Part shown: positions 1 through 64,000 of the stretch, in pieces
Position numbering within the stretch: position 1 is the stretch's first letter
How the letters are laid out: each line of letters opens with the position of its first letter
Assembly (NCBI RefSeq): GCF_000018605.1
Contig: NC_010003.1
Coordinates: 658,501 to 722,500, forward strand
Direction: 5' to 3'
Length of the DNA stretch: 64,000 nucleotides
Source of the DNA: Petrotoga mobilis SJ95
GTDB taxonomy: Bacteria; Thermotogota; Thermotogae; Petrotogales; Petrotogaceae
Translations under genes and position numbers: made by a program
The notes under the pieces: model-generated
Database searches by the model: none
Seen by the model: only the letters and a program-made list of their open reading frames with translations
What the model was told of the DNA's origin: nothing

Positions 1-1
1 C

Positions 2-523
2 GAAATGAAACAGTTACAACCAGAACTTGAGAAAATAAGAAAAAAATATAAAAACCCTCAAAAACAGCAAGAAGAAACTCTGAAATTGTACAAGGAAAAA
101 GGAGTGAACCCTGCCGGAGGATGTTTGACTTCTTTGATTCCTCTCCCCATTATGATCATACTGTGGCAAGTAATCTACTATTTTGAAGGTAGTTATGCAT
201 ACAATCCCAGATTCCTTTTATGGACAGATCTTTCTCTAGGCGGTTTCCAAGCCAATTTTTTCCTACTATTACTTGCCATAATTGCTTCTTTAATCAATGC
301 CCTTTTAATGTCGCAAGATGCCAGGAGCGCATGGACGTCGGTAATTATGTCTGTGGTGTTTCCTTTCATTTTGATTGGATTACCCGTCGGAGTATTCATT
401 TATTATTCACTGAACACTGTAATACAAACCCTATTAACTTTTGTGTACAACAGGATTTACAATGTCAAAGGTATTACGTTTAGACAACTCGTTGGTTTGG
501 GTCCAAAGCCTGTCAGGAGGTGA
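2..523 (+). CDS. yidC: Membrane protein insertase YidC, C-terminal part (5' cut by window edge)
   Basis: This is the C-terminal portion of the YidC/Oxa1/Alb3 insertase, which helps proteins enter the inner membrane alone or with SecYEG. The frame is open to the window edge, so the true start lies outside; the ATG at position 5 is internal. Visible are the cytoplasmic charged hairpin (QLQPELEKIRKKYKN), the family-typical NPAGGCLTSLIPLP stretch leading into a transmembrane helix, and three or four hydrophobic helices followed by a basic tail (PKPVRR). It is followed after 8 bases by khpB, the usual yidC-jag pairing. Family assignment is firm; nothing can be said about the N-terminal half. Confidence 0.93.
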   Translation, partial: EMKQLQPELEKIRKKYKNPQKQQEETLKLYKEKGVNPAGGCLTSLIPLPIMIILWQVIYYFEGSYAYNPRFLLWTDLSLGGFQANFFLLLLAIIASLINALLMSQDARSAWTSVIMSVVFPFILIGLPVGVFIYYSLNTVIQTLLTFVYNRIYNVKGITFRQLVGLGPKPVRR

Positions 524-531
524 AATGATAA

Positions 532-1185
532 GTGCTTAAATTACAAGGTGAGACAAAATTTGAAGGAACTGATTTGGAATCGGTTTTAGAAAAAGCAAAA
601 TCAAATTTTAACGCATCATGTATCGATGAGATTTCTTATAAGATTATTCAAGAGCCTTCTAAGGGATTCCTTTTTGGAATAGGTAAAAAGCCCCTCATCA
701 TAGAAGCTTATCCCAACGAGAAATACCTTATCAATAAGGTAAAAAAATTCTTGAAAAATATCCTTTCGTATTTTGAAGAAGATGTTGATATCAATATTAA
801 TTATTACAATAAGACCTTGAAAGTTTTTTTAGAAGGAGAAAACTTGGGTAAAGTAATTGGCAAACAAGGGCGAAACCTTGGATCACTACAGCATTTAACC
901 ATGATTTATGTCAATAGAATGACTGACACTAAATTTGATGTCAAATTGGATGTTGGGGATTACAGAAGAAATAGGAAAAAAAACCTAGAACTAATCGCTG
1001 ACAATGCTGCTAAAAAAGCAATATCTACTAACGAAAAGGTGGAATTAGCCCCTATGTTTCCCTTTGAAAGAAAAATAATTCACAAGTATATAAATTATAA
1101 TTATCCCAAATTACATACCGTTTCCATGGGGTTAGAACCTTATAGAAAAGTTGTGATTTATCCCTCAAAAAATGGTCACAATTAA
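532..1185 (+). CDS. khpB: KhpB/Jag RNA-binding protein (Jag-N, KH, R3H)
   Basis: Protein of 217 residues related to Jag/SpoIIIJ-associated proteins (KhpB), cytoplasmic RNA-binding proteins that partner KhpA and affect cell envelope and division in other bacteria. The N-terminal ~50 residues match a Jag-N domain (signature GFLFGIGKKP). A KH domain follows with GKVIGKQGRNLGSLQHL as the GxxG loop, then an R3H-type domain ending in RKVVIYP. The start is GTG at 532, 9 bases after a clear AGGAGG that lies across the end of yidC. The pair yidC-khpB is conserved across bacteria. Confident by motif and context. Confidence 0.92.
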   Translation: MLKLQGETKFEGTDLESVLEKAKSNFNASCIDEISYKIIQEPSKGFLFGIGKKPLIIEAYPNEKYLINKVKKFLKNILSYFEEDVDININYYNKTLKVFLEGENLGKVIGKQGRNLGSLQHLTMIYVNRMTDTKFDVKLDVGDYRRNRKKNLELIADNAAKKAISTNEKVELAPMFPFERKIIHKYINYNYPKLHTVSMGLEPYRKVVIYPSKNGHN

Positions 1186-1243
1186 TTTAAAAATTACATT
1201 AGCACTAAACACAGTATTCAAAAAATCGTGGGAGGAAACATAA

Positions 1244-2071
1244 TTGAAAACTGTTTACCAATATCAAGAGCAAGTTCTTTCCATAATTAGTAGAGAAAAT
1301 CTTCCTGATATTGGTGTTTTAGGTGGCATAGAAATCGAACATATTATAAAAAAAATAAAAGATAATATCAAAATAACAACTGAGGTAGCGGGACCTGGTG
1401 GAAGAGTTGTTATTTATTTGAACGATTATTTTCATCTTAAACCATCGATATTTGATTTTTTAAGTCCTGATGAGTATATTGAATTCTTACTTAAAACTTT
1501 TCAAACAAAAGAAATTCCTATTATTTGGATTGAAAAACCTGGAGGAACTACGAGGAAAGTTAGGAATATAGAAGAAAGTACTGAATACCTTGATTATCGT
1601 GAAACAAACTTAAAAGTAGAACCTGAATTTATTACCGAATATCTCTATAATATAAAAAATCTTTTTATAGTGTATAACTCCTGGAACAAAAAGATAATCG
1701 ATCTGACTAAGGCAAAAAGAAGATTATTTGTAGATTTACGGGAACCTTATACAGATGAAATTGATAAATTTACATGTGATTATCTTTTTTTAATTTCTAA
1801 AACGGCATATAGAGAATTAGCAGAAAAAAGCAATAATTTGAAAGCTGATAATAAGCTAATTATAGCAAAAGATGCAATCTCTTTTGATAAAAAAATATAT
1901 GAAGTAAAAGTTAAAGAAAAAAAGTATTTCGAAGAGGCAGTATCAGCTTTTGAGGCTAATTTTATCAGTAGTATCATAAAAGGTTACACGTTGAAATCTG
2001 CTTTTGAAAGTTCTTTTAATCTTTTCAATCACGTTTTTGAATGTGGAAGCATTCCCACAGAAAAATTGTGA
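1244..2071 (+). CDS. Degenerate PfkB/ribokinase-like protein, probably non-catalytic
   Basis: Protein of 275 residues, TTG start after GGAGG at 1231. I read it as a weak PfkB-family carbohydrate-kinase homologue. The opening DIGVLGGIEIEHII resembles the first strand of PfkB proteins. LFVDLREP (161-168) resembles the family's D-x-N-x-R region. AFEANFISSIIKGYTL (235-250) aligns with the family's AGDAF catalytic loop followed by helix, and the tail FNHVFECGSIPTEK resembles the usual A-x-G-x-IPT ending. In that alignment the catalytic Asp becomes Glu237 and the two anion-hole glycines are missing, so kinase activity is doubtful. It stands alone between khpB and a terminator. Function unknown; the family call is an inference from motif order. 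Confidence 0.55.
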   Translation: MKTVYQYQEQVLSIISRENLPDIGVLGGIEIEHIIKKIKDNIKITTEVAGPGGRVVIYLNDYFHLKPSIFDFLSPDEYIEFLLKTFQTKEIPIIWIEKPGGTTRKVRNIEESTEYLDYRETNLKVEPEFITEYLYNIKNLFIVYNSWNKKIIDLTKAKRRLFVDLREPYTDEIDKFTCDYLFLISKTAYRELAEKSNNLKADNKLIIAKDAISFDKKIYEVKVKEKKYFEEAVSAFEANFISSIIKGYTLKSAFESSFNLFNHVFECGSIPTEKL

Positions 2072-2124
2072 CTAAATTTTTCTTTAAATCAAACTAGCTA
2101 GCCTTTAAAAAACAATAAAAATTT

Positions 2125-2170
2125 ATCGGGTAGAAGGTTGATAATAATTCTTATCTATCTTCTACCCGAT
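2125..2170. terminator. Hairpin terminator between the PfkB-like gene and tRNA-Glu/rpoD
   Basis: Perfect 12-bp arms ATCGGGTAGAAG (2125-2136) and CTTCTACCCGAT (2159-2170). The loop can pair further (GATAA with TTATC). It lies between a plus-strand gene and minus-strand tRNA-Glu. There is no long U run, so efficiency is uncertain. Confidence 0.6.
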
Positions 2171-2179
2171 TATTAATTC

Positions 2180-2254
2180 TGGCAGCCCCACAGGGAATCG
2201 AACCCTGACTCTTGGACTGAGAATCCAATGGACTAGCCGTTATCCTATGGGGCC
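2180..2254 (-). tRNA. tRNA-Glu (anticodon CUC), CCA encoded
   Basis: Read on the minus strand it folds as a 75-nt cloverleaf. The acceptor stem is GGCCCCA with TGGGGCT (the first pair is G-U), discriminator G and encoded CCA. The D arm follows with GGATAACGGC. The anticodon stem TTGGA/TCCAA holds loop TTCTCAG, giving anticodon CTC. The T arm contains GGTTCGATTCC. CUC decodes GAG glutamate. It lies 87 bases downstream of the rpoD stop on the same strand and may be cotranscribed. Confidence 0.95.
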
Positions 2255-2341
2255 ATTTGTATCGTTTCATTTTCAAATCCTTAGTTATTATATCAACCAT
2301 AAATTACTTTGTCAATAGGCTTGAGACTTAAAATTTTCCCT

Positions 2342-3616
2342 TTAGTATTCCTGGATAATATTTTCTATCATCTTTTTTCTAGCCGGATGTTTTAACTTCC
2401 TGATAGATTTGGACTCTATCTGCCTGATTCTTTCCCTTGTTACGTTAAAAAATTCTCCGACCTCTTCGAGAGTTTTCTGTTTCCCATCTACGAAACCGTA
2501 TCTCATTTTTAGTATCATAGCTTCCTTAGGTGAAAGTGTATCAATGATCATTTCCATTTTTTGACGAATAATCATCTTCCTTCCCTCTTCATCAGGGGTA
2601 GGTGAATCAGAATCAATAAAATCGAGTACCTCACTTTCTCCTTCAGCATCTACATCATTAGAAATCGGGGCATTTAAGGAGAATATATTTTTGGCACTAA
2701 TTAATACCTCTTTCATCTTATCTACCGGCTTGTCCATCAAAACAGAGAGTTCTTCTAAATCAGGTACTTCTCCATTTTCTTGAATATACTTATTTACGAC
2801 CCTATTCATTCTATTAATCGTTTCTACCAAATGTACTGGAATTCTTACAGTCCTTCCTTGATCAGCAATCGCTCTTGTTATAGCCTGGCGTATCCACCAA
2901 TAAGAATAAGTAGAGAATTTGTAACCTTTTTTCCAATCAAATTTAGCAACAGCTTTCATTAAACCAATATTTCCTTCTTGTATGAGATCCAAAAAGCCTA
3001 ATCCATGGCCAACATACCTTTTTGCAATACTAATGACTAATCTAAGATTAGCTTTTATAAGTTCCTCTCTGGCTCTTTTATCCCCCATCTGCGCCCTTCT
3101 TGCTAGCTTTCTTTCTCTTGAAGGAGTTAATAATTTGCTCTTACTAATCTCTTTCAAATATATTTTAATCGGATCCTGCAACGAAATATTATCACACATC
3201 TCGACTTCAACATCGGAAAAATCTTCGAAAATCTCTTCGTATTCTTCAGAATCTTTAAACTCTTCGTTGACTTCTAACTCTTTTTCTTCATCCTCTTCAC
3301 AGAAATTACCTGAAGAGCCGTCTACTACTGAAATATTAGATTTTTTTAATTCATTGTAAAACGTTATTAAAAATTCTAACGTAAAATCCTCACGCATTTG
3401 GCTAGGTATAGATTCATCAATTTCTTCAAAGGTTACTGTGCTCTTATCTTTAGCTAGCTTTTTTTTGATTTTTCTTAAAATTTCATCGGTGATTGCATTA
3501 GGATTATTTTTAATAGTTAAAGACAAGGAATATTTTTTGACTTTTGAGCTTTTATCAGCTTGAGTGCAATCTGTGCTCTCCGATTCGAAGTCCTCGATTT
3601 TGTCTTTTTCTATCAT
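2342..3616 (-). CDS. rpoD: RNA polymerase sigma factor, RpoD/SigA type (first of two)
   Basis: Group 1/2 sigma-70 factor of 424 residues. A divergent region 1.1-like segment lies at ~45-97, followed by an acidic linker (~105-140) and region 1.2 beginning at [21 protein letters not shown]. Regions 2.1-2.4 follow ([18 protein letters not shown], then [17 protein letters not shown]), then regions 3 and 4, with the [22 protein letters not shown] near the C-terminus. A second, very similar factor is encoded at 41650-42906. The present copy has TYSYWW where the consensus (and the other copy) has TYATWW, a SerTyr change in the melting/-10 recognition segment. This may make it the alternative, non-housekeeping copy, which is inference only. 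Confidence 0.93.
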
Positions 3617-3962
3617 GAAAACTCACCTTCTATTAAAAAATTAGAATAAAAAAAGAAGATATTATATGATAAAATCATAGAGAAGCTTTTAAAAAAAGTA
3701 GACTAATTTAAAACAAACAGTTATATCTCTGTTAAGTATTATAGCGTGACAATATTAAATAAATATGAAAAAACAATTAATATACATAAATGTAATAATT
3801 TTTCTTAAAAACTTTAGAAGTTGTTGAAATTAGAACATTCTTTCGTGCTATAATAATTTTCGAACCGCTTTTGAACCCTTTAAAAAAGTTATAGAAGATT
3901 ATTTAAATTTTATATAGGCTTTCAATTCTTAGTTTCTTAAAAAACAAAAAGGAGGTTTCTTT
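3617..3962. other. Divergent intergenic region between rpoD and rnfC
   Basis: AT-rich 346-bp gap separating divergent operons. On the minus strand a TATAAT lies at 3661-3666 upstream of rpoD without a good -35. On the plus strand a possible rnf promoter is given separately. No ORF or structured RNA is evident. Confidence 0.5.
3824..3854 (+). promoter_or_regulatory. Possible promoter of the rnf operon
   Basis: TTGAAA (3824-3829) and TATAAT (3849-3854) are separated by 19 bases, longer than ideal, about 110 bases before rnfC. Tentative. Confidence 0.35.
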
Positions 3963-5285
3963 GTGCCAACATTAACTTTTAAAGGTGGTGTACATCCGCC
4001 TCAGAAGAAGCATTTTACAAAGGACAAACCTTTTGAAAAGTTACCTTTGCCCGATTTTGTATACCTATTCACAACTAACCATATAGGAGCTCCTGCAAAG
4101 CCAATCGTAAAAGAAGGCGATCAGGTAAAAACAGGTCAATTAATAGCAGAGGCTGCAGGCAATATTTCAGCAAACATACATGCTTCTGTTACAGGGGAAG
4201 TTGTTGGTATAGAATCATTTATAAATACCTCCACAGGAAGAAAGGATAACGCAATTGTAATAAAAAGAACTTCAGAAGATATTTGGGAGTATATTGAACA
4301 CGATGAAAACTTTAAGAAGTTTTCAAAGGAAGAATTAATTAACATTGTTAAAAAAGCCGGTATAGTGGGATTAGGTGGTGCTATGTTCCCATCTCATGTA
4401 AAATTAAGTATACCCGCTGGCAAAAAAGTCGATTACTTAATAATCAATGGAGCAGAATGTGAACCTTACATAACTGTCGATGATATGATGATGAGAACAT
4501 ACACAGAAGAAATCATTAAAGGAATAAAAATAATAGAATATATAGTTAATCCGGGAAAAATTTATGTGGGCATCGAAGAAAACAAACCTGAAGCAATAAA
4601 AGCCATGAAAAACGCTTTAAAAAATGAAAATATCGAAGTTGCAATTCTAAAAACAAAATATCCTCAAGGTGCAGAAAAACAATTAATAAAATCTATCACA
4701 AAAAGGGAAGTCCCTTCAGGAGGATTACCTATTGACGCTGGGGCTTTAGTTTTTAACATTTCCACTACCTATGCAATTTATGATGCAGTAATCAATGGGA
4801 AACCCTTAGTTGAACGTGGTATCACTTTGAGTGGGGGTGTAAAAAAACCTGGTAACTATTGGTTCCGAATTGGAACTAAGGTTTCAGACCTTTTAAATCA
4901 AGTAGGACTCGTTGAAGAGGAAAAAATCGACAGAATAATCTATGGTGGACCAATGACAGGATTACCTTTACCAAATATTGATTTACCGACTTTCAAGGGA
5001 AACAATGCGATCACCGTATTAACAAAAGAAGAGATACCACAAAAGCATGAATATCCATGTATTAGATGTGCTTCTTGTGTTAAAGCATGCCCCATAGGAC
5101 TTCAACCTTACTACCTAAAAAAACTTGCTGATGCTAGGAAAAACGACATCGCACAAGAAAATGGAATTATGGATTGTATAGAATGTGGTGCTTGTTCTTA
5201 CATTTGTCCATCAAATATAGATCTAGTTAAAACGTTCAAGACAACAAAAAAGGTTATAAAAGCCATTCAAAAAAGGAGGGTTTGA
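3963..5285 (+). CDS. rnfC: Rnf electron transport complex subunit RnfC
   Basis: Soluble NADH-interacting subunit of the Rnf complex, which couples reduced ferredoxin:NAD+ oxidoreduction to an ion gradient. The protein has 440 residues. The N-terminal GGVHPPQKKHFT opening is followed by a Complex1-51K-like domain with GLGGAMFPSHVK and a SLBB-like segment. Two ferredoxin-type 4Fe-4S motifs lie at C366/369/372/376 and C405/408/411/415. The start is GTG after AGGAGG at 3951. It is the first gene of a tightly packed five-gene operon with only 1 base to rnfD. Length and motifs are those of a complete RnfC. Confidence 0.95.
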   Translation: MPTLTFKGGVHPPQKKHFTKDKPFEKLPLPDFVYLFTTNHIGAPAKPIVKEGDQVKTGQLIAEAAGNISANIHASVTGEVVGIESFINTSTGRKDNAIVIKRTSEDIWEYIEHDENFKKFSKEELINIVKKAGIVGLGGAMFPSHVKLSIPAGKKVDYLIINGAECEPYITVDDMMMRTYTEEIIKGIKIIEYIVNPGKIYVGIEENKPEAIKAMKNALKNENIEVAILKTKYPQGAEKQLIKSITKREVPSGGLPIDAGALVFNISTTYAIYDAVINGKPLVERGITLSGGVKKPGNYWFRIGTKVSDLLNQVGLVEEEKIDRIIYGGPMTGLPLPNIDLPTFKGNNAITVLTKEEIPQKHEYPCIRCASCVKACPIGLQPYYLKKLADARKNDIAQENGIMDCIECGACSYICPSNIDLVKTFKTTKKVIKAIQKRRV

Positions 5286-5286
5286 G

Positions 5287-6267
5287 TTGAATCTTAGCAC
5301 TGAAGCGGCTCCCCATTTTAGAACTACCAATACTACTAGAAAAATTATGATCGATGTTTTGATATCATTGATACCTGCGGTTATTGCTTCAACGTGGATC
5401 TTTGGTTTTCGAGCACTTTTTATTATGTTATTTTCTATGGTTTTTGCAGAAATGTTGGATTTTTCGATCGTTCGTTTCATAAGAAAGCAAAAAGATCACA
5501 TCCCTGATTTTTCCGCTTCTGTTACAGGGTTACTCTTAGGTATGAACCTTTCTTTAGCTGTTAACTGGTGGCAAATTATGTTAGGAGTGGTCATTGCGAT
5601 AATTTTAGCGAAACAAGTATTTGGGGGGTTAGGTCAAAACTTTTTTAACCCTGCTTTAGTTGGAAGGGCTTTTATGTTGATATCTTTCCCTACAGCTATG
5701 ACCACCTGGTATGTACCTTTTTATTACCAGAATCCTGATATTGTTACTTCTGCCTCCGTACTGGGAATAATTTCTGAAGAAGGAATGAGCACAGTACTCC
5801 AAAATTATACTTACTGGGATATGTTCATCGGAACAATTCCCGGTTCTATCGGAGAAGTTAGCGCTTTAGCTTTAATTATTGGTTTCATATACTTAGTCAT
5901 TAAAGGTAGAATAAAATTGATGATCCCTGTATCCTATATAGGAACGGTTTTAATTTTTAGCTCTGTTTTTTACATGGTTGATCCTACCAAATTTGGAACT
6001 CCCTTGTTCCATCTTTTAGCAGGTGGCTTAATATTAGGTGCTTTGTTCATGGCAACGGATATGGTTACTTCTCCAATGACCAAAATGGGCCAGCTCGTTT
6101 TTGGTGTGGGAGCTGGAATTTTAACCATGATCATAAGATTTTTTGGTAGTTACCCCGAAGGTGTCTCCTTTTCAATACTTATCATGAACGCCTTTGTCCC
6201 TTTGATTGATGATTGGCTAAAACCAAAAATTTATGGAACAACCAAAGGGGAGATAAAACATGCGTGA
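5287..6267 (+). CDS. rnfD: Rnf complex membrane subunit RnfD
   Basis: Integral membrane flavoprotein of the Rnf complex, 326 residues with about nine hydrophobic helices. The start is TTG, after GGAGG at the end of rnfC. Family landmarks are DFSASVTGLLLGMNLS, GGLGQNFFNPALVGRAF and the late ATDMVTSPMT loop. The segment DIVTSASVL (151-159) appears to occupy the position where RnfD/NqrB carry the covalently flavinylated S/T-G-A-T motif. Here the expected acceptor threonine would be Ser157 and the preceding Gly is Ser. The gene overlaps rnfG by 8 bases. Confidence 0.94.
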   Translation: MNLSTEAAPHFRTTNTTRKIMIDVLISLIPAVIASTWIFGFRALFIMLFSMVFAEMLDFSIVRFIRKQKDHIPDFSASVTGLLLGMNLSLAVNWWQIMLGVVIAIILAKQVFGGLGQNFFNPALVGRAFMLISFPTAMTTWYVPFYYQNPDIVTSASVLGIISEEGMSTVLQNYTYWDMFIGTIPGSIGEVSALALIIGFIYLVIKGRIKLMIPVSYIGTVLIFSSVFYMVDPTKFGTPLFHLLAGGLILGALFMATDMVTSPMTKMGQLVFGVGAGILTMIIRFFGSYPEGVSFSILIMNAFVPLIDDWLKPKIYGTTKGEIKHA

Positions 6268-6958
6268 ATATATAAAAACAGGTTTAATCTTAACCGCTTT
6301 TATGGTCGCTGCCGGTTTTTTAGTATCTGTTGTTTACAATTTTGTCAATCCGATGATAGTACAATCCGAATTTAATAATACATTGTCAGCTATAGAAGAA
6401 GTATTAAAAGATGCAAATACCGGTGAGTATTTAGTTTCTAATATTCCTACCAATGAAGAACAGTTAGAAAAAAATATGTGGAAAGAAGGTCAAGATGGGG
6501 TTTTATACGTAAGTCAAAAAAATGCAAAAGTCTATTCCCCCGTTTATAAGTTCACGGAAAACAACACCGAAATTTATGTCATGACAGTTTCAGGAGTAGG
6601 TTATGGAGGAGATGTGGTTAGCGTTATTTCATTCATCAAAAAAGATGATGGCCAAATTACTTTGAATAAAATAGAAGTAATAAATTATTCACAAGAAACC
6701 CCCGGACTAGGTGCCAAAATCTCTGAAGAACCCGTGAAAAGAAGATTTAGTATGATCCCAGAATCAGGTTTAAATGTGGGCATTAAGGTCGATAAAGACG
6801 CCGGCGTAACTGTCCCAACTAATTCAATAAATACTTACAAAGAACAAGGTGTAGTGAAAACTAGCGATGTAATGACAGGAGCAACAATAACTCCAAGAGC
6901 CGTTGCTGATTCTATTAATGCAGCTGTAGAATTTTTAAAAGAGGAAGGGGTGATGTGA
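6260..6958 (+). CDS. rnfG: Rnf complex subunit RnfG (FMN-binding)
   Basis: Flavoprotein subunit of 232 residues. One N-terminal transmembrane helix (residues ~8-28) anchors a periplasmic FMN-binding domain, as in NqrC/RnfG. The C-terminal motif MTGATITPRAVADSIN holds the S/T-G-A-T flavinylation site, with T209 the expected FMN acceptor attached by ApbE. No apbE lies in this window. The gene sits between rnfD (8-base overlap) and rnfE. The family call is firm. Confidence 0.94.
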   Translation: MREYIKTGLILTAFMVAAGFLVSVVYNFVNPMIVQSEFNNTLSAIEEVLKDANTGEYLVSNIPTNEEQLEKNMWKEGQDGVLYVSQKNAKVYSPVYKFTENNTEIYVMTVSGVGYGGDVVSVISFIKKDDGQITLNKIEVINYSQETPGLGAKISEEPVKRRFSMIPESGLNVGIKVDKDAGVTVPTNSINTYKEQGVVKTSDVMTGATITPRAVADSINAAVEFLKEEGVM

Positions 6959-6962
6959 AAAG

Positions 6963-7583
6963 ATGGCTGATCTAAAAAATTTTACCAATGGTTTGATAAA
7001 AAACAACCCTACTTTTGTTCAAGTGTTAGGAATGTGTCCTACTTTAGCTACAACTACAAGCGCAGAAAATGGTTTAGGAATGGGAATAGCCACTCTAGCT
7101 GTTTTAACAATGTCAAACATTGTAATCTCTTTGATCAGGAAAATAGTTCCCAAAAAGATAAGAATTCCCATTTATATCGTTATTATAGCTTCTTTTGTAA
7201 CAATGATAGATCTCATAATGCACGGACTAACATACGAATTATGGCAGACTTTGGGAATATTTATACCTTTGATAGTTGTGAACTGTATCATAATGGGAAG
7301 GGCAGAATCTTTCGCATCAAAAAACGGGGTATTAGATTCAATATTTGATGCCTTGGGAATCGGTTTAGGTTTTACAGGAGCACTCGTATTATTGGGATCA
7401 GTAAGAGAATTATTGGGTAACGGAACGATCTTTGGTTTTACGGTGTGGGGAGACGCCCTCAACTTATACCTTTTCATACTACCACCTGGCGCATTCATTA
7501 CTTTAGGACTTTTACTTGGAATGTTCAATTCGATAGGTATAAGTAGAGAAAACAAAAAGAAGAAGGCAGGTGCTAAAAAATGA
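6963..7583 (+). CDS. rnfE: Rnf complex membrane subunit RnfE
   Basis: Six-helix integral membrane subunit of 206 residues, homologous to NqrD/RnfE. The opening FTNGLIKNNPTFVQVLGMCPTLA is the family signature, with the conserved Cys in the first helix. That cysteine pairs with the one in RnfA to ligate an intramembrane iron centre in characterised complexes. The C-terminus is lysine-rich (ENKKKKAGAKK). It overlaps the start of rnfA by 4 bases (ATGA-type coupling). Confidence 0.94.
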   Translation: MADLKNFTNGLIKNNPTFVQVLGMCPTLATTTSAENGLGMGIATLAVLTMSNIVISLIRKIVPKKIRIPIYIVIIASFVTMIDLIMHGLTYELWQTLGIFIPLIVVNCIIMGRAESFASKNGVLDSIFDALGIGLGFTGALVLLGSVRELLGNGTIFGFTVWGDALNLYLFILPPGAFITLGLLLGMFNSIGISRENKKKKAGAKK

Positions 7584-8155
7584 ATCTTATCCTTCTCTTT
7601 ATTTCAGCCGCTTTGGTAAACAATATTATTTTAACTAGATTTTTAGGTATTTGCCCTTTTTTAGGAGTTTCTAGAAGCAAAAGTTCCGCTGTTGGAATGT
7701 CTATCGCAGTAATTTTTGTCATGACGATAGCAGGAGTAATAACTTGGCTCTTAAATCAGATACTAATAATGCTTGGAGTAGAATTTTTAAGAACGATCGT
7801 GTTTATTTTGGTAATTGCTGTACTTGTTCAATTTGTTGAGTTCTTTATTAAGAAATCAAGTCCAGCCCTTTACGAAGCCTTGGGGATATACTTACCACTC
7901 ATAACAACCAATTGTGCAATATTGGGGATCGCATTGTTAAACATACAAACTAATTACACCTTTATCGAAAGTTTGGTAAACTCTTTTGCTTCTGGATTGG
8001 GATTTTCGCTGGCATTAATAATATTTTCTTCAATAAGAGAAAAAATGCAACTAAACAATGTCCCAAAACCCTTCCAAGGTACCGCTTTAGCGCTAATAAC
8101 GGCTGGACTTCTTTCAATGGCTTTTATGGGGTTTTCAGGTTTGGTGAAATTATGA
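7580..8155 (+). CDS. rnfA: Rnf complex membrane subunit RnfA
   Basis: Six-helix membrane subunit of 191 residues, paralogous to RnfE. It begins with the hallmark NNIILTRFLGICPFLGVS, carrying the conserved Cys, and ends in FMGFSGLVKL. It is the last gene of the operon. A hairpin terminator begins right at its stop codon, so no rnfB, the usual ferredoxin-like sixth subunit, follows. The call itself is certain; the missing neighbour is discussed as a finding. Confidence 0.95.
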   Translation: MNLILLFISAALVNNIILTRFLGICPFLGVSRSKSSAVGMSIAVIFVMTIAGVITWLLNQILIMLGVEFLRTIVFILVIAVLVQFVEFFIKKSSPALYEALGIYLPLITTNCAILGIALLNIQTNYTFIESLVNSFASGLGFSLALIIFSSIREKMQLNNVPKPFQGTALALITAGLLSMAFMGFSGLVKL

Positions 8156-8185
8156 AAAGGGAGAATAATCTCCCTTTCACTTTTT
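8156..8185. terminator. Bidirectional terminator shared by rnfA and the convergent phosphoesterase gene
   Basis: 9-bp arms AAAGGGAGA (8156-8164) and TCTCCCTTT (8169-8177) with a 4-nt loop, followed by CACTTTTT on the plus strand and preceded by AAAA for the minus strand. It lies directly between two convergent stop codons. Confidence 0.85.
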
Positions 8186-10219
8186 GTATATGTAGAATTC
8201 ATCAATTATTTCGTCAATTGGAGTATATTTATTTGGGAAAAGAGGATTATCAACCCTCGCCACTGCTTTTACAGTAACTTTGATCGAATCTTCGTAAACA
8301 TCAAAAATAATGTAATGGAGCTTTCCAAGCACGTGCTTTACATGCCAAGGCAGTGGATCCGCTCCATGATTTGTATTTAGCTTAGCACCCCCTCCACCAC
8401 TGGTTATAAACATGATTCCATCCTTAAAATACCTTTCGTAAGCGTGTATATGTCCGTTTATCACAACATCAACACCGTACTTTTCGAAAATGGGCAACCA
8501 ATTCTTTGTGTTGAAATGACCTTCGGGAAGATTTTCTTCCATATTACCATACTCCGTGGCTGTCGTCCAAAAAGGATGATGGAAAGCCACGAAGATAAAT
8601 TTTTTATCATTATTGTTTTTAAGATCTTCTTCCAGCCACTTCATTTGTTTTTCATAAAGATCCGAAGATTCCAAAATATTAGAATCTAAGATAACAAAAT
8701 GAGAGTTTCCATAATCAAAAGAGTACCATCTCTTGGAATAATCTCCACCACCACTTGGAAGCTCGAATGCCCTATAATAAAGTAAACTGTTTCTTTCGTG
8801 ATTACCTAAAGCCATGTAATAGGGGATTTGAGAACTTAAAGGGTTTGCAGACTCAAAAAATTTACTCCAGCTCTTCTCTGATGTGCCTTCTTCCGTGTGA
8901 TCTCCAGGCTTTAGAATGAATGCTGTATTTAGATCCGAATCTCCTACAATTCTATTAACAACGTAAGCGTGTCTTTCGTCATAGATTTGAGTATCTCCAT
9001 AAACTATAAATCGAAAAGAATCAATATTTTCATCTAAAGGCTTGGTTTTAAAAGCCTTTTTTTCTGTCTTAACATCATTCAGAGTATAAGTATCTTCAAC
9101 ATTTATCACGTATTCATAGGAAGAATCAGGTTGCAAGCCAGAAAGTTCTATATAGTGATATTCCAAAGGAAACTCGTTTTGTATTTCTAACACCTTAGCT
9201 TCGCTACTTGAATCATAAACTTCTACAGTTGCCCTGGCAGGGACAGCCATCCTGAAATTGATAGTCACACCATCTTCCTCTTTGTTAGTGAGGAAAGGTT
9301 GGTAAAAAAAGTAATTTTCTCCAACTTCAACAAAAAGGTCTTCAGACTCTACAATAGAGACAGATTCACTCTTCAAATTTCCAAAATCTACTTTAACTTG
9401 GAAATTCCCATAATCTTCATCATTGGGAAGATAAAATTCTGCTTTTCCTTTTTCATCAACTAGTTGAACATCTTGAATCGTTCCCAATTCATCTTCTACA
9501 ACAACTCTCATGCCCTCAGCAGACTTTTCATTGTTCAATATTATATTTTTTTCGATAGTTGTATAACCTATACCGAATTTATCGTAATATCTTTTTTCTA
9601 TTTCGCTAACGCTCTCACCAACGGTTATAACTCTCGTAAATTCAAGAACATCCTCAGGTTCAAGGGTAAAAAATGAGATACTTGTGGTCATCTCGTCGTT
9701 TGCTATAACCCTCTGAAATGTTTGATCATCAACCGGGAAATAGCCAAAGCTTCCAAAATCTTGCTGAAGAACTAATACATAGTTATTTAAGATCTTTGAC
9801 TTTATAAAAAAAGGAAATGTGTCGGAGTAATCTATTATTTCATTCATTTGGACTCGTTTTTTTGTTTCCGTTTTGTTAGTTATCATAGTACTCAATAAGA
9901 GGTTTTGTTCTTGTAGGGTGTAAGTATTCAACACTTTGAAGTCGTTTTCATCATAAATGAAAAAAATCGAATCTTCCGAAGTTTCTACAATGCTGTTTTG
10001 GAGCTCTACACCTGAAATTAGAATTTTATGATTTGTGAAAAGACTTTTATTAACTTCATTACTTTTAAAAAGGGTTATATATCCATTTTCTTTAGAAATT
10101 CCTATTGTCAAATAGTTGTTGGATAATATATAATTATCCTGATAAGATGAAATTAGATCTGCTGAAAAAAAGAGTACAGACAAAATAGCAAAAAATGTTA
10201 CGATAAGATACTTTTTCAC
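8177..10219 (-). CDS. Secreted metallophosphoesterase with purple-acid-phosphatase-like domain
   Basis: Protein of 680 residues with an N-terminal signal peptide (KKYLIVTFFAILSVLFFSA). Residues ~30-300 form an unrecognised extracellular region. A fibronectin-III-like domain (~300-393) with VPARATVEVYDSSSE precedes a calcineurin-like phosphoesterase domain with all metal motifs: GDTQ (408-411), GDHTE (439-443), GNHE (472-475), FHHPFW and GHIHAYER. The layout FnIII plus metallophosphoesterase is that of purple acid phosphatases, so phosphate-ester hydrolysis outside the cytoplasm is likely; the substrate is unknown. It is transcribed alone, convergent with rnf. Confidence 0.85.
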   Translation of the reverse strand: MKKYLIVTFFAILSVLFFSADLISSYQDNYILSNNYLTIGISKENGYITLFKSNEVNKSLFTNHKILISGVELQNSIVETSEDSIFFIYDENDFKVLNTYTLQEQNLLLSTMITNKTETKKRVQMNEIIDYSDTFPFFIKSKILNNYVLVLQQDFGSFGYFPVDDQTFQRVIANDEMTTSISFFTLEPEDVLEFTRVITVGESVSEIEKRYYDKFGIGYTTIEKNIILNNEKSAEGMRVVVEDELGTIQDVQLVDEKGKAEFYLPNDEDYGNFQVKVDFGNLKSESVSIVESEDLFVEVGENYFFYQPFLTNKEEDGVTINFRMAVPARATVEVYDSSSEAKVLEIQNEFPLEYHYIELSGLQPDSSYEYVINVEDTYTLNDVKTEKKAFKTKPLDENIDSFRFIVYGDTQIYDERHAYVVNRIVGDSDLNTAFILKPGDHTEEGTSEKSWSKFFESANPLSSQIPYYMALGNHERNSLLYYRAFELPSGGGDYSKRWYSFDYGNSHFVILDSNILESSDLYEKQMKWLEEDLKNNNDKKFIFVAFHHPFWTTATEYGNMEENLPEGHFNTKNWLPIFEKYGVDVVINGHIHAYERYFKDGIMFITSGGGGAKLNTNHGADPLPWHVKHVLGKLHYIIFDVYEDSIKVTVKAVARVDNPLFPNKYTPIDEIIDEFYIYKK

Positions 10220-10287
10220 ATTAATGCCCCCTTTTCGTGTTTTTTCGCTCTTTCAATATTATATCATATAAGAAAAACCCTTTGGTG

Positions 10288-10296
10288 TGGTATAAT
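10288..10296 (+). promoter_or_regulatory. frr: Extended -10 promoter upstream of frr
   Basis: TGGTATAAT (10288-10296) fits an extended -10 (TGnTATAAT) 36 bases before frr. No good -35 is present. The same TGGTATAAT occurs before both Rpn copies. Confidence 0.5.
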
Positions 10297-10331
10297 ATTT
10301 GCTGAATTAAATTTTATGCGGAGGTGAAGTC

Positions 10332-10895
10332 ATGGCAAAGAGAAGTTCTTATGCGAAAGAAGCAGAAGAAAAAATGAAAAAAACTCTTGAACATTTTGAG
10401 GACGAATTAAAAAAAGTAAGAACCGGACGACCTACTACCGCTATTTTTGAGGATATAAAAGTCGATTATTATGGTATGCCTACTCCCATTAATCAGGTTG
10501 CAACCTTAAGTGTTGGAGAAGAAAGAACCGTTGTCATAACCCCATGGGATAAAAAGATGCTGGAACCCATAGAAAAAGCGATAAATTCTTCTAATTTTGG
10601 TTTTCACGCTATAAATGATGGTAACGTAGTGAGGGTATCTTTCCCAAATCCCACTATTGAAGAAAGAAGAAAACTGGTAAAAGCTATAAAAGAGATGCTA
10701 GAAGAAACAAAAGTGGCTTTAAGAAATATTAGAAGAGATGATATAAAAAAGGTTAAAGAAATAAAGAACGAGGGTTCAATAAGTGAAGACGAGGCAAAAA
10801 AATTCGAAGAAGAAATCCAAGAGATTTTAAAAGAAAATGAAGATGAAGCAGAAAAAATATTCCAAAGAAAAGAAAAAGAGATCATGGAGTCATAA
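10332..10895 (+). CDS. frr: Ribosome recycling factor
   Basis: RRF of 187 residues (typical length ~185) that works with EF-G to split post-termination ribosomes in the cytoplasm. Family landmarks are EKMKKTLEHFEDELKKVRTGRP, the VDYYGMPTPINQVATLSVGEERTV segment, and the charged C-terminal helix. ATG start after GGAGGTG at 10320. It begins an frr-uppS-cdsA cluster, an arrangement conserved in many bacteria, with only 2 bases to uppS. Confidence 0.96.
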   Translation: MAKRSSYAKEAEEKMKKTLEHFEDELKKVRTGRPTTAIFEDIKVDYYGMPTPINQVATLSVGEERTVVITPWDKKMLEPIEKAINSSNFGFHAINDGNVVRVSFPNPTIEERRKLVKAIKEMLEETKVALRNIRRDDIKKVKEIKNEGSISEDEAKKFEEEIQEILKENEDEAEKIFQRKEKEIMES

Positions 10896-10897
10896 AT

Positions 10898-11635
10898 GTG
10901 GAAAATATAAGTATGAAACTTTCAAAAGTACCTGCCCATGTTGGTATAATTATGGATGGAAACGGAAGATGGGCAACTAAAAGTGGCTATGACAGAAACT
11001 ATGGACATCAAAGGGGTGCTGAAACTGCCCTCAAAGTTATTGAGTGGTCTAAAGAATTTGGAATTAATTATCTTACCTTATACACCTTTTCAGAAGAAAA
11101 TTGGAAGAGACCACAAAATGAAATAGAATTTTTATTTGATTTACTCATAAGATACTTTGAAGATAACCTTAAACGTATCATAGAAAATGGGGTAAATGTT
11201 AGATTTTTGGGAAGGATCAATAAACTGCCAGAAAGTCTCATAAAGACTTGTAAAGAAATCGAGGACATAAGTAAAAATAACAAAGATTTCAATTTGATCT
11301 TCGCCTTGAATTACAGTGGAAGACAAGAGATTGTAGATGCAGTAAATAAAATCTTGAAAGAAAAGAAGACAACAATAACAAAAGAAGATATTGACAGCAA
11401 CCTTTATTTACCAGATGTTCCTTATCCTGATTTAATAATAAGAACAGCAGGTGAAGAAAGACTAAGTAACTTCTTACTTTGGCAATCTGCTTATTCTGAA
11501 CTGTATTTTACAGAAACTCTATGGCCTGATTTTTCCTATGATGATTACTTCAACGCCCTTTTAGATTATTCTAAAAGAGAGAGACGATTCGGGGGTATAA
11601 GCAGTAAGTCTAAAGATATGGAGGAAAACCTTTGA
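10898..11635 (+). CDS. uppS: Isoprenyl transferase (undecaprenyl pyrophosphate synthase)
   Basis: Cis-prenyltransferase of 245 residues making the C55 lipid carrier for peptidoglycan and other envelope polymers. Signature motifs are GIIMDGNGRWA with the catalytic Asp, YGHQRGAE, TLYTFSEENWKRP, and near the C-terminus RTAGEERLSNFLLWQSAYSEL. A GTG start two bases after frr is given; ATG at the sixth codon (MKLSKVP) is an alternative. The gene overlaps cdsA by 4 bases, so translation is coupled. Confidence 0.95.
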   Translation: MENISMKLSKVPAHVGIIMDGNGRWATKSGYDRNYGHQRGAETALKVIEWSKEFGINYLTLYTFSEENWKRPQNEIEFLFDLLIRYFEDNLKRIIENGVNVRFLGRINKLPESLIKTCKEIEDISKNNKDFNLIFALNYSGRQEIVDAVNKILKEKKTTITKEDIDSNLYLPDVPYPDLIIRTAGEERLSNFLLWQSAYSELYFTETLWPDFSYDDYFNALLDYSKRERRFGGISSKSKDMEENL

Positions 11636-12477
11636 ATAAAAAAGAACTCTGGACAAGAGTAATATCAGGGGTAATTATTGGACCTATAGTTGTTTTTTCT
11701 TATTTAACGTATCCCACTCTTTTAGGATTGGTTACAACTATAGTGATGTTAGCTTCCTTTGAATTGATTGAACTATTTACAAGTGATGTCAAAAATAGTT
11801 TCATCAAGCTTTTGCTTACTTTTATTGTAGGAACATCCAGTCTTATATATGGATTCTCCTTGGAGGCTGAATATAGAGGAATTTTACCTTTTGAAAGTGA
11901 AGGAATATTTTTCTTAGCTTTCGTAGCGTCTGTATTTTCGATCATGCTCTTAGTTAAAGAAATAACGCACACAAAAAGGTTCATAGAATCTTCTGCATTA
12001 AGTATTATCTACGTATCTTTTTTCCTTTCAAACTTTTATTTGATTCATTTGAACTACGGACCAGGGATGGCGATTTTAGCATTAACTGCAGTATGGGCTT
12101 ATGACGCCGGTGCATATTTTTTTGGATTGAGTTTCGGTAAACATAAACTTTCTCCACATTTTTCACCAAAAAAAAGTTGGGAGGGATTATTAGGTGGCAT
12201 CTTTTTCACTTTTGCTTATATATTTATATTTGATTCCATTGGGGTTTTTTTTGGAAGCATTCAAAAAATAACTCTCTTGCAAACCCTTATCTTTGCATTG
12301 ATGGTGGGCTTTTTTGATACCATTGGAGATTTAACAGAATCAATTATTAAAAGATATTATAATGTAAAAGATTCTGGAGAAATTTTACCAGGTCATGGGG
12401 GAATGCTCGACAGAATTGATGGTTTGTTGATCGTAACCCCAATGTGGTATTTTTTGTTGAGAATACTGTGGATATAG
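11632..12477 (+). CDS. cdsA: Phosphatidate cytidylyltransferase
   Basis: Integral membrane enzyme of 281 residues that converts phosphatidic acid and CTP to CDP-diacylglycerol for phospholipid synthesis. It has about eight hydrophobic helices and the C-terminal CDP-DAG synthase signature (KRYYNVKDSGEILPGHGGMLDRIDG). TTG start overlapping the uppS stop, preceded by GGAGG. It is cotranscribed with frr and uppS. No dxr, which often follows, is present; a pilin gene follows instead. Confidence 0.94.
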   Translation: MNKKELWTRVISGVIIGPIVVFSYLTYPTLLGLVTTIVMLASFELIELFTSDVKNSFIKLLLTFIVGTSSLIYGFSLEAEYRGILPFESEGIFFLAFVASVFSIMLLVKEITHTKRFIESSALSIIYVSFFLSNFYLIHLNYGPGMAILALTAVWAYDAGAYFFGLSFGKHKLSPHFSPKKSWEGLLGGIFFTFAYIFIFDSIGVFFGSIQKITLLQTLIFALMVGFFDTIGDLTESIIKRYYNVKDSGEILPGHGGMLDRIDGLLIVTPMWYFLLRILWI

Positions 12478-12486
12478 GGGGCGAAA

Positions 12487-12882
12487 ATGAAAAAGACAAA
12501 ATTTAACGAAGGTTTCACAGTGGTTGAGGTTCTAATAGTATTGGGGATCATTTCGATTCTCGCTAGCATCGCCATCCCATCGATTACAGGACTTATCAAT
12601 CAAGCTAAAGCAACTAAAATAGTAACTGAAATGCAAAATGTTCAAGTCGCTGTAATGAACTATGGTATTTATAATTCAACCTTAAGTGGGTTGACGTTTG
12701 ATGCTCTCTTGTCAGATGGCTATTTAACATCTCAACCAGAAAATATAGACATAGATTCCTCTACCCCATTAGAAATCAGAATCGTATATGACGGTGACTC
12801 ACCTACCGCAACAGAGCTAAAAAAGATTAACAACAACATACTTATCGATAATGATACTGCCTATTTAGTAGTTAAATATTAA
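12487..12882 (+). CDS. Type IV pilin-like protein (class III prepilin leader)
   Basis: Short prepilin of 131 residues. The leader MKKTKFNEG is followed by FTVVEVLIVLGIISILASIAIPSI, which matches the prepilin peptidase site (cleavage after Gly9, N-methyl Phe, Glu at +5) and the hydrophobic N-terminal helix. The remaining ~100 residues form a small extracellular domain without recognisable family. It lies 9 bases after cdsA and is probably in the same transcript; other pilus-like genes lie 5 kb further on (17083-20084). Major or minor pilin cannot be decided. Confidence 0.8.
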   Translation: MKKTKFNEGFTVVEVLIVLGIISILASIAIPSITGLINQAKATKIVTEMQNVQVAVMNYGIYNSTLSGLTFDALLSDGYLTSQPENIDIDSSTPLEIRIVYDGDSPTATELKKINNNILIDNDTAYLVVKY

Positions 12883-12889
12883 AAGAATA

Positions 12890-12985
12890 GAAAGCAGACA
12901 CTTTAGTGAGGGTGGGAAACAGGGCAAAGGGTTACTGACAGAAGTTTTAGAGTTTTCAAAGAAAGAATAATTTGAAAAAAATTAG
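12890..12985 (+). other. GC-rich non-coding segment upstream of alaS
   Basis: A GC-rich patch (GTGAGGGTGGGAAACAGGG) in AT-rich surroundings, then AGTTTTAGAG. It shares AACAGGGCAA with the segment at 21339 and the AGTTTTAGAG word with segments at 37711 and 41597. Function unknown. Confidence 0.3.
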
Positions 12986-12997
12986 GAGGATTTCTAT

Positions 12998-15628
12998 ATG
13001 AAATATTTTACCTCTGAAGAAATCAGAGAAAATTTTTTGTATTTTTTCGAGAAAAAAGGGCATAAAAAGTTACCTAGTTCCTCATTAATTCCCAACGATC
13101 CTCAATTGTTGTTTACGGTGGCTGGAATGGTCCCTTTTAAACCAATATTTTGGGGAAAAGTTGAACCCACTTATACGAGAATCACTACATGTCAAAAATG
13201 TTTAAGAACGAACGATATAGAAAATGTTGGAAGGACCCCCAGGCATCATACTTTTTTTGAGATGTTGGGGAATTTTTCTTTTGGGGATTATTTCAAAAAA
13301 GAGGCTATAAAATGGGCTTGGGAATTTTTAACAGAAGAATTAGGACTTCCAGCAGAAAAATTATGGGCTTCCGTGTATGAAACCGATGACGAGGCTTTTA
13401 ATATCTGGAAAGATGATATCAAAATACCTGAAAATAAAATACTAAGATTCGGTAAAGAAGAAAACTGGTGGGGACCTGCAGGTCAAACCGGTCCATGTGG
13501 CCCATGCTCAGAAATATACTTTGATACAGGGTACACCGAAAACTGTCCAGACCAAGAAAATTGCACTCCTGCATGCGATTGTGGTCGTTTTGTCGAGATT
13601 TGGAACATAGTTTTCACTGAATATTATTCCGACGAAAACGGAAACCTATCCCCTTTACCAAGAAAAAACATTGATACCGGGGCGGGTTTTGAAAGAATCT
13701 GCGCAGTTACTCAAGGTAAATATGATAATTTTGACTCCGATCTATTCAAAGAAATAATAGAAGAAATACAACGAATCTTTGGTGTAAAATTCAGAGTAAA
13801 TAAAAGTAAAGATGTATCAATAAAAGTAATAGCAGATCACTCAAGGGCGATTGCCTTTCTAATATCTGAAGGGATTATACCATCAAATGAAGGAAGAGGC
13901 TATGTTTTAAGGAGATTAATAAGAAGGGCTGTAAGACATGGAGCTTTGTTGGAAGCAAAAGGCCCATTTTTAAGCAGTATCCTTGAAACAGTGATTAAAA
14001 AAATGGGAAAAATCTATCCTGAACTTATCGAAAAAGAAGCTTTAATCAAAGATATTTCCTTTATGGAAGAAGAAAAGTTTTTTGAAACTATGGAAAAAGG
14101 AATGGAAAGGTTAAACAATATAATTCAAAACTTAAACAACGAAACTACATTACCGGGGAAAATAGCCTTCGAACTTTACGATACATACGGATTTCCTTTG
14201 GACCTCACAAAAGAGATATTATCCGAAAAAGGGATAGAAGTTGATGAAAAAGAATTCACAGAACTGATGAACAAGCAAAGAGAGATGGCAAGATCAGCTT
14301 CGGGTAAAGTAGAATATGATACAGAAAAACAAATTTACAAAGAAATCGATAAATTTTTGACTCCAACTGAATTTATTGGTTATGATAAACTAAGTTCGAC
14401 AGAAGAAGTTCAGCTTATAATAAAAGGTAATAGTATTGTCCCACAAGCTCAAGAAGGTGACGAAATCGAACTCTTCTTCCCTAAAACGCCCTTTTATGCC
14501 GAAAGAGGAGGACAAGTCTCAGATAAGGGTGTTATCTACAATGAAACATTCGAAGCTGAAGTTATACATGTCAAACCTATAAGAAATGAGATAATATCTC
14601 ACCTCGTAAAAATAAAAAAAGGTAGTATAAAAAACGGAGAAAGAGTATTTCTAAAAGTTGATGAAAAAAAGCGAAAAGCTACAGAGAAAAACCATACAGC
14701 GACACATCTTTTGCATTCTGCATTAAGAAAAGTAATTGGAGAGCATATAAGGCAGGCTGGTTCATATGTAGCCCCAGAAAGATTAAGATTTGATTTCACA
14801 CATTATGAACCTTTGACCCAAGATCAAATAAAGCAAATCGAATACCTTATAAACGAACAAATACAAAAAGCTATCCCTGTTAACATATACCTAAAAAGCT
14901 TAGAAGAAGCAAAAAGTATGGATGTTATAGCCTTATTTGAAGAAAAATACGGAGAAGTGGTAAGAATTGTGGAAATAGACGACTTCTCAAGAGAGCTCTG
15001 TGGAGGCACGCATGTTTCCAACACAGGAGAAATAGGTCTCTTCAAAATTTTGGAAGAATCCTCTATTTCATCAGGAGTTAGAAGAATAGAAGCTATTACA
15101 GGTTTTGAAAGTCTTAATTATGCTACAGAATTGGAAAGTATTATGACTAATTTATCTAAAATGTTGGATTCATCAAGGGACCAGATACCTGATAAAATCG
15201 AAGGTATTCTAAAAACTATCAAAAATCAGGAAAAAGAAATTAAACAACTTCAATTTCAGTTGGCCACAAAAAATATAGAAAGATTAGCTGAAACTCCACA
15301 AATCATAGAAGGCGAAAAGGTGGTAGTAGCTCAGTTAGAAAACTTAGAAAAAGACGTTCATGCTAACACGGCCGATATCCTACTTCAAAAGTTAGGTAGA
15401 GGCGTTGTGATCCTTTTCAACAAGAGTAACAATGAGCAAGTAAGTTTGGTAGTAAAAGTATCAAAAGACACTTCTAAAAAGTTCCACGCCGGAAACATTG
15501 CAAGAAAAATAGCCTCCTATTTAGGTGGCGGTGGAGGCGGTGGACCAACTTTTGCACAAGCCGGCGGAAAATATGCTAATAAGGTGAAAGAAGTGATAGA
15601 ACACATAAATGATTTTATGGAGGTTTAA
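12998..15628 (+). CDS. alaS: Alanyl-tRNA synthetase
   Basis: Full-length AlaRS of 876 residues that charges tRNA-Ala. The N-terminal class II catalytic core opens with SEEIRENFLYFFEKKGHKKLPSSSLIP. The editing domain carries HTATHLLHSAL (~H566) and CGGTH (~C668), the zinc ligands of the deacylase site. The C-Ala domain ends in a glycine-rich GGGGGGGPTFAQAGG followed by a short tail. ATG start after AGGAGG at 12985. The downstream patatin gene begins 2 bases after the stop. Confidence 0.97.
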   Translation: MKYFTSEEIRENFLYFFEKKGHKKLPSSSLIPNDPQLLFTVAGMVPFKPIFWGKVEPTYTRITTCQKCLRTNDIENVGRTPRHHTFFEMLGNFSFGDYFKKEAIKWAWEFLTEELGLPAEKLWASVYETDDEAFNIWKDDIKIPENKILRFGKEENWWGPAGQTGPCGPCSEIYFDTGYTENCPDQENCTPACDCGRFVEIWNIVFTEYYSDENGNLSPLPRKNIDTGAGFERICAVTQGKYDNFDSDLFKEIIEEIQRIFGVKFRVNKSKDVSIKVIADHSRAIAFLISEGIIPSNEGRGYVLRRLIRRAVRHGALLEAKGPFLSSILETVIKKMGKIYPELIEKEALIKDISFMEEEKFFETMEKGMERLNNIIQNLNNETTLPGKIAFELYDTYGFPLDLTKEILSEKGIEVDEKEFTELMNKQREMARSASGKVEYDTEKQIYKEIDKFLTPTEFIGYDKLSSTEEVQLIIKGNSIVPQAQEGDEIELFFPKTPFYAERGGQVSDKGVIYNETFEAEVIHVKPIRNEIISHLVKIKKGSIKNGERVFLKVDEKKRKATEKNHTATHLLHSALRKVIGEHIRQAGSYVAPERLRFDFTHYEPLTQDQIKQIEYLINEQIQKAIPVNIYLKSLEEAKSMDVIALFEEKYGEVVRIVEIDDFSRELCGGTHVSNTGEIGLFKILEESSISSGVRRIEAITGFESLNYATELESIMTNLSKMLDSSRDQIPDKIEGILKTIKNQEKEIKQLQFQLATKNIERLAETPQIIEGEKVVVAQLENLEKDVHANTADILLQKLGRGVVILFNKSNNEQVSLVVKVSKDTSKKFHAGNIARKIASYLGGGGGGGPTFAQAGGKYANKVKEVIEHINDFMEV

Positions 15629-15630
15629 TA

Positions 15631-16434
15631 TTGCTTGGGGTTGCTTTATCTGGAGGTGGGGCCAAAGGCGCTGCCCACGTTGGAGCACTTTTAGAACTTG
15701 AAAAAATGGGAATTAAATTTGATATCGTTGTTGGCACAAGTATTGGCGCACTCGTAGGTGCTGGGTATGCCATTTTAGGTAATTCCAACTTATTGTATGA
15801 ATACGCTTTAAGGTTACAAAAAGCTCCTTTTATAAAAAAAGCACCCTCATCTCGTAAAATACCATCTATTTTGACGTGTATAGGTGCAAACTTGCTACCA
15901 TCGGCTTTACCTTCTTTTCTTTATTTTTATATATTAAAAAGGATATTTAAAGACGTCACCTTTGAAGATTTGAAAATTAAATTCTATTGTACAGCGGTAA
16001 AAATGGATAGTGGAGATTTGGTAATTTTTCGTGAAGGACCTTTATTCCCAGCTTTAAAGGCTAGCATGGCGATGCCTGGTGCATTCAGGCCCTTTAAAAT
16101 AAACGGTAGCAAATACATAGATGGTGGAACTTTGGAAAAGCTACCTATTTTAACGGCTAAAAAAGTTGGAGCTGATAAAATTATCGCCCTAAAACTTTTA
16201 TCAAAAAAGATAAAATATGAGGAAATAAAAAATGCCTCCCAAGCTTTTGATAGGATGGATACAATAAGAGAAAATATATATGATAATTTAACAGAAAAAT
16301 TTGCTAACGTACTTATCGAATTGCCCACAGAAGACTTTAATACTTTAGATTTCACACAAACAGAAGCTTTAATAGATACTGGGAGAAGGGCTGTTTTAGA
16401 AAGAAAAGAAGAAATCTTGGAGAAAATATCATGA
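15631..16434 (+). CDS. Patatin-like phospholipase
   Basis: Patatin-family serine lipase/acyl hydrolase of 267 residues. Visible are the oxyanion loop SGGGAKGAAHVGAL, nucleophile motif GTSIG with Ser37, and the catalytic-dyad Asp164 in DGG. MPGAFRPF lies before the dyad. TTG start overlapping GGAGG at the end of alaS. No signal peptide is seen, so it is probably cytoplasmic or membrane-peripheral, acting on lipids. The next gene overlaps its stop by 4 bases and looks like a degenerate paralogue. Confidence 0.88.
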   Translation: MLGVALSGGGAKGAAHVGALLELEKMGIKFDIVVGTSIGALVGAGYAILGNSNLLYEYALRLQKAPFIKKAPSSRKIPSILTCIGANLLPSALPSFLYFYILKRIFKDVTFEDLKIKFYCTAVKMDSGDLVIFREGPLFPALKASMAMPGAFRPFKINGSKYIDGGTLEKLPILTAKKVGADKIIALKLLSKKIKYEEIKNASQAFDRMDTIRENIYDNLTEKFANVLIELPTEDFNTLDFTQTEALIDTGRRAVLERKEEILEKIS

Positions 16435-17069
16435 TTTTAGTAAGTGGAGGATTTGGATGGCAAGGAATTAAAGCAGCTGAAAACTTAAAAGATTTGGATC
16501 TATCCAGTTATGATAAAATCATCACCAACGGCATCACAGGATTTTGTATCGCCTGTTTCCAACTCAAAAAAGAAAAGATTCTTCATCAAAGTATAAAAAG
16601 CTTAAAACCCTACTTGAACACAATAGACAAAGATTACATCTTTTTTGGAAACATAAAAAATTGTCTCAAACTTTCTTCAAATTTAGGCAAGTATGAATAT
16701 CAATTAGAAGAAGATGATGAATTAAACATTCCCTTAGAAATCGAACTGATAAATTTAAAGACTGAAGAAATAACAGCTAAAAAGATCACCACCATTCAAG
16801 AAAGTTTTTTCTATTCTACCCTCTTACCTGGTATCAGACCACCATTTCAAGGATGGTACAATACCGCTTCATTTTCAAGAACACCTTGCTACTCATTATT
16901 AAAATACGAAGGTGAAGAAATAGAAATCTATGATTCACCATATAATTATCACAAATCTTCAACCATACAAAGATTATACAAATCCATTCAGGTTATGAGA
17001 AGCAGACACTTTTACGAATTGGTCATGGATGAAATAAAAACAAAAAATAAGGTACATTTCAAAGGATAA
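16431..17069 (+). CDS. Patatin-related protein lacking the catalytic residues
   Basis: Protein of 212 residues that I do not recognise directly. It lines up with the preceding patatin. VSGGFGWQGIKAAENL parallels LSGGGAKGAAHVGALLEL. ITNGITGFCIACF (31-43) parallels the nucleophile segment GTSIGALVGAGYA but has no Ser at the nucleophile. LLPGIRPPFQGWYN parallels MAMPGAFRPFKING, with no DGG after it. The order and spacing agree, so it is probably a divergent, catalytically dead tandem duplicate that overlaps its neighbour by 4 bases. A regulatory or partner role is possible. Family call is inferred from motif order only. Confidence 0.5.
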   Translation: MILVSGGFGWQGIKAAENLKDLDLSSYDKIITNGITGFCIACFQLKKEKILHQSIKSLKPYLNTIDKDYIFFGNIKNCLKLSSNLGKYEYQLEEDDELNIPLEIELINLKTEEITAKKITTIQESFFYSTLLPGIRPPFQGWYNTASFSRTPCYSLLKYEGEEIEIYDSPYNYHKSSTIQRLYKSIQVMRSRHFYELVMDEIKTKNKVHFKG

Positions 17070-17082
17070 AAGAAGGGAAAAG

Positions 17083-18231
17083 GTGAAAAAACTTTACAAG
17101 GTGGAAGTTGAGGAAAGATCATCAAATAAAAGATACGAATGTCTATTACTTGTAAAAGATAAAGAAGAAATTTATGATATTCTGTCTAACCTCAATATCA
17201 GAGTTATCAACATCAATGTTGATAACTTTTATTTCAACAGTAAAAAATTCAATATGGATCAAATGATCAGCCTTGTTGATAATCTGTACCTCCTTGTAAA
17301 CTCGGGACTGACCCTCTTTGAAGCTATGGAATTTTTAGTTTTCAACGAACAGGTTGATAAGTTCATAAGAGGTGTTGTTTTTAAAGGTTACTTTTTAGTA
17401 AAAAAAGGATTAGACTACAAAACCGCATTTGACTTTCCTGAAATAGATAACTACTTTAGGTATACAATAAATATCTCAAAGACAACGCTAATTTTAAGAG
17501 AAAACTTATCCAATTTAAAAGATTACTATAACAACGTCAAACTTTCCAGGTCTACCGCCGAAAAATCATTAATTTATCCACTACTAATTCTTTCATCAAT
17601 TTTGGTTTTGCTTTTTCTTCTAAATTTTTGGGTTATTCCACAGTTTTCTACTCTTTTAGGATACGATATTAATCTTAACTTATCAACTTACATGTTGATA
17701 AGTATGTTGATATTTTTCTTCTTTGGGTTGATAACTTTCTGGATAGGCAAGGGAAACGATATTTTTTGGACAAAGATTCCGTTTTTAAAGTCCTTGTACA
17801 AGAATTACATACTTCACGAATTCACAAGGAACGTTAACTTACTTTTAAAAAGTGGTCTCACAATATACAACGCTTTAGAAATAGTCCTTTCTAACACGAA
17901 TTCACAGTATATTTCATCTACTTTCTTAACTGCCTATTTGGATATAGAAAAAGGGAAAGATCTTACCGAAGTTTTTTCAAAAATAAAAGACGTTAAAGAA
18001 TTTTCTTTAACAATGAGCGTCTCAAAAAGGAAAGGAAATTATAAAGAGGTGTTTGACTTTTTAGAAAACTATTATTATTCATCTTTTAAAACCGCTTCAG
18101 ATAAGATTATGAAAATGATCGAACCTGTACTTATAATATTTTTATCTGTAATAATTTTGAGTTTAGCATTTGAAATTTATTCCAATGTCTACTTAGGAGG
18201 GATAAAATTTGAAATGGGGGGTACATTCTAA
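17083..18231 (+). CDS. Type IV pilus/type II secretion inner-membrane platform protein (PilC/GspF family)
   Basis: Protein of 382 residues with the duplicated GspF/PilC layout. A cytoplasmic domain (LVDNLYLLVNSGLTLFEAMEFL) precedes a transmembrane pair around 165-225. A second cytoplasmic copy follows (FTRNVNLLLKSGLTIYNALEIVL), then a final C-terminal transmembrane segment (PVLIIFLSVIILSLAFEIY). GTG start after AGGGAAAAG. PilC-type proteins form the platform that the assembly ATPase acts on; no ATPase gene is in the window. It overlaps the next, pseudopilin gene by 23 bases. Confidence 0.85.
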   Translation: MKKLYKVEVEERSSNKRYECLLLVKDKEEIYDILSNLNIRVININVDNFYFNSKKFNMDQMISLVDNLYLLVNSGLTLFEAMEFLVFNEQVDKFIRGVVFKGYFLVKKGLDYKTAFDFPEIDNYFRYTINISKTTLILRENLSNLKDYYNNVKLSRSTAEKSLIYPLLILSSILVLLFLLNFWVIPQFSTLLGYDINLNLSTYMLISMLIFFFFGLITFWIGKGNDIFWTKIPFLKSLYKNYILHEFTRNVNLLLKSGLTIYNALEIVLSNTNSQYISSTFLTAYLDIEKGKDLTEVFSKIKDVKEFSLTMSVSKRKGNYKEVFDFLENYYYSSFKTASDKIMKMIEPVLIIFLSVIILSLAFEIYSNVYLGGIKFEMGGTF

Positions 18232-18634
18232 ATCTCATAAGGAAGGTTTTCTACTTATGGAAGTGCTAGTTTCTTTAGGTATCGAATTAATCTTGTTCTC
18301 GTCGATAGTTTTTTTCACTGTATATCCACTTCAAAAATACTTTTCATCTCTTACGGAAAGATTCATAGCTTCAGAGGTGGTGTATAAAACACGAAGCGCC
18401 TCTACCCATTACGGAGAGGATAACAACTTAAACGGAATCCTACGCTCTCAAATAGTACAGGGAAAATTAAAAATCGTGACTTATGATATAAGATACAGAA
18501 TAGAAGATCAAAGTAGCCAAGATCTATTATGGAGCTTTGGAAAAATAGCAGGAATGGGAGGCAGAATTGTAAACAGCGAAGGAAAAACCATATTCAACGT
18601 CGTCCCAGTCACGGGAGCGCTCACCAATCCATGA
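18209..18634 (+). CDS. Pseudopilin/prepilin-like protein
   Basis: Protein of 141 residues with a prepilin signal: a basic leader ending KSHKEG, then FLLMEVLVSLGIELILFSSIVFF (cleavage after Gly, Glu at +5, hydrophobic helix). TTG start, 8 bases after AGGAGG inside the end of pilC. The C-terminal domain is unrecognised. The context with PilC suggests a minor pilin or type II secretion pseudopilin. The leader is unusually long (13 residues), but the motif is convincing. Confidence 0.75.
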   Translation: MKWGVHSKSHKEGFLLMEVLVSLGIELILFSSIVFFTVYPLQKYFSSLTERFIASEVVYKTRSASTHYGEDNNLNGILRSQIVQGKLKIVTYDIRYRIEDQSSQDLLWSFGKIAGMGGRIVNSEGKTIFNVVPVTGALTNP

Positions 18635-18662
18635 TCTATCTTCAAGCCTTTGGAGGAAAATT

Positions 18663-19112
18663 ATGATTAAGTTCAAATACAAAGGGAAAAAAGTATGTAT
18701 AAATCATATTGATTGTTTTATTAAACCATTTGAAAATGAATTTCAACTGAGAAAAATATACTTCCAAGAAATAACGGATAAAAAAATCGCTTTTAAAAAG
18801 ATTCATTCTTCTGATAAAGAATATTTCTTGGTAATCGATGCTATCGACTACAAAAAATCAAAAAGATCTTTATTCTTTGACACTATTCTACCGATTCAAT
18901 CCATTCTTTTGAGAAAAGTCTTAGAATTCAAAGAGGGTAGATACGTTTTAGGTACAGATTTTTTCAATTATGAATTTATTAGAAACAAAGAATTCGCATT
19001 TTCAGGATTAATAGTTGACGAAAAACCAACATACTTTTTTAATAATCAAGAATTGAAGGAATTAGCAATAAAATATTTGGAGGATAAAAGAATTGTTCCT
19101 GTTAGAATCTAA
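18663..19112 (+). CDS. Hypothetical protein in pilus-like operon
   Basis: Protein of 149 residues, not recognised. It has no transmembrane segment, is rich in Lys, Phe and Asp, and contains a central stretch FLVIDAIDYKKSKRSLFFDT. ATG start after GGAGG at 18654. It lies between a pseudopilin and a single-helix membrane protein. In pilus operons this slot is often held by a PilM-like cytoplasmic partner, but this protein is much shorter than PilM and has no ATP-binding motif, so no function is assigned. Confidence 0.6.
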   Translation: MIKFKYKGKKVCINHIDCFIKPFENEFQLRKIYFQEITDKKIAFKKIHSSDKEYFLVIDAIDYKKSKRSLFFDTILPIQSILLRKVLEFKEGRYVLGTDFFNYEFIRNKEFAFSGLIVDEKPTYFFNNQELKELAIKYLEDKRIVPVRI

Positions 19113-19503
19113 CGTTAGAAAATTTCTGAAATACACACTAATAACAATAATAATTATACTTTTCGTTCTTCTAGTTTTTGAAAGTTATGAGAAATATCAA
19201 GAATATCTGAATATCAAAAGGATACAAAACAACTTAAATTATACTTACAACAACTACCTTTACAAAGTTGCCAACCAAAGGATGGTCGTAGAAGAATTTT
19301 TTGATTTCCTAACAGATAACAACTTCTTTCTAATAGAATTCAACTACTCCTTGACCGATGGACTAACAGCAAAAGTTGCAACCTTTATGGAACCAACTCA
19401 GAAAATAAAGAGCAAGTACTCCATATCAGAAGTCTCTAAAATAAACATGGGATCCAATTATTACGTGGTTCTTGAAATTAAAGAACAAGGAGTCAACCAA
19501 TGA
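19093..19503 (+). CDS. Single-helix membrane protein in pilus-like operon (PilN/PilO-like topology)
   Basis: Protein of 136 residues. A basic N-terminus leads into one transmembrane helix (ITIIIILFVLLVFESYE), then a coiled-coil-prone segment (KYQEYLNIKRIQNNLNY) and a small domain. This bitopic layout is that of PilN/PilO/GspL-M type alignment proteins, but sequence similarity cannot be judged by eye. TTG start inside the previous gene (20-base overlap); the stop overlaps the next start by 4 bases. Function inferred only from topology and position. Confidence 0.55.
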   Translation: MFLLESNVRKFLKYTLITIIIILFVLLVFESYEKYQEYLNIKRIQNNLNYTYNNYLYKVANQRMVVEEFFDFLTDNNFFLIEFNYSLTDGLTAKVATFMEPTQKIKSKYSISEVSKINMGSNYYVVLEIKEQGVNQ

Positions 19504-20084
19504 AACGCTATCTATTTATTATTCTTTTGTTGATTATAACTTTAGTGTATATAAAAAATTATGAAATTGAATCACCGAACCTAAAATTCTCTCTCCATAC
19601 CATATCAGAAGTAGAAAGCAACTTCTTATCAGAGCCTCTACAAAAAGAGTTAGAAAATATTTTATCTTCTGATCTTTTGTTGGAAAGTATGATTATAAAA
19701 AGAAATAACGATTCTTTTCTTGAACTTGGGGATAATTTTGACATCGCCGTATCCTTTTCATATCCTAATTTTGAGTACACTCCAACGGATGTTATTAATA
19801 ATAAAAAATTATACATAAAAAGCTCAAACATTTTCAAGCCTTTAAAAATTGACTTATTAGATCTATGGTCACAAAAAGATAACTTGCCTAAATATCAAAA
19901 AGAAGGGGTAGAATTCTCAGGTTTTTTCATAGATTCAGAAGGAAGAAATACAGGGTTTGTTTATTTCTTCGATGAACTTATAAAGCTTTCCGCAGGCGAT
20001 ACATTGGGGGAAGATTTAGTATTGGCAATTTTCAATGATGGAATTTTAATTCTAACTGAAGATAAAAAACTATGTGTTCTCTAG
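19500..20084 (+). CDS. Exported/anchored protein in pilus-like operon (possible PilP/GspC-like)
   Basis: Protein of 194 residues with an N-terminal signal or anchor (KRYLFIILLLIITLVYI). The C-terminal third (SGFFIDSEGRNTGFVYF, then SAGDTLGEDLVLAIFNDGIL) has the look of the small beta domain of PilP/GspC proteins, in which a residue pattern of the type GD-x-(9)-I-x-x-x-G-I ends the protein. That is a weak resemblance. It is the last gene of the operon. ATG start with 4-base overlap to its neighbour. Confidence 0.5.
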   Translation: MKRYLFIILLLIITLVYIKNYEIESPNLKFSLHTISEVESNFLSEPLQKELENILSSDLLLESMIIKRNNDSFLELGDNFDIAVSFSYPNFEYTPTDVINNKKLYIKSSNIFKPLKIDLLDLWSQKDNLPKYQKEGVEFSGFFIDSEGRNTGFVYFFDELIKLSAGDTLGEDLVLAIFNDGILILTEDKKLCVL

Positions 20085-20266
20085 TCAATTCAAATTTCTT
20101 TAATTTTCCCATCTCCACTAATAGTATCTGCAAGAAAAATTAACTTCATGTGAATTTTTATTTACTCTTTCGTTATTTTTTATCCCTCTAAGAATATTCG
20201 AATTTCTTCAATCTCTCGCTTACGTATAATATGGCCTAATGCATGTTTTATAGATTTTTCAAAATA

Positions 20267-20275
20267 TGGTATAAT
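20267..20275 (+). promoter_or_regulatory. Extended -10 promoter of the first Rpn gene
   Basis: TGGTATAAT within ATATGGTATAATTA, 40 bases before the ATG at 20315. The same word precedes the second Rpn copy at 35285. Confidence 0.55.
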
Positions 20276-20314
20276 TAAATTGACAAACAAAATCTAAAAA
20301 AAGAGAGGCCAGAC

Positions 20315-21298
20315 ATGAATGAATTAGTGCACAATCCTCATGATCTATTCTTCAAACGAATTTTCAGTGACATAAGGATAGCTCGAGATTTCTTATGGAA
20401 CTATCTCCCTCAAGAAGCTGTAGAAATAGTAGACCTAGATTATTTAATTCCTGAAAACAACAGTCATGTTGATGAAAACCTAAGAGAAAGCCTCTCGGAT
20501 ATGTTGTACAAAACAAAGATAAAAGGACAAGATGGCTACATATACATTCTGATGGAACACAAAAGCTACATTGAAGGGAAAGTAATCTTTCAACTGTTGA
20601 GATATATTACGAGCATCTGGGAAGAAAAATACGATCCCAAAACAAAAAAGGTACCAATAATAATACCGATGGTAATATACCATGGAAGAGAAATCTGGAA
20701 CGTAGAAACGAATTTATTAAATATGGTACAAGGGATAGAAGATTTACCAAATGAACTAAAAACATACTTACCTACATACCGATATGAAATATGTGATTTC
20801 TCGATCAAAAGGAAAAAAAGGATAATAGGATTAACAGCGATGAAAGTTGCAATAGAAGCAATGAGAGCAGGAACGGCAATGACCAAAGAAGAATTTAAAG
20901 AAAGATTAAGAAGGGTATTTGAATACATAAAACAACTACCAGAAGAAGAGGTACATGAATGGTTTGAAGAGTGTATGATCTACTTACTAAACGTAAGGGA
21001 AGATGTAACGATAGAGGAGATATTAAAAGTACAAAAAGAAATAATGCCTGGAAGGGGTGAGATAGTTATGACGATAGCTGAAAAGTTGAGAAACGAAGGT
21101 AAATTAGAAGGAGAAAGAGAAGGGAAACTTGAAGAAAGAAGGGAAGTAGCTATAAAGTTATTAAATAAACGATTTGGAAAAGAATTTACACAAGAGATGA
21201 AAGAAAAGATAAAAGAAGCTGAAGAAAGAAGAATAAACCAAATAATTGACAACATATTTGAAATAACCATAGAAGAGCTAAAAGAAATATTGAAGTAA
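20315..21298 (+). CDS. Rpn family recombination-promoting nuclease/putative transposase (full-length copy)
   Basis: Protein of 327 residues of the Rpn/transposase_31 type, PD-(D/E)XK-fold nucleases that promote RecA-independent recombination in characterised cases. The opening HNPHDLFFKRIFSDIRIARDFL is the family signature. The nuclease core continues with GYIYILMEHKSYIEGKVIFQLLRYI (E-x-K catalytic pair in EHKSY) and PIIIPMVIYHG. The C-terminus is a repetitive charged segment (KLEGEREGKLEERRE) and a helix. A truncated copy lies at 35295, with 555 identical bases. ATG start after GAGAGG. It marks the left edge of the accessory island. Confidence 0.85.
   Translation: MNELVHNPHDLFFKRIFSDIRIARDFLWNYLPQEAVEIVDLDYLIPENNSHVDENLRESLSDMLYKTKIKGQDGYIYILMEHKSYIEGKVIFQLLRYITSIWEEKYDPKTKKVPIIIPMVIYHGREIWNVETNLLNMVQGIEDLPNELKTYLPTYRYEICDFSIKRKKRIIGLTAMKVAIEAMRAGTAMTKEEFKERLRRVFEYIKQLPEEEVHEWFEECMIYLLNVREDVTIEEILKVQKEIMPGRGEIVMTIAEKLRNEGKLEGEREGKLEERREVAIKLLNKRFGKEFTQEMKEKIKEAEERRINQIIDNIFEITIEELKEILK
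20506..21060 (+). repeat. 555-bp direct repeat, copy 1 (within Rpn gene)
   Basis: Read side by side, this stretch shows no difference from 35300-35854. Single-base differences begin at 21061/35855 and the 3' ends then diverge. Identity this high implies recent duplication or gene conversion. Confidence 0.9.
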
Positions 21299-21349
21299 TG
21301 GTAGTAGGTGAAACACTATCTGATATTTTTGGATAGGTAACAGGGCAAC

Positions 21350-21404
21350 ACCCTTTCCCATTTCCTCATAGGTGAGTTGCGGAGGGAAAGGGTAAAAGGC
21401 TTTT
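21350..21404 (+). terminator. Hairpin downstream of the first Rpn gene
   Basis: 10-bp arms ACCCTTTCCC (21350-21359) and GGGAAAGGGT (21384-21393) followed by AAAAGGCTTTTTT. It lies in a GC-rich patch that continues to about 21435 and includes GTGGGCGGACCCAC-like symmetry. Terminator function is likely. Confidence 0.6.
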
Positions 21405-21480
21405 TTCCCTCATGGGTGGGCGGACCCACTTTGCATAATCGGGTACACTTTTCGCTTATTAAACGCAACTGACTTAATTA

Positions 21481-22263
21481 TTAATCAGATATTATTATTT
21501 GTGGCTCTATGTCGCTATGATAATATAAAAATATTTTATCGAAATTATTTTCTCCTTTAGTATATGAATTAAGTATTTCTTTAATATATTGGATATCAAC
21601 ATCTACAAAAAATACTAAGTTGGGTGGAAAAGATGAGATTTTTATTAATAAATATATTTTATCAACTTTCTCTCTGTAAAGGGGGATTTTTTCAATCTTT
21701 TTATTTATTGCGAGTCTTAATTTCTCTTCATAATTAAATCCTATACAATTGATGCTTGTTGGAATTACTAATGGTTTCTTATAATCCTCTTGTATTGGTT
21801 CAACTTCTAAATATTTGCATATTAAAGAACTTTTATTTGATTCACAGAATTCTTCAAACGAAGAATATTCCTTATTTCTTCTTGCCATTATATATTTTTT
21901 GAATTCTTCAATAAAAGCTTTAATAAATTTGTTTTTGTTTATTTTGTTTATATCAGAATCCAATTTATTAGAGAAAGAAAACCATATTACACTTTTAATA
22001 TTTTCTTCCTCCATATATTTTCGTACAATCTTATAAATCTCAATTTTTGAATCTAGACTTTTCATCATTTCTTCCTTAATAGCTTCCGTTATCTCTATCC
22101 CAATTTTTTGATTATCAAACTTAATTATAAAATCAGGAGATTCACTACAGTCTAATTGATAATTTTCAGGAAAAAGATGTTCATGAAAACTTTTATAATA
22201 ATCGCTGAAAAAATCTTCTAATAGCTTAAATTCTTCCTTTTTCTTATCGTTTATTTTTATCAC
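21481..22263 (-). CDS. Hypothetical protein with PD-(D/E)XK-like nuclease motif
   Basis: Protein of 260 residues, not recognised by family. The segment SPDFIIKFDNQKIGIEITEA has the strand-turn-strand pattern of PD-(D/E)XK nucleases (Asp in PDF, then E-x-T in place of the usual E-x-K), as seen in some restriction-like and Mrr-like proteins. The rest is helical and charged, ending EPQIIISD. I prefer the GTG start at 22263 (AAAGG-TAGGA-GTG). The frame stays open upstream to 22341, and ATG 22281 lacks a ribosome site. It is flanked by mobile-element debris, so an orphan defence or selfish gene is plausible. Confidence 0.55.
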   Translation of the reverse strand: MIKINDKKKEEFKLLEDFFSDYYKSFHEHLFPENYQLDCSESPDFIIKFDNQKIGIEITEAIKEEMMKSLDSKIEIYKIVRKYMEEENIKSVIWFSFSNKLDSDINKINKNKFIKAFIEEFKKYIMARRNKEYSSFEEFCESNKSSLICKYLEVEPIQEDYKKPLVIPTSINCIGFNYEEKLRLAINKKIEKIPLYREKVDKIYLLIKISSFPPNLVFFVDVDIQYIKEILNSYTKGENNFDKIFLYYHSDIEPQIIISD

Positions 22264-22382
22264 TCCTACCTTTTGTAGCATTTTCGATACTTTTAAGTGT
22301 TTTAGAGAGCATTTCGACAATTGGTCCAACAGCTGGTGCACTTACTAAACGAAAACTATACCTCCCTCTCAGACAAATCCTG

Positions 22383-22649
22383 TATAATGAATTTGGTCAA
22401 AAACATTGTACAGGAAAAGGTGAGGCTAAGGTACAATACAATTATATAAGATTTTTGTATTTTAACAAACACAAAAGTCAAAGAGTGATAGCAAAAGAAA
22501 TGGGGATACACAGAGCGACGGTTAAAAGAGCTATCAAGAACCCAGAACAGAAGTATCATATGAACGTTAATAGAGATAAACCAGTAAATAGTGATTTTAG
22601 AAAACATATCAAACATTTGCTAGAACATAATTCAAAGGGAACCTCTTAG
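22383..22649 (+). pseudogene. istA: IS21-family IstA transposase, N-terminal fragment
   Basis: The frame encodes YIRFLYFNKHKSQRVIAKEMGIH and RATVKRAIKNP, the N-terminal HTH of IstA-type transposases, which normally run ~500 residues. Here the frame stops after about 80 residues. The DDE core is absent and the frame runs directly into an IstB fragment, so an internal deletion removed most of istA and the start of istB. Confidence 0.75.
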
Positions 22650-22972
22650 TTGAAATGCAGGAAGAACGACAACTAACGAAATTCCAAAAAAAGCTGATCA
22701 AAGTAGACTTACTAATAATTGATGAACTAGGATACGTGCAGTTATCCGACCAAGTTACACAACTCATGTTCCAAATATTCTCTGAAAGGTATGAAAAAGG
22801 ATCTATCTTGGTAAACAGCAACCTTGAATTTGCAGAATGGGCTAAAATATTTCACGATGAAAGGATGACAGCAGCGATTATCGACAGGTTAATCCACAAC
22901 AGTAAGATAATACTATTCAATGGAGAAAGCTACCGTTACAGGAACCAAAGGCGAGAAATTCAGCAAAATTGA
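22631..22972 (+). pseudogene. istB: IS21-family IstB helper ATPase, C-terminal fragment
   Basis: The frame encodes KFQKKLIKVDLLIIDELGYV, the Walker B region of IstB, then SERYEKGSILVNSNLEFAEW and RLIHNSKIILFNGESYR, ending like complete IstB proteins. The Walker A half (about 110-120 residues) is missing. It lies immediately after the IstA fragment, consistent with one deletion event at about 22630. Confidence 0.8.
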
Positions 22973-22985
22973 TAAATATTCGATT

Positions 22986-23011
22986 TTTCTCTTTTCATAT
23001 GAAAAGAGAAA
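22986..23011. repeat. Perfect 26-bp palindrome
   Basis: Arms TTTCTCTTTTCAT and ATGAAAAGAGAAA meet without a gap, just downstream of the IstB fragment. Could be an IS21 terminator or a cruciform site; no further evidence. Confidence 0.5.
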
Positions 23012-23097
23012 GAAAAGAACTTCTTCTTTGCATATGGTACATAATTAGGTTAGCAGGATGATACAGTATTCAGGTTCTTTCCGCTGATTGTTGAATC

Positions 23098-24234
23098 CTA
23101 TCCATTATTTTCTAGAAAAAGAACTTTTTGTCTCAACATCTCAAATTTGTTTCTTCCATACATTATCCTTTTAACAACTTTCAGTTTATTCACAGAACCT
23201 TCTGCTAGTCCATTGTTGTATTCATATATGATGGCATTTCTAACCGCTTGCATATCTCTTTTTAACCCATTTACAAATTTATCTATCTTTCTGATCTTTA
23301 GATTATTAGCTTTTTCTATCCATTCTTCAAGTTTTTCAACGTTCTTTGATTTCAACATCTGTTTGAATTCATTTACTAAGTTTATTATACTTTCAATAAC
23401 GGGGTATCTTTGAATGATCTTTTCATACAATTCTTTTGAAAGAGCTTCTACTTCTTCAACGGGTTTGTACAGTAATTTTATTAAATCTTTTCTTTTTACC
23501 CTTATTTCTTTTGGATCTTCAATTTTTAAATTTCTTTTTGCCAAATATATTCCAATGTTCGAATAACTACCTGTATAACCTTCACCTCTTATTATTTCAA
23601 ATATCTCTTTGTTTGATTTTCCGCTTCTTTTCAATACTTGCATTTCCTCTTTATATGGATCCAGCATACCTGGGAGCCTTTTTCCTTTGTTCATGTTTGT
23701 GGGAGAAAAATCATTATCTAAATATTTATCCACAGTATTTCTATGTATGTTCAGTAATTTTGATATTTTCCTTTTTGAGTAACCTTTGCTGTATAATTCC
23801 CTAACTTCTTTGACTAACTTAAGTTTTGCCTTTTCTTTTTCAGAATGAACCACGTTTTTGTTATCATCAACCATCTGTTCAAAGTCCTGATCTTTTGTTT
23901 CTCCAACAACTAAAGAGGTACTGAACTTTTGATAGATGTACTCTTTGCAAGAATCCGTTAGATTTTTTATTAAATGGAACCCATCCGATATCTGAATGGC
24001 ATCTGGATGGGCTTTCTCTATCGCCTTTTTATATGATATCGAACCGTCTCTTGATACCATTTGGATATTCTCGTATCCCTTTAGCCATTTTTCTACCTTT
24101 TCTGGTTCCCTTGAGTTCAACATATCCACCACTTTGTGAGTTTCCAAATCGATCATGATACTTCCATATCTTTGCCCTCTTTTTATTGCAAAATCATCGA
24201 TACTTACCTTTTTTACTTTCCTTTTGTCTATCAT
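23098..24234 (-). CDS. ISL3-family transposase, C-terminal part (DDE domain)
   Basis: 378 residues covering the ISL3 transposase catalytic core. VSIDDFAIKRGQRYGSIMIDL holds the first Asp and VSRDGSISYKKAI with the following ISDGFHLIKNL holds the second. The Glu lies near the end in NGLAEGSVNKLKVVKRIMYGR. An inserted HTH-like segment (SKGYSKRKISKLLNIHRNTVDKYL) lies in the middle. The frame is displaced by one base from the upstream N-terminal frame at a run of nine A residues on the coding strand (24243-24251). Active enzyme would need frameshifting, transcript slippage or a corrected run length. Confidence 0.85.
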   Translation of the reverse strand: MIDKRKVKKVSIDDFAIKRGQRYGSIMIDLETHKVVDMLNSREPEKVEKWLKGYENIQMVSRDGSISYKKAIEKAHPDAIQISDGFHLIKNLTDSCKEYIYQKFSTSLVVGETKDQDFEQMVDDNKNVVHSEKEKAKLKLVKEVRELYSKGYSKRKISKLLNIHRNTVDKYLDNDFSPTNMNKGKRLPGMLDPYKEEMQVLKRSGKSNKEIFEIIRGEGYTGSYSNIGIYLAKRNLKIEDPKEIRVKRKDLIKLLYKPVEEVEALSKELYEKIIQRYPVIESIINLVNEFKQMLKSKNVEKLEEWIEKANNLKIRKIDKFVNGLKRDMQAVRNAIIYEYNNGLAEGSVNKLKVVKRIMYGRNKFEMLRQKVLFLENNG

Positions 24235-24676
24235 GTGGATTATTTTTTTTTAATAAGTTGCATATCGAACTTTTTCCTATATCCGCTATATCTTTACTTA
24301 TCAACTTAGCTGCTTGTACAGAACTCATATTCATGCTTATATTCGTTATTTCCTTTTCCAGCCTTTTCGTTCTTTTGAATTTTGGTTCCACAAAGTCAAG
24401 AGGTTCAGCAAACGTCTTTTTCTTACACTCTTTGTTTTCACAGAACATCTTTCTTCTTATTACAACTATCGTTGTTTTTTTACCTTGTATCGGTAAATCT
24501 TGAAAGCTTCTTTCATACCTTGAATGTACTTTTTTGGATGGTTTCCCACAATATGGACAGATTACTTCTTTTTTAGCTGATTTCACCCAAATTGTTATTC
24601 TATCTCCTGTTACTTCATGTTTAACGTATTCTAAGTTCTCATCCAACAACTTAACTATTTCTTCCATTCCCCTCAT
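24194..24676 (-). CDS. ISL3-family transposase, N-terminal part (zinc-finger and HTH)
   Basis: 160 residues forming the ISL3 transposase N-terminus. A zinc-binding motif CPYCGKPSKKVHSRY is followed by CENKECKKKTFAEPLDF, then a helical segment leading to SSICNLLKK. The frame then leaves the family sequence (NNPHDRQKES), because the catalytic part continues one base out of phase after the A9 run. ATG start near the right inverted repeat. The second half is encoded by the adjoining gene. Confidence 0.85.
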   Translation of the reverse strand: MRGMEEIVKLLDENLEYVKHEVTGDRITIWVKSAKKEVICPYCGKPSKKVHSRYERSFQDLPIQGKKTTIVVIRRKMFCENKECKKKTFAEPLDFVEPKFKRTKRLEKEITNISMNMSSVQAAKLISKDIADIGKSSICNLLKKNNPHDRQKESKKGKYR

Positions 24677-24800
24677 CCTCTTTTAAGTGATTTTCATCAA
24701 TTATATCACCAGAGGCTAATCAAGTCAACCGTTGATGGAAAGAACCAGTATTCGGTTAGCCATAGCCAAAAGGAAAATGTTAAGAATAATAAAAATTTTT

Positions 24801-24840
24801 GATAATGTATGATAATATATGATAATATATGAATGATAAT
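24801..24840. promoter_or_regulatory. Orphan tandem 10-bp repeat, same word as the sugar-operon operator
   Basis: GATAATGTAT, GATAATATAT, GATAATATAT in tandem, then GAATGATAAT. The identical words recur over the promoter at 26991-27010. Here no intact gene follows for more than 1 kb. Confidence 0.5.
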
Positions 24841-25043
24841 AAAATTATCAAAAGCCAATTAACGATATGCCAATTAGTAAAAATCAAAAAATTGTAAAAA
24901 AATTAGCGTAACTGACATTCCCTATACTTTCAAAAAAATGCGTAATAAATTCGAAAGATAAAAAATGAAATAATTTCCTGATTGACGTTTTCTCCAAGTC
25001 AGTCCTGTGAATTTAGCCAAACTATCATGAGATTAAAAGGAAG

Positions 25044-25410
25044 TTAAGAGTAGAACTCAGTCAAAGCGGGGCAAGATGTAGCACCATATATATCGGAAAA
25101 GGGCTTATCCCTATTATTCACAGCCAATTCACTGAATTTCAGATAAATGTTGGAAAGCATCCAATTCTTTTCAGAGACGAGTGTATGAACTAAATGGAAC
25201 CTATGGCGTGTAAGTCTTTGTAAAGCCAAAAACTGAGAACCACGCCAATTGGATTTAGCTTTTGCATTAAGCTGGTACACAAGAGGTTTAAAAGGGCAAA
25301 GTTTCTTATTGGTTGACAGGAAATTGGCTATTTGAGTGCTGTAAAAAGATCATAAAAAAGGAACGTTTCTAAGCATCGAGAATATAAGCACTGGCTATCG
25401 AATCAAAGGA
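25044..25410 (-). pseudogene. IS110-family transposase remnant
   Basis: A minus-strand frame reads ALQRLTRHRFHLVHTLVSEK, then SNIYLKFSEL and KPFSDIYGATSCPALTEFYS, typical of the N-terminal half of IS110 transposases between the RuvC-like domain and the coiled coil. Upstream in the same direction FDSIASAYILDA resembles the D-x-(I)-DA(Y) catalytic segment. Start, remaining core and C-terminus are missing. The subgroup differs from the intact IS110 element at 36.1-37.4 kb. Confidence 0.65.
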
Positions 25411-25978
25411 AATTGATATTAGTTAGTTAATCAAATTAGTTGACATAATAATTATGACAAAATTTTATAAAACACCTACTAGAATAAAGTTGTGAAACAA
25501 TTAAAAATAAAAAGAGAAACATTGGATAGTTCATACAAAGGATGCAGAAAAAATATTAGATACTTAGTCTGAAAAGGTTAGATATAAAAAACCTACTACA
25601 AAGAAAAAGTAAGTAAATTCGACACCTATCTTTTAGATAACTTTTCGGGATAGAAAGTCGCAAAAAGATTTATAAAGGTTAAGTTCAAAGATAGTAGATT
25701 TGGCTAATTACATTTCATATCAAAAAAGAGCTGATATAAAAGTTAAGACAAATTAAATCACTGAATATAAAGAATAAAATTTGTAAATTAGGTGAAATTG
25801 TAGACAGAGAGATAAAAGAACTTAAGTAAAAAGACAGACAAAGTTTTGATATACGGAAGAAGATGATAATCATTCCTTAAATATTCTGTACCCAACAGAG
25901 AAAGCAAATTTGTAGAGTTACCAATAATATGGATAAAATTTAATAAATAATGATTAATTATGAAATGTGGTGATGCAA

Positions 25979-26722
25979 ATGATTCCTTATACTAGAAGAA
26001 AAATCATTTTAGAATTATTACATTCGAAAGAAATTGTGTATCTGGATGAGATTAAGAATAAAACCAATGTGTCAATAGCTACTGTTCGTAGAGATGTAAA
26101 GACTTTAGCTACAGAGGGGCAGGTTGAAATCTTATCTGGTGGGGCAGTCAAATTAGTTATTAATATTGCAGAGAAATCATTAGAAGAAAAGATAAATCTT
26201 AATAAAGAGGAAAAAGAAATTATAGGTAGATATGTAGCTACCTTAGTTGGTGATGGACAGTTTATTTTTATAGGTCCAGGTACGACTGAAAATCACATCA
26301 TCAAACATTTAAAAGGTAAAAATGTAACAGTTGTTACAAACGGAGCTTTTCATATCACTGAGTTTATAAAATATAAAATAAATTCTATATTATTAGGGGG
26401 TAATTTGTTGACAGACATTGCAGTTCTTGTAGGACCTACTGCAATGAATCAAGTTGCAAACATGAATTTTGATAAGTGCTTTATCGGTGCCTCAGGTATT
26501 ACCTTTGACCGTGGTGTATCAACTTCAAATATCGAAGTAGCTGAGATAAATAGACTGGTAATTGAGAGATCAGAAGAAGTGTATTTTATTGGAGATTCTA
26601 CGAAACTTGGTAAAAACTCAAGATATACATTTGCTCAAATAAATGAGGAGCAAAAGTTAATCACTACTAAAAAAGCACATGTGAAAGCATCATATGCCAA
26701 AGAAGTTATTTTGATTGATTAA
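25979..26722 (+). CDS. DeoR-family transcriptional regulator
   Basis: Regulator of about 247 residues. The N-terminal DeoR HTH (PYTRRKIILELLHSKEIVYL, then NVSIATVRRDVKTLATEG) is followed by a DeoRC sensor domain that binds phosphosugars (ERSEEVYFIGDSTKLGKNS, near the C-terminus the GDSTKLG motif). I prefer ATG 25979, with GGTGA 5 bases upstream, although GTG codons at 25967 and 25970 are in frame. It heads the sugar island and is separated from the operon by a terminator, so it probably represses the promoter at 26970-27000 and responds to a phosphorylated pentose intermediate; this is inference. Confidence 0.9.
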   Translation: MIPYTRRKIILELLHSKEIVYLDEIKNKTNVSIATVRRDVKTLATEGQVEILSGGAVKLVINIAEKSLEEKINLNKEEKEIIGRYVATLVGDGQFIFIGPGTTENHIIKHLKGKNVTVVTNGAFHITEFIKYKINSILLGGNLLTDIAVLVGPTAMNQVANMNFDKCFIGASGITFDRGVSTSNIEVAEINRLVIERSEEVYFIGDSTKLGKNSRYTFAQINEEQKLITTKKAHVKASYAKEVILID

Positions 26723-26737
26723 CATTAGAACTATAAG

Positions 26738-26762
26738 CCCGCTATTTAGCGGGTTTTATTTT
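26738..26762 (+). terminator. Rho-independent terminator after deoR
   Basis: CCCGCT (26738-26743), 4-nt loop, AGCGGG (26748-26753), then TTTTATTTT. Confidence 0.85.
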
Positions 26763-26766
26763 ACGG

Positions 26767-26783
26767 ATTGAACATTGTTCAAT
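26767..26783. promoter_or_regulatory. Inverted repeat, possible operator
   Basis: ATTGAAC-ATT-GTTCAAT, 7-bp arms. A half-site GTTCAATTTA recurs near 26851, and GATCAAACATTGTC at 27021 resembles the left half plus spacer. Possible regulator site in the deoR-operon gap. Confidence 0.4.
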
Positions 26784-26969
26784 TCTAATATTAGGTCTTA
26801 AGAAATGTGGCTTTTAAATTAATTTTATAGCCAAATATTTTTTAGTAAACTTTGTTCAATTTATAACATGTCAGAATATGCTACAATAATAGTCAAATTT
26901 CACTTTTTTATCTGGCATGATTATTTATAATTTTTTATGAAAAAAATAGATCTAATTATGGGAAAAACG

Positions 26970-27030
26970 TTGACAAAAATAAAAATATATGATAATATAT
27001 GATAATATATGACAATAAATGATCAAACAT
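26970..27030 (+). promoter_or_regulatory. Sugar-operon promoter with overlapping tandem operator
   Basis: TTGACA (26970-26975), 17-bp spacer, TAATAT (26993-26998). The -10 lies inside a tandem of 10-bp units: GATAATATAT (26991), GATAATATAT (27001), GACAATAAAT (27011), GATCAAACAT (27021). Units one helical turn apart over a -10 and start site are well placed for repression by the neighbouring DeoR protein. Confidence 0.7.
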
Positions 27031-27061
27031 TGTCATAAAATGATGAAAAGGAGAGAGAAAG

Positions 27062-28126
27062 ATGAAAAGATGGCTTGGGGTTTTTTTATCAGTTGTATTG
27101 GTGTTTTTAGCGTCTGTCGTTATAGCAGAAGATGTAAAGATTCCTGAAGCAATTGAAGGGAAAAAGTTAAGAATGGCCTTAGTAAAAGAGTGGGGAACAG
27201 GAACACATATGATTATGCATATCAATGGAACTAGAGCAGAAGCTGAAAGATATGGTATAGACCTTAGTGTGATTGATGCTAACAATAATCTTGCAAAAAT
27301 GGCAGAAGGCATAGACAATGCTGTAGTAAATAAGATGGATGCAATTTTAATTTCACATGGTAAAGCGCCTGCTTTGCATGATGCAGTTGTAAGGGCTTTA
27401 AAAGCTGGTATACCTGTGATTGTTTTTGATAATGACTTTGATATTCCTTATGAAATTCACCAAGGAAAATTGGTTTCTATTGATCAGTATGACTTAATGA
27501 TGGGTTTGCTTTCACAGATGTCTTTGGTTCAAGAATTAGATGGTAGTGGAAATGTTGTTTATAATAGAGTTGCTAATGTACCTCCAACAGAAAAAAGACA
27601 TAGAATCTGGCAGGGAGCCATTTTACCCACATATCCAGGTATAAAGGTTGTCGCGACAATTGATCAAGGTACAAATAATCCAATGCCTAAAGCACAGGCG
27701 GCTCTTGAAACAATTTTAACAACAAGAAATGACATTGATGCTGTCTATGCAGTTTGGGATGAATATGCTAAAGGATTTTATAACGCAATACTTGCCTCGG
27801 GAAAAAAGATTCCATTATATTCTGTTGATATTTCTGATCAGGATTTAGCCATGATGCAGGAACACCCTGAAATTTGGAGATCATCTGCTGCCGTTGACCC
27901 CACAGTTGTTGGTCAAGTCCAAATTCGCTTGGCTTTAAAAGCAATAGCAGGTGAAAAGATTCCTAGGTATTACTCCTTAGAACCTGTACTGATTCATGTT
28001 AATGATTTACCACCAAAAGAAGAAAAACGGGTGACAATGGCAGATTTAGCTGATTATTACGATAATTGGGGCTATACTGAAGCTTTTCTGGAAGACTGGA
28101 TGATAGCTTTAGAAAAGAGTTTTTAA
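27062..28126 (+). CDS. Ribose-type sugar ABC transporter, periplasmic binding protein
   Basis: Secreted binding protein of 354 residues, type I periplasmic fold (Peripla_BP_4). The signal peptide is MKRWLGVFLSVVLVFLASVVIAE, with cleavage probably after the AE region. The fold is visible in LRMALVKEWGTGTHMIMHI, NKMDAILISHGKAPALHDAV, GIPVIVFDNDFD and the hinge region DIDAVYAVWDEYAKGFYNAI. ATG start after AAAGGAGAGAG. It is the first gene of the operon behind the tandem-operator promoter and is followed by a large palindrome. The ligand is unknown; the downstream enzymes suggest methylthioribose or 5-deoxyribose. Confidence 0.9.
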   Translation: MKRWLGVFLSVVLVFLASVVIAEDVKIPEAIEGKKLRMALVKEWGTGTHMIMHINGTRAEAERYGIDLSVIDANNNLAKMAEGIDNAVVNKMDAILISHGKAPALHDAVVRALKAGIPVIVFDNDFDIPYEIHQGKLVSIDQYDLMMGLLSQMSLVQELDGSGNVVYNRVANVPPTEKRHRIWQGAILPTYPGIKVVATIDQGTNNPMPKAQAALETILTTRNDIDAVYAVWDEYAKGFYNAILASGKKIPLYSVDISDQDLAMMQEHPEIWRSSAAVDPTVVGQVQIRLALKAIAGEKIPRYYSLEPVLIHVNDLPPKEEKRVTMADLADYYDNWGYTEAFLEDWMIALEKSF

Positions 28127-28137
28127 GTAAGGCAAAA

Positions 28138-28171
28138 TTAAAGTTTGTTGGTTTAAACCAACAAACTTTAA
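28138..28171. terminator. Perfect 17-bp-arm palindrome between binding-protein and ATPase genes
   Basis: Arms 28138-28154 and 28155-28171 are fully complementary around GTTTAAAC, followed by TTATTATTAAT. Such hairpins in ABC operons attenuate read-through or protect the upstream mRNA so that binding protein exceeds the membrane parts. The tail is not a clean U run. Confidence 0.7.
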
Positions 28172-28223
28172 TTATTATTAATATAATAATACTAAAAGTT
28201 TATTTAACATAAGGGGGTGATTA

Positions 28224-29723
28224 ATGATGCTGGCAATGAAAAATATAACAAAGTCTTTCCCTGGTGTAAAAGCACTGGAAAATGTGGATTTTAATGTAGA
28301 ATCAGGTGAAGTACACGCACTGATAGGGGCCAATGGTGCTGGTAAAAGTACGTTAATGAAAATATTAGCAGGTACTTACGAGGATTATGGAGGCGAAATA
28401 CTGATTAATAATAATAAGGTAGAAATTAAGAATCCTATTGATGCAAAACGCAACGGAATTGTTATTGTATATCAGGAAGTAGATACAGCTCTAATCCCAC
28501 ATTTAACTGTTGCTGAAAATATCATGATGGATTACATTATTGAGGGGAAAAATGGCGTTTTAATTAACTGGAATGATATTAAAAAACGTGCAAAGAGAGT
28601 CATTTCTGAACTTGGTTTAGATATAAATGTGAACCAAAAAATTAATGAACTATCTCTTTCTGAAAAACAAATGGTTTTAATTGCGCGAGCTATTTTCCAT
28701 GAAGCTAGGTATCTAATTTTAGATGAGCCGACTGCCCCTTTAAGTGTTGAGGAAACAAATAAATTATTTGATATCCTAAGAAAGTTAAAAAATGATGGTA
28801 TGAGTGTTATTTTTATATCTCATAGATTAAACGAAGTGTTTCAAATGGCCGAAAAAATTACAGTGCTAAGGGATGGGAAGATTGTGGGAACATTCGATAT
28901 AGATGATATGACTATTGATAAAGCTGTTGAAAAAATGTTAGGTAAGAAATTAGAAAATAATTACCCAAAAACAGAAACTAAAATTGGTGACACACTATTG
29001 GAAGTTAAGAATTTATCAGGTACTGGTGGAATTAACAACGTAAGTTTAACTGTAAGAGAGGGAGAAATAATTGGTCTGGCAGGCCTAGTAGGAGCTGGAA
29101 AAACAGAGTTATGCAAACTAATATTTGGTGAAGGGAAAATAAAAGAAGGTGAAATAAGATTAAAGGGTAAAAGAATAAACCCGAAAGCTCCTGCTGAAGC
29201 CGTTAGAGAGGGTTTAGTATTAGTTCCTGAAGAAAGAAGGAAAGAAGGAGTTTTAGTATATGAGTCTATAGAAACCAATATTACCTTGCCAACTCTGGAG
29301 AAATATTGTCGAGGCATTTTTATGCAAAAAAACAAAATTAAGCAAGTTTCAAGAGAAATTATCAAACAGGTTGGAATCAAAACACCTAGTGAAAAACAAT
29401 TGGTAGCCAATTTAAGTGGGGGTAACCAACAAAAGGTTGCTACTGGTAAGTGGTTTTTATCTGATGCTGAAGTATTTATCTTTGATGAACTTACTAAAGG
29501 TGTTGACGTAGGATCTAAGGTAGAAATTTATGAGTTAATTGGGGACCTTGTTCAAGATGGTAAAGGTGTTATTTATGCATCTTGCGAATTTGGTGAGATA
29601 TTAGGATTAACTGATAGAATTTATGTAATGTATAACGGTACAGTAGTAAAAGAATTAGTAACAAAAGATACTACAGAAGAAGAATTACTTTACTACGCTG
29701 CTGGAGGTGGACTAGATGAATAA
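28224..29723 (+). CDS. Ribose-type sugar ABC transporter, double ATP-binding protein
   Basis: Fused ATPase of 499 residues with two nucleotide-binding domains (RbsA/MglA type). The N-terminal domain has Walker A GANGAGKST, signature LSLSEKQM and Walker B LILDEPTAPLS. The C-terminal domain has GLVGAGKTEL, LSGGNQQK and VFIFDELTKGVDVG. As is usual in this family, the second Walker A is atypical. ATG start after AAGGGGGTGA. It overlaps the permease gene by 8 bases. It works with the neighbouring binding protein and permease to import a sugar. Confidence 0.94.
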   Translation: MMLAMKNITKSFPGVKALENVDFNVESGEVHALIGANGAGKSTLMKILAGTYEDYGGEILINNNKVEIKNPIDAKRNGIVIVYQEVDTALIPHLTVAENIMMDYIIEGKNGVLINWNDIKKRAKRVISELGLDINVNQKINELSLSEKQMVLIARAIFHEARYLILDEPTAPLSVEETNKLFDILRKLKNDGMSVIFISHRLNEVFQMAEKITVLRDGKIVGTFDIDDMTIDKAVEKMLGKKLENNYPKTETKIGDTLLEVKNLSGTGGINNVSLTVREGEIIGLAGLVGAGKTELCKLIFGEGKIKEGEIRLKGKRINPKAPAEAVREGLVLVPEERRKEGVLVYESIETNITLPTLEKYCRGIFMQKNKIKQVSREIIKQVGIKTPSEKQLVANLSGGNQQKVATGKWFLSDAEVFIFDELTKGVDVGSKVEIYELIGDLVQDGKGVIYASCEFGEILGLTDRIYVMYNGTVVKELVTKDTTEEELLYYAAGGGLDE

Positions 29724-30714
29724 TACAAAAGAAAAAAAATTTGACTTATTTTTATTTTTATACAAATATGGAACAATTATTGTTATAGTAGCAACAATAC
29801 TTTTTTTTTCAATTACTCTTGATAATTTCCTGAACTTTACTAACGTAACAAACATTTTAAGATCTATATCTATTGTTGCTTTAATCGCATTAGCTGTTAC
29901 TATATCTCTTACCATCAATGGATTTGATTTATCTGTAGGAGCTATTGCTGGTTTCGCTTCTGTTATAGCAGCAAAAATTATGGTAATTTGGGGAATGGGT
30001 CCTGTGCCAGCTATTATTGTTCCCTTGATTGTCGGTGCATTAATAGGTGCAATTAATGCCTTTTTGATAATAAAAATGAAAATCCCAGATTTGCTTACAA
30101 CCCTTTCCATGATGTTTCTTTTAACAGGAATATCCATAACCTTTCAAAGTGGATCAGCAATCTATAATTATATGCCTTTACCTAATAACGCTGGTATAGC
30201 GCCAGGAATTATGAGCGAAGCTTACTTGTTTATCGGCCGAGGGGAATTATTTCACATTCCAGTTCCTGTTATTATTATGCTTTCTGTGGTTATCCTGGTA
30301 CATATATTCTTGAATCTAACTAAATATGGCAGATTCTTATATATGATAGGTGGAAATGAAGAGGCTGCCAGATTATCGGGGATTAATACTAACAAATATA
30401 AATTAATCGCCTATATGTTGTCTGGTTTAATTGCAGCTTTAGGTGGACTTGTATTAGGTGCTAGATTAGGATCTGGAGAGGTTGACGCAGGAAGTCCGTA
30501 TTTAATGGACGCAGTAGCTGCTGCCTACATTGGGTTTTCAGTATTTGGTGCCGGAAAACCTAATGCTTTTGGAACATTATTGGGAGCATTATTAATGGGA
30601 ACTCTTTTAAATGGGCTAATTATGATGGATTTCCCTTATTATTCTCAGGATATTGTAAAAGGTATTGTTTTAATTCTTGCCTTGACTCTTACTTATTATA
30701 GGCAAAAGAAGTAA
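29716..30714 (+). CDS. Ribose-type sugar ABC transporter, permease
   Basis: Membrane permease of 332 residues (BPD_transp_2/RbsC family), with 8-10 hydrophobic segments. It has the family loop NGFDLSVGAIAGFASVIAA, the cytoplasmic coupling segment GGNEEAARLSGINTNKYKL and the C-terminal ALLMGTLLNGLIMM. Translation is coupled to the ATPase gene by an 8-base overlap. One permease gene suggests a homodimer. Confidence 0.94.
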   Translation: MNNTKEKKFDLFLFLYKYGTIIVIVATILFFSITLDNFLNFTNVTNILRSISIVALIALAVTISLTINGFDLSVGAIAGFASVIAAKIMVIWGMGPVPAIIVPLIVGALIGAINAFLIIKMKIPDLLTTLSMMFLLTGISITFQSGSAIYNYMPLPNNAGIAPGIMSEAYLFIGRGELFHIPVPVIIMLSVVILVHIFLNLTKYGRFLYMIGGNEEAARLSGINTNKYKLIAYMLSGLIAALGGLVLGARLGSGEVDAGSPYLMDAVAAAYIGFSVFGAGKPNAFGTLLGALLMGTLLNGLIMMDFPYYSQDIVKGIVLILALTLTYYRQKK

Positions 30715-30718
30715 AATT

Positions 30719-30780
30719 ATAACCGGGCGGAGCCCTCCGCAACCAATACAAACTGGCTGCTGGGTGAAGGGGCTATAAAA
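30719..30780 (+). other. GC-rich hairpin segment between permease and mtnA
   Basis: GCGGA/TCCGC hairpin (30727-30740) inside GGGCGGAGCCCTCCGC. The first 13 bases recur at about 61373 (GGGCGGAGCCCTC) and CCCTCCGCAAC recurs inverted at about 21373. No U run. Possible mRNA processing or repeat element. Confidence 0.4.
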
Positions 30781-30912
30781 AAGATTCTATGTAACTTAGA
30801 ATGATGTAGGTATTTTAAAATTTTTTAGATTCTAGAAGTGTGGTTTAAAGAAGGTTTCAAAGTTGCTAAAGATTGTAAAATCATAATAATTGAGGAGGTT
30901 AGAATAATAGTT

Positions 30913-31956
30913 ATGACCGTTGTTCCTGTTAAACTTAACGAACTAAAAAACAAATTAGTTATCATTGATCAAACTTTGTTGCCCAATGAGGAAAAATTTT
31001 TAGAATTAGATAATCCTGAAGAAATTTGGGAAGCAATTAAGAAGCTAAGAGTCAGAGGGGCTCCCGCCATTGGTATTGCTGCTGCCTTTGGCCTTTACGT
31101 CTCTACTTTAAAGTCCAAAGCTGCAAATGTAGCTCAATTTAAAAAAGAATTTGAAGAAGTCAGGGATTATTTTGCGACCTCAAGACCTACCGCTGTGAAC
31201 TTGTTTTGGGCCTTAAAAAGAATGACCCGAAGGTTTGAACAAGAAGAAGATAAGACTGTTGATAAAATTAAACAAGCATTGCTTGATGAAAGTGAAAAAA
31301 TATTTGCAGAAGATCAGGAAATGAGCAAAGCCATTGGTAAACACGGCTTGTCGTTATTGAAACCAGGTATGGGGCTTTTAACGCACTGTAATGCTGGGGG
31401 TTTGGCTTCATCAGGTTATGGAACTGCTTTAGCTCCAATATATTTAGGCCATGAAAAGGGTTATAATTTTAAAGTATATGCTGATGAAACAAGACCCTTA
31501 TTACAAGGGGCCAGACTTACTACATATGAATTATACAAAGCTGGAATAGATGTAACTTTAATCTGTGATGATATGGCTTCTTTGGTTATGAAAGAAGGTA
31601 AGATTGACGCAGTACTTGTTGGTTGTGATCGAGTAGCAGCTAATGGAGACACAGCCAATAAAATAGGAACTTCTGGACTAGCCGTATTGGCTAAAGAATA
31701 TGGTATACCAATGTACATTCTTGGACCTACTTCTACGATTGACTTAGATGCTTCTACAGGTGAGGATATTAAAATTGAACTCCGTGATGAAGAAGAAGTT
31801 GTTAACGGATTTGGTAGACGAACTGCCCTTAAAGGGGTAAAAGCTTACAATCCTGCTTTTGATGTTACTGATGCTAAATATATTACAGCAATCATTACTG
31901 AAAAGGGTATTGTTATGCAACCATATAAAGAAAGTTTGAAAAAGTTATTTGAATAA
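30913..31956 (+). CDS. mtnA: S-methyl-5-thioribose-1-phosphate isomerase-type aldose-ketose isomerase
   Basis: MtnA/eIF2B-like enzyme of 347 residues from the ATG at 30913. It isomerises 5-methylthioribose-1-phosphate (or 5-deoxyribose-1-phosphate) to the ribulose form. Motifs seen are IKKLRVRGAPAIGIAAAFG, THCNAGGLA with the catalytic Cys, DETRPLLQGARLT and VGCDRVAANGDTANKIGT with the catalytic Asp. The frame is open upstream to 30838, but the only ribosome site (AGGAGG, 30893-30898) lies 14 bases before the ATG; in-frame ATA codons sit at 30904 and 30907. It is followed by a binding-protein homologue, MtnK and an aldolase, so the operon processes a thio- or deoxypentose. Confidence 0.9.
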   Translation: MTVVPVKLNELKNKLVIIDQTLLPNEEKFLELDNPEEIWEAIKKLRVRGAPAIGIAAAFGLYVSTLKSKAANVAQFKKEFEEVRDYFATSRPTAVNLFWALKRMTRRFEQEEDKTVDKIKQALLDESEKIFAEDQEMSKAIGKHGLSLLKPGMGLLTHCNAGGLASSGYGTALAPIYLGHEKGYNFKVYADETRPLLQGARLTTYELYKAGIDVTLICDDMASLVMKEGKIDAVLVGCDRVAANGDTANKIGTSGLAVLAKEYGIPMYILGPTSTIDLDASTGEDIKIELRDEEEVVNGFGRRTALKGVKAYNPAFDVTDAKYITAIITEKGIVMQPYKESLKKLFE

Positions 31957-31997
31957 TACAATAAAAAAGAGAAACAACGGGGAGTGTAAGAAAATTA

Positions 31998-33125
31998 ATG
32001 GAGAAACAACTAAAAGTATTAGCTGTTGGTGATCCGGCTGTCTATGTCTATGTGGATGATAAATACAACTTTCTAAAGGAGTTTACTAAAGAGACGGGTG
32101 TTAAGATTTATTTTGATATAGTAAAATGGGTAGATTACTATCCTACCTTAATTAATTCTTTTCGTGAGTATAAGTATGACATAGTTATGGTTGCTGGACA
32201 TTTATGGGTTAGTGAACTTGTAGAGAAAGGTAATCTACTAGAGTTAAGTAGGAATTTTGGATTAGATTATGATTATGAGGATATCATACCTTCTATTCGC
32301 GAGGAAATAGAGTACAATAAAAAAAAGTATTTGCTTCCATCTTTTTGTGATGGCCATCTCTTATTTTACAGAAAATCAGAGATTAAGGAAAACCTGGCTG
32401 AGAGAATAACAATTGATGAGTTAATCAAGATTGTTGAGAACAATACTGATAATCAGAAAAACACTTTTGTTTTAAAAGCTCATCCCTCAGAAATATTTTT
32501 AGATTTGTTACCATACTTACGTAATGAAGGAATAGATGCCTTTGATAATGATGGTAACCCCCTTTTTGATAATCAAAAAGGGTATTCTGCTCTCCAAAAG
32601 TATATTTATATGAAACAATATTCTCCGAAGAATGTAGATGAATTTGGTAATGAAGAAGTATTAAACGCAATTCAAAAAGATAAATGCAAATTGGGTGTTT
32701 CCTGGAGTGGTCAGCTTGGACAAATTATGAATGACCAGTGTATTAATCCAGAGGATATAGGTTTTATTTCATTAGAAACTTCCTGGAATACAACTTGGTC
32801 TTTTGGAATAAACCATTTATGTCAAGATCAGTTTTTAGCTGAAAGATTTTTGCAGTTTATAACATCTAAAGAGGTAGACAAAGCAGTAGGTGCTTATTGT
32901 GGTAATCCTACGCGCAATTCAAGTTTTGAAGAGGAGAAAGAAAAATACAGATGGTATCCAGTACTACAAAATATGCTTGAAAGGTCAAAACCTCTACCTC
33001 ATTTGACAGTTACAGGACAATTAATAAGTATTACCACTAAAGAAATTGTTAAGGCTTTTAGACATATAATTAGTCCTCAGGAAGCTTTGAGAAATGCTGC
33101 CAATATAATCAGGGAGGTTGTTTAA
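31998..33125 (+). CDS. Family 1 extracellular solute-binding-protein homologue without signal peptide
   Basis: Protein of 375 residues with the type II periplasmic binding fold (SBP_bac_1). The first domain opens LKVLAVGDPAVYVYVDDKYNF, continuing FTKETGVKIYFDIVKW, YDIVMVAGHLWVSELVEKG, and YLLPSFCDGHLLFYRKSEI; the tail is ITTKEIVKAFRHIISPQEAL. No signal peptide or lipobox is present: the ATG start follows GGGGAGTG, and the frame upstream to the stop at 31962 contains no hydrophobic stretch. It probably stays in the cytoplasm, between mtnA and mtnK in one transcript. It might bind or sense an intermediate. Function unknown; family firm. Confidence 0.8.
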   Translation: MEKQLKVLAVGDPAVYVYVDDKYNFLKEFTKETGVKIYFDIVKWVDYYPTLINSFREYKYDIVMVAGHLWVSELVEKGNLLELSRNFGLDYDYEDIIPSIREEIEYNKKKYLLPSFCDGHLLFYRKSEIKENLAERITIDELIKIVENNTDNQKNTFVLKAHPSEIFLDLLPYLRNEGIDAFDNDGNPLFDNQKGYSALQKYIYMKQYSPKNVDEFGNEEVLNAIQKDKCKLGVSWSGQLGQIMNDQCINPEDIGFISLETSWNTTWSFGINHLCQDQFLAERFLQFITSKEVDKAVGAYCGNPTRNSSFEEEKEKYRWYPVLQNMLERSKPLPHLTVTGQLISITTKEIVKAFRHIISPQEALRNAANIIREVV

Positions 33126-34343
33126 ATGGGGAACTATAAACCATTAACAAAACGGGAAGCTATCGAATACGTTAAACAGGTGCAAGGAATATTTTCTGAT
33201 AATGCTGATTTAGAATGTGAAGAAATTGGAGATGGTAATCTTAATTTGGTTTTTCATATTTGTGACAAGAACTCAGATCAGAGTATAATTATAAAACAAG
33301 CACTGGATCATGTTAGAATTGTTGAAAGTTGGCCATTAACAAAAGAACGGGTCAGGTTCGAATATAAAGCCATGGATATTCAGGATAAGCTTACTAATGG
33401 AATGGTTCCAAAGGTATATAAATTTGATGAAGAACTGGCTTTAATTGTAATGGAAGATTTAAGTGATATGACTGTAATGCGCAAGGGGTTAATAGCAGGG
33501 GAAAAGTACCCACATTTTGCTGATCAAATATCCACCTTTTTAAGTAAAACTATCTTTTACACCTCCGATTTATATCTGGATCCTAAGGAGAAAAAGGAAA
33601 AAGTAAAAGAATTTATTAACCCAGAGTTATGTAAAATAACTGAGGATTTGGTTTTTACTGATCCTTATTATGATGCAGAGACTAATAATATTAATCCAGA
33701 ATTACGCCCCTATTTGGAAAACGAATTTTGGAAAAAGAATGAGTTGCGTAAGGAAGTAACAATCTTAAAAGAGAAGTTTATGACCAAAGCTCAATCTTTA
33801 ATTCATGGTGACTTACATACTGGTTCTATTTTTATTAACCAGGAAGCTATAAAGGTTTTTGATGCTGAATTTGCGTTCTATGGTCCAAGTGGGTTTGACA
33901 TTGGCGCAGTGATTGGTAATTTAATTTTAAACTATGCCTCCTGGACAGGCAAAAAGGTATCAAGAGAATTTAAAAATGATTATAGGAATTATTTACTGGA
34001 AACAATTAAAAATATCTGGAATGAATTCGAAATGAAATTTAGAAGTTTTTGGGATAAAGATGCTCATGAAGTAATTAAAGCAGTGGATGGCTACCAGGAT
34101 GCTTATTTAACACAATTATTACAGGACAGTATTGGAATGGGCGGCTGTAAAACAATGAGAAGGTGTATTGGATTAGCTCACGTTGAAGATCTTGATGGTA
34201 TTGAAGATTTAAAGAAAAGGGCTGAAGCCCAAATCTTTGCTCTTAAGATAGGCGAAGCAATGGTAATTCGAAGGAAAAAACTTAATAGCATTGAAGATTT
34301 TATTAAAATAGTCCAAAAAATAACAAATCAGGAAGATGCTTAA
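33126..34343 (+). CDS. mtnK: S-methyl-5-thioribose kinase (MtnK family)
   Basis: Choline-kinase-fold sugar kinase of 405 residues that phosphorylates 5-methylthioribose at C1 with ATP. Motifs are GDGNLNLVFHI at the P-loop-like strand, IVMEDLSDM in the hinge, HGDLHTGSIFIN (near residue 226, catalytic Asp) and the metal-binding DAEFAFYGPSGFDIGA. Length and motifs match MtnK. ATG start directly follows the upstream stop. In characterised DHAP-shunt pathways the same kinase also accepts 5-deoxyribose. Together with MtnA and the aldolase it forms a full pathway. Confidence 0.92.
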   Translation: MGNYKPLTKREAIEYVKQVQGIFSDNADLECEEIGDGNLNLVFHICDKNSDQSIIIKQALDHVRIVESWPLTKERVRFEYKAMDIQDKLTNGMVPKVYKFDEELALIVMEDLSDMTVMRKGLIAGEKYPHFADQISTFLSKTIFYTSDLYLDPKEKKEKVKEFINPELCKITEDLVFTDPYYDAETNNINPELRPYLENEFWKKNELRKEVTILKEKFMTKAQSLIHGDLHTGSIFINQEAIKVFDAEFAFYGPSGFDIGAVIGNLILNYASWTGKKVSREFKNDYRNYLLETIKNIWNEFEMKFRSFWDKDAHEVIKAVDGYQDAYLTQLLQDSIGMGGCKTMRRCIGLAHVEDLDGIEDLKKRAEAQIFALKIGEAMVIRRKKLNSIEDFIKIVQKITNQEDA

Positions 34344-34360
34344 TGTAGGAGGAGACAAAA

Positions 34361-35008
34361 ATGTTACTAGCTGAAGAAAGGAAAATGATAGCAGAATATG
34401 GTAAGAAACTTATTGATTCAGGCTTGACTACTGGAACTGGTGGCAATATAAGTATTTTTAATCGTGATCAACAATTAATGGCTATAACTCCTTCAGGTGT
34501 TCCCTATCATAATATTTCACCAGAAGATGTGGCAGTTCTGGATTTAAATAATAACATTCTAGATAGCAACAAAAAACCTTCTAGTGAATACGAAATGCAC
34601 AAAATATTTTATGAAAAGAGGAAAAATGTTACTGCAGTTGTACATACTCATTCGGTTTATGCAACTACTATTGCTTGCTTGAATTGGGAATTACCAGCTG
34701 TTCATTATCTCATTGGTTATGCTGGGAGTAAGGTTCCGTTAGCAAAATATGCCACCTTTGGAACAAAAGAGTTAGCAAAAAACGCTTATCAAGCTATGGG
34801 AAATTATAATGCCGTTTTATTAGCAAATCATGGGCTTTTAGCAGTAGGAAAGGATATAGATTGGGCTTTTAATACTGCAGAGGAAATAGAATTTACTTGT
34901 CAGATTTATTATCAGACTAAAACTATTGGTGAACCCGTTATTTTATCTTCTGAAGAAATGAAAAAAATCATGGAAAAATTTGATAGCTACGGTCAGATAC
35001 AAAAATAG
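34361..35008 (+). CDS. Class II aldolase (fuculose-phosphate-aldolase family; candidate 5-methylthioribulose/5-deoxyribulose-1-P aldolase)
   Basis: Zinc aldolase of 215 residues of the AraD/FucA family. Family residues are GTGGNIS near the start, SSEYEMH with catalytic Glu76, zinc ligands HTH (His95, His97) and His157 in NHG. MtnB dehydratases belong to the same superfamily, so dehydration is an alternative. However, no later methionine-salvage genes (enolase, phosphatase, dioxygenase) follow, which favours retro-aldol cleavage to DHAP and a two-carbon aldehyde as in DHAP-shunt aldolases. ATG start after AGGAGG. Last gene of the operon. Confidence 0.85.
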   Translation: MLLAEERKMIAEYGKKLIDSGLTTGTGGNISIFNRDQQLMAITPSGVPYHNISPEDVAVLDLNNNILDSNKKPSSEYEMHKIFYEKRKNVTAVVHTHSVYATTIACLNWELPAVHYLIGYAGSKVPLAKYATFGTKELAKNAYQAMGNYNAVLLANHGLLAVGKDIDWAFNTAEEIEFTCQIYYQTKTIGEPVILSSEEMKKIMEKFDSYGQIQK

Positions 35009-35084
35009 CTAAAGATTTTAAAACCCTAAATAACCTGTCAACATTTTATATTTTAATGTTTACTTTGTTTCGTTTAGTAAGCCT

Positions 35085-35117
35085 AAACGCTATCTAAAAA
35101 ATAGATAGCGTTTTATT
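35085..35117 (+). terminator. Terminator of the sugar operon
   Basis: AAACGCTATCTA (35085-35096), 5-nt A loop, TAGATAGCGTTT (35102-35113), then TTATT. Perfect 12-bp stem. Confidence 0.88.
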
Positions 35118-35284
35118 CATGCCTTAGATAAATCTTCTTACAAACCTTACAAAACATATACATTACCAAAATTATTATATTGGCAAAAACAATTCCTTAA
35201 ATGGGCGGGCAGCGTGGAGAAGGGGCGCCTTAAAGCTTATTAAACAGGAGTTGGATAATAAAATAACACACCTTTAAAAACATA

Positions 35285-35293
35285 TGGTATAAT
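35285..35293 (+). promoter_or_regulatory. Extended -10 promoter copied from the Rpn gene
   Basis: TGGTATAAT in the same context as 20267-20275, but here it abuts the truncated Rpn coding sequence directly, so a transcript would start at or after the ATG at 35295. Confidence 0.5.
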
Positions 35294-35294
35294 T

Positions 35295-36038
35295 ATGTCG
35301 TACAAAACAAAGATAAAAGGACAAGATGGCTACATATACATTCTGATGGAACACAAAAGCTACATTGAAGGGAAAGTAATCTTTCAACTGTTGAGATATA
35401 TTACGAGCATCTGGGAAGAAAAATACGATCCCAAAACAAAAAAGGTACCAATAATAATACCGATGGTAATATACCATGGAAGAGAAATCTGGAACGTAGA
35501 AACGAATTTATTAAATATGGTACAAGGGATAGAAGATTTACCAAATGAACTAAAAACATACTTACCTACATACCGATATGAAATATGTGATTTCTCGATC
35601 AAAAGGAAAAAAAGGATAATAGGATTAACAGCGATGAAAGTTGCAATAGAAGCAATGAGAGCAGGAACGGCAATGACCAAAGAAGAATTTAAAGAAAGAT
35701 TAAGAAGGGTATTTGAATACATAAAACAACTACCAGAAGAAGAGGTACATGAATGGTTTGAAGAGTGTATGATCTACTTACTAAACGTAAGGGAAGATGT
35801 AACGATAGAGGAGATATTAAAAGTACAAAAAGAAATAATGCCTGGAAGGGGTGAAATAGTTATGACAATAGCTGAAAAGTTAAGAAACGAAGGTAAATTA
35901 GAAGGTAAATTGGAAGGTAAAGTTGAAGGCAAACTTGAAGGCGAAAGAGAGTTCGCAATTAGAATATTAAGCAAAAGATTTGGTAACCAACTAACTGAAG
36001 AGATAAAAGTCAAGTATGATAGTCCCCTATTTAATTAA
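35295..36038 (+). pseudogene. Rpn family nuclease, 5'-truncated second copy
   Basis: Encodes 247 residues matching residues ~65 onward of the copy at 20315, identical up to about position 35854 and then divergent. The family's N-terminal signature (HNPHDLFFKRIF region) is absent, removed by an internal deletion that joins the promoter word to mid-gene sequence. The C-terminus carries extra tandem KLEGK/KVEGK units (GKLEGKLEGKVEGKLEGER) and ends differently (KYDSPLFN). The first ATG lies upstream of the probable transcription start, so expression is doubtful. The catalytic EHKSY segment is retained. Confidence 0.75.
35300..35854 (+). repeat. 555-bp direct repeat, copy 2
   Basis: Identical by eye to 20506-21060, same orientation, 14,794 bases apart. 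The pair brackets the IS21 and ISL3 debris and the whole sugar operon. Confidence 0.9.
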
Positions 36039-36116
36039 AAAAATTTTAAATATTTTCTATTTAAAAAATCCTCATTCAGTCATACTTCTAGGTTGAAAGT
36101 AGCAGTTGTTGTTTAT

Positions 36117-37379
36117 TCAGGTTACTATTTCTCTTTTCCTTTTTAATTTTTTTGCTGTATAATTGCCATGAGCTCTCAGTTCTTGATTTTGTAATTTGTA
36201 ATGATAGTCAGAATCATATTTTTTCCCACTCTTTACCAGTGAATATATTATTCTCAACAATTTTCCCGCTACGGCTAACACAGCAACAGTATGTGATTTA
36301 CCTCGAGTACGTAGTTTCATGTAATAATTCTTGAAGTATTCATTGTTTTGAATAGCAACGATGGCAGCGATGTAAACAGCTTTTCTTAGGTATCTGTTAC
36401 CTTTTCTATTGATGAACCAGCCTTTTTTCATTTGACCTGATTCCTCTGTACGAGGATCGATGCCAACGAAAGCCACCAGGGCAGAAGCAGAATAGAATCG
36501 GTTAATATCTCCTGTTTCTGCTACAATATTTAAAGCTGTTTCATTGAAACCATCAAGAGATTGTATTAATTCTACCTGGTTTTTAATTACATCGTTTGAT
36601 GAATTGTTCAAAGTTTCTTTCAATTTTTCTTTGAAGAGCTTTTGATCTGATTCAAGTTTGAACAACAATTCTATTCTTTTTTGAAGAGCTAACTCATGCG
36701 CATCGTTGCCACTTGCTATTGAATTTTTAGAAAGTTCAATGATTTGGTCCAACTTATTTTCATCGAAATACAATTGATTATCTATCTTCATCGCATCAAT
36801 AAGCTGTTTTTTGTTGGTTGTAGCGATCTTCCTTGCAGAAGGGAAGTTATACAATAAATTCATTAAACTCTTGATAAAGATATTAGATTGAAAAGATTCC
36901 AATTCAGGGAACAAAAGGTAGACATAACGTTTGATTTCATTCTTAACCCTTGAAATCTCCTCAGAAAGGTTAATGATCTCGCGAGAGTATTGAGTGAAAT
37001 TATCTATCTCCTTAGAAGAAGGGATGTTGTCTGGATACTTTTCTTTCAGCCAAATGGAGATCAGCTTGGAATCAATGTTGTCGTTTTTAGAATGGCGAAG
37101 AGTTTCACTTTTTCTGAATTCTTTCAACAAAAGGGGATTAATGATATGGACATCATAATCGTGTTTAAGTAAATAAGAAAACAAATGTTGATGGTAAATA
37201 GAAGTGGATTCCATACCAATTATAATCTCTCTTTTGTTGAACTTTTTAAGAATTTTGTCGAAAGTGGTGAAACCACTCATATTCTGTTTGAATTTACCAC
37301 TATCGATTTTGGTCCTACCTGAATCGGAGATGTAGTAATGAAAAGAGTTTTTAGAAATATCAATACCTACAAAATACAT
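36117..37379 (-). CDS. IS110-family transposase (intact)
   Basis: Full-length DEDD recombinase of 420 residues. The RuvC-like domain opens YFVGIDISKNSFHYYISD, with a later Glu in IIGMESTSIYH and HSKNDNIDSKLISIWL (D-x-x-D). A coiled-coil region follows. The C-terminal domain has VAETGDINRFYSASALVAFVGIDPR, SGQMKKGWFINRKGNRYLRKA and the serine-bearing segment RGKSHTVAVLAVAGKLL. IS110 elements lack inverted repeats and use a bridge RNA from a non-coding end. Element limits are not defined here. A structured sequence lies 5' of the gene at 37483-37550. Confidence 0.9.
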   Translation of the reverse strand: MYFVGIDISKNSFHYYISDSGRTKIDSGKFKQNMSGFTTFDKILKKFNKREIIIGMESTSIYHQHLFSYLLKHDYDVHIINPLLLKEFRKSETLRHSKNDNIDSKLISIWLKEKYPDNIPSSKEIDNFTQYSREIINLSEEISRVKNEIKRYVYLLFPELESFQSNIFIKSLMNLLYNFPSARKIATTNKKQLIDAMKIDNQLYFDENKLDQIIELSKNSIASGNDAHELALQKRIELLFKLESDQKLFKEKLKETLNNSSNDVIKNQVELIQSLDGFNETALNIVAETGDINRFYSASALVAFVGIDPRTEESGQMKKGWFINRKGNRYLRKAVYIAAIVAIQNNEYFKNYYMKLRTRGKSHTVAVLAVAGKLLRIIYSLVKSGKKYDSDYHYKLQNQELRAHGNYTAKKLKRKREIVT

Positions 37380-37445
37380 ATTTTTTCACCTCGCTTTAGT
37401 ATTGTTTGAGGATCCGCCTTTTGCAATCATCCTTCTAATACGGCC

Positions 37446-37700
37446 TTGAAAGGTCAATCAAGTATCGGATTTATGGGCGGAAAGTGGGTAGCGAACAAAC
37501 TTTTAAACGAACTTAAAAGTTCAGAAAGAATAAGCGTTCTACTACCCACTCATTTTTTAAAGAAAATAGTTGTTTATGCTTATATTGTATCATCAAATAT
37601 CATAGAAGAAAAAGAAGTTGATAGCGAAGCAAAAGAGCTTGTAGAACTACTAGAAAAGGCGGTACTAGAAAGACAATTAAAAGATAAAGAAGTAACTTAA
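37446..37700 (+). CDS. Small hypothetical ORF of doubtful reality
   Basis: 84 codons from a TTG. The second half (IVVYAYIVSSNIIEEKEVDS, then EAKELVELLEKAVLERQLKD) reads like a genuine amphipathic C-terminal helix, whereas the first half overlaps a strong RNA-like hairpin (37483-37550). It may be the tail of a gene truncated by the neighbouring IS110 insertion. No family recognised. Confidence 0.3.
   Translation: MKGQSSIGFMGGKWVANKLLNELKSSERISVLLPTHFLKKIVVYAYIVSSNIIEEKEVDSEAKELVELLEKAVLERQLKDKEVT
37483..37550. ncRNA. Extended hairpin beside the IS110 element (structured RNA candidate)
   Basis: Nested stems: AGTGGGTAG (37483-37491) with CTACCCACT (37542-37550); GAAC (37493-37496) with GTTC (37536-37539); AACTTTTAA (37498-37506) with TTAAAAGTT (37513-37521). 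It lies about 100 bases upstream of the transposase start on the transposase strand, the side where IS110-group elements encode their bridge RNA. On the plus strand it is followed by CATTTTTT, so a terminator is the simpler reading. Confidence 0.4.
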
Positions 37701-37771
37701 AAAGGGCGCTACTAAAGTTTTAGAGACTCTAAAAATAATAACAAAAATTCAATAAAAGGAGGAAACAAATT

Positions 37772-38710
37772 ATGCCTTACGTAAATACAAAGGATATTTT
37801 AGAAAAGGCGAATAAGGAATACTATGCGGTTGCAGCTTTCAACATTAACAATCTTGAGTTTCTCCAGGCTATAGTTGAAGGAGGGATAGAGAAAAAATCT
37901 CCTCTGATAATCGAAACAAGTGAAGGGGCAATGAAGTATGCTGGCATGGGTGATCCTTTGAGAGGAGCAAGCCTGTTTGTAAAAATGGTTAGAGAGTTTG
38001 CAGATTCTTTAGATATACCAATCGCTCTGCATTTAGACCACGGGAAGAATTTTAAATATATAATATCCGCAATTAAAGCTGGTTATTCATCTGTAATGAT
38101 AGATGCATCTGATAAACCATTGGAAGAAAATCTAAAAGCTACGAAAGATATTGTAAGAATAGCCCATGCAGCAGGTGTTTCAGTGGAAGCAGAATTAGGA
38201 AAGTTAGCTGGAATAGAAGACAACGTTGCTTCAGCTGAATCTGTTCTAGTTAATCCCGATGAGGCGAAATATTTTGTAGAGGAAACCCAAGTTGATTTTC
38301 TAGCTCCGGCTATTGGCACTTCCCATGGAGCATTTAAGTTTAAAGGAGAAGCTAAATTAGACTTTGATAGATTGAAAAAAGTTAAAGAATTGACAAAAAT
38401 GCCTTTGGTACTACACGGTGCTTCAAGTGTTGTGCAAGAAATGGTCGAAATAGCTGAAAATTATGGAGCTGATTTCGGAGGATCAAAAGGTGTACCCTCA
38501 GATATATTGAAAGAAACCGTTCGATTAGGTATAAATAAAGTAAATACAGATACTGACCTTAGGATGGCTTTTATTGCAGGATTAAGAGAATTCTTGCAGA
38601 ACAATCCCAAAGAGTTTGATCCTAGAAAATACATGGAAACGGCAAAGTCTTATGTGAAAAAGGTTGTTTCAGATAGATTGGAGCTTTTAGGTTCTGCTAA
38701 TAAAGCTTAA
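37772..38710 (+). CDS. fba: Fructose-1,6-bisphosphate aldolase, class II
   Basis: Class II (zinc) FBP aldolase of 312 residues that joins DHAP and glyceraldehyde-3-phosphate in glycolysis and gluconeogenesis. Seen are AAFNINNLEFLQAIVEGG, ALHLDHGKNFKYI with zinc ligands, SVEAELGKLAGIED, VDFLAPAIGTSHGAFKF and LVLHGASSV. ATG start after AGGAGG. It is transcribed with its own terminator and stands upstream of ackA. It would use DHAP released by the nearby deoxypentose operon, but the two are separate units. Confidence 0.95.
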   Translation: MPYVNTKDILEKANKEYYAVAAFNINNLEFLQAIVEGGIEKKSPLIIETSEGAMKYAGMGDPLRGASLFVKMVREFADSLDIPIALHLDHGKNFKYIISAIKAGYSSVMIDASDKPLEENLKATKDIVRIAHAAGVSVEAELGKLAGIEDNVASAESVLVNPDEAKYFVEETQVDFLAPAIGTSHGAFKFKGEAKLDFDRLKKVKELTKMPLVLHGASSVVQEMVEIAENYGADFGGSKGVPSDILKETVRLGINKVNTDTDLRMAFIAGLREFLQNNPKEFDPRKYMETAKSYVKKVVSDRLELLGSANKA

Positions 38711-38714
38711 TTCA

Positions 38715-38751
38715 AAGTACAGCCATGGCTTCCATGGTTGTACTTTTTTAT
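38715..38751 (+). terminator. Terminator between fba and ackA
   Basis: 14-bp stem AAGTACAGCCATGG with CCATGGTTGTACTT (one G-U), 3-nt loop, then TTTTATTTT. Confidence 0.88.
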
Positions 38752-38783
38752 TTTAACCAAAAATATTAACAGGAGGATTTCGA

Positions 38784-39989
38784 ATGAAAATACTAGTGAT
38801 CAACTCCGGAAGTTCATCCTTAAAATATCAAATATTAGAAATGGAAAACGAAAGTTGTCTGGTTAAAGGGTTGGTTGAAAGAATAGGGGAACAAGAATCA
38901 GATATTGAACAAGAAAACGAAGGAAAAGAGTACAAAAACATAACCAAGATAAAAGACCATGAAGAAGCGTTGAAAAAAGCTATGGAATTGATCACTGATC
39001 CTGAATATGGATGTTTAAAAGAATTAAATGAGATAGATGCGGTTGGGCACAGGGTAGTACATGGAGGAGAAGAGTTTTTCTCTTCCGTACTGATAGATGA
39101 AGAAGTTATTAAAGCTATAGAAGAGAACTCTGATCTTGCTCCTTTACATAACCCTCCCAATTTGATGGGCATAAGAGCAGCTAAAAAATTATTACCCAAC
39201 GTACCTCAAGTAGCGGTATTTGATACATCATTTCACCATTCGATGCCAGAGAAAGCGTACATGTATGGTTTACCTTACGAAGTTTATCAAAAATACAAGA
39301 TAAGACGTTATGGATTTCATGGGACCAGTCACAGGTACGTATCTCAAAAAGCCTCTGAGATATTAAAAAAAGATATGAAAGAATTAAAGATGATAACGGC
39401 ACATTTAGGTAACGGTGCATCTTTAGCTGCAATCGACAGAGGAAAAGTGATTGATACATCGATGGGCTTCACACCTTTGGAAGGATTGATAATGGGAACA
39501 AGAAGTGGAGATATAGATCCAGGAATAGTTTTTTTCCTTATAAGAAAAGGCTACAGCGTAGACGAAGTGGACGATTTGTTGAACAAAAGAAGTGGTGTCT
39601 ACGGTTTGAGTAAAATGAGCAACGACATGAGAGACATCAGAAAAGGAATAGAAAATGGGGATAAAAAGGCAAAGTTGGCATACGATGTGTATGTATATCG
39701 TTTAGCAAAATACATAGGAAGTTATATAACCGCACTAAAAGGGTTAGATGTGCTGGTATTCACAGCGGGTGTGGGAGAAAATGACGAACATGTAAGAATG
39801 GACGTCTGTGATTACTTAGACTTCTTTGGAGTTAAAATTGATAAAGAAAAAAATACTTTGTTGAATAGAAAAAACGGAATTATCTCAGCTTCGGATTCTG
39901 ATGTTGACATTTTAATAGTAAAAACTGATGAGGAATTAATGATAGCTCAAGATACTAAAAGAATAGTGGAAGAAGTGAACGAGAAATAG
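38784..39989 (+). CDS. ackA: Acetate kinase
   Basis: Acetate kinase of 401 residues that makes ATP from acetyl phosphate, the last step of acetate fermentation. Motifs are ILVINSGSSSLKYQI at the start, VGHRVVHGGE, FDTSFHHSMP, YGFHGTSHRYVS, AHLGNGASLAAI and FTAGVGEND. Length is typical (~400). ATG start after AGGAGG. No pta gene lies next to it in this window. Confidence 0.97.
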   Translation: MKILVINSGSSSLKYQILEMENESCLVKGLVERIGEQESDIEQENEGKEYKNITKIKDHEEALKKAMELITDPEYGCLKELNEIDAVGHRVVHGGEEFFSSVLIDEEVIKAIEENSDLAPLHNPPNLMGIRAAKKLLPNVPQVAVFDTSFHHSMPEKAYMYGLPYEVYQKYKIRRYGFHGTSHRYVSQKASEILKKDMKELKMITAHLGNGASLAAIDRGKVIDTSMGFTPLEGLIMGTRSGDIDPGIVFFLIRKGYSVDEVDDLLNKRSGVYGLSKMSNDMRDIRKGIENGDKKAKLAYDVYVYRLAKYIGSYITALKGLDVLVFTAGVGENDEHVRMDVCDYLDFFGVKIDKEKNTLLNRKNGIISASDSDVDILIVKTDEELMIAQDTKRIVEEVNEK

Positions 39990-40021
39990 TAATGCCTGTT
40001 TAAAGGGCATTACTATTTTTT
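39987..40021. terminator. Bidirectional terminator between ackA and the convergent hexapeptide protein
   Basis: TAGTAATGCC (39987-39996) pairs with GGCATTACTA (40006-40015), then TTTTTT. The stem begins in the ackA stop codon and its end overlaps the stop of the minus-strand gene. Confidence 0.87.
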
Positions 40022-40519
40022 GCTATAACTTTTTGCCAAATTAAAGTATTCTTTAGCGTGTTCTTTAATTTGTTCGAACTCTTCATCAGTAAGATTTCTT
40101 ATGACCTTTGCTGGAACCCCTAAAACTAAACTCTTGGGAGGAATTATTTTGTTTTCTGTTACCAAAGCTCCTGCCCCAATAAGACACCCTTCACCTATCT
40201 TTGCACCGTTTAATATAATTGCTCCCATACCTATGAGACAGTTATCGGAGATTTCACAGCCGTGTATAATAGCGTTGTGCCCAATAGTAACGTAATTACC
40301 AATTATAGTTGGATATTCGGTGTCGATATGAACCACTGAGTTATCTTGTATGTTTGAGAATTCTCCAATGGTTATAGAACCAATATCTGCCCTCAATGTG
40401 GCATTGTACCAAATACTAGATCCTTTAGCAATCTTTACATCTCCAATAATTTGACAACCAGGAGCTAAAAAAACATCTTCTTGAACAACAGGATATTTGC
40501 CTTTGTACTCATGAAGCAT
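40013..40519 (-). CDS. Gamma-carbonic-anhydrase-like hexapeptide-repeat protein
   Basis: Left-handed beta-helix protein of 168 residues (YrdA/PaaY/CaiE type). Hexapeptide repeats run through most of the chain (VKIAKGSSIWYNATLRADIGS). Putative metal histidines lie in VVHIDTEY and IGHNAIIHGC. Many such proteins bind zinc or iron as trimers, but carbonic anhydrase activity is often absent or redox-controlled. ATG start after GAGGTG. A strong hairpin terminator lies 70 bases upstream on the same strand. Confidence 0.88.
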   Translation of the reverse strand: MLHEYKGKYPVVQEDVFLAPGCQIIGDVKIAKGSSIWYNATLRADIGSITIGEFSNIQDNSVVHIDTEYPTIIGNYVTIGHNAIIHGCEISDNCLIGMGAIILNGAKIGEGCLIGAGALVTENKIIPPKSLVLGVPAKVIRNLTDEEFEQIKEHAKEYFNLAKSYSKK

Positions 40520-40581
40520 AATTTCACCTCTTTAATTTAGCTAAAAGTTTTTGTGATATAATTATACATCAAAAAAAGATT

Positions 40582-40660
40582 AAAAAAAACCGGATCCACG
40601 AGGGATCCGGCAAGAATGTCTGGGTTTATCTCAGGGGGATAGGGGGATCTTTCTTTTTTC
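40582..40660 (-). ncRNA. Candidate small RNA with C-rich loop and intrinsic terminator
   Basis: On the minus strand a promoter (40667-40695) is followed by about 78 bases containing two C5 tracts (GATCCCCCTATCCCCCTGAG) and ending in a strong terminator, CCGGATCC/GGATCCGG (40603-40610 with 40590-40597), followed by eight U. The C tracts complement purine-rich ribosome sites. It could instead be an attenuated leader of the hexapeptide-protein gene 63 bases further on. Confidence 0.55.
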
Positions 40661-40666
40661 ACTACT

Positions 40667-40695
40667 ATTATAATATAGAATGTGTTAAACTTCAA
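40667..40695 (-). promoter_or_regulatory. Promoter of the candidate small RNA
   Basis: TTGAAG (40695-40690) and TATAAT (40672-40667) on the minus strand with an exact 17-base spacer; start expected near 40660. Confidence 0.65.
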
Positions 40696-40774
40696 GGTAA
40701 ATGAGTTACTATTAGATTTAAAAGAATTAAAGATTTGTATACTATTATTAAGACAAAAATGAGGAGGTCTTTTT

Positions 40775-41428
40775 TTGAATAAAGTCTATGATTTTCACAC
40801 ACACACAATTTTGAGTGATGGAGAATTAATCTGCAGCGAACAGATAAGACGTGCACAAACCCACGGTTATGCAGCCATTGCAATATCCGATCATGTGGAT
40901 GAATCCAACATTGATTTTGTTTTAAGTAGTTTGAACAAATTTGTTGATAACGAAAGCAGTTTCTTTGAAGGGATCAAGATTTTAAAAGGGGTTGAAATTA
41001 CTCACGTTCCTCCCTCTTTAATAGATGAACTTGCAAAATATGCAAAAGAAAACGGTGCAGATGTTGTATTGGTTCACGGAGAAACTATAGTTGAACCGGT
41101 TTTTCAAAAAACTGACTATTACGCTGTAAATTCAAAATATGTAGATATATTAGCTCACCCTGGTTTAATTACCGAGGAAGAAGTTGCCCTGGCTGCTAGC
41201 AATGGAGTTTTCTTAGAATTAAGTGCCAGAAAGGGTCATAGTTTATCCAATGGGCATGTAGCAAAATTGGCTCAAAAATATGATGCAAAATTACTCGTAA
41301 ATAGTGACGCGCACGGGCCAGATGACTTTTTAGACTATGATTTTAGTTTAAAAGTAGCTATGTCTGCTGGTTTGAACATAGAAGAGGCAAAAAAGATTGT
41401 GGAAAGAAACCCTTTAGAATTATTGTAA
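40775..41428 (+). CDS. PHP-domain phosphoesterase (histidinol-phosphatase-like)
   Basis: Metal-dependent PHP-domain protein of 217 residues. The start has FHTHTILSDGELICSEQIRRA (first metal motif H-x-H and D), then IAISDHVDESN, LKGVEITHVPP, LVHGETI, DILAHPGLI and NSDAHGPDDF as further ligands. Members act on phosphomonoesters such as histidinol phosphate, or on nucleotides; no histidine-synthesis genes are nearby, so the substrate is open. TTG start, 8 bases after GAGGAGG. Confidence 0.82.
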   Translation: MNKVYDFHTHTILSDGELICSEQIRRAQTHGYAAIAISDHVDESNIDFVLSSLNKFVDNESSFFEGIKILKGVEITHVPPSLIDELAKYAKENGADVVLVHGETIVEPVFQKTDYYAVNSKYVDILAHPGLITEEEVALAASNGVFLELSARKGHSLSNGHVAKLAQKYDAKLLVNSDAHGPDDFLDYDFSLKVAMSAGLNIEEAKKIVERNPLELL

Positions 41429-41649
41429 ATAATATTTTTAATAGAAGATTTACCAAAAATTTTTATTTCTTTATGTACTTTTAGAACCAAATCATATTAT
41501 AGGTGTCTAAATAAATAGTTTCATTGCTAGACTTTCTAAATTGAAGGGGCTTGTTCCGGTTCCGGGTGTGCCAAGGTGTTAAGAAGCGCTCTGTAAAGTT
41601 TTAGAGCTTTTAAAGCGAGTCTGGTTTTTTAATGAAAGGAGGGAATTAA

Positions 41650-42906
41650 GTGAAAAACAAAAGAATAAGTGAGAAAGAAGAGAAAAAAATTATGAAAAGC
41701 ATAGAGAATATCGATTTTGAAGATGCCGAAAAAGACGGAGATACCGTTAAAGTAAAAGTGAAAAAGTCCCACGAAGAAGCAAAATCAGTAGATACTTTCA
41801 TTTCATTATTAATAAATAAAGCAAAGAACAAAGGCAATAAATTATCTTATTCCGATATTGATCATGCGATCCCTACAGATTTATCGGAAGAAATTGACAG
41901 TGATTACATAGAAAAGATTTACGAGGCTTTGGAAGCAGAAGGTATAGAAATTTTAGAAGAAGAAGTTGAAGAAGAAGAGAAAGATGCCTTAAATGAAACG
42001 GAATATGAAAATGAAGAGGTTGAAGAGTTATTTTCGGATACAGAGCTTAAAATGTATGACAATATTTCTTTAGGTGATCCTATAAAAATATACCTCAAAG
42101 AAATAAGCAAAGTTGAGCTTTTAAGTCCTTCCAGAGAAAGGCAACTAGCAAGACGAGCTCAAAAAGGTGATCAGAAAGCCAGAGACGAACTGATAAAGGC
42201 AAATTTAAGGTTAGTTATCAGTATAGCCAAAAGGTACACGGGTAGAGGGTTGACTTTTTTGGATTTGATCCAAGAGGGAAATATCGGATTGATAAAGGCT
42301 GTAGACAAATTTGACTGGAGAAAAGGTTTCAAATTCTCAACCTATGCAACATGGTGGATTAGACAGGCAATTACCAGAGCCATAGCTGATCAAGCAAGAA
42401 CGATTAGAATCCCTGTTCATTTAGTTGAGACTATAAACAGAATGAACAAAGTTATCAGAGAGTATTTACAAGAAAACGGAGATTATCCTTCAGCACAAGA
42501 ACTTGCAGAAATTCTAGATAAACCAGAAGATAAGATTAATGAAATCCTAATGAGTGCAAAAGATGTACTTTCTTTAAACTCACCTATATCTAGCGGTAAT
42601 GGTGATGATGAAGAATCTGAAACAGGAGATTTTATTAGTACCGAAGAAACAACCCCGGAAGAAGAAGCTCAAAAAATGATTATGAAAGAAAGACTGGAGG
42701 AAGTTCTTGACACCTTAAACTCTAAAGAAGCGTTGGTTTTGAAAATGAGATATGGATTTTTAGATGGCAAACAAAAGACACTAGAAGAAGTTGGACAGTT
42801 CTTTAACGTCACAAGAGAAAGAATAAGGCAGATAGAAACTAAGGCGTTGAGGAAATTGAGACATCCAAACAGAGTAGCACAACTAAAAGATATTGTAGAA
42901 AGTTAA
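41650..42906 (+). CDS. rpoD: RNA polymerase sigma factor, RpoD/SigA type (second copy)
   Basis: Primary-type sigma-70 of 418 residues. A region 1.1-like N-terminus ([20 protein letters not shown]) is followed by an acidic linker, then [21 protein letters not shown] (1.2) and [20 protein letters not shown] with [18 protein letters not shown] (2.1-2.2). Next come [20 protein letters not shown] (2.3-2.4), region 3, and the region 4 [22 protein letters not shown]. It is closer to consensus than the copy at 2342-3616 (TYATWW retained), so it may be the housekeeping factor. GTG start, 6 bases after AAAGGAGGG. Followed at once by a terminator. Confidence 0.94.
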
Positions 42907-42907
42907 G

Positions 42908-42938
42908 AAAAAAGCCGCCTCGCTGAGGCGGTTTTTTA
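42908..42938. terminator. Bidirectional terminator after the second rpoD
   Basis: CCGCCTC (42915-42921), GCT loop, GAGGCGG (42925-42931), flanked by A6 and T6, between convergent genes. Confidence 0.93.
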
Positions 42939-43319
42939 ATTTTTACTTGTTTCCACCATTATACATTTGATAAAAGAATACTCTACGTTTGGCAATTTTT
43001 CCAAATATTCTTCGATTTCGTCTGATTCTGCACCAGGTTGAAACCAAAATCTTCTAAATCCTTCTTCGTATGCTTCCTTAACAGCTGTTATTCCAATTTT
43101 AGCGGGAACGACAAAAACAATTAAATCTATTCCTTCTTTAGGCAGATCTTTTACAGAAGCATATGTTTCTATTCCTTCAATTTTGTTATACTTTGGATTA
43201 ATTGGATAAAGTGTATAACCTTTATCTTTTAAATTTTTCAACACTTTATATCCATATTTTTCTTTATTGGTGGTTGCTCCAATTATAGCAATATTTTTTA
43301 TATTTTTTAGATCTATCAA
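42936..43319 (-). CDS. CoA-binding domain protein (YccU-like)
   Basis: Small Rossmann-fold protein of 127 residues of the CoA_binding_2 family: NIAIIGATTNKEKYGYKVLKNL, YTLYPINPKYNKIEG, VKDLPKEGIDLIVFVVPAK, then FWFQPGAES. Members bind CoA or nucleotides; the cellular role is unsettled. I choose the TTG at 43319 because AAGGAGG lies 7 bases before it. The frame is open further upstream into sufU, but that part does not belong to the family. It is the last gene of the suf transcript. Confidence 0.85.
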   Translation of the reverse strand: MIDLKNIKNIAIIGATTNKEKYGYKVLKNLKDKGYTLYPINPKYNKIEGIETYASVKDLPKEGIDLIVFVVPAKIGITAVKEAYEEGFRRFWFQPGAESDEIEEYLEKLPNVEYSFIKCIMVETSKN

Positions 43320-43344
43320 AACAAGTCCTCCTTGTTGTTTAAGT

Positions 43345-43776
43345 TCAGATATTTTTCCCATTGAGGGCGTCATCCAATGTATGCCAAGCAAGGGTGAAGC
43401 ATTTAGTTCTCATAGGAAATTTGGAGATATCAGAAAAAATTTCTATTCCATCTACTAATTCTTTATCAAACTCCTTGCCTTGTGACATCTTTATAATTTC
43501 TTGAAAAATTTTATTTGCCTCGTCTACTGTTTTTCCTTCAAGGTATTCACACATCATCGATGCACTTGCCTGACTTATAATACAGCCATGACCTGTGAAA
43601 GTAATTTCCTTTATTATATTATCTTCTACTTTTAAATAAAGGGTTATCTCGTCTCCACAAGATAAATTTTTCCCTTCAGCTTTCTTAGCGTTTTGTATCT
43701 CTTTTTTGTACCTCTCATTTTTTGCATAATCTAATATTATATCAGAGTAAAGTTCTTCTAAACCTATTTTAACCAC
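43345..43776 (-). CDS. sufU: SufU iron-sulfur assembly protein (NifU/IscU-like)
   Basis: SufU-type protein of 143 residues. It receives sulfur from SufS and in Gram-positive-type systems is a zinc-dependent sulfurtransferase. The three conserved cysteines are in LSCGDE (Cys40), GHGCIISQASASMM (Cys65) and RTKCFTLAW (Cys126). The insert before the last Cys, typical of SufU rather than IscU, is present. I favour GTG 43776 with AAAAAGG 7 bases upstream; TTG 43782 is also open. It overlaps the end of sufS. Confidence 0.92.
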   Translation of the reverse strand: MVKIGLEELYSDIILDYAKNERYKKEIQNAKKAEGKNLSCGDEITLYLKVEDNIIKEITFTGHGCIISQASASMMCEYLEGKTVDEANKIFQEIIKMSQGKEFDKELVDGIEIFSDISKFPMRTKCFTLAWHTLDDALNGKNI

Positions 43777-44990
43777 TCCCAAACCTTTTTTAATCCTTCA
43801 CATAATTTATCAACATCTTCTTCTTCGTTATACAAATAGAAGCTTACCCTACAAGTGGCGGTTGTACCAAACTCTTTCATCAATGGCTGTGCACAATGAT
43901 GACCGCTTCTAATGGCTATTCCAGTCAAATCGTTCAACATATGCGCTACATCGTGTGGATGAACACCTTTCATATTGAAGGATATTATTGACTGCTGCGT
44001 TTCGTCTTGAGGGCCGAATATTTCTAAAAAATCTAACTCTTTTAATTTTTTCAATGCATAAGAGGTGAGTTGTTTATCATGTTCTTGAATATTATCCATG
44101 CCAATACTTTCAAGTATTTCTATGGCTTTAGCTAATCCTACGGCTCCGTCAACGTTTGGAGTTCCCGCCTCAAATTTGTAAGGCAACACGTTAAAAGTAG
44201 TTCCATCGGTAGAAACTTTATCGATCATTTCTCCCCCAAACAAAAAAGGGGTCATCATGTTTAAATACTTTCTTTTACCATACAACACACCTATTCCCGT
44301 GGGTCCAAGCATCTTATGGCCAGAAAAGGCTATAAAATCACAATCCATTTTTTTTACATCGATAGGAAGGTGAGGTACAGCTTGAGCCCCATCCACAACA
44401 ATAATTACATCTTGTCTGATATTTCTAATTTGTTTTATTAAAGTATTAACTGGAATAAGTTGACCGGTAACGTTTGACAAAGCGGTAATACTTACTAACC
44501 TCGTTTTATTTGTAATATGCTTGAGAAAATCAGATAAATCAAAAATCCCACTTTTAGCGGGATAGTATTTTATCTTTAAATTAAAAATTTTGGCTATTTG
44601 CTGCCAGGGAACAAAGTTTGCATGATGTTCTATTGTAGATATCAAAATTTCGTCATCAGATTGCAAAATATTTGAAACTGCAACGGAATAAGCTATAAGA
44701 TTAAGAGATTCAGTCGCACCTTTTGTAAAAATAACTTCTTCGGCTTCAGCGTTTATGAAATTTGCAACTTCACTTCTTGCATCTTCATAATACTGAGTCG
44801 CTTCAGCTGCTAAGGTATGTGTTGATCTATGGACGTTGGAATGATGGTTGAGGCTGTATTCATTTACAGCATCCATAACTTCTTTTGGCCTTAACGTGGT
44901 GGCAGCATTGTCAAGATAGACCAATTTATGCCCATTTATTTTTCTTTTTAAAGCTGGAAATATCTCCTCATATTCTTTGGAAGATAACAT
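43764..44990 (-). CDS. sufS: Cysteine desulfurase SufS
   Basis: PLP enzyme of 408 residues that removes sulfur from cysteine for Fe-S cluster assembly. Seen are NAATTLRPKEVMDAVNEY, TKGATESLNLIAYS, the PLP lysine in AFSGHKMLGPTGIGVLYG and the active-site Cys in RSGHHCAQPLMKEFG with the short SufS-type loop. ATG start overlaps the end of sufD by 23 bases. Operon order on the minus strand is C-B-D-S-U. Confidence 0.95.
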   Translation of the reverse strand: MLSSKEYEEIFPALKRKINGHKLVYLDNAATTLRPKEVMDAVNEYSLNHHSNVHRSTHTLAAEATQYYEDARSEVANFINAEAEEVIFTKGATESLNLIAYSVAVSNILQSDDEILISTIEHHANFVPWQQIAKIFNLKIKYYPAKSGIFDLSDFLKHITNKTRLVSITALSNVTGQLIPVNTLIKQIRNIRQDVIIVVDGAQAVPHLPIDVKKMDCDFIAFSGHKMLGPTGIGVLYGKRKYLNMMTPFLFGGEMIDKVSTDGTTFNVLPYKFEAGTPNVDGAVGLAKAIEILESIGMDNIQEHDKQLTSYALKKLKELDFLEIFGPQDETQQSIISFNMKGVHPHDVAHMLNDLTGIAIRSGHHCAQPLMKEFGTTATCRVSFYLYNEEEDVDKLCEGLKKVWEWLK

Positions 44991-46185
44991 CTTTTACCAC
45001 CTGACTCATCCCTTCATCAAAAACTTTAATTCTGTCTATAGCGGATTCAAACAAACCTGAAGAGATTAATTTTTTTGCTTCTTCCAAAGAGAATCCACGA
45101 GTCATCAGATAGTATAATTTTTCCTTTTCAATAGTGCCCACCGTAGCAGCATGTGCTGCATTTACCTCATTTTCATCTACCAACAAACTGGGGAACGCTT
45201 CTGCTTTGGCTTTTTCAGAAAGGGTTAAAGTGTACTCTGATTCGGACGCATTAGCTTCCTTTGCACCTTTTTTCAAGTCAAGAAAACCCCTGAATATCGC
45301 CTTTGATTCATCTTTTATAACGCCTTTGGCATCGATTGCTCCAGTTGTCTCAGGTGAATAGAACCTCATTAAATAAAGCATATCAATAACGTTATCCTTA
45401 TCTCCCAAAAAATAAGGATATAAATGAGCCTGTGCGCCTTCGCCGGCAAGTCTGAACACAATATGTGGGGAGGTAATTCTTCCACCAATATTTATATCAA
45501 CGACTTCAACATTTCCATTTTTTTGCACTTCAATAAGGGTGTTATCAATGCTTAAACTGTCATCGTTACATAAATTTATATTTATCAGTTCTAAAGAAGC
45601 ATTTTCCTTTACTACTATTCTATTTGAAGTCGTTCTAAATAACTTTTCATTTTTGCTGGGCATTAAATACCTAATTACTGTGGCTTTAGAGAATGGACTT
45701 ATGTTATAAACTGAGGTCTCGTATATTGGGAACTTCCAATCATACGTTAAAATAATCGGTTCTCTTTCTTCTCCTTCGTTGGTTTTTAGATAAAAACCTG
45801 TATTAGAAAAAGCTTCAGCCATCAACAAAAATTTTCTATGAGCACCTTCAAAATCGTATTTGGCTAAGATTTCTATTCCATCCTGGTCGATTCCATTCAA
45901 CCCTAATATCTTTCCTTTTGAGCTAACAGGAACAAAGGAAACGTATTTATCTGGCTCATACCCATTTAATTTAGTTCTTTTCCATTTAGGGAAACCCCAA
46001 TTTTTGTAAGCTTCGTATCTATAATTTTTGAAAGTTTTTAACAATTCATTAGAAATGTGTTCCAAGGATGCTTGAAATTCGTAATCCCCGTAATCTCTTT
46101 TTGGTGTAATTTGGGGAATTTGCCATTCAACCGCTTTTAGATCTTTATGCCTCATATCTATAGGTTTCTCAAAAATTGTCTCCAT
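44968..46185 (-). CDS. sufD: Fe-S cluster assembly protein SufD
   Basis: Scaffold-complex subunit of 405 residues, partner of SufB and SufC. The C-terminal SufBD beta-helix domain is clear (GAIDAKGVIKDESKAIFRGF, SEYTLTLSEKAKAEAFPSLL, EVNAAHAATVGTIEKEKLYY and LMTRGFSLEEAKKLI). The N-terminal half is more divergent, usual for SufD. ATG start after AAGGAGTG. 40 bases separate it from sufB. Confidence 0.93.
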   Translation of the reverse strand: METIFEKPIDMRHKDLKAVEWQIPQITPKRDYGDYEFQASLEHISNELLKTFKNYRYEAYKNWGFPKWKRTKLNGYEPDKYVSFVPVSSKGKILGLNGIDQDGIEILAKYDFEGAHRKFLLMAEAFSNTGFYLKTNEGEEREPIILTYDWKFPIYETSVYNISPFSKATVIRYLMPSKNEKLFRTTSNRIVVKENASLELININLCNDDSLSIDNTLIEVQKNGNVEVVDINIGGRITSPHIVFRLAGEGAQAHLYPYFLGDKDNVIDMLYLMRFYSPETTGAIDAKGVIKDESKAIFRGFLDLKKGAKEANASESEYTLTLSEKAKAEAFPSLLVDENEVNAAHAATVGTIEKEKLYYLMTRGFSLEEAKKLISSGLFESAIDRIKVFDEGMSQVVKDVIFQRI

Positions 46186-46225
46186 GGTTGTTCACTCCTT
46201 GTTATAACTATTTCGATCAAAAATG

Positions 46226-47641
46226 TTATCCTATGCTTGATTCTACTTCTAAATTAATTAATCTGTTCAATTCAATAGCGTACTCTAATGGAAGCTCTTT
46301 TGCAAAAGGCTCTACAAAACCTCTAACCACCATGGCTTTAGCCTCAGCTTCACTTAACCCTCTACTCATCAAATAGTAAATCTGCTCTTCTTTGATTCTA
46401 CCTATGCGAGCTTCATGTCCAACATCTGCATCATCAGTGTAAACCTCAATAAGAGGCACCGTATCACTTTTAGATTCATTATCAAGCATCAATGCTTGAC
46501 AAGATACTGAAGCTTTTGCACCTTTGGCGTTTTCTCCTACTTTCAACCATCCTCTGTAAAAAGCCCAACCACCACCGATACTTATACTTCGAGCATCGAC
46601 ATTTGCACTGGTATATGGCGCGAACATGAAAACTTTTGATCCTGAATCCATGTGTTGGTTTGGCCCGGCATAAGTGATCGCCTTAGTTTCCGTTTTCGCT
46701 CCTTTGCCTTTGAGTATTGAAGATGGGTATATCATCGTTTTATGACTACCCAAAGAGCCTGATACCCACTCCATTATACCATCTTCATCAACTATTGCTC
46801 TTTTTGTATTCAAATTGTATGTATTTTTGCTCCAATTCTGAATCGTTGCATATTTTACCCTGGCGCCTTTTTTTACATATATTTCTACCATCCCTGCATG
46901 GAGGTTTGTTATTTCATAATAAGGAGCAGAACAACCTTCTATGAATGCCACCTCGCTACCTTCATCGGCAACGATTATCGTATGCTCCATTTGCCCCATT
47001 CCCGGGTTATTCATCCTAAAATAGGCTTGAAGTGGCAATGGAACCTTTACACCTTTTGGAATGTATAAAAATGTTCCTCCACTCCATACGGCACCATGTA
47101 AAGCAGCATATTTGTGGTTTGTAGGAGCTACTGCCTTCATGAAATACTCTTTAACTAAATCCGGGTATTCTTTAACGGCACTTTCCATATTTAAAAATAT
47201 TACTCCCAAATTTTCAAGTTCTTTTTTTATGTTTTGATAAACGATTTCCGAGTCGTACTGCGCTCCAACACCAGCCAATGCCTTTTTCTCTGCCTCTGGA
47301 ATTCCTAGTTTATCGAAAGTATCCTTTATTTCCGCAGGGACGTCATCCCACGATCCGGATGTTTTTCCCCTTGGCCTAATGTATGCAACAATTTTACTTA
47401 CATCTAAGTCAGAAACATCAACCCCGAATCGAGGATCCCTCCACGTGTTAAATATATGTAAAGATTTTAAACGTAAATCTCTCATCCAGGTAGGTTCTTC
47501 TTTTTGTTCGGATATTTCTTGAACTACCTTTTCGTTTAAACCCGGAATAGTTTTGTAAACATACGTCTCGGGATTTTTAAAATCGAATTTGCTCTGGTCT
47601 ACCAATAAATCTTCTATGTTAACATTTTCATTTTTAGCCAT
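46226..47641 (-). CDS. sufB: Fe-S cluster assembly protein SufB
   Basis: Core scaffold subunit of 471 residues that assembles a nascent Fe-S cluster in the SufBC2D complex. Motifs are VWSGGTFLYIPKGVKVPLPL, FIEGCSAPYY, LHAGMVEIYVKKGARVKYAT, MEWVSGSLGSHKTMIYPS and SDTVPLIEVYTDDADVGHEA, ending with LMSRGLSEAEAKAMVVRGF. Length is typical. ATG start 4 bases after sufC. Confidence 0.96.
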   Translation of the reverse strand: MAKNENVNIEDLLVDQSKFDFKNPETYVYKTIPGLNEKVVQEISEQKEEPTWMRDLRLKSLHIFNTWRDPRFGVDVSDLDVSKIVAYIRPRGKTSGSWDDVPAEIKDTFDKLGIPEAEKKALAGVGAQYDSEIVYQNIKKELENLGVIFLNMESAVKEYPDLVKEYFMKAVAPTNHKYAALHGAVWSGGTFLYIPKGVKVPLPLQAYFRMNNPGMGQMEHTIIVADEGSEVAFIEGCSAPYYEITNLHAGMVEIYVKKGARVKYATIQNWSKNTYNLNTKRAIVDEDGIMEWVSGSLGSHKTMIYPSSILKGKGAKTETKAITYAGPNQHMDSGSKVFMFAPYTSANVDARSISIGGGWAFYRGWLKVGENAKGAKASVSCQALMLDNESKSDTVPLIEVYTDDADVGHEARIGRIKEEQIYYLMSRGLSEAEAKAMVVRGFVEPFAKELPLEYAIELNRLINLEVESSIG

Positions 47642-47645
47642 AATT

Positions 47646-48419
47646 TCACTCCTCAGAAATAGTTATTCCCATTTCTTGCTCCAACGTTGAGTAACCGTTT
47701 TCCTCTATCTCTTTAGCTAATTCTTCTGATCCTGTTTTAACTATTTTCCCGTCTATATATATATGTACGTAATCAGGAACAACAAAGTTCAAGATTCTTT
47801 GATAGTGTGTAATGAGTAATACTCCCATATTACCAGTTTTTACTCTGTTGATGTTTTCTGCAACTATCCTCAGAGCATCAATATCTAAACCGGAATCTAT
47901 CTCATCCAATATACTCAATTTTGGTTTAAGAAAACCCATTTGAAGTATTTCACTTTTTTTCTTTTCACCACCAGAAAACCCAGTATTAATATATCTCTCC
48001 AGAAATTCTCCGTTGAGATCTAAATTTTGGGATAACTGGGATATTACTTTATTTAATTCCAATAGTGTAATTTTATCCTCTTTATGGATGTTTCTGAAGG
48101 AATTAATCAAGAATTGTCTCATCTTTATTCCTTCAACCTCTTCAGGAGTTTGAAAAGACATAAACAAACCTAATTTAGCCCTTTCATCTGTAGAAAGATC
48201 TATAATAGATTGCCCTTCGAATAAGATATCTCCTGAAGTAACTTGATACTTTGGATTTCCCATGATAACATGGGCTAATGTAGATTTTCCAGACCCATTT
48301 GGCCCCATTAATGCATGTATCTCACCCTTATTTATAGTTAAGTTAACACCTTTTAATATTTCAACATCTTCATCTCTGACTTTTGCCCTTAAATCCTGTA
48401 TTTCTAAAAGAGCTGACAT
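47646..48419 (-). CDS. sufC: Fe-S cluster assembly ATPase SufC
   Basis: ABC-type ATPase of 257 residues that powers the SufBCD scaffold; not a transporter. Walker A GPNGSGKST, Q-loop SFQTPEEVEG, the SufC-type signature GFSGGEKKKSEILQM and Walker B LSILDEIDSGLDIDAL are all present. It is the first gene of the suf operon, 53 bases from the -10 of a good promoter. Confidence 0.96.
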   Translation of the reverse strand: MSALLEIQDLRAKVRDEDVEILKGVNLTINKGEIHALMGPNGSGKSTLAHVIMGNPKYQVTSGDILFEGQSIIDLSTDERAKLGLFMSFQTPEEVEGIKMRQFLINSFRNIHKEDKITLLELNKVISQLSQNLDLNGEFLERYINTGFSGGEKKKSEILQMGFLKPKLSILDEIDSGLDIDALRIVAENINRVKTGNMGVLLITHYQRILNFVVPDYVHIYIDGKIVKTGSEELAKEIEENGYSTLEQEMGITISEE

Positions 48420-48471
48420 CCCTTTTCCTCCTTCTAATTAGCAATGTTATTTTGTGCATACTTTACTTTAA

Positions 48472-48501
48472 ATTCTACCATATTAGTCAACTTTAAGTCA
48501 A
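48472..48501 (-). promoter_or_regulatory. Promoter of the suf operon
   Basis: Minus strand TTGACT (48501-48496), 18-base spacer, TAGAAT (48477-48472). No regulator site such as an IscR box was recognised. Confidence 0.6.
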
Positions 48502-48593
48502 GAAAAATTCTACAAAAAACAGTACCTTAAACAACACTTAAAGTTTAAACCAGAATCTCCATAATTAGTTAAGTTTCAACATATTTTAAAATA

Positions 48594-49496
48594 CTAAATG
48601 ATCCCTCTTATTTCCTCTAAAGTTGAAATCCCTTCTTTTTGTAAATATTCTTCTATACCTTCAATTATTTCAGCACAAGCATTGGGATTTATAAAATTAG
48701 CAGTGCCTACTTGCACAGCCCACGCACCTGCCATTATATACTCAATCGCATCTCTATAATCCATAATTCCCCCAATACCTATAATAGGAACATCAACAGC
48801 TTTTGAAACTTCATACACCATTCTTAAAGCAATAGGTTTTATACAAGGCCCTGATAGACCCGCAGTTATATTATCAAAAATGGCTTTTTTCTTGCTTATA
48901 TCTATCGCTAAGGCAGGAAAAGTGTTTACAAGTGATAGTGCGTCTGCTCCTGCTTCAACGCAACTTTCAGCCATTTCAACGATATTTTCAGCACTTGGAG
49001 ATAATTTTACTATTAGGGGCTTTTGGCAAACTTTTCTAACTTGTGTTACAACGTTGCTAGCTATTTCTGCCTTTGTACCGAAAGAAATGCCTCCTTCTTT
49101 AACGTTGGGGCAGGAAATATTCAGCTCTATCATATCAATATCGGTTTGGTTTAGCTTTTCAACAGAAATAACGTATTCATCGATCGTATTTCCACTTACA
49201 TTGGCAATTATCACCGTATCTTGGCTGTTTAAGAAAGGAAGCTCTTCTTCAATAAACGCGTCTATACCGGGATTTTGTAAACCAATACTGTTCATTATGC
49301 CACCTATGGTTTCATGAATCCGTACACCTTTATTTCCTTCTCTTTCCCTTAAAGTTAGCCCTTTGGTGGCTAATCCACCTAATTTGGAGATGGGGAAGTA
49401 TTCTAAAAACTCCCTACCAAAACCAAAAGTCCCAGAAGCAGCTATTACAGGATTTTTAAACTCTACTCCAGCTATGTTCACTTTGGTATCAATCAT
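48594..49496 (-). CDS. pyrD: Dihydroorotate dehydrogenase B, catalytic subunit
   Basis: Class 1B dihydroorotate dehydrogenase of 300 residues, FMN-dependent, using PyrK to pass electrons to NAD+. Motifs include EFKNPVIAASGTFGFGREF, IELNISCPNVKEGG (catalytic Cys in the class 1 loop), VKLSPSAENIVEMA, and GIGGIMDYRDAIEYIMAGA. The ATG at 49496 is chosen because GGGAGG lies 9 bases before it; the frame is open 24 bases further. It overlaps pyrK by 8 bases. Last gene of a pyrC-F-K-D operon. Confidence 0.95.
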   Translation of the reverse strand: MIDTKVNIAGVEFKNPVIAASGTFGFGREFLEYFPISKLGGLATKGLTLREREGNKGVRIHETIGGIMNSIGLQNPGIDAFIEEELPFLNSQDTVIIANVSGNTIDEYVISVEKLNQTDIDMIELNISCPNVKEGGISFGTKAEIASNVVTQVRKVCQKPLIVKLSPSAENIVEMAESCVEAGADALSLVNTFPALAIDISKKKAIFDNITAGLSGPCIKPIALRMVYEVSKAVDVPIIGIGGIMDYRDAIEYIMAGAWAVQVGTANFINPNACAEIIEGIEEYLQKEGISTLEEIRGII

Positions 49497-50229
49497 CAAA
49501 AAATACCTCCCTTCCCTCAAAAACGGGTCCCTCTTTACATACCCTTTTCATCCCAGATTTTGCCTTTATACTGCATCCCAAGCATGCTCCCATACCACAG
49601 GCCATGACACTTTCCATAGAGACAAAAACAGGAATCATATTTTCGCATTTTTCAACTACTTTTTTCATCATGGGAGAAGGACCGCAAGTGAAAACAACAT
49701 CATATTTTTCTGGTCTGAATATATCCGTTATGAAACCTTTTTGACCTGTAGAACCATCTTCAGTCGTTATATGGATCTTATCCACATACTTGTGTACGTA
49801 ATCCATATAATAAACTTCATTTGTAAATCCAGCATAAAAATCTATCTCTGTACTCAACTTTTTTGCCAAATAAATCATTGGAGGTATACCGATACCACCG
49901 GAAATTAAAGCAACCTTGCCATTCACATTCAAATTAAAACCGTTTCCCAAGGGACCTAAAACCTTTAACTTATCTTTTGGTTTTAGTTTGGATAGGTAAT
50001 TTGTTCCTCGTCCAACAATTTTGTACAAGAAAGTCACAACGTTTTCTTCTACATTGCATATACTAAAAGGTCTAGACAAAAGAGGATCCAGATCCCAACT
50101 ACGCAGCATATAAAACTGTCCAGGATCACCCAAACTGTCGTTGGATTCTAATTGAACTTTCAACTCGAATATATCTTTTGTGATTTCAGTATTAGAGGAA
50201 ATATCTACTTCCCTATACCCCCCTTTCAC
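49489..50229 (-). CDS. pyrK: Dihydroorotate dehydrogenase B, electron transfer subunit
   Basis: FAD/[2Fe-2S] subunit of 246 residues that links PyrD to NAD+. It has a flavin-binding segment (SRPFSICNVEENVVTFLYKI), GGIGIPPMIYLAKKL in the NAD domain, FTCGPSPMMKK, and the C-terminal cluster motif CGMGACLGCSIKAKSG followed by a distal Cys in KRVCKEG. GTG start within the end of pyrF (17-base overlap). Together with PyrD it forms the 1B-type heterotetramer. Confidence 0.93.
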   Translation of the reverse strand: MKGGYREVDISSNTEITKDIFELKVQLESNDSLGDPGQFYMLRSWDLDPLLSRPFSICNVEENVVTFLYKIVGRGTNYLSKLKPKDKLKVLGPLGNGFNLNVNGKVALISGGIGIPPMIYLAKKLSTEIDFYAGFTNEVYYMDYVHKYVDKIHITTEDGSTGQKGFITDIFRPEKYDVVFTCGPSPMMKKVVEKCENMIPVFVSMESVMACGMGACLGCSIKAKSGMKRVCKEGPVFEGREVFFDD

Positions 50230-51091
50230 TTTGAATATCCTCCCTCATGTCAAGTACGGCTTTTCTGGCATAATCTGCAAACCTTTGGTCCCCATCCTTG
50301 TAATTTTTATAAGCGGTAATTATTCCCCTTGAAGAGTTGATAACGCCGCCATTACCTTTGTTTAAATAAAGGGAAACGTCTTTCCCAGTAGCCCCTTGAT
50401 GACCGTATCCAGGAATCAAAAAGAACATGTTTTTGTATCTATTTCTAATTTCTTTTGCTTCCTCAATATGTGTTCCACCTACAACCGCACCTATTGAACT
50501 ATAACCACAACTCCCTCGGTACTTAACCCCTATTTCATTGAGTTTGTCTCCCACAATGTAATAAAGATATTCATCTTTTGGAGATACTTTCAAATACTGT
50601 ATGTCTTTGGCTCCTGGATTCGATGTTCTTAGAAGTACGAAGACTCCTTTTTCTCCACTTTCAATGTATTTAAGGTAAGGGGTTAAGGAATCAAAACCAA
50701 GATACGGATTCAGCGTTACAAAATCAACCTCAAACTCCCCTTCAAAATGAGCTTTAGCGTACATCTGAGCAGTGGATGAAATATCTCCTCTTTTTATATC
50801 CCCGATTGTTATCTTTTTTATACTTCTCAAATACTCTATCGTTTTTTTATACCCTAAAAGACCTTTTATGCCATATGCTTCATAATATGCTATTTGTAAT
50901 TTATAGACGGGTACCAAATCATATGTTTTGTCTATTATCTCTTTGTTGAATTCAAACAAAATTTCATCAATATCTTGATACTTTTCTTTTAAGTTAACCG
51001 GTATATAATCCAAATGGGTATCCAATCCTACACAAACATTCCCCTTTTTTTCAACCTCGTTGAATAATCTATCTATTATCAAATTTGACAC
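50213..51091 (-). CDS. pyrF: Orotidine 5'-phosphate decarboxylase (type 2)
   Basis: OMP decarboxylase of 292 residues, final step of UMP synthesis. VCVGLDTHLDYIP and the catalytic cluster in ITIGDIKRGDISSTAQMYAKA are seen, with FLIPGYGHQGATGKDV near the C-terminus. The length (about 290 rather than 230) and the DIKRGDI context place it in the long, type 2 subfamily. It overlaps pyrC by 23 bases. Confidence 0.94.
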   Translation of the reverse strand: MSNLIIDRLFNEVEKKGNVCVGLDTHLDYIPVNLKEKYQDIDEILFEFNKEIIDKTYDLVPVYKLQIAYYEAYGIKGLLGYKKTIEYLRSIKKITIGDIKRGDISSTAQMYAKAHFEGEFEVDFVTLNPYLGFDSLTPYLKYIESGEKGVFVLLRTSNPGAKDIQYLKVSPKDEYLYYIVGDKLNEIGVKYRGSCGYSSIGAVVGGTHIEEAKEIRNRYKNMFFLIPGYGHQGATGKDVSLYLNKGNGGVINSSRGIITAYKNYKDGDQRFADYARKAVLDMREDIQSERGV

Positions 51092-52265
51092 TCCCCTTTT
51101 TATATTTGATCTCTCCCTTTCTAATTGTTGCTATAACTTCTCCATAAAATTCCATCCCATCAAAAGGTGTATTTTTGCCTTTGGATAAAAATTCGTCTTT
51201 GTTGATTTTAACCTTTTTTTCTAAATCTACAATAACTACATCTCCATCGTATCCTGTTTGTATTTTTCCTTTTTTAACCCCTAACATTTGTGCTGGTTTT
51301 GAAGACATAAGTTGAGATAAGCGATTCAGTGAAATTTCTTCACTTTTTACCAACTTCGTATAACAAACGGGGAAAGCAGTTTCTAACCCCGAGATACCAG
51401 GTGCTCCTTTTTCTTTGTCTTGCGTTGAATGAGGGGCATGATCAGTTGCTATAATATCTACAGTTCCATCCTTTATTCCATTGATTATTTCCAAAACATC
51501 TTCTTTTTCTCTTATTGGAGGATTAACTTTGTAATCGTAATTGTATAAGGCTAAATGGTGGGGGGTAACTTCGCAGGTAAGATTTTGTATCTCTCTTTTT
51601 GCCTTTCTTATACCTTCTATTGCCTCTTTCGTGCTTACGTGGGCTAAATGAAGCCAAGCACCTGTCAATTTCGCAAGGTATATATCTCTAAAAGTCATCA
51701 GGTTTTCGGAAAGTCTCGTATCTATCGTTACTATTTCATTGTCTTCTTCATGTGCTATGATAGTTAAACCTTTCTCTTTTGCCTTTATCATCGCTAAATA
51801 CATAGTCAAATTTGACTGAACACCTTTTCCATCATCGGATATGAATTTCACATTATTATCTATATAATCCAAATGTTCTAAAGATTTTCCATCAAAGTTC
51901 TTTGTGATAGAAACCGTTTGGTGAATATCGATTAAATTTAACTCCTTAGCTTTGTTCAACACATACTTAACAACTTCCATATCACTGCATATAGGATTGG
52001 TATTACCCATTAGATTCACACATGTGTATCCGCCTTTCAACGCAGCTAAACTTCCAGAATGTAAATCCTCTTTATAAGTATAACCAGGATCTCTGAAGTG
52101 CGCATGCATATCTACAAAAGCAGGCATAACAATCAAACCTTGTGCATCTATAGTATATGTATCGTAATTCAAACTTCTCCCATAATTATCTATCTTCCCA
52201 TCTTTAATGTACAAATCCCCGAATAAATCTTTCTCTTCATCCACGATCCTACAATTTTTAATCAA
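51069..52265 (-). CDS. pyrC: Dihydroorotase
   Basis: Type I dihydroorotase of 398 residues, amidohydrolase superfamily. Metal residues lie in PAFVDMHAHFRDPGYTYKED and later H-motifs (IIAHEEDN, LHLAHVSTKEA, TDHAPHST). GISGLETAFPVCYTKLV is typical of bacterial type I enzymes. TTG start at 52265; the purine-rich G7-TGA (52281-52290) is 16 bases upstream, unusually far. An ATG-TTT-TGA mini-frame overlaps the TTG. First gene of the pyr operon. Confidence 0.93.
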   Translation of the reverse strand: MIKNCRIVDEEKDLFGDLYIKDGKIDNYGRSLNYDTYTIDAQGLIVMPAFVDMHAHFRDPGYTYKEDLHSGSLAALKGGYTCVNLMGNTNPICSDMEVVKYVLNKAKELNLIDIHQTVSITKNFDGKSLEHLDYIDNNVKFISDDGKGVQSNLTMYLAMIKAKEKGLTIIAHEEDNEIVTIDTRLSENLMTFRDIYLAKLTGAWLHLAHVSTKEAIEGIRKAKREIQNLTCEVTPHHLALYNYDYKVNPPIREKEDVLEIINGIKDGTVDIIATDHAPHSTQDKEKGAPGISGLETAFPVCYTKLVKSEEISLNRLSQLMSSKPAQMLGVKKGKIQTGYDGDVVIVDLEKKVKINKDEFLSKGKNTPFDGMEFYGEVIATIRKGEIKYKKGSVKFDNR

Positions 52266-52307
52266 AACATTTATTTTAATTCACCCCCCCTACATAGATT
52301 CTTTTTT

Positions 52308-52335
52308 ATTCTACCAATTTTACTACTAATGTTAA
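52308..52335 (-). promoter_or_regulatory. Promoter of the pyr operon
   Basis: Minus strand TTAACA (52335-52330), 16-base spacer, TAGAAT (52313-52308), downstream of the terminator at 52342-52387. Confidence 0.5.
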
Positions 52336-52341
52336 TACATA

Positions 52342-52387
52342 GAAAAAAAGTAGTGTTAACTTTGTTTGACTTCAAGTTTAACACTAC
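52342..52387 (-). terminator. Terminator upstream of pyrC on the minus strand
   Basis: GTAGTGTTAA (52387-52378) pairs with TTAACACTAC (52359-52350), followed by seven U on the minus strand. It either ends the hic transcript or attenuates pyr; a promoter beyond it favours the first. Confidence 0.75.
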
Positions 52388-52572
52388 CTTTGACTTTTTA
52401 GATAATACATAATGGACCCTCACTTTTTCTAAGAATAACTTTTCTATGTTTTTGTAATTGCTTAATATATCGCTTATGTATTTTATTTTCTCCTACATGA
52501 TATCAGATTATTTAATCATTTGCTCATATTTAATTTTTCTCTATCCACACTTTGTGGGAGAGAACCAATTTT

Positions 52573-52695
52573 TTATTTTTTGAAAATTTCTTCTACCAGC
52601 TGGTCTTCCGTGATTTTTAAGTATTCTGAGACATCTCTTAATATGTTATTTAACGTACCTATTTTTAGAAATTTATGATTTGGAACTTTCGGCAT
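52573..52695 (-). pseudogene. HicA toxin, C-terminal remnant (40 codons)
   Basis: The frame MPKVPNHKFLKIGTLNNILR, continuing DVSEYLKITEDQLVEEIF, matches the second half of HicA toxins (the VPxHxxLKxGTLxxILRxA stretch). The first half, with the dsRNA-binding-like fold and catalytic His, is missing. It overlaps the end of hicB by 23 bases in another frame, in the usual hicB-hicA order, so a deletion removed the N-terminal half. Confidence 0.65.
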
Positions 52696-52906
52696 ATTTG
52701 AATGTCTCTTCTTTCAAAATATGCAATCTTATAATATCAGGAATATCTTCTTCTTTATCAAAGTGACATTTTATAGCATCTTTAATATTTTCTTTAAGCT
52801 CATCCAAGGAAGATCCTTCTGTAAAGATTGATTCTCCCAAAGCCCTTGCGTTATATCCGCTTTCTGGATCTTCTTCTACTATAAATATTATTTCTTTGAC
52901 TTTCAT
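52673..52906 (-). CDS. HicB-family antitoxin
   Basis: Protein of 77 residues with the HicB partial RNase-H-like fold: VKEIIFIVEEDPESGYNARA, then LGESIFTEGSSLDELKENIKDAI. No C-terminal DNA-binding helix is evident beyond the short acidic tail. ATG 52906 has AAAAGGGG 9 bases upstream; ATG 52915 is in frame too. The cognate HicA is only a fragment, so the antitoxin appears orphaned. It would originally neutralise the mRNA-cleaving toxin. Confidence 0.85.
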   Translation of the reverse strand: MKVKEIIFIVEEDPESGYNARALGESIFTEGSSLDELKENIKDAIKCHFDKEEDIPDIIRLHILKEETFKYAESSKS

Positions 52907-52943
52907 CAGATTCATCCCCTTTTATTTTACTAGTATCTAAAAT

Positions 52944-52972
52944 ATTATATTATATGGGGGATACCTTGTCAG
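52944..52972 (-). promoter_or_regulatory. Promoter of hicB
   Basis: Minus strand CTGACA (52972-52967), 17-base spacer, TATAAT (52949-52944). Confidence 0.55.
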
Positions 52973-53024
52973 AAAAGCATCCATCCTTTCTTTTTATCTT
53001 TTTGAAAAGGAAGAAAAAGAACCG

Positions 53025-53849
53025 TTATTTTTTAATTTCAAAAGGGGTGAAAGTCTGGATACTCCTTAAATATCCCAGAACAATTTCGTTAAATGTCGCA
53101 AATCTTCCAATCTCTTCTTCAGTTTTTACCAATACCTCTTCTTCAAAGTTAGCAACAACTTCACCACTTGGAATGGGTTCACCTTTTCTTATCATCCTGT
53201 GCTTTTCTTTAGCAGAATCCATATCGTCTGTATATAATATTTTACCTTCTTTTATAATCGCAAAAGATGAGGATATTTCCTCGAGTTCGTATATTTCGTG
53301 AGAAGATATGATTATCGTCTTGTTCGTTTCATTTGCATAATTTCTTAAAATTTTTAAAGCCTCCGACCTTATAACGGGATCAAGGTTCTGAGTCGGTTCG
53401 TCTAAGAGCAAAAGATCGGCATTACTGGATATGGTCAATGCCAAATAAAACAATGTTTTCATGCCCATGGAATATCTTTCCACTTTTTGGTTTATGTCGA
53501 GGTTGTAATGTAAAACAAAATTAGAAAATGTTTCCTCGTTGAAGTTAGGATACAACATACTCCAAATTTTTAGGTAATCACTTCCTTTAAAATTAGAAAA
53601 TGTCAATCTATCTTCTGTCATCACCGAAACTTTTGCTTTTATCTTAGGGGTTATTTTTTCAGAAAAAAGCTTTATCTCACCATTGTTTGGTTTCAACTCC
53701 CCGTATAGACATCTCAAAGTTGTTGTTTTACCTGCACCATTGGGACCTATTAGAGAAAAGATTTCACCCTCATTTACGTTAAAATTGATCTTGTTCAATA
53801 TCGGTTTTGAATTGAAACTTTTAACTAAGTCTTTCACTTCTACTATCAT
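53025..53849 (-). CDS. ABC transporter ATP-binding protein (YtrB-like)
   Basis: ATPase of 274 residues. Walker A is GPNGAGKTT and Walker B is LLLLDEPTQNLD; the signature region reads ERYSMGMKTLFYLAL, degenerate from LSGGQ but typical of the YtrB/GldA-like group. A C-terminal extension of ~60 residues (GEPIPSGEVVANFEEEVLVK) follows the D-loop and H-switch (IISSHEIYELEEI). The gene is the last of a four-gene operon (membrane beta-protein, GntR regulator, permease, ATPase) and overlaps the permease by 4 bases. Confidence 0.88.
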   Translation of the reverse strand: MIVEVKDLVKSFNSKPILNKINFNVNEGEIFSLIGPNGAGKTTTLRCLYGELKPNNGEIKLFSEKITPKIKAKVSVMTEDRLTFSNFKGSDYLKIWSMLYPNFNEETFSNFVLHYNLDINQKVERYSMGMKTLFYLALTISSNADLLLLDEPTQNLDPVIRSEALKILRNYANETNKTIIISSHEIYELEEISSSFAIIKEGKILYTDDMDSAKEKHRMIRKGEPIPSGEVVANFEEEVLVKTEEEIGRFATFNEIVLGYLRSIQTFTPFEIKK

Positions 53850-54445
53850 TTTTGTACACCTCTTTTTTCAAACAGATATAAAGATAAGAGTAAAAGAAAC
53901 ACAGAAAATATCAAACTTGCCCAAACATTCCCTTGATGTGATGGACTAATATATTTATAGGGATTTACAGCATAACTGGAACCAATTGCCCCAAGGATTC
54001 CATCAACAATCAATATCAAAAATGGTATCCCAAATGTATCTCCACCTAATGTAACAGAGATTATAATAATAGCAAAATAAGCGGTTGCTAATATTATGAC
54101 ACTCAAAATCTTTAACAGTGCCATTGACAAGTACAAACTTCCAAAGTTAAAAAAGGCTAGCCCAATAGAACTCGGTATAACTATCAAGAGCAGGGAAAGT
54201 ACATAAGATGAGAAAAATACCTCTCTGTATGAATAAGGAAGGGATATTATAAGGGAGAACTTTCCGTTTCTTAAATCATGTCCGATCATGTTAGTAAGGA
54301 AAAGGAATATAAAAAATAACGTTAAAAACGGTATATCAAAGGTTATGAAAAATAAAAAGATCAAAGAGAATATAAATATTCTTCCACTCTTTTCAGTAAA
54401 CTCCTTTTGAAAGTAAACTTCCAACTTATTCAGAAAATTGACCAT
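53846..54445 (-). CDS. ABC transporter permease (ABC-2-like)
   Basis: Membrane protein of 199 residues with six hydrophobic segments (ITFDIPFLTLFFIFLFLTNM, ILSVIILATAYFAIIIISVT, VWASLIFSVFLLLLSLYLF). The polar loop GHDLRNGKFSLIISLPYSYREVF resembles the coupling helix of ABC-2 permeases. ATG start inside the end of the GntR gene (20-base overlap). It pairs with the ATPase downstream; substrate unknown. Confidence 0.75.
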   Translation of the reverse strand: MVNFLNKLEVYFQKEFTEKSGRIFIFSLIFLFFITFDIPFLTLFFIFLFLTNMIGHDLRNGKFSLIISLPYSYREVFFSSYVLSLLLIVIPSSIGLAFFNFGSLYLSMALLKILSVIILATAYFAIIIISVTLGGDTFGIPFLILIVDGILGAIGSSYAVNPYKYISPSHQGNVWASLIFSVFLLLLSLYLFEKRGVQK

Positions 54446-54794
54446 CCTTCCAAACCTCCTCCAAAATTAATTTTATAGTTTCTAAGTCTATGTCTTCCTT
54501 TTTTAATTTTTCTACACAATTTCTAATCTCATCAACAATGCCTTTTTTCAAGTCTATATTCGTTGAAACAAAAAAACCTATTCCATGTTGGGCTTCTATG
54601 TATCCTGATGTTTCTAACTTATCTAAAGCTTTTAAAATCGTGTTGATGTTGACTTTGAAAATTGTACTCAATTCCCTAACAGGTGGTAATTGATCACCTT
54701 CTTTTAGATTTCCCATAATTATTTCCTTTTTTATCTGATTCATTATTTGTAAATAAGATGGTATCCCACTGTGTTTATCTACTTCATACAGCAT
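54426..54794 (-). CDS. GntR-family regulator, YtrA subfamily
   Basis: Short regulator of 122 residues. The N-terminal winged HTH (GIPSYLQIMNQIKKEIIMGN, then LKEGDQLPPVRELSTIFKVN) is followed by a small helical dimer domain, as in YtrA-type GntR proteins that control ABC transporter operons. ATG 54794 with AAAGGG 9 bases upstream is chosen; the frame is open to 54869 inside the previous gene. It likely binds the inverted repeat over the operon promoter (55804-55823). Confidence 0.88.
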   Translation of the reverse strand: MLYEVDKHSGIPSYLQIMNQIKKEIIMGNLKEGDQLPPVRELSTIFKVNINTILKALDKLETSGYIEAQHGIGFFVSTNIDLKKGIVDEIRNCVEKLKKEDIDLETIKLILEEVWKDGQFSE

Positions 54795-54807
54795 ATTTAC
54801 AACCCTT

Positions 54808-55779
54808 TCAAAATTTTTTTCTTCTGATCTTAATTCTGCCTTGGGTATCAAGGTCCAACCTTCCTTCATTATCCGAAGGTTCCAGAATGTCTACTTCACC
54901 ATAAGCCCCTTCAATTGATAAATACCTCGTACCTACCCATTTATCTATGTATTGTATGGTACCTGTCAATGCTGCGCCGTTAATATAGATATGTTCTGCG
55001 TTAGTTACTGAGAGGTCAATTTCTACACCAGCACCGTTTAGCGTTAACTCTTCGGCATCTACCAAGCCATGCCAACTAATCCCTGATGCATTGATTTCAG
55101 CGTTGCCCACGTGTATATTACCACCAAGACTTAAACCTGTTGAATTTATCGAAAGATTACTCGCTTCAAGCGTCGTATTGAAATTAAGTCCAGTGGTATT
55201 TAAATCAAAATTTTCTAATTCTAAATTCCCCACTACATTTAAACCTGTTGAGTTTATCCTTATGTTCTTGTAGGGTACTTTTGAGCCAATTACTATGACA
55301 TATTTTTGATCTTGAATGTTCGATATTAATGTTAGTGTATCTTCATTTCTCCTATGATCAATTTGACTAGGAATGTAGATCTGGTCAGACGTTTCATCAA
55401 AAATTATTTCTAAATTTATTCCTTCGATTTGTAGGTTTTCACCCCTTTCTATGTAGATATCAGGCTGGATTTCTTCAGTATTAGAATTGTAGCTATAACC
55501 GTTTTGGTTATATAATTCTTCCCAGTTGAAAATATTATTCCATAAATTATCCCAATCAAGCTGTGAACCTATAAAATTAGAAAATATGCTTGCTGGTATC
55601 ACAAATAAAACTACCGCTAAAATAACAAACAAGATTTTAAAGCTTTTCAGGTTAAGAGCCAGAAAAACAATCGCAACTGTCGAAAAAATGAGTTTCAAAA
55701 AGAAGGAAGGTATAAAAAGAGCCGAAATACCGAAAGCAGTGGCAAAGACAAGTTTTAACAAATAATTGTACCTGGACAT
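54808..55779 (-). CDS. Membrane protein with predicted beta-solenoid domain
   Basis: Protein of 323 residues, not assigned to a named family with certainty. Four hydrophobic segments (~9-75) are followed by an acidic linker and then a domain of regular repeats with the rhythm xINSTGLxxxGNLELENFD (INSTGLNVVGNLELENFDLN, TTGLNFNTTLEASNLS, INSTGLSLGGNIHVGNAE, INASGISW). This suggests a right-handed solenoid, as in DUF4097/toast-rack-type adhesin-like domains. ATG start after GGGGGTG. First gene of the YtrA operon, so it may act with the ABC transporter in envelope sensing; inference. Confidence 0.6.
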   Translation of the reverse strand: MSRYNYLLKLVFATAFGISALFIPSFFLKLIFSTVAIVFLALNLKSFKILFVILAVVLFVIPASIFSNFIGSQLDWDNLWNNIFNWEELYNQNGYSYNSNTEEIQPDIYIERGENLQIEGINLEIIFDETSDQIYIPSQIDHRRNEDTLTLISNIQDQKYVIVIGSKVPYKNIRINSTGLNVVGNLELENFDLNTTGLNFNTTLEASNLSINSTGLSLGGNIHVGNAEINASGISWHGLVDAEELTLNGAGVEIDLSVTNAEHIYINGAALTGTIQYIDKWVGTRYLSIEGAYGEVDILEPSDNEGRLDLDTQGRIKIRRKKF

Positions 55780-55803
55780 TTACATTCACCCCCAATGTTT
55801 TGT

Positions 55804-55844
55804 TGTTATATTTAACTATAACACATATTGTACAAAAAAGTCAA
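55804..55844 (-). promoter_or_regulatory. YtrA-operon promoter with overlapping inverted-repeat operator
   Basis: Minus strand TTGACT (55844-55839), 17-base spacer, TTATAG (55821-55816). A perfect inverted repeat TGTTATA-N6-TATAACA (55804-55823) covers the -10, a good site for the operon's own GntR regulator. Confidence 0.7.
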
Positions 55845-55864
55845 CTTTTTGAGTTAAATAATGT

Positions 55865-56677
55865 CTAATACTCTATCAAACTACCTGTTTCTCTTGCTTT
55901 ATTGAAACCGAATCTGAACAACAACAATCCCAAAGGAATCGTCAGTAAACTCATGATGATCAAAACTATTATCTCGTTCTTCACATCAGCAAAGGTGGCC
56001 CCTGTCAGTAAGGACTTTCTCAATGCACTTAAAGCATATGTGGGCGGCAAAAAATATGAAAAACTCCTCAACCATGCTGGTAATATGGATATTGGGTATA
56101 GTACCCCACTAACAAGGCCAGACAGTGTACTAAAAATCCAACTTATTGGATCTCCCATCTTTGTTACCATTATTACTCCTGCACTCATAAGACCTATCCC
56201 ACTTATACATATTATTGAAAGTATTAAAATGAATAACGATAAAATTATATTTATTGTCATTTGAATATCGAATATCAAAACCAGAAACAAAAAAATAACT
56301 CCTACATTTATTGTAGTCCATATGAAACTATTTATTCCATTGAATATTAACAGTTGCCACAATGGTGTGTTACTCATCAATAAATATTCAAGTGTTCCCA
56401 TTGTTTGTTCTGACCTTATAGAATTTCTAAAAGAATCTAATGCAACTGAGACATAGCTCATATACATTGTTCCTGTTATTAGAAATGCCATTAAGTCTCC
56501 ACCGTATGGTTCGAGCATGGGGAAGGTGTTCCCTTCTTGCAAAAAATTAGCCATGAATCCAAACCTTAAAACACCTATCAGCATACTTGCTATTCCAAGT
56601 ATTGCGTACGTTCTATAACTGAAGTTTGTTATGAATCCTCTTTTAATGAATATCCATAATTTTTTTAAAAAACTCAT
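55865..56677 (-). CDS. ABC-2 type permease of the Cys-rich peptide locus
   Basis: Permease of 270 residues with six transmembrane segments, ABC2_membrane family. An N-terminal amphipathic segment (SFLKKLWIFIKRGFITNFSYR) precedes AILGIASMLIGVLRFGFMAN. RNSIRSEQTMGTLEYLLMSN is the coupling loop. YPISILPAWLRSFSYFLPPT and YALSALRKSLLTG are hallmarks of ABC-2 exporters. ATG start overlaps the ATPase gene by 4 bases. It lies downstream of the precursor peptide and probably exports it or protects against it. Confidence 0.88.
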   Translation of the reverse strand: MSFLKKLWIFIKRGFITNFSYRTYAILGIASMLIGVLRFGFMANFLQEGNTFPMLEPYGGDLMAFLITGTMYMSYVSVALDSFRNSIRSEQTMGTLEYLLMSNTPLWQLLIFNGINSFIWTTINVGVIFLFLVLIFDIQMTINIILSLFILILSIICISGIGLMSAGVIMVTKMGDPISWIFSTLSGLVSGVLYPISILPAWLRSFSYFLPPTYALSALRKSLLTGATFADVKNEIIVLIIMSLLTIPLGLLLFRFGFNKARETGSLIEY

Positions 56678-57624
56678 TTTTTATCATTCCTTACAAAGTT
56701 TATGAATACTTCTTCTATTGAAGGTGTTTCAACATTTATTGTAAGTATCTTTCTGTCTTGGTTTTTCAGTTTTTCTATCAGTTGATCAAGTACTTCTGAA
56801 GAATTTTCGACTTCTATTTCAAATTCGTTATCTTTTATCTTTCTAAATAGGTTTATCTTTTCTTTGATGCCGTCTTGTGCGATTAAATCTTCATTGATAC
56901 CTTTATCTATTTTCACTTTTATTATTTCTTTTTTTAATACTCTTTTTAAGTTTTCTTTTTTATCAACAGCGAGCATATTCCCTTTGTTCAATATACCTAT
57001 CCTATCGGCAAGAAGTTCTGCTTCATGCATATCGTGTGTGGAAAGTATAATAGTTTTATTTTTATCCTTGAGAGATAGAATTATGTCTCTTATCTCATTT
57101 GCACTTATTGGGTCGATAGAAGATGTTGGCTCATCGAATATGTATACATCAGGATCATGTAATAATGCTCTTGCTAAAGAAAGTTTTTTCTTCATACCAG
57201 TTGAGTATTTCATATACTTTAAATCTTTGGCGTCTTCTAAATTGAACAGATTGAGTAAAAAGTTTATCCTTTCTTTTAAGTCCTTACTTTTTATACCGTA
57301 CAAAGTACCAAAGAACTCGAGGTTTTGATAACCATTCAATCTGTAATAAAACGATCTTTCAAATCCTGTTGATAACCCTATCGATTTTCTTACCTTGTAC
57401 TCATCTTTTTTGATGTTGTATCCGTTAACCCAAGCATCTCCATATGTCGGTAGTATGAGAGTGGAGATGGTTTTTAGAAAGGTAGTTTTCCCTGCACCAT
57501 TAGGTCCAAGCAAAACAAATATCTCTCCATTTTGAATGGATAGGTTTATATCTTGTATGGCTCTTATTTTTTTCTTTTTTACTTTGAATATCTTCGTTAG
57601 GTTTTGTGTTTTTATCGTTTCCAG
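56674..57624 (-). CDS. ABC transporter ATP-binding protein of the Cys-rich peptide locus, probable CTG start
   Basis: ATPase with Walker A GPNGAGKTT, signature KYSTGMKKKLSLARALLHDP and Walker B VYIFDEPTSSIDP, then a ~100-residue C-terminal domain. Starting at the first standard codon (TTG 57513) would leave only LLG before Walker A and lose the first beta strands. The frame continues upstream with normal ABC sequence (TIKTQNLTKIFKVKKKKIRA, IQDINLSIQNGEIFV) to a stop at 57637-57639. The only codon well placed for the ribosome site AAGGGA (57637-57632) is CTG at 57624, 7 bases away; ATT at 57627 is second choice. 316 residues on this reading. Overlaps the permease gene. Confidence 0.85.
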   Translation of the reverse strand: METIKTQNLTKIFKVKKKKIRAIQDINLSIQNGEIFVLLGPNGAGKTTFLKTISTLILPTYGDAWVNGYNIKKDEYKVRKSIGLSTGFERSFYYRLNGYQNLEFFGTLYGIKSKDLKERINFLLNLFNLEDAKDLKYMKYSTGMKKKLSLARALLHDPDVYIFDEPTSSIDPISANEIRDIILSLKDKNKTIILSTHDMHEAELLADRIGILNKGNMLAVDKKENLKRVLKKEIIKVKIDKGINEDLIAQDGIKEKINLFRKIKDNEFEIEVENSSEVLDQLIEKLKNQDRKILTINVETPSIEEVFINFVRNDKK

Positions 57625-57848
57625 AATATCGTCCCTTCATTCATATCTTACGAAAGATAAAAATTAAACAAACATACATTATTTTACATCATTATCATGC
57701 AATAATCATTACCTTTTCGATATTTTTAAGATCACATTTTTATTCATATCGTGGATGCAGTAAATCTCATCCTAAAGATACTACGATTGAACCCCACTTT
57801 TCGGTTGATTAATCTCTGCCATCATTTCTAATTGCAAATGAGGCTAAT

Positions 57849-58031
57849 TTAATTGTTTTCTCCATTTGCACATAGCCAAGGAAATTTTTTATCCTGACAT
57901 GGATTGTTACACTGTGGATTGTGGCAATAATCACAATTTTTAACTGTTTCGCAACCTTCCTTCTCGCCATTTTCTCCACAAGCAGCTAAATATCTGTCTT
58001 TATCAAACACAGGTTCATTTATGAATTCCAT
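57849..58031 (-). CDS. Cys-rich RiPP precursor peptide (candidate)
   Basis: 60-residue peptide. The short N-terminal segment MEFINEPVFDKDRYLAA is cysteine-free and could be the leader. The remainder carries seven Cys at 18, 27, 33, 36, 41, 45 and 54 (for example CDYCHNPQCNNPCQDKKFPW). It is rich in Asn, Lys and Glu. ATG start with GGTGGTGATATT just upstream. It lies 17 bases after the second of two radical SAM/SPASM genes and upstream of an ABC-2 exporter. Such context marks ribosomally made, radical-SAM-modified peptides (ranthipeptide/sactipeptide-like). A metal-binding ferredoxin-like role is less likely given the neighbours. Product structure unknown. Confidence 0.8.
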   Translation of the reverse strand: MEFINEPVFDKDRYLAACGENGEKEGCETVKNCDYCHNPQCNNPCQDKKFPWLCANGENN

Positions 58032-58047
58032 AATATCACCACCCCTT

Positions 58048-59397
58048 TTAAATTTTTACTCCTAATTTTTTATCAGATAATAAAGAAACCATTTCTTTTA
58101 GATTGTATTTTAAAGGAATGCATGTGTATGGTTTCCTCCATGGAGAGCTATTTAACCTATCAACAACAACTGCATTAAAAACGCATCCTCCCATGCACAT
58201 TGGAAGTACAGAACATTCCATACATTTTTGATCTTCGAACGGTTCGTAAGTTATCCATTTTTCAAATTTATGGTTTAATTCTATATCTTCTTTTGTTATT
58301 TTACCTACAGAAGAAAATTTATTTCCTATCTCTCCCCAACACTTGTAAATACTCCCATCGACATCTATTACACAACTATTTTTACATAAGGCATCACATC
58401 TGGCCATTCTTAATCTTCTAAATGGATTGAATGGATAATCGGGTATGAGTGTGATGACTTCTTTGTATAGTTCTACTTCCACATTAGCAAATTCTCTCAA
58501 TGTAAGCATCTCATCATTAAATCCCGTAGATAGTTCTTCCACTACCTCAACTGGTTGAAAATCAAAATCAACTCTCCATCCCTTTTCTGCAAGTATCTTT
58601 ATCATTTTTTTCACATTTTCTATACTATTTTTAGAGATATTTGTTCTAATGGTTACATACATCTTATCTTGTGCATAGTTTATATTTTCCATAATTTTAT
58701 CAAAAGTAGGCTTGTCACTTTTAGTCTTTCTATATTTGTCATGAAGAGTCTTATCTCCATCAATTGTTATTATTACGGAGTTTACTCCACAGTTCAGTAG
58801 TCTATTGACAATGTCATGAGTTAACAAATAACCGTTCGTTACGACATTCGCTTCATACTTTACTTCGAACTTCTTACACATTTCTTCAAAACCTTTACTT
58901 AACGTTTCTAATTCATCGAGTGCAAGAAGCGGCTCTCCTCCATAAAAAGTTATGCTCAATACTTTAGGATGTTCTTCTTCAAATCTTTTTTCCGTCATAT
59001 TTAGAATTGTGTTTACAATATTTTTTGCTATTTTTGCGGGTTTCTTATCCATTAAAGTTATCAACATTTGTTGATAGCAATAAACACAAGAAAAATTACA
59101 TTCTTCAGTTAAACTTATAGTATATCTTAAAAATCTATCACTGTATTTGTAATTGTTTAACCTCATCTTCAAATATGTTATTTCGTCAAATTCATCAGGG
59201 ATAATGTATAATCCTTTTTTCAACTTTTCTATATCTTCATCAGATAGCTTTATTTCTTCTATATTTCCACTTTCAAGAACTTCTTTAACTTCTTTTACTT
59301 TGTTTGGTTCAACATATAGAATGGCATTTGAAATGCTATTAAATAAAATGAGATAGTTATCTTTTTCTATAAGTTGATTATACCTTGATATTTTCAT
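58048..59397 (-). CDS. Radical SAM/SPASM peptide maturase, second gene
   Basis: Protein of 449 residues. An N-terminal ~75-residue region (LFNSISNAILYVEPNKVKEV, then LKKGLYIIPDEFDEITYLKM) resembles the leader-recognition part of peptide maturases. The radical SAM core has CNFSCVYC (Cys100, 104, 107) and the SAM-binding TFYGGEPLLALDEL. A C-terminal SPASM domain binds auxiliary 4Fe-4S clusters (CDALCKNSCVIDVDGSIYKC, then CMECSVLPMCMGGCVF and a later Cys). It overlaps the first maturase gene by 20 bases and is followed by the Cys-rich peptide, its expected substrate. Bond formed: unknown. Confidence 0.92.
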   Translation of the reverse strand: MKISRYNQLIEKDNYLILFNSISNAILYVEPNKVKEVKEVLESGNIEEIKLSDEDIEKLKKGLYIIPDEFDEITYLKMRLNNYKYSDRFLRYTISLTEECNFSCVYCYQQMLITLMDKKPAKIAKNIVNTILNMTEKRFEEEHPKVLSITFYGGEPLLALDELETLSKGFEEMCKKFEVKYEANVVTNGYLLTHDIVNRLLNCGVNSVIITIDGDKTLHDKYRKTKSDKPTFDKIMENINYAQDKMYVTIRTNISKNSIENVKKMIKILAEKGWRVDFDFQPVEVVEELSTGFNDEMLTLREFANVEVELYKEVITLIPDYPFNPFRRLRMARCDALCKNSCVIDVDGSIYKCWGEIGNKFSSVGKITKEDIELNHKFEKWITYEPFEDQKCMECSVLPMCMGGCVFNAVVVDRLNSSPWRKPYTCIPLKYNLKEMVSLLSDKKLGVKI

Positions 59398-60730
59398 CTT
59401 TTTTCACCGCTTTCAGCTTTCTTTCCATGTCTTTTGTGAAATACCACAATCTTGCGAAAGATTCTAAAGCAGTTTTTTCTTCTGGGCATCCTCTAACTCC
59501 TGAATTCACTATAGCATTTCTACATCCTCCAAAACATTGAGGGAGTAACTCACACTTTTTACATTCTTCATCTTGAAAAGCATCGTGTTTATACCATAAA
59601 AGGTACTTTGTTTTATCATATTCGATGCCATTGTTTGTTACTTTTCCAAACTCGTTCCCCTCATTTACTGCAACTGTACAAGGGAAAACTTCGCCTTTAG
59701 GCCCTATTAAAATAGAAGATTCACAGTCATATTCACAATAAATCGGATTAGAAAGAATAGGAAGAAAAGTTTCAAATCCTTTTTGAGATGCATAGTAATA
59801 GAACTTAGCCAATTTTTCGTAAGAATTTTCCCCTCTAAAATTCATAACTTCACGATGAATTTCTTTTTCCGTTTCCCCACCTTGAAATATCCATCTAAAA
59901 TAAATTCTTAGACGGTCTTTTGGAAGAATTTCAAGCGCATCCACCAACTTATATATTGCGTCATAATTATCTGGGCCAACGTTAACTCTTAGAGTAATTC
60001 TTGATTCTTTTGTCAATTCGAAGAAATTTTTTATATTTTCAAACATGATATCATACGTTGGTCCTCCTCCCTTTAAGGGCCTATACTTGTCATGATATTC
60101 CTTTGGGCCATCAAGAGTTATTTGTACGTTGCGTATCATTAATTCGTCAAATAGCTTGGCTTTTTCAGCTGAAAGTAAGTATCCATTTGTTGAAATGGAA
60201 GAAGAAAAATTAGTTTTATATTCTTCACAAGCTTTTATCACTTTTTCATTAATATATTTCATAGTATCAAATTTTAAAAGAGGTTCACCACCAAACCAGC
60301 CAATATGTATTCTTCGTTTACTTTTTGCCACAGTTGAAATATAATTTGCAACTGTTTCAGTTGTTTTCTCATCCATAGTTGGTCCTTCATGTGTTTCATA
60401 GCAATAAATACAATCCAAATTGCATCTCATTGTAGGCATTATTGTGAAACTTATAAAACTAGCATCATATCTGCTTCTATAGTTCATTGCCTTTAAATGT
60501 TGTATTTCATCAAAATTCTCTTCTATTAAATAACCGCCATATATAAGGTCATTTTTTAAATCTGCATATTCTCTTGACCATTCTTTATTTGGCGATTCCA
60601 TTATTTCTTTTATTTTATTATATTTTTCTTTATTTACAGTCGCAATTGCTTCTGTTAAAAGATTAACAAAAACAACTTTGTCTCCATCCTCAAAAATAAC
60701 ATTATAATTCGAGTTTTTATATCTTAGCAT
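59378..60730 (-). CDS. Radical SAM/SPASM peptide maturase, first gene
   Basis: Protein of 450 residues, paralogous to its neighbour. The N-terminal region (VVFVNLLTEAIATVNKEKYN) precedes the radical SAM motif CNLDCIYCYE (Cys103, 107, 110) and HIGWFGGEPLLKFDTM. The SPASM domain has CEYDCESSILIGPKGEVFPC, then CKKCELLPQCFGGCRNAIV and GCPEEK. ATG start after GGGAGG. It begins the operon maturase-maturase-peptide-ATPase-permease behind the promoter in the 60761 repeat. Two different maturases suggest two kinds of crosslink or two stages. Confidence 0.92.
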   Translation of the reverse strand: MLRYKNSNYNVIFEDGDKVVFVNLLTEAIATVNKEKYNKIKEIMESPNKEWSREYADLKNDLIYGGYLIEENFDEIQHLKAMNYRSRYDASFISFTIMPTMRCNLDCIYCYETHEGPTMDEKTTETVANYISTVAKSKRRIHIGWFGGEPLLKFDTMKYINEKVIKACEEYKTNFSSSISTNGYLLSAEKAKLFDELMIRNVQITLDGPKEYHDKYRPLKGGGPTYDIMFENIKNFFELTKESRITLRVNVGPDNYDAIYKLVDALEILPKDRLRIYFRWIFQGGETEKEIHREVMNFRGENSYEKLAKFYYYASQKGFETFLPILSNPIYCEYDCESSILIGPKGEVFPCTVAVNEGNEFGKVTNNGIEYDKTKYLLWYKHDAFQDEECKKCELLPQCFGGCRNAIVNSGVRGCPEEKTALESFARLWYFTKDMERKLKAVKKDENIKV

Positions 60731-60760
60731 TCAAATAACCTCCCACTTTTATTCTGTGTT

Positions 60761-61077
60761 CTATTTTTATCATACACTTTTCTATATGATTTTCAAGCGA
60801 TTTTTTTATTGGCCTCAAATATAGATAGAAACGTATTTTCAGAGATTAGCTCAAAAAACCTTATGTAAACTTTAATTACGATGTTTTTTATCATGTTTTA
60901 TACTCTGTTTTCGCTTTCTCTTTTTTGATGATAGTTACAATATAGTTGATTAAAAAGAGAAAAACGATTAACTATTGACTTGTTAACATTGGAATCAAAG
61001 TAAATATTATGTTATTATTAAATGACAATTATGAAACAAAAGCATATATATGTAGAAGGAGATAATTCAAATGCTTT
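60761..61077. repeat. 317-bp imperfect direct repeat, copy 1
   Basis: From CTATTTTTATCATAC to AAGGAGATAATTCAAATGCT it matches 63329-63644 with roughly one difference in ten bases. The left end carries the minus-strand promoter, the right end a plus-strand ribosome site and ATG followed by decayed coding sequence. Confidence 0.85.
60769..60796 (-). promoter_or_regulatory. Promoter of the radical SAM/Cys-rich peptide operon
   Basis: Minus strand TTGAAA (60796-60791), 16-base spacer, TATGAT (60774-60769), 40 bases from the first maturase start. It lies in the left end of the 317-bp repeat and is conserved in copy 2. Confidence 0.6.
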
Positions 61078-61237
61078 TAGAATTAGAATAAAAAAGTTCA
61101 TAATGAACTATGGAAGGTATTATGAAATAAGAAAGATACCAAAAGAATTAAGACCAAAAGTGCCAAAAGAAATTAATGTATTTGTGAATAAATATACTTT
61201 AAAAAAGACTATCTGCAACTTCTTTCTATGTTTTTGA
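61022..61237 (+). pseudogene. Decayed plus-strand ORF at the repeat boundary
   Basis: A 71-codon frame (KHIYVEGDNSNAF, then KKFIMNYG) that appears as fragments also after copy 2 of the repeat (AAAAGTTCATAATGAACTAT at 63738). Copy 2 retains an intermediate piece (FERIEKDISKLQKDSLYLKN), so copy 1 has an internal deletion. Probably the remnant of one ancestral gene, perhaps a transposase; family not recognised. Confidence 0.45.
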
Positions 61238-61273
61238 AGGTGAAGAAAGAGAGTTTGAAATCTGCTAATTTTA

Positions 61274-61548
61274 TTTTATCCCTGCAACACAGAGTTATTT
61301 TAGGGACTTTAGAAATGAGAATTTTCTAAAAATGGAATTTTGAATTTAAAATGGGTCTAGGGCGGAGCCCTCTCCCCCTCCTTGGCTACAAGTACCGAAA
61401 AAGTTAAAGAAATTAAGAATTAGTGAGAATTAGAAGTGGGGAAGTGTTTCTGAATAAATTTAAAACATTTATAGAATCTGTGTTTCATAATTTCTAAAGT
61501 GAGTAAGAGTTATTTATACAGGAGACTTATTGTATTGCAGGGATAAAA
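61274..61548. mobile_element. MITE-like element with 14-bp perfect terminal inverted repeats
   Basis: TTTTATCCCTGCAA (61274-61287) and TTGCAGGGATAAAA (61535-61548); matching continues as YACA inward. The 275-bp interior has no gene and contains the GC-rich GGGCGGAGCCCTC also found at 30725. TAATT occurs just outside both ends. Non-autonomous transposable element likely. Confidence 0.55.
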
Positions 61549-61558
61549 GTAATTGACT

Positions 61559-62491
61559 TTATTTCCCCTCCAAAAAATTCTTATAAGCTTGAGAAAAAGT
61601 TGGTAAATATCTATCAAAGTTCTTTACTATCAGCCCTTCATCTACAACTTTTTTGTAAACATTTTTAGCTATATTTTCATCATCAGTCCAAATTTTTATT
61701 GTATTCTCTTCAACTATGATCTTTTGTGGCTCGCCAATATTATTCAATATCTCTTCTAATTTTTCCTTTTTTACCTTTTCCATCAACTCGATTACATAAC
61801 AAGGTTCATTTTGTGCAACCTCTTGCAACTGTTGTGTTGTCCCTTCAAATATGATTTCACCTTTATTTATCATGATTATTCTATCACAAAGGTTTTCAAC
61901 AAGATAAGGATCATGAGTTGCTATTAACATTGATGTTCCTTTCTTTTTTAATTTTCTCATGTATTCTATTGTTTCTTCCTTTGAAGCTATGTCTAATCCA
62001 TCTGTTGGTTCATCCATTATCAGTAATTTTGGGGAATGTATAAGAATAGTCAAAAGTTTCGCTTTCTGTTTCATACCTTTTGAAAATGTACCTAATCTTT
62101 TTTCAAACACATCTTGTAAATCAAACATATCTAAGAGCTCTTCTATAGTTGAATTATCTTCAACCTCATGGAGTGTTTTAAATAATTCAATATATTGTTT
62201 CAAGGTTAATTGTGGATATACATCAGCTCCTTCAGGAAGGTAACCCATCTGTCCATAAATCTTTTCTCTTTCCTTCTTATTTAATGGATTGTATCCAAAA
62301 ACTTGTATATTTCCATTCTTGGGATAGAGAATTCCTAACAGTACTCTAACAAGAGTTGTCTTACCAGCTCCATTTGGTCCCACCAAACCAACACTTTCGC
62401 CTTGATATGTACTTAAAGAGACGTTATTCAACACAAGTTTTTTATTATCATAAGTAAAATCAACATTAATTGCATCAATATGCTTATTCAC
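61559..62491 (-). CDS. ABC transporter ATP-binding protein, second exporter
   Basis: ATPase of 310 residues: Walker A GPNGAGKTT, signature TFSKGMKQKAKLLTILIHSP, Walker B LLIMDEPTDGLDI, H-switch LIATHDPYLVE. A C-terminal ~90-residue domain follows (EKVKKEKLEEILNNIGEPQK), like that of antibiotic/bacteriocin exporters. It lies 15 bases after its permease on the minus strand. Its operon is driven from copy 2 of the promoter repeat that also drives the radical SAM locus. Confidence 0.9.
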   Translation of the reverse strand: MNKHIDAINVDFTYDNKKLVLNNVSLSTYQGESVGLVGPNGAGKTTLVRVLLGILYPKNGNIQVFGYNPLNKKEREKIYGQMGYLPEGADVYPQLTLKQYIELFKTLHEVEDNSTIEELLDMFDLQDVFEKRLGTFSKGMKQKAKLLTILIHSPKLLIMDEPTDGLDIASKEETIEYMRKLKKKGTSMLIATHDPYLVENLCDRIIMINKGEIIFEGTTQQLQEVAQNEPCYVIELMEKVKKEKLEEILNNIGEPQKIIVEENTIKIWTDDENIAKNVYKKVVDEGLIVKNFDRYLPTFSQAYKNFLEGK

Positions 62492-62506
62492 CTTTAATAA
62501 CCTCCT

Positions 62507-63175
62507 CTATGCTACGAAATCTTTGATTTCTACGTTTCTTACAGATAAAAAGAAACATAATAGTGAATAAACTAACAAAATTGGAATTAAAAACTTAAGA
62601 AATATACCCGTATTGCTTATAATAAACAATAAAACAAACGACAAAATTGGAAGAACAAAAAGAAATATAATTAAAAGTATCTTTCTTAACAGATTCACTT
62701 TTGTAAAAATTATACCTAAGGTAACTCCCAACGACGCAAAAATTATAGCAATTAACAATACGTATAACCACACAGAAATATTACCGTATTGCTCATACAA
62801 AGGTAAGGTTAACAATGTATATACAATCAAGTAGGTATAAGCGGTAACAATTCCAAGAAACACACCATTAATCCATTTAGAAAAGATGTATTCAAATGGT
62901 CTGATCCCTGATGTTAATATCATTTCACCAGCTTTAATTCGTTTATCTGTTAAAAGAAAACTAAAAGGAAACATTAAAGAAAACAACCCTCCCAATAAAA
63001 AAGCTGCTCCTTGTAACCAATATGAATAGAGCAATTCTGAAACTTGTGTAAAACGAACAATAAGTCCATATAAAAAACCAAAGCCTAAACCAAACATTAA
63101 AAAAAACATTAAAACAAATATTTTCGAGGATAACAAATCTGTTTTCACAATTGACATAACTTTCTTAAGCATCAA
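62507..63175 (-). CDS. ABC transporter permease, second exporter
   Basis: Membrane protein of 222 residues with six hydrophobic segments (IFVLMFFLMFGLGFGFLYGL, LLGGLFSLMFPFSFLLTD and others). The polar loop TDKRIKAGEMILTSGIRPFE resembles the coupling helix of ABC-2 permeases and is followed by YIFSKWINGVFLG. ATG start after AAAGGAG. First gene of a two-gene operon with the ATPase. Substrate unknown; possible second exporter or immunity pump for the peptide locus. Confidence 0.8.
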   Translation of the reverse strand: MMLKKVMSIVKTDLLSSKIFVLMFFLMFGLGFGFLYGLIVRFTQVSELLYSYWLQGAAFLLGGLFSLMFPFSFLLTDKRIKAGEMILTSGIRPFEYIFSKWINGVFLGIVTAYTYLIVYTLLTLPLYEQYGNISVWLYVLLIAIIFASLGVTLGIIFTKVNLLRKILLIIFLFVLPILSFVLLFIISNTGIFLKFLIPILLVYSLLCFFLSVRNVEIKDFVA

Positions 63176-63328
63176 ATCATCTCCTTTACATAATAAAATC
63201 AGTGATTTCCAGGTTTTTTATTTTACCATTTCTTTCATTTTTCTCCAATCTCCATGAGGGGTGATTACGTTAAGCTTTTGATATGTAATGAGTAACACTT
63301 TTCACTTACAAACTCAAAAGACCTTTCA

Positions 63329-63644
63329 CTATTTTTATCATACCCTTTTCTATATGATTTTCAAGCGATTTTTTTATTGGGCTTAAATATAGATTGAAAC
63401 GTATTTTCAGAAATTGCCTCAAAAAACCTTATGTAAACTTTAATTAAGATGTTTTTTATCATGTTTTATACTCTGTTTTCGCTTTCTCTTTATTGATGAT
63501 AGTTATGATATAATTGATTAAAAAGGGAAAAGTGAATAAATATCGGCTCGTTAACATTGTAACTAAAGTAAATATTATGTTTTTTTATATGACAATTATG
63601 AAACAATAACAGATATATGTAGAAGGAGATAATTCAAATGCTTT
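63329..63644. repeat. 317-bp imperfect direct repeat, copy 2
   Basis: Matches 60761-61077 (offset about 2568). Together the copies bracket the decayed ORF, the MITE-like element and the second ABC operon. Confidence 0.85.
63337..63364 (-). promoter_or_regulatory. Promoter of the second ABC operon
   Basis: Minus strand TTGAAA (63364-63359), 16-base spacer, TATGAT (63342-63337), identical in elements to 60769-60796. A ~160-base leader precedes the permease gene. Confidence 0.6.
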
Positions 63645-64000
63645 GAAAGAATAGAAAAAGACATTTCAAAACTACAAAAAGATAGTTTATATTTGAAAAA
63701 TATATAAAACTTGATTCAAAAGAAAAAGAGATAATAGAAAAGTTCATAATGAACTATGGATGCTTGATAAAAATCCTCCCAACACTATCCCTATTAAAAC
63801 TGATACTACCGTTAAGATTGTACTTTCATCAATTAAGAATTCAAGCAGTACTTTTTGTATTTTAGCCTTTCTTATCTTTTATTCAATCTTCTTAACTTTA
63901 AGCTAATTATAATTTCCCTTCATTTCTAAAGTGAGGAATTAAATACTTTTTCTCTTTGATTAAAGAAATTGTTTAAAAAATAGGCGAATGTCATAAACGA
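63645..64000. other. No intact gene at window end; decayed ORF fragments
   Basis: After copy 2 come short fragments of the same decayed gene as at 61022 (KDISKLQKDSLYL, KFIMNYG), with stops and frame changes. From about 63770 I see only AT-rich sequence without an ORF. Confidence 0.5.

Follow-up and report, generated by a model that had tools for sequence, protein, structure and literature searches.

A possible cytoplasmic enzyme or metabolite carrier derived from a solute-binding protein in methylthioribose/5-deoxyribose operons with and without microcompartments

Introduction

What does a sugar-binding protein do inside the cell, encoded between two enzymes of methylthioribose metabolism? 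The question is raised by one gene in a 64,000-nucleotide stretch of Petrotoga mobilis SJ95 (contig NC_010003.1, positions 658,501 to 722,500; hereafter the window), which lies between mtnA and mtnK and encodes a homologue of the SBP_bac_1 solute-binding proteins (SBPs). We use the name cSBP for leaderless cytoplasmic SBP_bac_1 homologues. Two known systems bear on the question. Three reports (PMC6079011, PMC10986504, PMC12632272) describe 5-deoxyribose salvage, or the DHAP shunt, as the conversion of 5-deoxyribose or methylthioribose to DHAP and an aldehyde by a kinase, an isomerase and a class II aldolase. The CoAT microcompartment (BMC) of Clostridium indolis has been described as having no known key enzyme (PMC4149025).

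Methods

The first seeds were sequences from Acetoanaerobium noterae (41%), obtained in a search of a plasmid collection, and from G009 (30%), obtained from genomes of the window's relatives. A profile built from the alignment of the window sequence with these two was scanned over 84,980 species, and G486, a Bacillota genome, was added from a genome sample. The G486 sequence is not part of the profile, and its score is hence independent, whereas the score of G009 for the family is circular because its sequence belongs to the profile. The tree of cSBPs and secreted SBPs left out G486.

Results

The ORF list of the window gives cSBP as a protein of 375 amino acids with an ATG start. The Pfam model SBP_bac_1 (PF01547) matches its residues 23-293 (8.2e-19, 69.2 bits against a cut-off of 26), and a search with NCBIfam profiles matched no model. 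The N-terminus reads MEKQLKVLAVGDPAVY, with strand 1 of the fold beginning straight away. No hydrophobic stretch was found in the 11 in-frame codons upstream (krettgsvrkl), and a leader concealed by a frameshift is excluded, because the mtnA stop (31956) lies only 41 bases from the start. Neither a signal peptide nor a lipobox was found in the window protein or its 28 relatives, in-frame upstream sequence included. Judged by its missing leader, the cSBP of the window is cytoplasmic by design.

An AlphaFold2 model of the window protein (pLDDT 94.1, pTM 0.91) has the two lobes of a type II SBP over the entire chain, and its structural matches are sugar SBPs. It aligned with 5iai along the whole chain (368 residues, VIA Z 42.4, rmsd 2.3), and no fold other than that of SBPs was found among the ranked PDB matches listed for it. 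Profile match, upstream codons and model agree with the preliminary description, which had claimed a complete SBP_bac_1 fold with no leader, lipobox or hydrophobic sequence upstream; its placement of a binding-protein fold inside the cell is borne out by the leaderless N-terminus in all 29 members.

The operon runs, entirely on the + strand, in the order DeoR regulator, RbsB-like protein, RbsA, RbsC, MtnA, cSBP, MtnK and class II aldolase (Table 1), and the ATG of mtnK adjoins the stop codon of cSBP with no base between them. As the preliminary description had stated, the operon already has a normal secreted binding protein of another fold: the RbsB-like protein carries an ordinary signal peptide (MKRWLGVFLSVVLVFLASVVIA) and is a Peripla_BP_4 match. 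The hairpin that follows its gene is a possible attenuator, perhaps lifting expression of the binding protein above that of the ATPase. The permease of the operon is of the RbsC type, unlike MalF/MalG. Comparison with the G486 orthologue indicates that the true start of MtnA is probably the ATG at 30913. The aldolase has no C-terminal tail of the kind found on microcompartment versions. MtnK, MtnA and a class II aldolase co-occur, as in the DHAP shunt and 5-deoxyribose salvage, and from these predicted enzymes the pathway appears better termed a DHAP shunt than methionine salvage. Genes named by eye as transposase-like flank the operon, upstream at 23098-24676, where the gene is split into two overlapping frames, and downstream at 36117-37379, where it is IS110-like. 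Beyond the latter, at 37772-38710, lies a class II fructose-bisphosphate-type aldolase, and the gene after it resembles acetate kinase.

Table 1. Features of the cSBP operon in window coordinates.
Feature	Coordinates	Strand	Evidence
DeoR-family regulator, opens cluster	25967..26722	+	PF00455 3.8e-42, HTH_DeoR; 78% identity to first gene of G486 operon
RbsB-like secreted binding protein, type I fold	27062..28126	+	Peripla_BP_4 PF13407 3.8e-30; hydrophobic N-terminus
17-bp hairpin separating rbsB and rbsA	28136..28173	+	terminator-like scan
RbsA-like ABC ATPase	28224..29723	+	ABC_tran 8.4e-56
RbsC-like permease, BPD_transp_2	29716..30714	+	PF02653 1.1e-39
MtnA, methylthioribose-1-phosphate isomerase	30838..31956	+	TIGR00512 8.9e-128, 426 bits, above cut-off
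Leaderless cytoplasmic SBP_bac_1 homologue (cSBP)	31998..33125	+	PF01547; leaderless in 29/29 members; AlphaFold2 model
MtnK, methylthioribose kinase	33126..34343	+	TIGR01767 1.5e-166, 554 bits, above cut-off
Class II aldolase, 215 aa	34361..35008	+	PF00596 7.5e-55; NF005302 above cut-off

We found 28 relatives of cSBP in three bacterial groups, 27-65% identical to the window copy and all leaderless. The scan of 84,980 species contributed 25 further loci from Bacillota and Spirochaetota (34-46% identity), and the G486 protein is the one at 65%. In the window, 26 loci and G486 the protein reaches a variant of KVLAVxDPAV no more than a few residues from its start; the start of the G009 protein is more divergent and likewise leaderless. 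The cSBPs form one clade apart from the secreted SBPs (support 100/100, with a warning from the tree program of long branches), and on the family profile secreted SBPs reach 133 bits at most, while G486 scores about 472 bits. The family is rare: among 103 genomes of the window's phylum it occurs in the window genome and G009 only. In a sample of 398 Bacillota genomes it occurs in two, both among the 20 with mtnK, a co-occurrence that is weak alone because there are just these two carriers and one of them is the seed.

At least 28 of the 29 sequences (window and 28 relatives) are identical at 52 alignment positions, which include D12, H68, D118-G119-H120, K160, E165, D169, W236, Q239, W267 and R306. 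At 29 of the 52, H68, D118-G119-H120, K160, E165, D169 and G238-Q239 among them, the residue is absent from five secreted relatives. Placed by secondary structure and alignment, the near-invariant residues would sit at strand ends facing the expected ligand cleft, and lobe-interface motifs that are almost invariant across such distances are consistent with a single conserved ligand.

Both mtnK and mtnA accompany cSBP in every locus with a long enough contig (22/22: 20 homologous loci, the window and G486), nearly always together with rbsABC and an aldolase; the suggestion that they might be fixed neighbours of the gene thus held in every relative that could be judged. The rbsA and rbsC genes are present in every locus whose contig extends to them, and the short G009 contig reads MtnA, RbsA, RbsC, cSBP, RbsB. 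A search for MalF/MalG-type (BPD_transp_1) permeases near 26 cSBP copies (L025, L038-L062) gave no match, while control loci gave matches. Thus cSBP lacks the marks of an ABC-importer binding protein, having no leader or lipobox and, within these loci, no adjacent MalF/MalG-type permease.

The G486 operon (L095, G486:C10:32000-51500, positions 3744-14410) has the gene order of the window and is followed by an aldehyde:ferredoxin oxidoreductase and another, different class II aldolase. The six neighbouring genes are 75-83% identical to those of the window and cSBP itself is 65% identical, and two operons so nearly identical suggest horizontal transfer between phyla. Comparison among loci showed that the window's RbsA/RbsC, MtnA and cSBP resemble those of Bacillota microcompartment loci; its MtnK is like that of G009 (60%), and its aldolase belongs to a non-microcompartment type (53% to L037, compared with about 33%). 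The gene for cSBP is kept although the aldolase and the means of aldehyde disposal vary. Most Bacillota have shell proteins, ALDH and PduL, G486 has aldehyde:ferredoxin oxidoreductase, the spirochaete MAG L048 has a DeoC/LacD aldolase, and the window has a short aldolase. The DeoC/LacD gene of L048 (9096-9992) lies directly upstream of cSBP; in Alkalispirochaeta L056 (7876-9971) a RuBisCO-like protein and a regulator with a sugar-binding domain are found upstream of it.

The main home of the cSBP family is a microcompartment locus, which the preliminary description had missed. In 21 of the 26 homologous loci pduL lies just upstream of cSBP; ALDH, shell genes, two CoA-transferase genes and an NADH oxidase-like gene are usually present as well. 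A CoAT-type microcompartment locus was seen to adjoin MtnK-MtnA in L025, L038, L040-L042, L044, L045, L047, L050, L052, L053, L055 and L058-L062, with RbsABC also beside it wherever the contig extends so far. These CoAT-type loci probably fall within the PVM-like loci of Axen et al. (PMC4207490). The adjacency of RbsABC-MtnK-MtnA in most loci yields a predicted substrate, suggesting that the CoAT microcompartment acts on 5-deoxyribose or methylthioribose; our literature search found no publication joining "microcompartment" with two pathway terms. Shell genes (PF00936) were sought and not found in the window's genome, which has no locus of the CoAT/PVM-like kind seen at most homologous loci, and none was found in L048. 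The idea of a microcompartment-specific protein is weakened, since both of these keep cSBP. In the window, G486 and spirochaete operons no microcompartment is linked to the gene, so it is the methylthioribose/5-deoxyribose (DHAP-shunt) pathway that cSBP partners.

Related operons without cSBP set bounds on its importance. It is missing from eight RbsABC-MtnK-MtnA loci of related genomes (L029-L036) and from the Bacillota loci L100 and L108, which are aerobic methionine-salvage operons with related transporters, and we therefore reject the view of cSBP as a simple companion of RbsABC-MtnK-MtnA. L104 and L105 have DeoR, RbsA/RbsC, MtnK, MtnA and a class II aldolase and lack cSBP; these DHAP-shunt-like operons dispose of the idea that every DHAP shunt with an importer needs the protein, which is thus an accessory rather than a requirement. 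In L032 and L033, MtnK-MtnA-RbsABC are followed by genes named by eye as two transketolase-like halves, a RuBisCO-like protein and a SorC-type regulator, with neither cSBP nor a class II aldolase; these operons are possibly another methylthioribose route.

Discussion

We are highly confident that cSBP is cytoplasmic and dedicated to its pathway. In the route that we envisage, RbsABC would import 5-methylthioribose or 5-deoxyribose (or the sugar would be recycled), MtnK would phosphorylate it, MtnA would isomerise the product, and the aldolase would cleave it to DHAP and an aldehyde. The lobes of cSBP may close like a venus flytrap on one cytosolic metabolite of this route, conceivably the free sugar, its 1-phosphate or the ribulose 1-phosphate. 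Once closed, the protein would buffer, present or report that metabolite instead of passing it to a permease. The preliminary description had proposed sensing, sequestration or channelling as candidate roles. That the proteins are a conserved cytoplasmic family serving 5-methylthioribose/5-deoxyribose breakdown by such non-catalytic ligand binding is a reading we hold with about even confidence.

The ionisable invariants H68, H120, K160 and E165, missing from the nearest secreted SBPs compared, could equally be catalytic. Since enzymes derived from SBPs are documented, among them cyclohexadienyl dehydratase (PMC7683729), we take seriously, as the leading though somewhat doubtful alternative, that cSBP is itself such an enzyme, for instance one that acts ahead of MtnK to interconvert anomers or isomers of the imported deoxysugar, or one that works on a later intermediate. 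The family-specific ionisable residues (H68, D118, H120, K160, E165 and D169) would suit it, thiaminase I (4kys) is a weak match of the family profile (5.8e-4), and cSBP remains one separate gene while the enzymes downstream are exchanged. One published 5-deoxyribose cluster includes a fucose-mutarotase homologue (PMC6079011), which makes an auxiliary protein for sugar forms plausible. However, the kinase-isomerase-aldolase route has no missing step, D118 has D or E counterparts in ordinary sugar SBPs in PDB alignments, no catalytic motif was identified, and L104 and L105 manage without cSBP. Regulation from the cytoplasm, with cSBP acting on the DeoR repressor or, through inducer exclusion or trans-inhibition, on the RbsABC importer, would fit the constant company of rbsA and rbsC; it is unlikely, given that RbsABC-MtnK-MtnA operons commonly lack cSBP, closely related ones from methionine-salvage loci (L108) among them, and that regulator types vary from locus to locus.

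The microcompartment setting invites the thought that cSBP is cargo or a shell-associated protein, as pduL, ALDH and shell genes attend it in 21/26 homologous loci and the gene is listed within the CoAT BMC (PMC4149025). Yet it has no terminal extension like the aldolase tail, since no more than about 8 residues precede strand 1, and both the window genome, which lacks shell genes, and L048, where none was found, keep it; we consider this role improbable. It is scarcely credible that cSBP is an ordinary secreted SBP whose leader was lost in this lineage. Descent from secreted sugar SBPs is clear, but the 28 of 28 leaderless relatives form one clade, frames are intact in three groups, and mtnA is close upstream. 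A homologue with a signal peptide at the same locus, named in the preliminary description as what would point to simple loss, occurs in none of the 28. We reject the lost-leader or pseudogene explanation: because all relatives are leaderless, cSBP did not merely shed its leader.

We tentatively suggest that an SBP was converted to a cytoplasmic role in the methylthioribose/5-deoxyribose pathway, either as an enzyme or as a metabolite carrier, and is a hitherto unrecognised component that crosses phyla with and without a microcompartment. It presents a clear case of a transport binding protein relocated to the cytoplasm and tied to one catabolic pathway, and would extend the DHAP shunt by one component. 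The annotation "ABC sugar-transport component" is misleading for the cSBP clade and is corrected here, and the enigmatic CoAT microcompartment gains a predicted substrate.

The published 5-deoxyribose salvage and DHAP shunt clusters, as given in the excerpted text, share the kinase, isomerase and class II aldolase, some with transporter genes, and no SBP_bac_1 component was found in those descriptions (PMC6079011, PMC10986504, PMC12632272). K401DRAFT_4961, entered as "SBP_bac_8, ABC-type sugar transporter" in Table 11 for the CoAT BMC (PMC4149025), lies between eutN/pduL and an NAD(FAD)-dependent dehydrogenase, neighbours as in Lacrimispora L045, L049, L052 and L055, and is very probably a cSBP orthologue; the excerpted report gives it an ABC sugar-transport label only, without discussing leader loss, a link to mtnK/mtnA or a role, and unlike it the window copy stands without BMC genes. 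A literature search for cytosolic solute-binding proteins returned nothing relevant. SBP-derived enzymes such as cyclohexadienyl dehydratase set a precedent for the fold leaving transport; that enzyme belongs, unlike cSBP, to the amino-acid-binding branch, and the likeness is one of fold history (PMC7683729). With the secreted sugar SBPs (MalE3 6dtq, 5ci5, 4rya, SmoF 7ofy and 5iai) cSBP shares its whole-length fold, closed two-lobe architecture and sequence relationship, and it differs from them in having no signal peptide or lipobox and no nearby MalF/MalG-type permease, in forming a separate clade, and in possessing invariant residues of its own.

Follow-up and report, generated by a model that had tools for sequence, protein, structure and literature searches.

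A putative two-maturase RiPP operon in Petrotoga mobilis with a promoter repeated across the genome

A minus-strand run of five genes in Petrotoga mobilis SJ95 probably forms an operon of the RiPP type, its gene content being suited to the production, modification and export of a cysteine-rich peptide (Table 1). The window, that is, the whole stretch of 64,000 nucleotides that was analysed, also carries two copies of a promoter element and the remnant of a divergent gene. Taking these features together, we favour with moderate confidence a reading in which this is a Thermotogota RiPP operon whose pair of radical SAM enzymes (rSAM_A and rSAM_B) would form Asn-Cys thioethers in the peptide, whose ABC transporter would export it, and whose promoter, shared with other operons, would be controlled in trans.

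Table 1. Features of the putative RiPP operon and its surroundings, in window coordinates.
Feature	Position	Strand	Remarks
rSAM_A, radical SAM/SPASM peptide maturase, 450 aa	59378..60730	minus	CX3CX2C at residue 103, 7-Cys SPASM pattern
rSAM_B, second radical SAM/SPASM maturase, 449 aa	58048..59397	minus	clade apart from rSAM_A
Precursor peptide, 60 aa, 7 Cys	57849..58031	minus	leader MEFINEP; NPQC41 and NNPC45 in the Cys-rich core
ABC exporter ATPase, DrrA-like	56674..57624	minus	DrrA1-3_C above cut-off, TIGR01188 below
ABC-2 exporter permease	55865..56677	minus	Pfam match; position in related clusters
Operon promoter TTGAAA-16-TATGAT	60769..60796	minus	one of 13 genome matches to the pattern
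Divergent promoter element, ~320 bp	60761..61077
Divergent regulator-like gene remnant	61067..61231	plus	matches residues 496-551 of 567
Second copy of promoter element, upstream of next ABC operon	63329..63644
Neighbouring ABC permease and ATPase operon	61559..63175	minus	under second promoter copy

All five ORFs lie where the original prediction had placed them, and the 60-aa frame can be taken as a gene, with homologues 93, 93 and 100% identical at the same operon position in three genomes (G003, G013 and G005). The reading frames of the two maturases overlap by 20 bp. The ATPase gene is present as well, but the TTG at 57513 from which its ORF had been listed falls inside the ABC domain; the frame stays open to about 57624, without an ATG, GTG or TTG. 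Pfam matches above cut-off were obtained for both maturases (Radical_SAM, 78.1 and 55.8 bits) and for the exporter (ABC_tran, 96.1 bits; ABC2_membrane, 54.7 bits). The peptide belongs to no NCBIfam family and has a single Pfam match, below cut-off, and Rfam gave no match at the gathering threshold between positions 50000 and 64000 of the window.

The naming of both enzymes as radical SAM/SPASM proteins holds up. The CX3CX2C motif and seven spaced SPASM cysteines were found in all 28 untruncated orthologue rows (row A_G063, taken from an internal start, stands outside these), and they occur here beside a short precursor gene, the arrangement by which radical SAM/SPASM RiPP systems are recognised. 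Both maturases align nearly end to end with SPASM maturase models of NCBIfam, despite a weak Pfam SPASM signal (15.3 of 21.5 bits for rSAM_A, no match on rSAM_B). The best RiPP maturase models score 228.8 and 249.6 bits, both below the model cut-offs, compared with 93.7 and 89.7 bits for the anSME model TIGR03942, the cut-off of which is 349.45. An identity as anSME-type sulfatase activators, which had been named as the outcome speaking against a RiPP role, was rejected since the RiPP maturase models score higher. The best NCBIfam scores, with near full-length alignment, come from the Clo7bot (TIGR04334), TIGR04463 and CefB (NF038107) maturases, yet these scores lie between 212.6 and 249.6 bits against cut-offs of 525-600 (best values 249.6/600, 234.2/525 and 234.7/600, respectively). 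Scans of four orthologues, taken from G093 and G017, likewise stay under these cut-offs. A structure prediction for rSAM_A, with a pLDDT of 49.7, was too poor for use.

Within the phylum, rSAM_A is present in 17 of 103 genomes, and rSAM_B, at E 1e-60, in 19 of the 103, including all those with rSAM_A. The two form separate clades in the tree (support 99/99 and 99/98), and their genes are adjacent in 16 of the 17 genomes; in the remaining one they lie at the ends of two contigs. Such joint retention of two adjacent maturases is one mark of a thuricin-CD-type system. TrnC and TrnD of thuricin CD are two radical SAM enzymes in one complex, encoded side by side and acting on Cys-containing precursors (PMC12093266). 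The likeness ends there, thuricin CD having alpha-carbon links and two precursors, whereas the window has one precursor and another motif. From the retention of the pair, rSAM_A and rSAM_B would probably act jointly on the peptide, as TrnC does with TrnD, recognising it through its MEF[IL]NxP leader. If this is true, the operon would offer a compact two-enzyme peptide cross-linking system from a thermophile, useful for the enzymology of joint action.

Absence of the 60-aa peptide's homologues from other genomes with these maturases had been set down as evidence against the original prediction; instead, Cys-rich peptides with the common leader accompany the maturases in 17 of 17 rSAM_A genomes. 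Precursors of type B follow rSAM_B in all 16 readable clusters. Those of type A precede rSAM_A in six of the 17 genomes (G047, G093, G099, G010, G014 and G019), and none was found upstream of rSAM_A in ten others, all of which have both enzymes; the corresponding region of G063 was unreadable. G088 and G083 carry a further copy of type B upstream of rSAM_A. Beside the distant rSAM_B match of G018 (37%) and the second distant matches of G016 and G019, no leader peptide was seen in the stretches read. The window peptide has a pN/pS of 0.18 against G013; against G003 there are 0.5 synonymous and 4.5 nonsynonymous changes, too few to judge.

The placing of type A before rSAM_A and of type B straight after rSAM_B would also fit a division of labour, in which rSAM_A modifies type A and rSAM_B type B, so that rSAM_A of the window would either lack a substrate of its own or serve the peptides of other operons. 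We regard this as unlikely on the whole: both enzymes are retained in the ten genomes without type A upstream, rSAM_A looks constrained (pN/pS 0.20 and 0.15), and no second such Cys-rich peptide was found in the P. mobilis genome by a pattern search limited to frames that open with ATG and carry the common leader. The only other match to MEFxNxP there, considered as a second precursor and rejected, was a 37-aa peptide free of cysteine, which is present in nine of nine genomes searched and is unrelated. The earlier proposal of two maturation steps should be put more cautiously: the pair persists even where only one precursor type was found, a pattern that joint action explains no less well than a separate step for each enzyme.

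The precursors also point to the type of cross-link. Across 19 chosen precursors, Asn three residues before a Cys was observed 44 times against 16.2 expected, and no other pairing of residue and offset reached so high a z, although this signal comes from related and not independent peptides, and NxxC occurs at least once in every one of the 19. Among six dissimilar precursors the motif was counted 18 times, with 6.3 expected (p 5e-5). The window peptide by itself has no excess (2 against 1.1 expected, p 0.29). NxxC is known as the motif of a peptide from streptococci that bears an Asn-Cys thioether (PMC13361665, PMC8326336), and because of this match we propose cross-links of the same kind here. 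By this analogy the rSAM pair would make Asn-Cys thioethers on the Cys-rich core, in which Cys sulfur would most likely be joined to the beta carbon of the Asn at position -3 (N38 for C41, N42 for C45), the remaining cysteines being left for more cross-links or for disulfides. The streptococcal NxxC RaS-RiPPs share the motif, and their operons are described as linked to Rgg regulators (PMC13361665); the window system is unlike them in its many cysteines, its several NxxC per peptide, its two maturases and its phylum. If the proposal is right, peptides with many cysteines would carry Asn-Cys cross-links in bacteria far removed from streptococci.

The same RiPP logic might instead operate with other chemistry, through alpha-carbon links as in sactipeptides or through Asp, Glu or Thr side chains as in SCIFF and PapB peptides, NxxC then being a mark of fold or recognition. 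For both maturases the closest solved structure by sequence is 5wgg, a 'Radical SAM domain protein' (E 5.4e-20 for rSAM_A), which we take to be CteB, the SCIFF maturase; the SCIFF maturase model TIGR03974, however, gives 92.3 and 77.0 bits against a cut-off of 425. Against the PapB-family model, which has a cut-off of 340 bits, the two enzymes reach 136.1 and 124.4. Among the 19 precursors Asp directly after Cys is enriched (30 against 15.6), as is Asn at +5 (27 against 15.0), and the want of an NxxC excess in the window peptide alone agrees with other chemistry as well. Set against this is the fact that Asn at -3 has the top family-wide excess and keeps it in the reduced set, and we hold other chemistry to be possible but somewhat unlikely, with Asn-Cys thioethers as the preferred assignment.

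The cross-linked product, a candidate signal or antagonist, would exit via the ABC exporter, perhaps with its leader still attached because the operon encodes no peptidase. The exporter permease was found with the cluster in 12 of the 12 cases in which the contig extends far enough, and the models closest to the enzymes are maturases of Cys-rich peptides. Both observations make it highly improbable that the peptide carries no cross-links and serves as a small protein for binding a metal or a cluster, as the CxxC of its core (C33-x2-C36) might suggest, or that it is a redox-cofactor precursor of the mycofactocin type matured by the pair.

Transcription of the operon is predicted to begin at a promoter that is present in 13 near-identical copies in the genome, compared with 0 for the reversed pattern used as a control. 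Within about 4 kb downstream of these lie a radical SAM operon in nine cases, an ABC operon in three and a secreted-protein gene in one, such that 12 of the 13 copies precede radical SAM or ABC operons. The promoter is thus shared with a set of similar peptide operons, which, like the divergent genes and the NxxC motif, lay outside the original prediction, and the neighbouring ABC operon perhaps belongs to the same regulon. At seven of the 13 promoters the gene facing the other way belongs to one uncharacterised family, and four have no such gene alongside. The family was found in 56 of the 103 genomes, with up to ten matches in one genome, some of them partial. The P. mobilis genome holds six full genes, one truncated gene and the window remnant, from which most of the gene has been deleted; a minus-strand radical SAM match lies within 4.3 kb of all eight. 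One member, of 567 aa, is encoded at genome positions 729244-730944. In eight other genomes, a SPASM gene in divergent orientation lies no more than 5 kb away from only 8 of the 21 members listed, and in G023 from 0 of 7.

Judging from this linkage, the divergent family probably encodes regulators of the promoter-linked operons, and the window operon, having lost its own copy of the gene, would then depend on a paralogue acting in trans. Among 28 family members, Pfam recognised HTH_26 in eight (best E 4.2e-8) and TPR_12 in five (best E 2.2e-9); a member from P. mobilis itself had no Pfam HTH or TPR match. In a profile search of the divergent protein against solved structures, the top match was a spore coat protein (E 0.0044), followed by an HTH protein (E 0.11). 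RRNPP regulators have an N-terminal HTH followed by TPR repeats, whereas the HTH match of one member, at 285-319 of 524, and the TPR-like match of another, at 146-191, point to a different domain order; the mid-protein position of that HTH match would also set the family apart from Rgg regulators. It is tempting, if doubtful, to go further and picture a Thermotogota RiPP communication network, in which TPR-HTH receptors sense peptides, possibly the exported cross-linked ones, and turn on several RiPP operons together by way of the common promoter type. The 13 promoters would then make up a single regulon, in which an operon without its own receptor answers via a paralogue.

Alternatively, the divergent protein might not regulate the operon at all, the element being a recombination site or cassette end that travels with RiPP genes. 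Such a role would suit the arrangement of the element as direct repeats and the different surroundings of the operon in G003 and G013. It would also suit the common occurrence of the divergent gene in fragments and the fact that most family members, taken singly, show no HTH match. We nevertheless consider it distinctly unlikely, as hexamers resembling -35 and -10 boxes occur in all 29 aligned copies, with further upstream blocks in 26 (by eye), and as the promoter site lies 272-289 bp from the match start in all six full divergent genes. Regulation by the divergent family remains our preferred explanation.

Three of six same-genus genomes are without the operon. In G001 the flank, at 94% identity, includes the final 179 nt of the permease gene and is followed by duplicated flank, a pattern that indicates loss of the operon by deletion. 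At E 1e-20 the operon flank finds no match in G002 or G004, and G003 has a 72% match to it on a different contig. When an 84,980-species contig collection was scanned with rSAM_A, a search reaching close relatives only, one locus was confirmed, on a Thermotogota MAG contig that equals the contig of G013 in length and in match. No plasmid copies were found beyond a 77-bp match in an ABC gene carried by four plasmids. A 2014 mining of 211 anaerobe genomes names a single putative sactipeptide cluster from Thermotogae, Tmel_0409 of Thermosipho melanesiensis (PMC4289311). No account of the operon or of the divergent gene family was found among the open-licence PMC papers listed.

The original prediction had raised a relation to the TM1316 locus of T. 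maritima, which can now be drawn more narrowly. The window peptide is not TM1316, for it has no NF033413 match; the TM1316-type precursor is 31 aa long with 3 Cys, as opposed to 60 aa and 7 Cys, and the maturase of that locus shares no more than 22% identity with rSAM_B over the part that aligns. The orthologous operon of G093, a genome of the size of T. maritima MSB8, lies about 8 kb from a 31-aa peptide that does match NF033413 (84.5 bits, cut-off 35). The abstract of the 2013 TM1316 paper by Frock reportedly mentions 'other Cys-rich peptides', among which the T. maritima orthologues may be. Stationary-phase use would be conceivable for the window operon too, and, if the proposed regulation is true, the divergent family and its element would be candidates for the regulators of the T. 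maritima stationary-phase peptide island and for the site at which they bind. In G093 each of the two loci is accompanied by a gene for a radical SAM/SPASM enzyme, by ABC transporters and by a divergent member of the one family.

The original prediction had placed two maturases, a Cys-rich peptide and an exporter in one gene block (see the table). This gene content was right as stated, and its reading as a RiPP operon is well supported. What is new is the conservation of the maturase pair together with a precursor family and an NxxC motif (Asn three residues before Cys), and above all a shared promoter together with a divergent gene family. The reading frames of the two radical SAM/SPASM maturases, rSAM_A and rSAM_B, overlap by 20 bp, and the peptide has 60 residues with 7 Cys. 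The ABC ATPase frame is open to ~57624, with ATG, GTG and TTG absent ahead of the domain. At 57500-57640, as in the related genome G003, the ATPase has none of these codons before its first conserved part; G013 has a longer, ATG-started frame. The adjoining stretch, 53025-55779, encodes a GntR-type regulator, an ABC ATPase, a permease and a 323-aa protein, and resembles an ordinary transport operon.

Features of the maturase operon and its upstream side (window coordinates)
Feature	Position	Strand	Content
Operon block	60730-55865	minus	rSAM_A, rSAM_B, 60-aa peptide, ABC ATPase, ABC-2 permease
Divergent-gene remnant	61067		match to residues 496-551

Among 103 Thermotogota genomes, rSAM_A was detected in 17 and rSAM_B in 19 (E 1e-60 or better), all 17 lying within the 19; the two genomes with rSAM_B only are G020 (match with two stops) and G018 (distant match). 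The pair sits side by side in 16 genomes and on two contig ends in G099. Its members form separate clades (support 99/99 and 99/98) in a tree of 15 A sequences, 14 B sequences and three other maturases of the same genome, from which G005 (identical to the window), G099 (partial) and the B sequence of G047 (contig cut) were omitted, and for which the A sequence of G063 was read from a start within the gene. The exporter permease follows the operon genes in 12 of 12 clusters with a long enough contig; the contigs of G047, G010, G014, G019 and G099 stop before its position. The P. mobilis genome is one contig of 2,169,548 bp, and one scan for close relatives confirmed a single Thermotogota contig. 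Within the genus (G000-G005), three of six genomes carry the operon. In G001 the flank, aligning at 94% identity, extends across the 3'-terminal 179 nt of the permease gene, indicating that the operon was deleted. The G001 stretch L127:6332-10908 holds this permease 3'-end remnant and then a duplicated gene for the neighbouring 323-aa protein, as expected of loss by deletion.

Homologues of the precursor do accompany these maturases: peptides starting with MEF[ILV]NxP or a close variant were found in 17 of 17 rSAM_A genomes and in G020, most of them behind a stretch that is purine-rich by eye. No leader peptide was found in the stretches read at G018, nor in those around the additional distant rSAM_B matches that G016 and G019 have. 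The type B precursor, after rSAM_B, is present in all 16 readable clusters, while the type A precursor, before rSAM_A, is present in 6 of 17 genomes, was not found in 10 and falls in an unreadable place in one. M1, P7, C18, C33, C36 and C41 (window numbering) are invariant in an alignment of 22 precursors. NCBIfam gave no match to the window peptide or the five other precursors scanned.

Residue preferences around Cys were assessed by fixing the Cys positions and shuffling the remaining residues, in 19 precursors chosen from 42 plus one G047 peptide after near duplicates were dropped. The largest excess was Asn at -3 (44 vs 16.2 expected), in a test that kinship inflates, and the smallest p was also reached by Asp +1 (30 vs 15.6) and Asn +5 (27 vs 15.0). 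With six precursors of 15-40% pairwise identity, Asn -3 stood out (18 vs 6.3, p 5e-5), the next Asn offset being +5 (10 vs 5.8, p 0.04); the window peptide alone has two NxxC vs 1.1 expected, which is not significant. An Asn20-Cys23 bond is described in PMC8326336, and since the NxxC motif is present in window-type precursors, the same Asn-Cys bond type is predicted for them.

Why are two enzymes present? In thuricin CD, according to PMC12093266, TrnC and TrnD form one complex that jointly modifies both precursors, and this complex offers a possible model for the window operon. One enzyme per precursor would be the alternative; since both maturases are kept even in the ten of 17 genomes where the type A peptide was not found, gene content favours joint action of rSAM_A and rSAM_B.

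The ~320 bp ahead of rSAM_A recur at 63329-63644 and elsewhere in the genome. By eye, -35/-10-like hexamers (TTGAAA-16-TATGAT or variants) occur in 29 of 29 aligned copies from several genomes, with blocks farther upstream in 26. A pattern search allowing up to 3 mismatches gave 13 sites in P. mobilis and zero with the reversed pattern. Downstream on the transcribed strand lies a radical SAM gene at nine sites, ABC operons at three and a secreted-protein gene at one; at 741020 and 1117447 the radical SAM gene is reached only after 3-4 kb, preceded by Cys-rich peptides plus an exporter or transposase-like gene. At L071:1152-2414 a gene that by eye looks transposase-like separates two Cys-rich peptides and their promoter from the radical SAM match at 1113463. 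Under the second window copy, 61559-63175 holds an ABC permease and ATPase, possibly an immunity pump; no peptide or maturase was seen there. The next operon past the window (L070:1547-8948, genome ~723.5-731 kb) has the same promoter and an adjoining full divergent gene, and encodes a radical SAM protein (464 aa), a 430-aa 16-Cys protein, ABC components and a peptide of 64 aa carrying CSAGC repeats. In a further radical SAM operon (L070:12676-18479) the ABC exporter is accompanied by a pair of Cys-rich peptides, 54 aa and 67 aa long, that look different. At L073:344-3671 the promoter precedes two radical SAM genes and then, by eye, a subtilisin-type protease lookalike, a candidate leader protease.

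Across from seven of these 13 sites, among the matches listed, lies a member of the divergent family, six full-length and one N-terminally truncated; the two window sites have remnants only, and four sites have no family gene. A minus-strand radical SAM match lies within 4.3 kb of 8/8 copies in this genome (among the matches listed, the tabulated remnant counted), where simple arithmetic from 23 such matches gives a chance expectation of ~5% per place. In eight other genomes, a divergent SPASM gene lies within 5 kb of 8/21 members among the matches listed, counting one sub-cut-off match with a stop and taking two G088 pieces as one gene; in G023 the count is 0/7, likewise among the matches listed. 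Fragmented copies recur across related genomes; one in G013 (contig C31, L045:11905-12576) has residues 34-162 fused to 468-566, the middle missing.

The family occurs in 56 of 103 genomes (E 1e-10). Among 28 members scanned singly, HTH_26 matched eight (best 4.2e-8), HTH_3 seven and TPR_12 five (best 2.2e-9); the P. mobilis member placed first in the set matched none of the three. The HTH of one member spans residues 285-319 of 524. NCBIfam gave nothing better than E 0.0049, and the family profile retrieved a spore coat protein first among solved structures (E 0.0044), then an HTH protein (E 0.11). Should these proteins be regulators, the window operon would rely on a paralogue, since its own divergent gene is a remnant; the closest, among the matches listed, is ~10 kb off, at genome position 729244. 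Taken as a whole, a RiPP operon with paired maturases, Asn-Cys thioethers, export and a shared promoter seems to us somewhat better than an even bet, and a Thermotogota RiPP communication network with TPR-HTH receptors a speculative and rather unlikely extension. Both estimates were lowered slightly because the P. mobilis divergent member lacks an HTH or TPR match and Asn +5 is also enriched.

Kinship with the Cys-rich peptide locus TM1316 of Thermotoga maritima, raised in the original prediction, holds for the island and fails for the peptide. In G093 a 31-aa peptide at ~1,335,354 (L050:1355-1450, plus strand) matches NF033413 (RiPP_TM1316) at 84.5 bits (cut-off 35), and the rSAM_A orthologue starts ~8 kb beyond it; NF033413 does not match the window peptide. 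By these matches, the window operon corresponds to another operon in G093's TM1316 island, not to TM1316. The SPASM-linked divergent genes include members beside both G093 operons. Reportedly, going by the title of a 2013 paper by Frock et al., the TM1316 locus is linked to nutrient level and to stationary phase. A peptide secreted in that phase and serving as a signal, an envelope component or an antagonist would fit. In G093 the TM1316-type peptide is followed by a radical SAM protein with only weak similarity to rSAM_B, yet a divergent-family member adjoins it.
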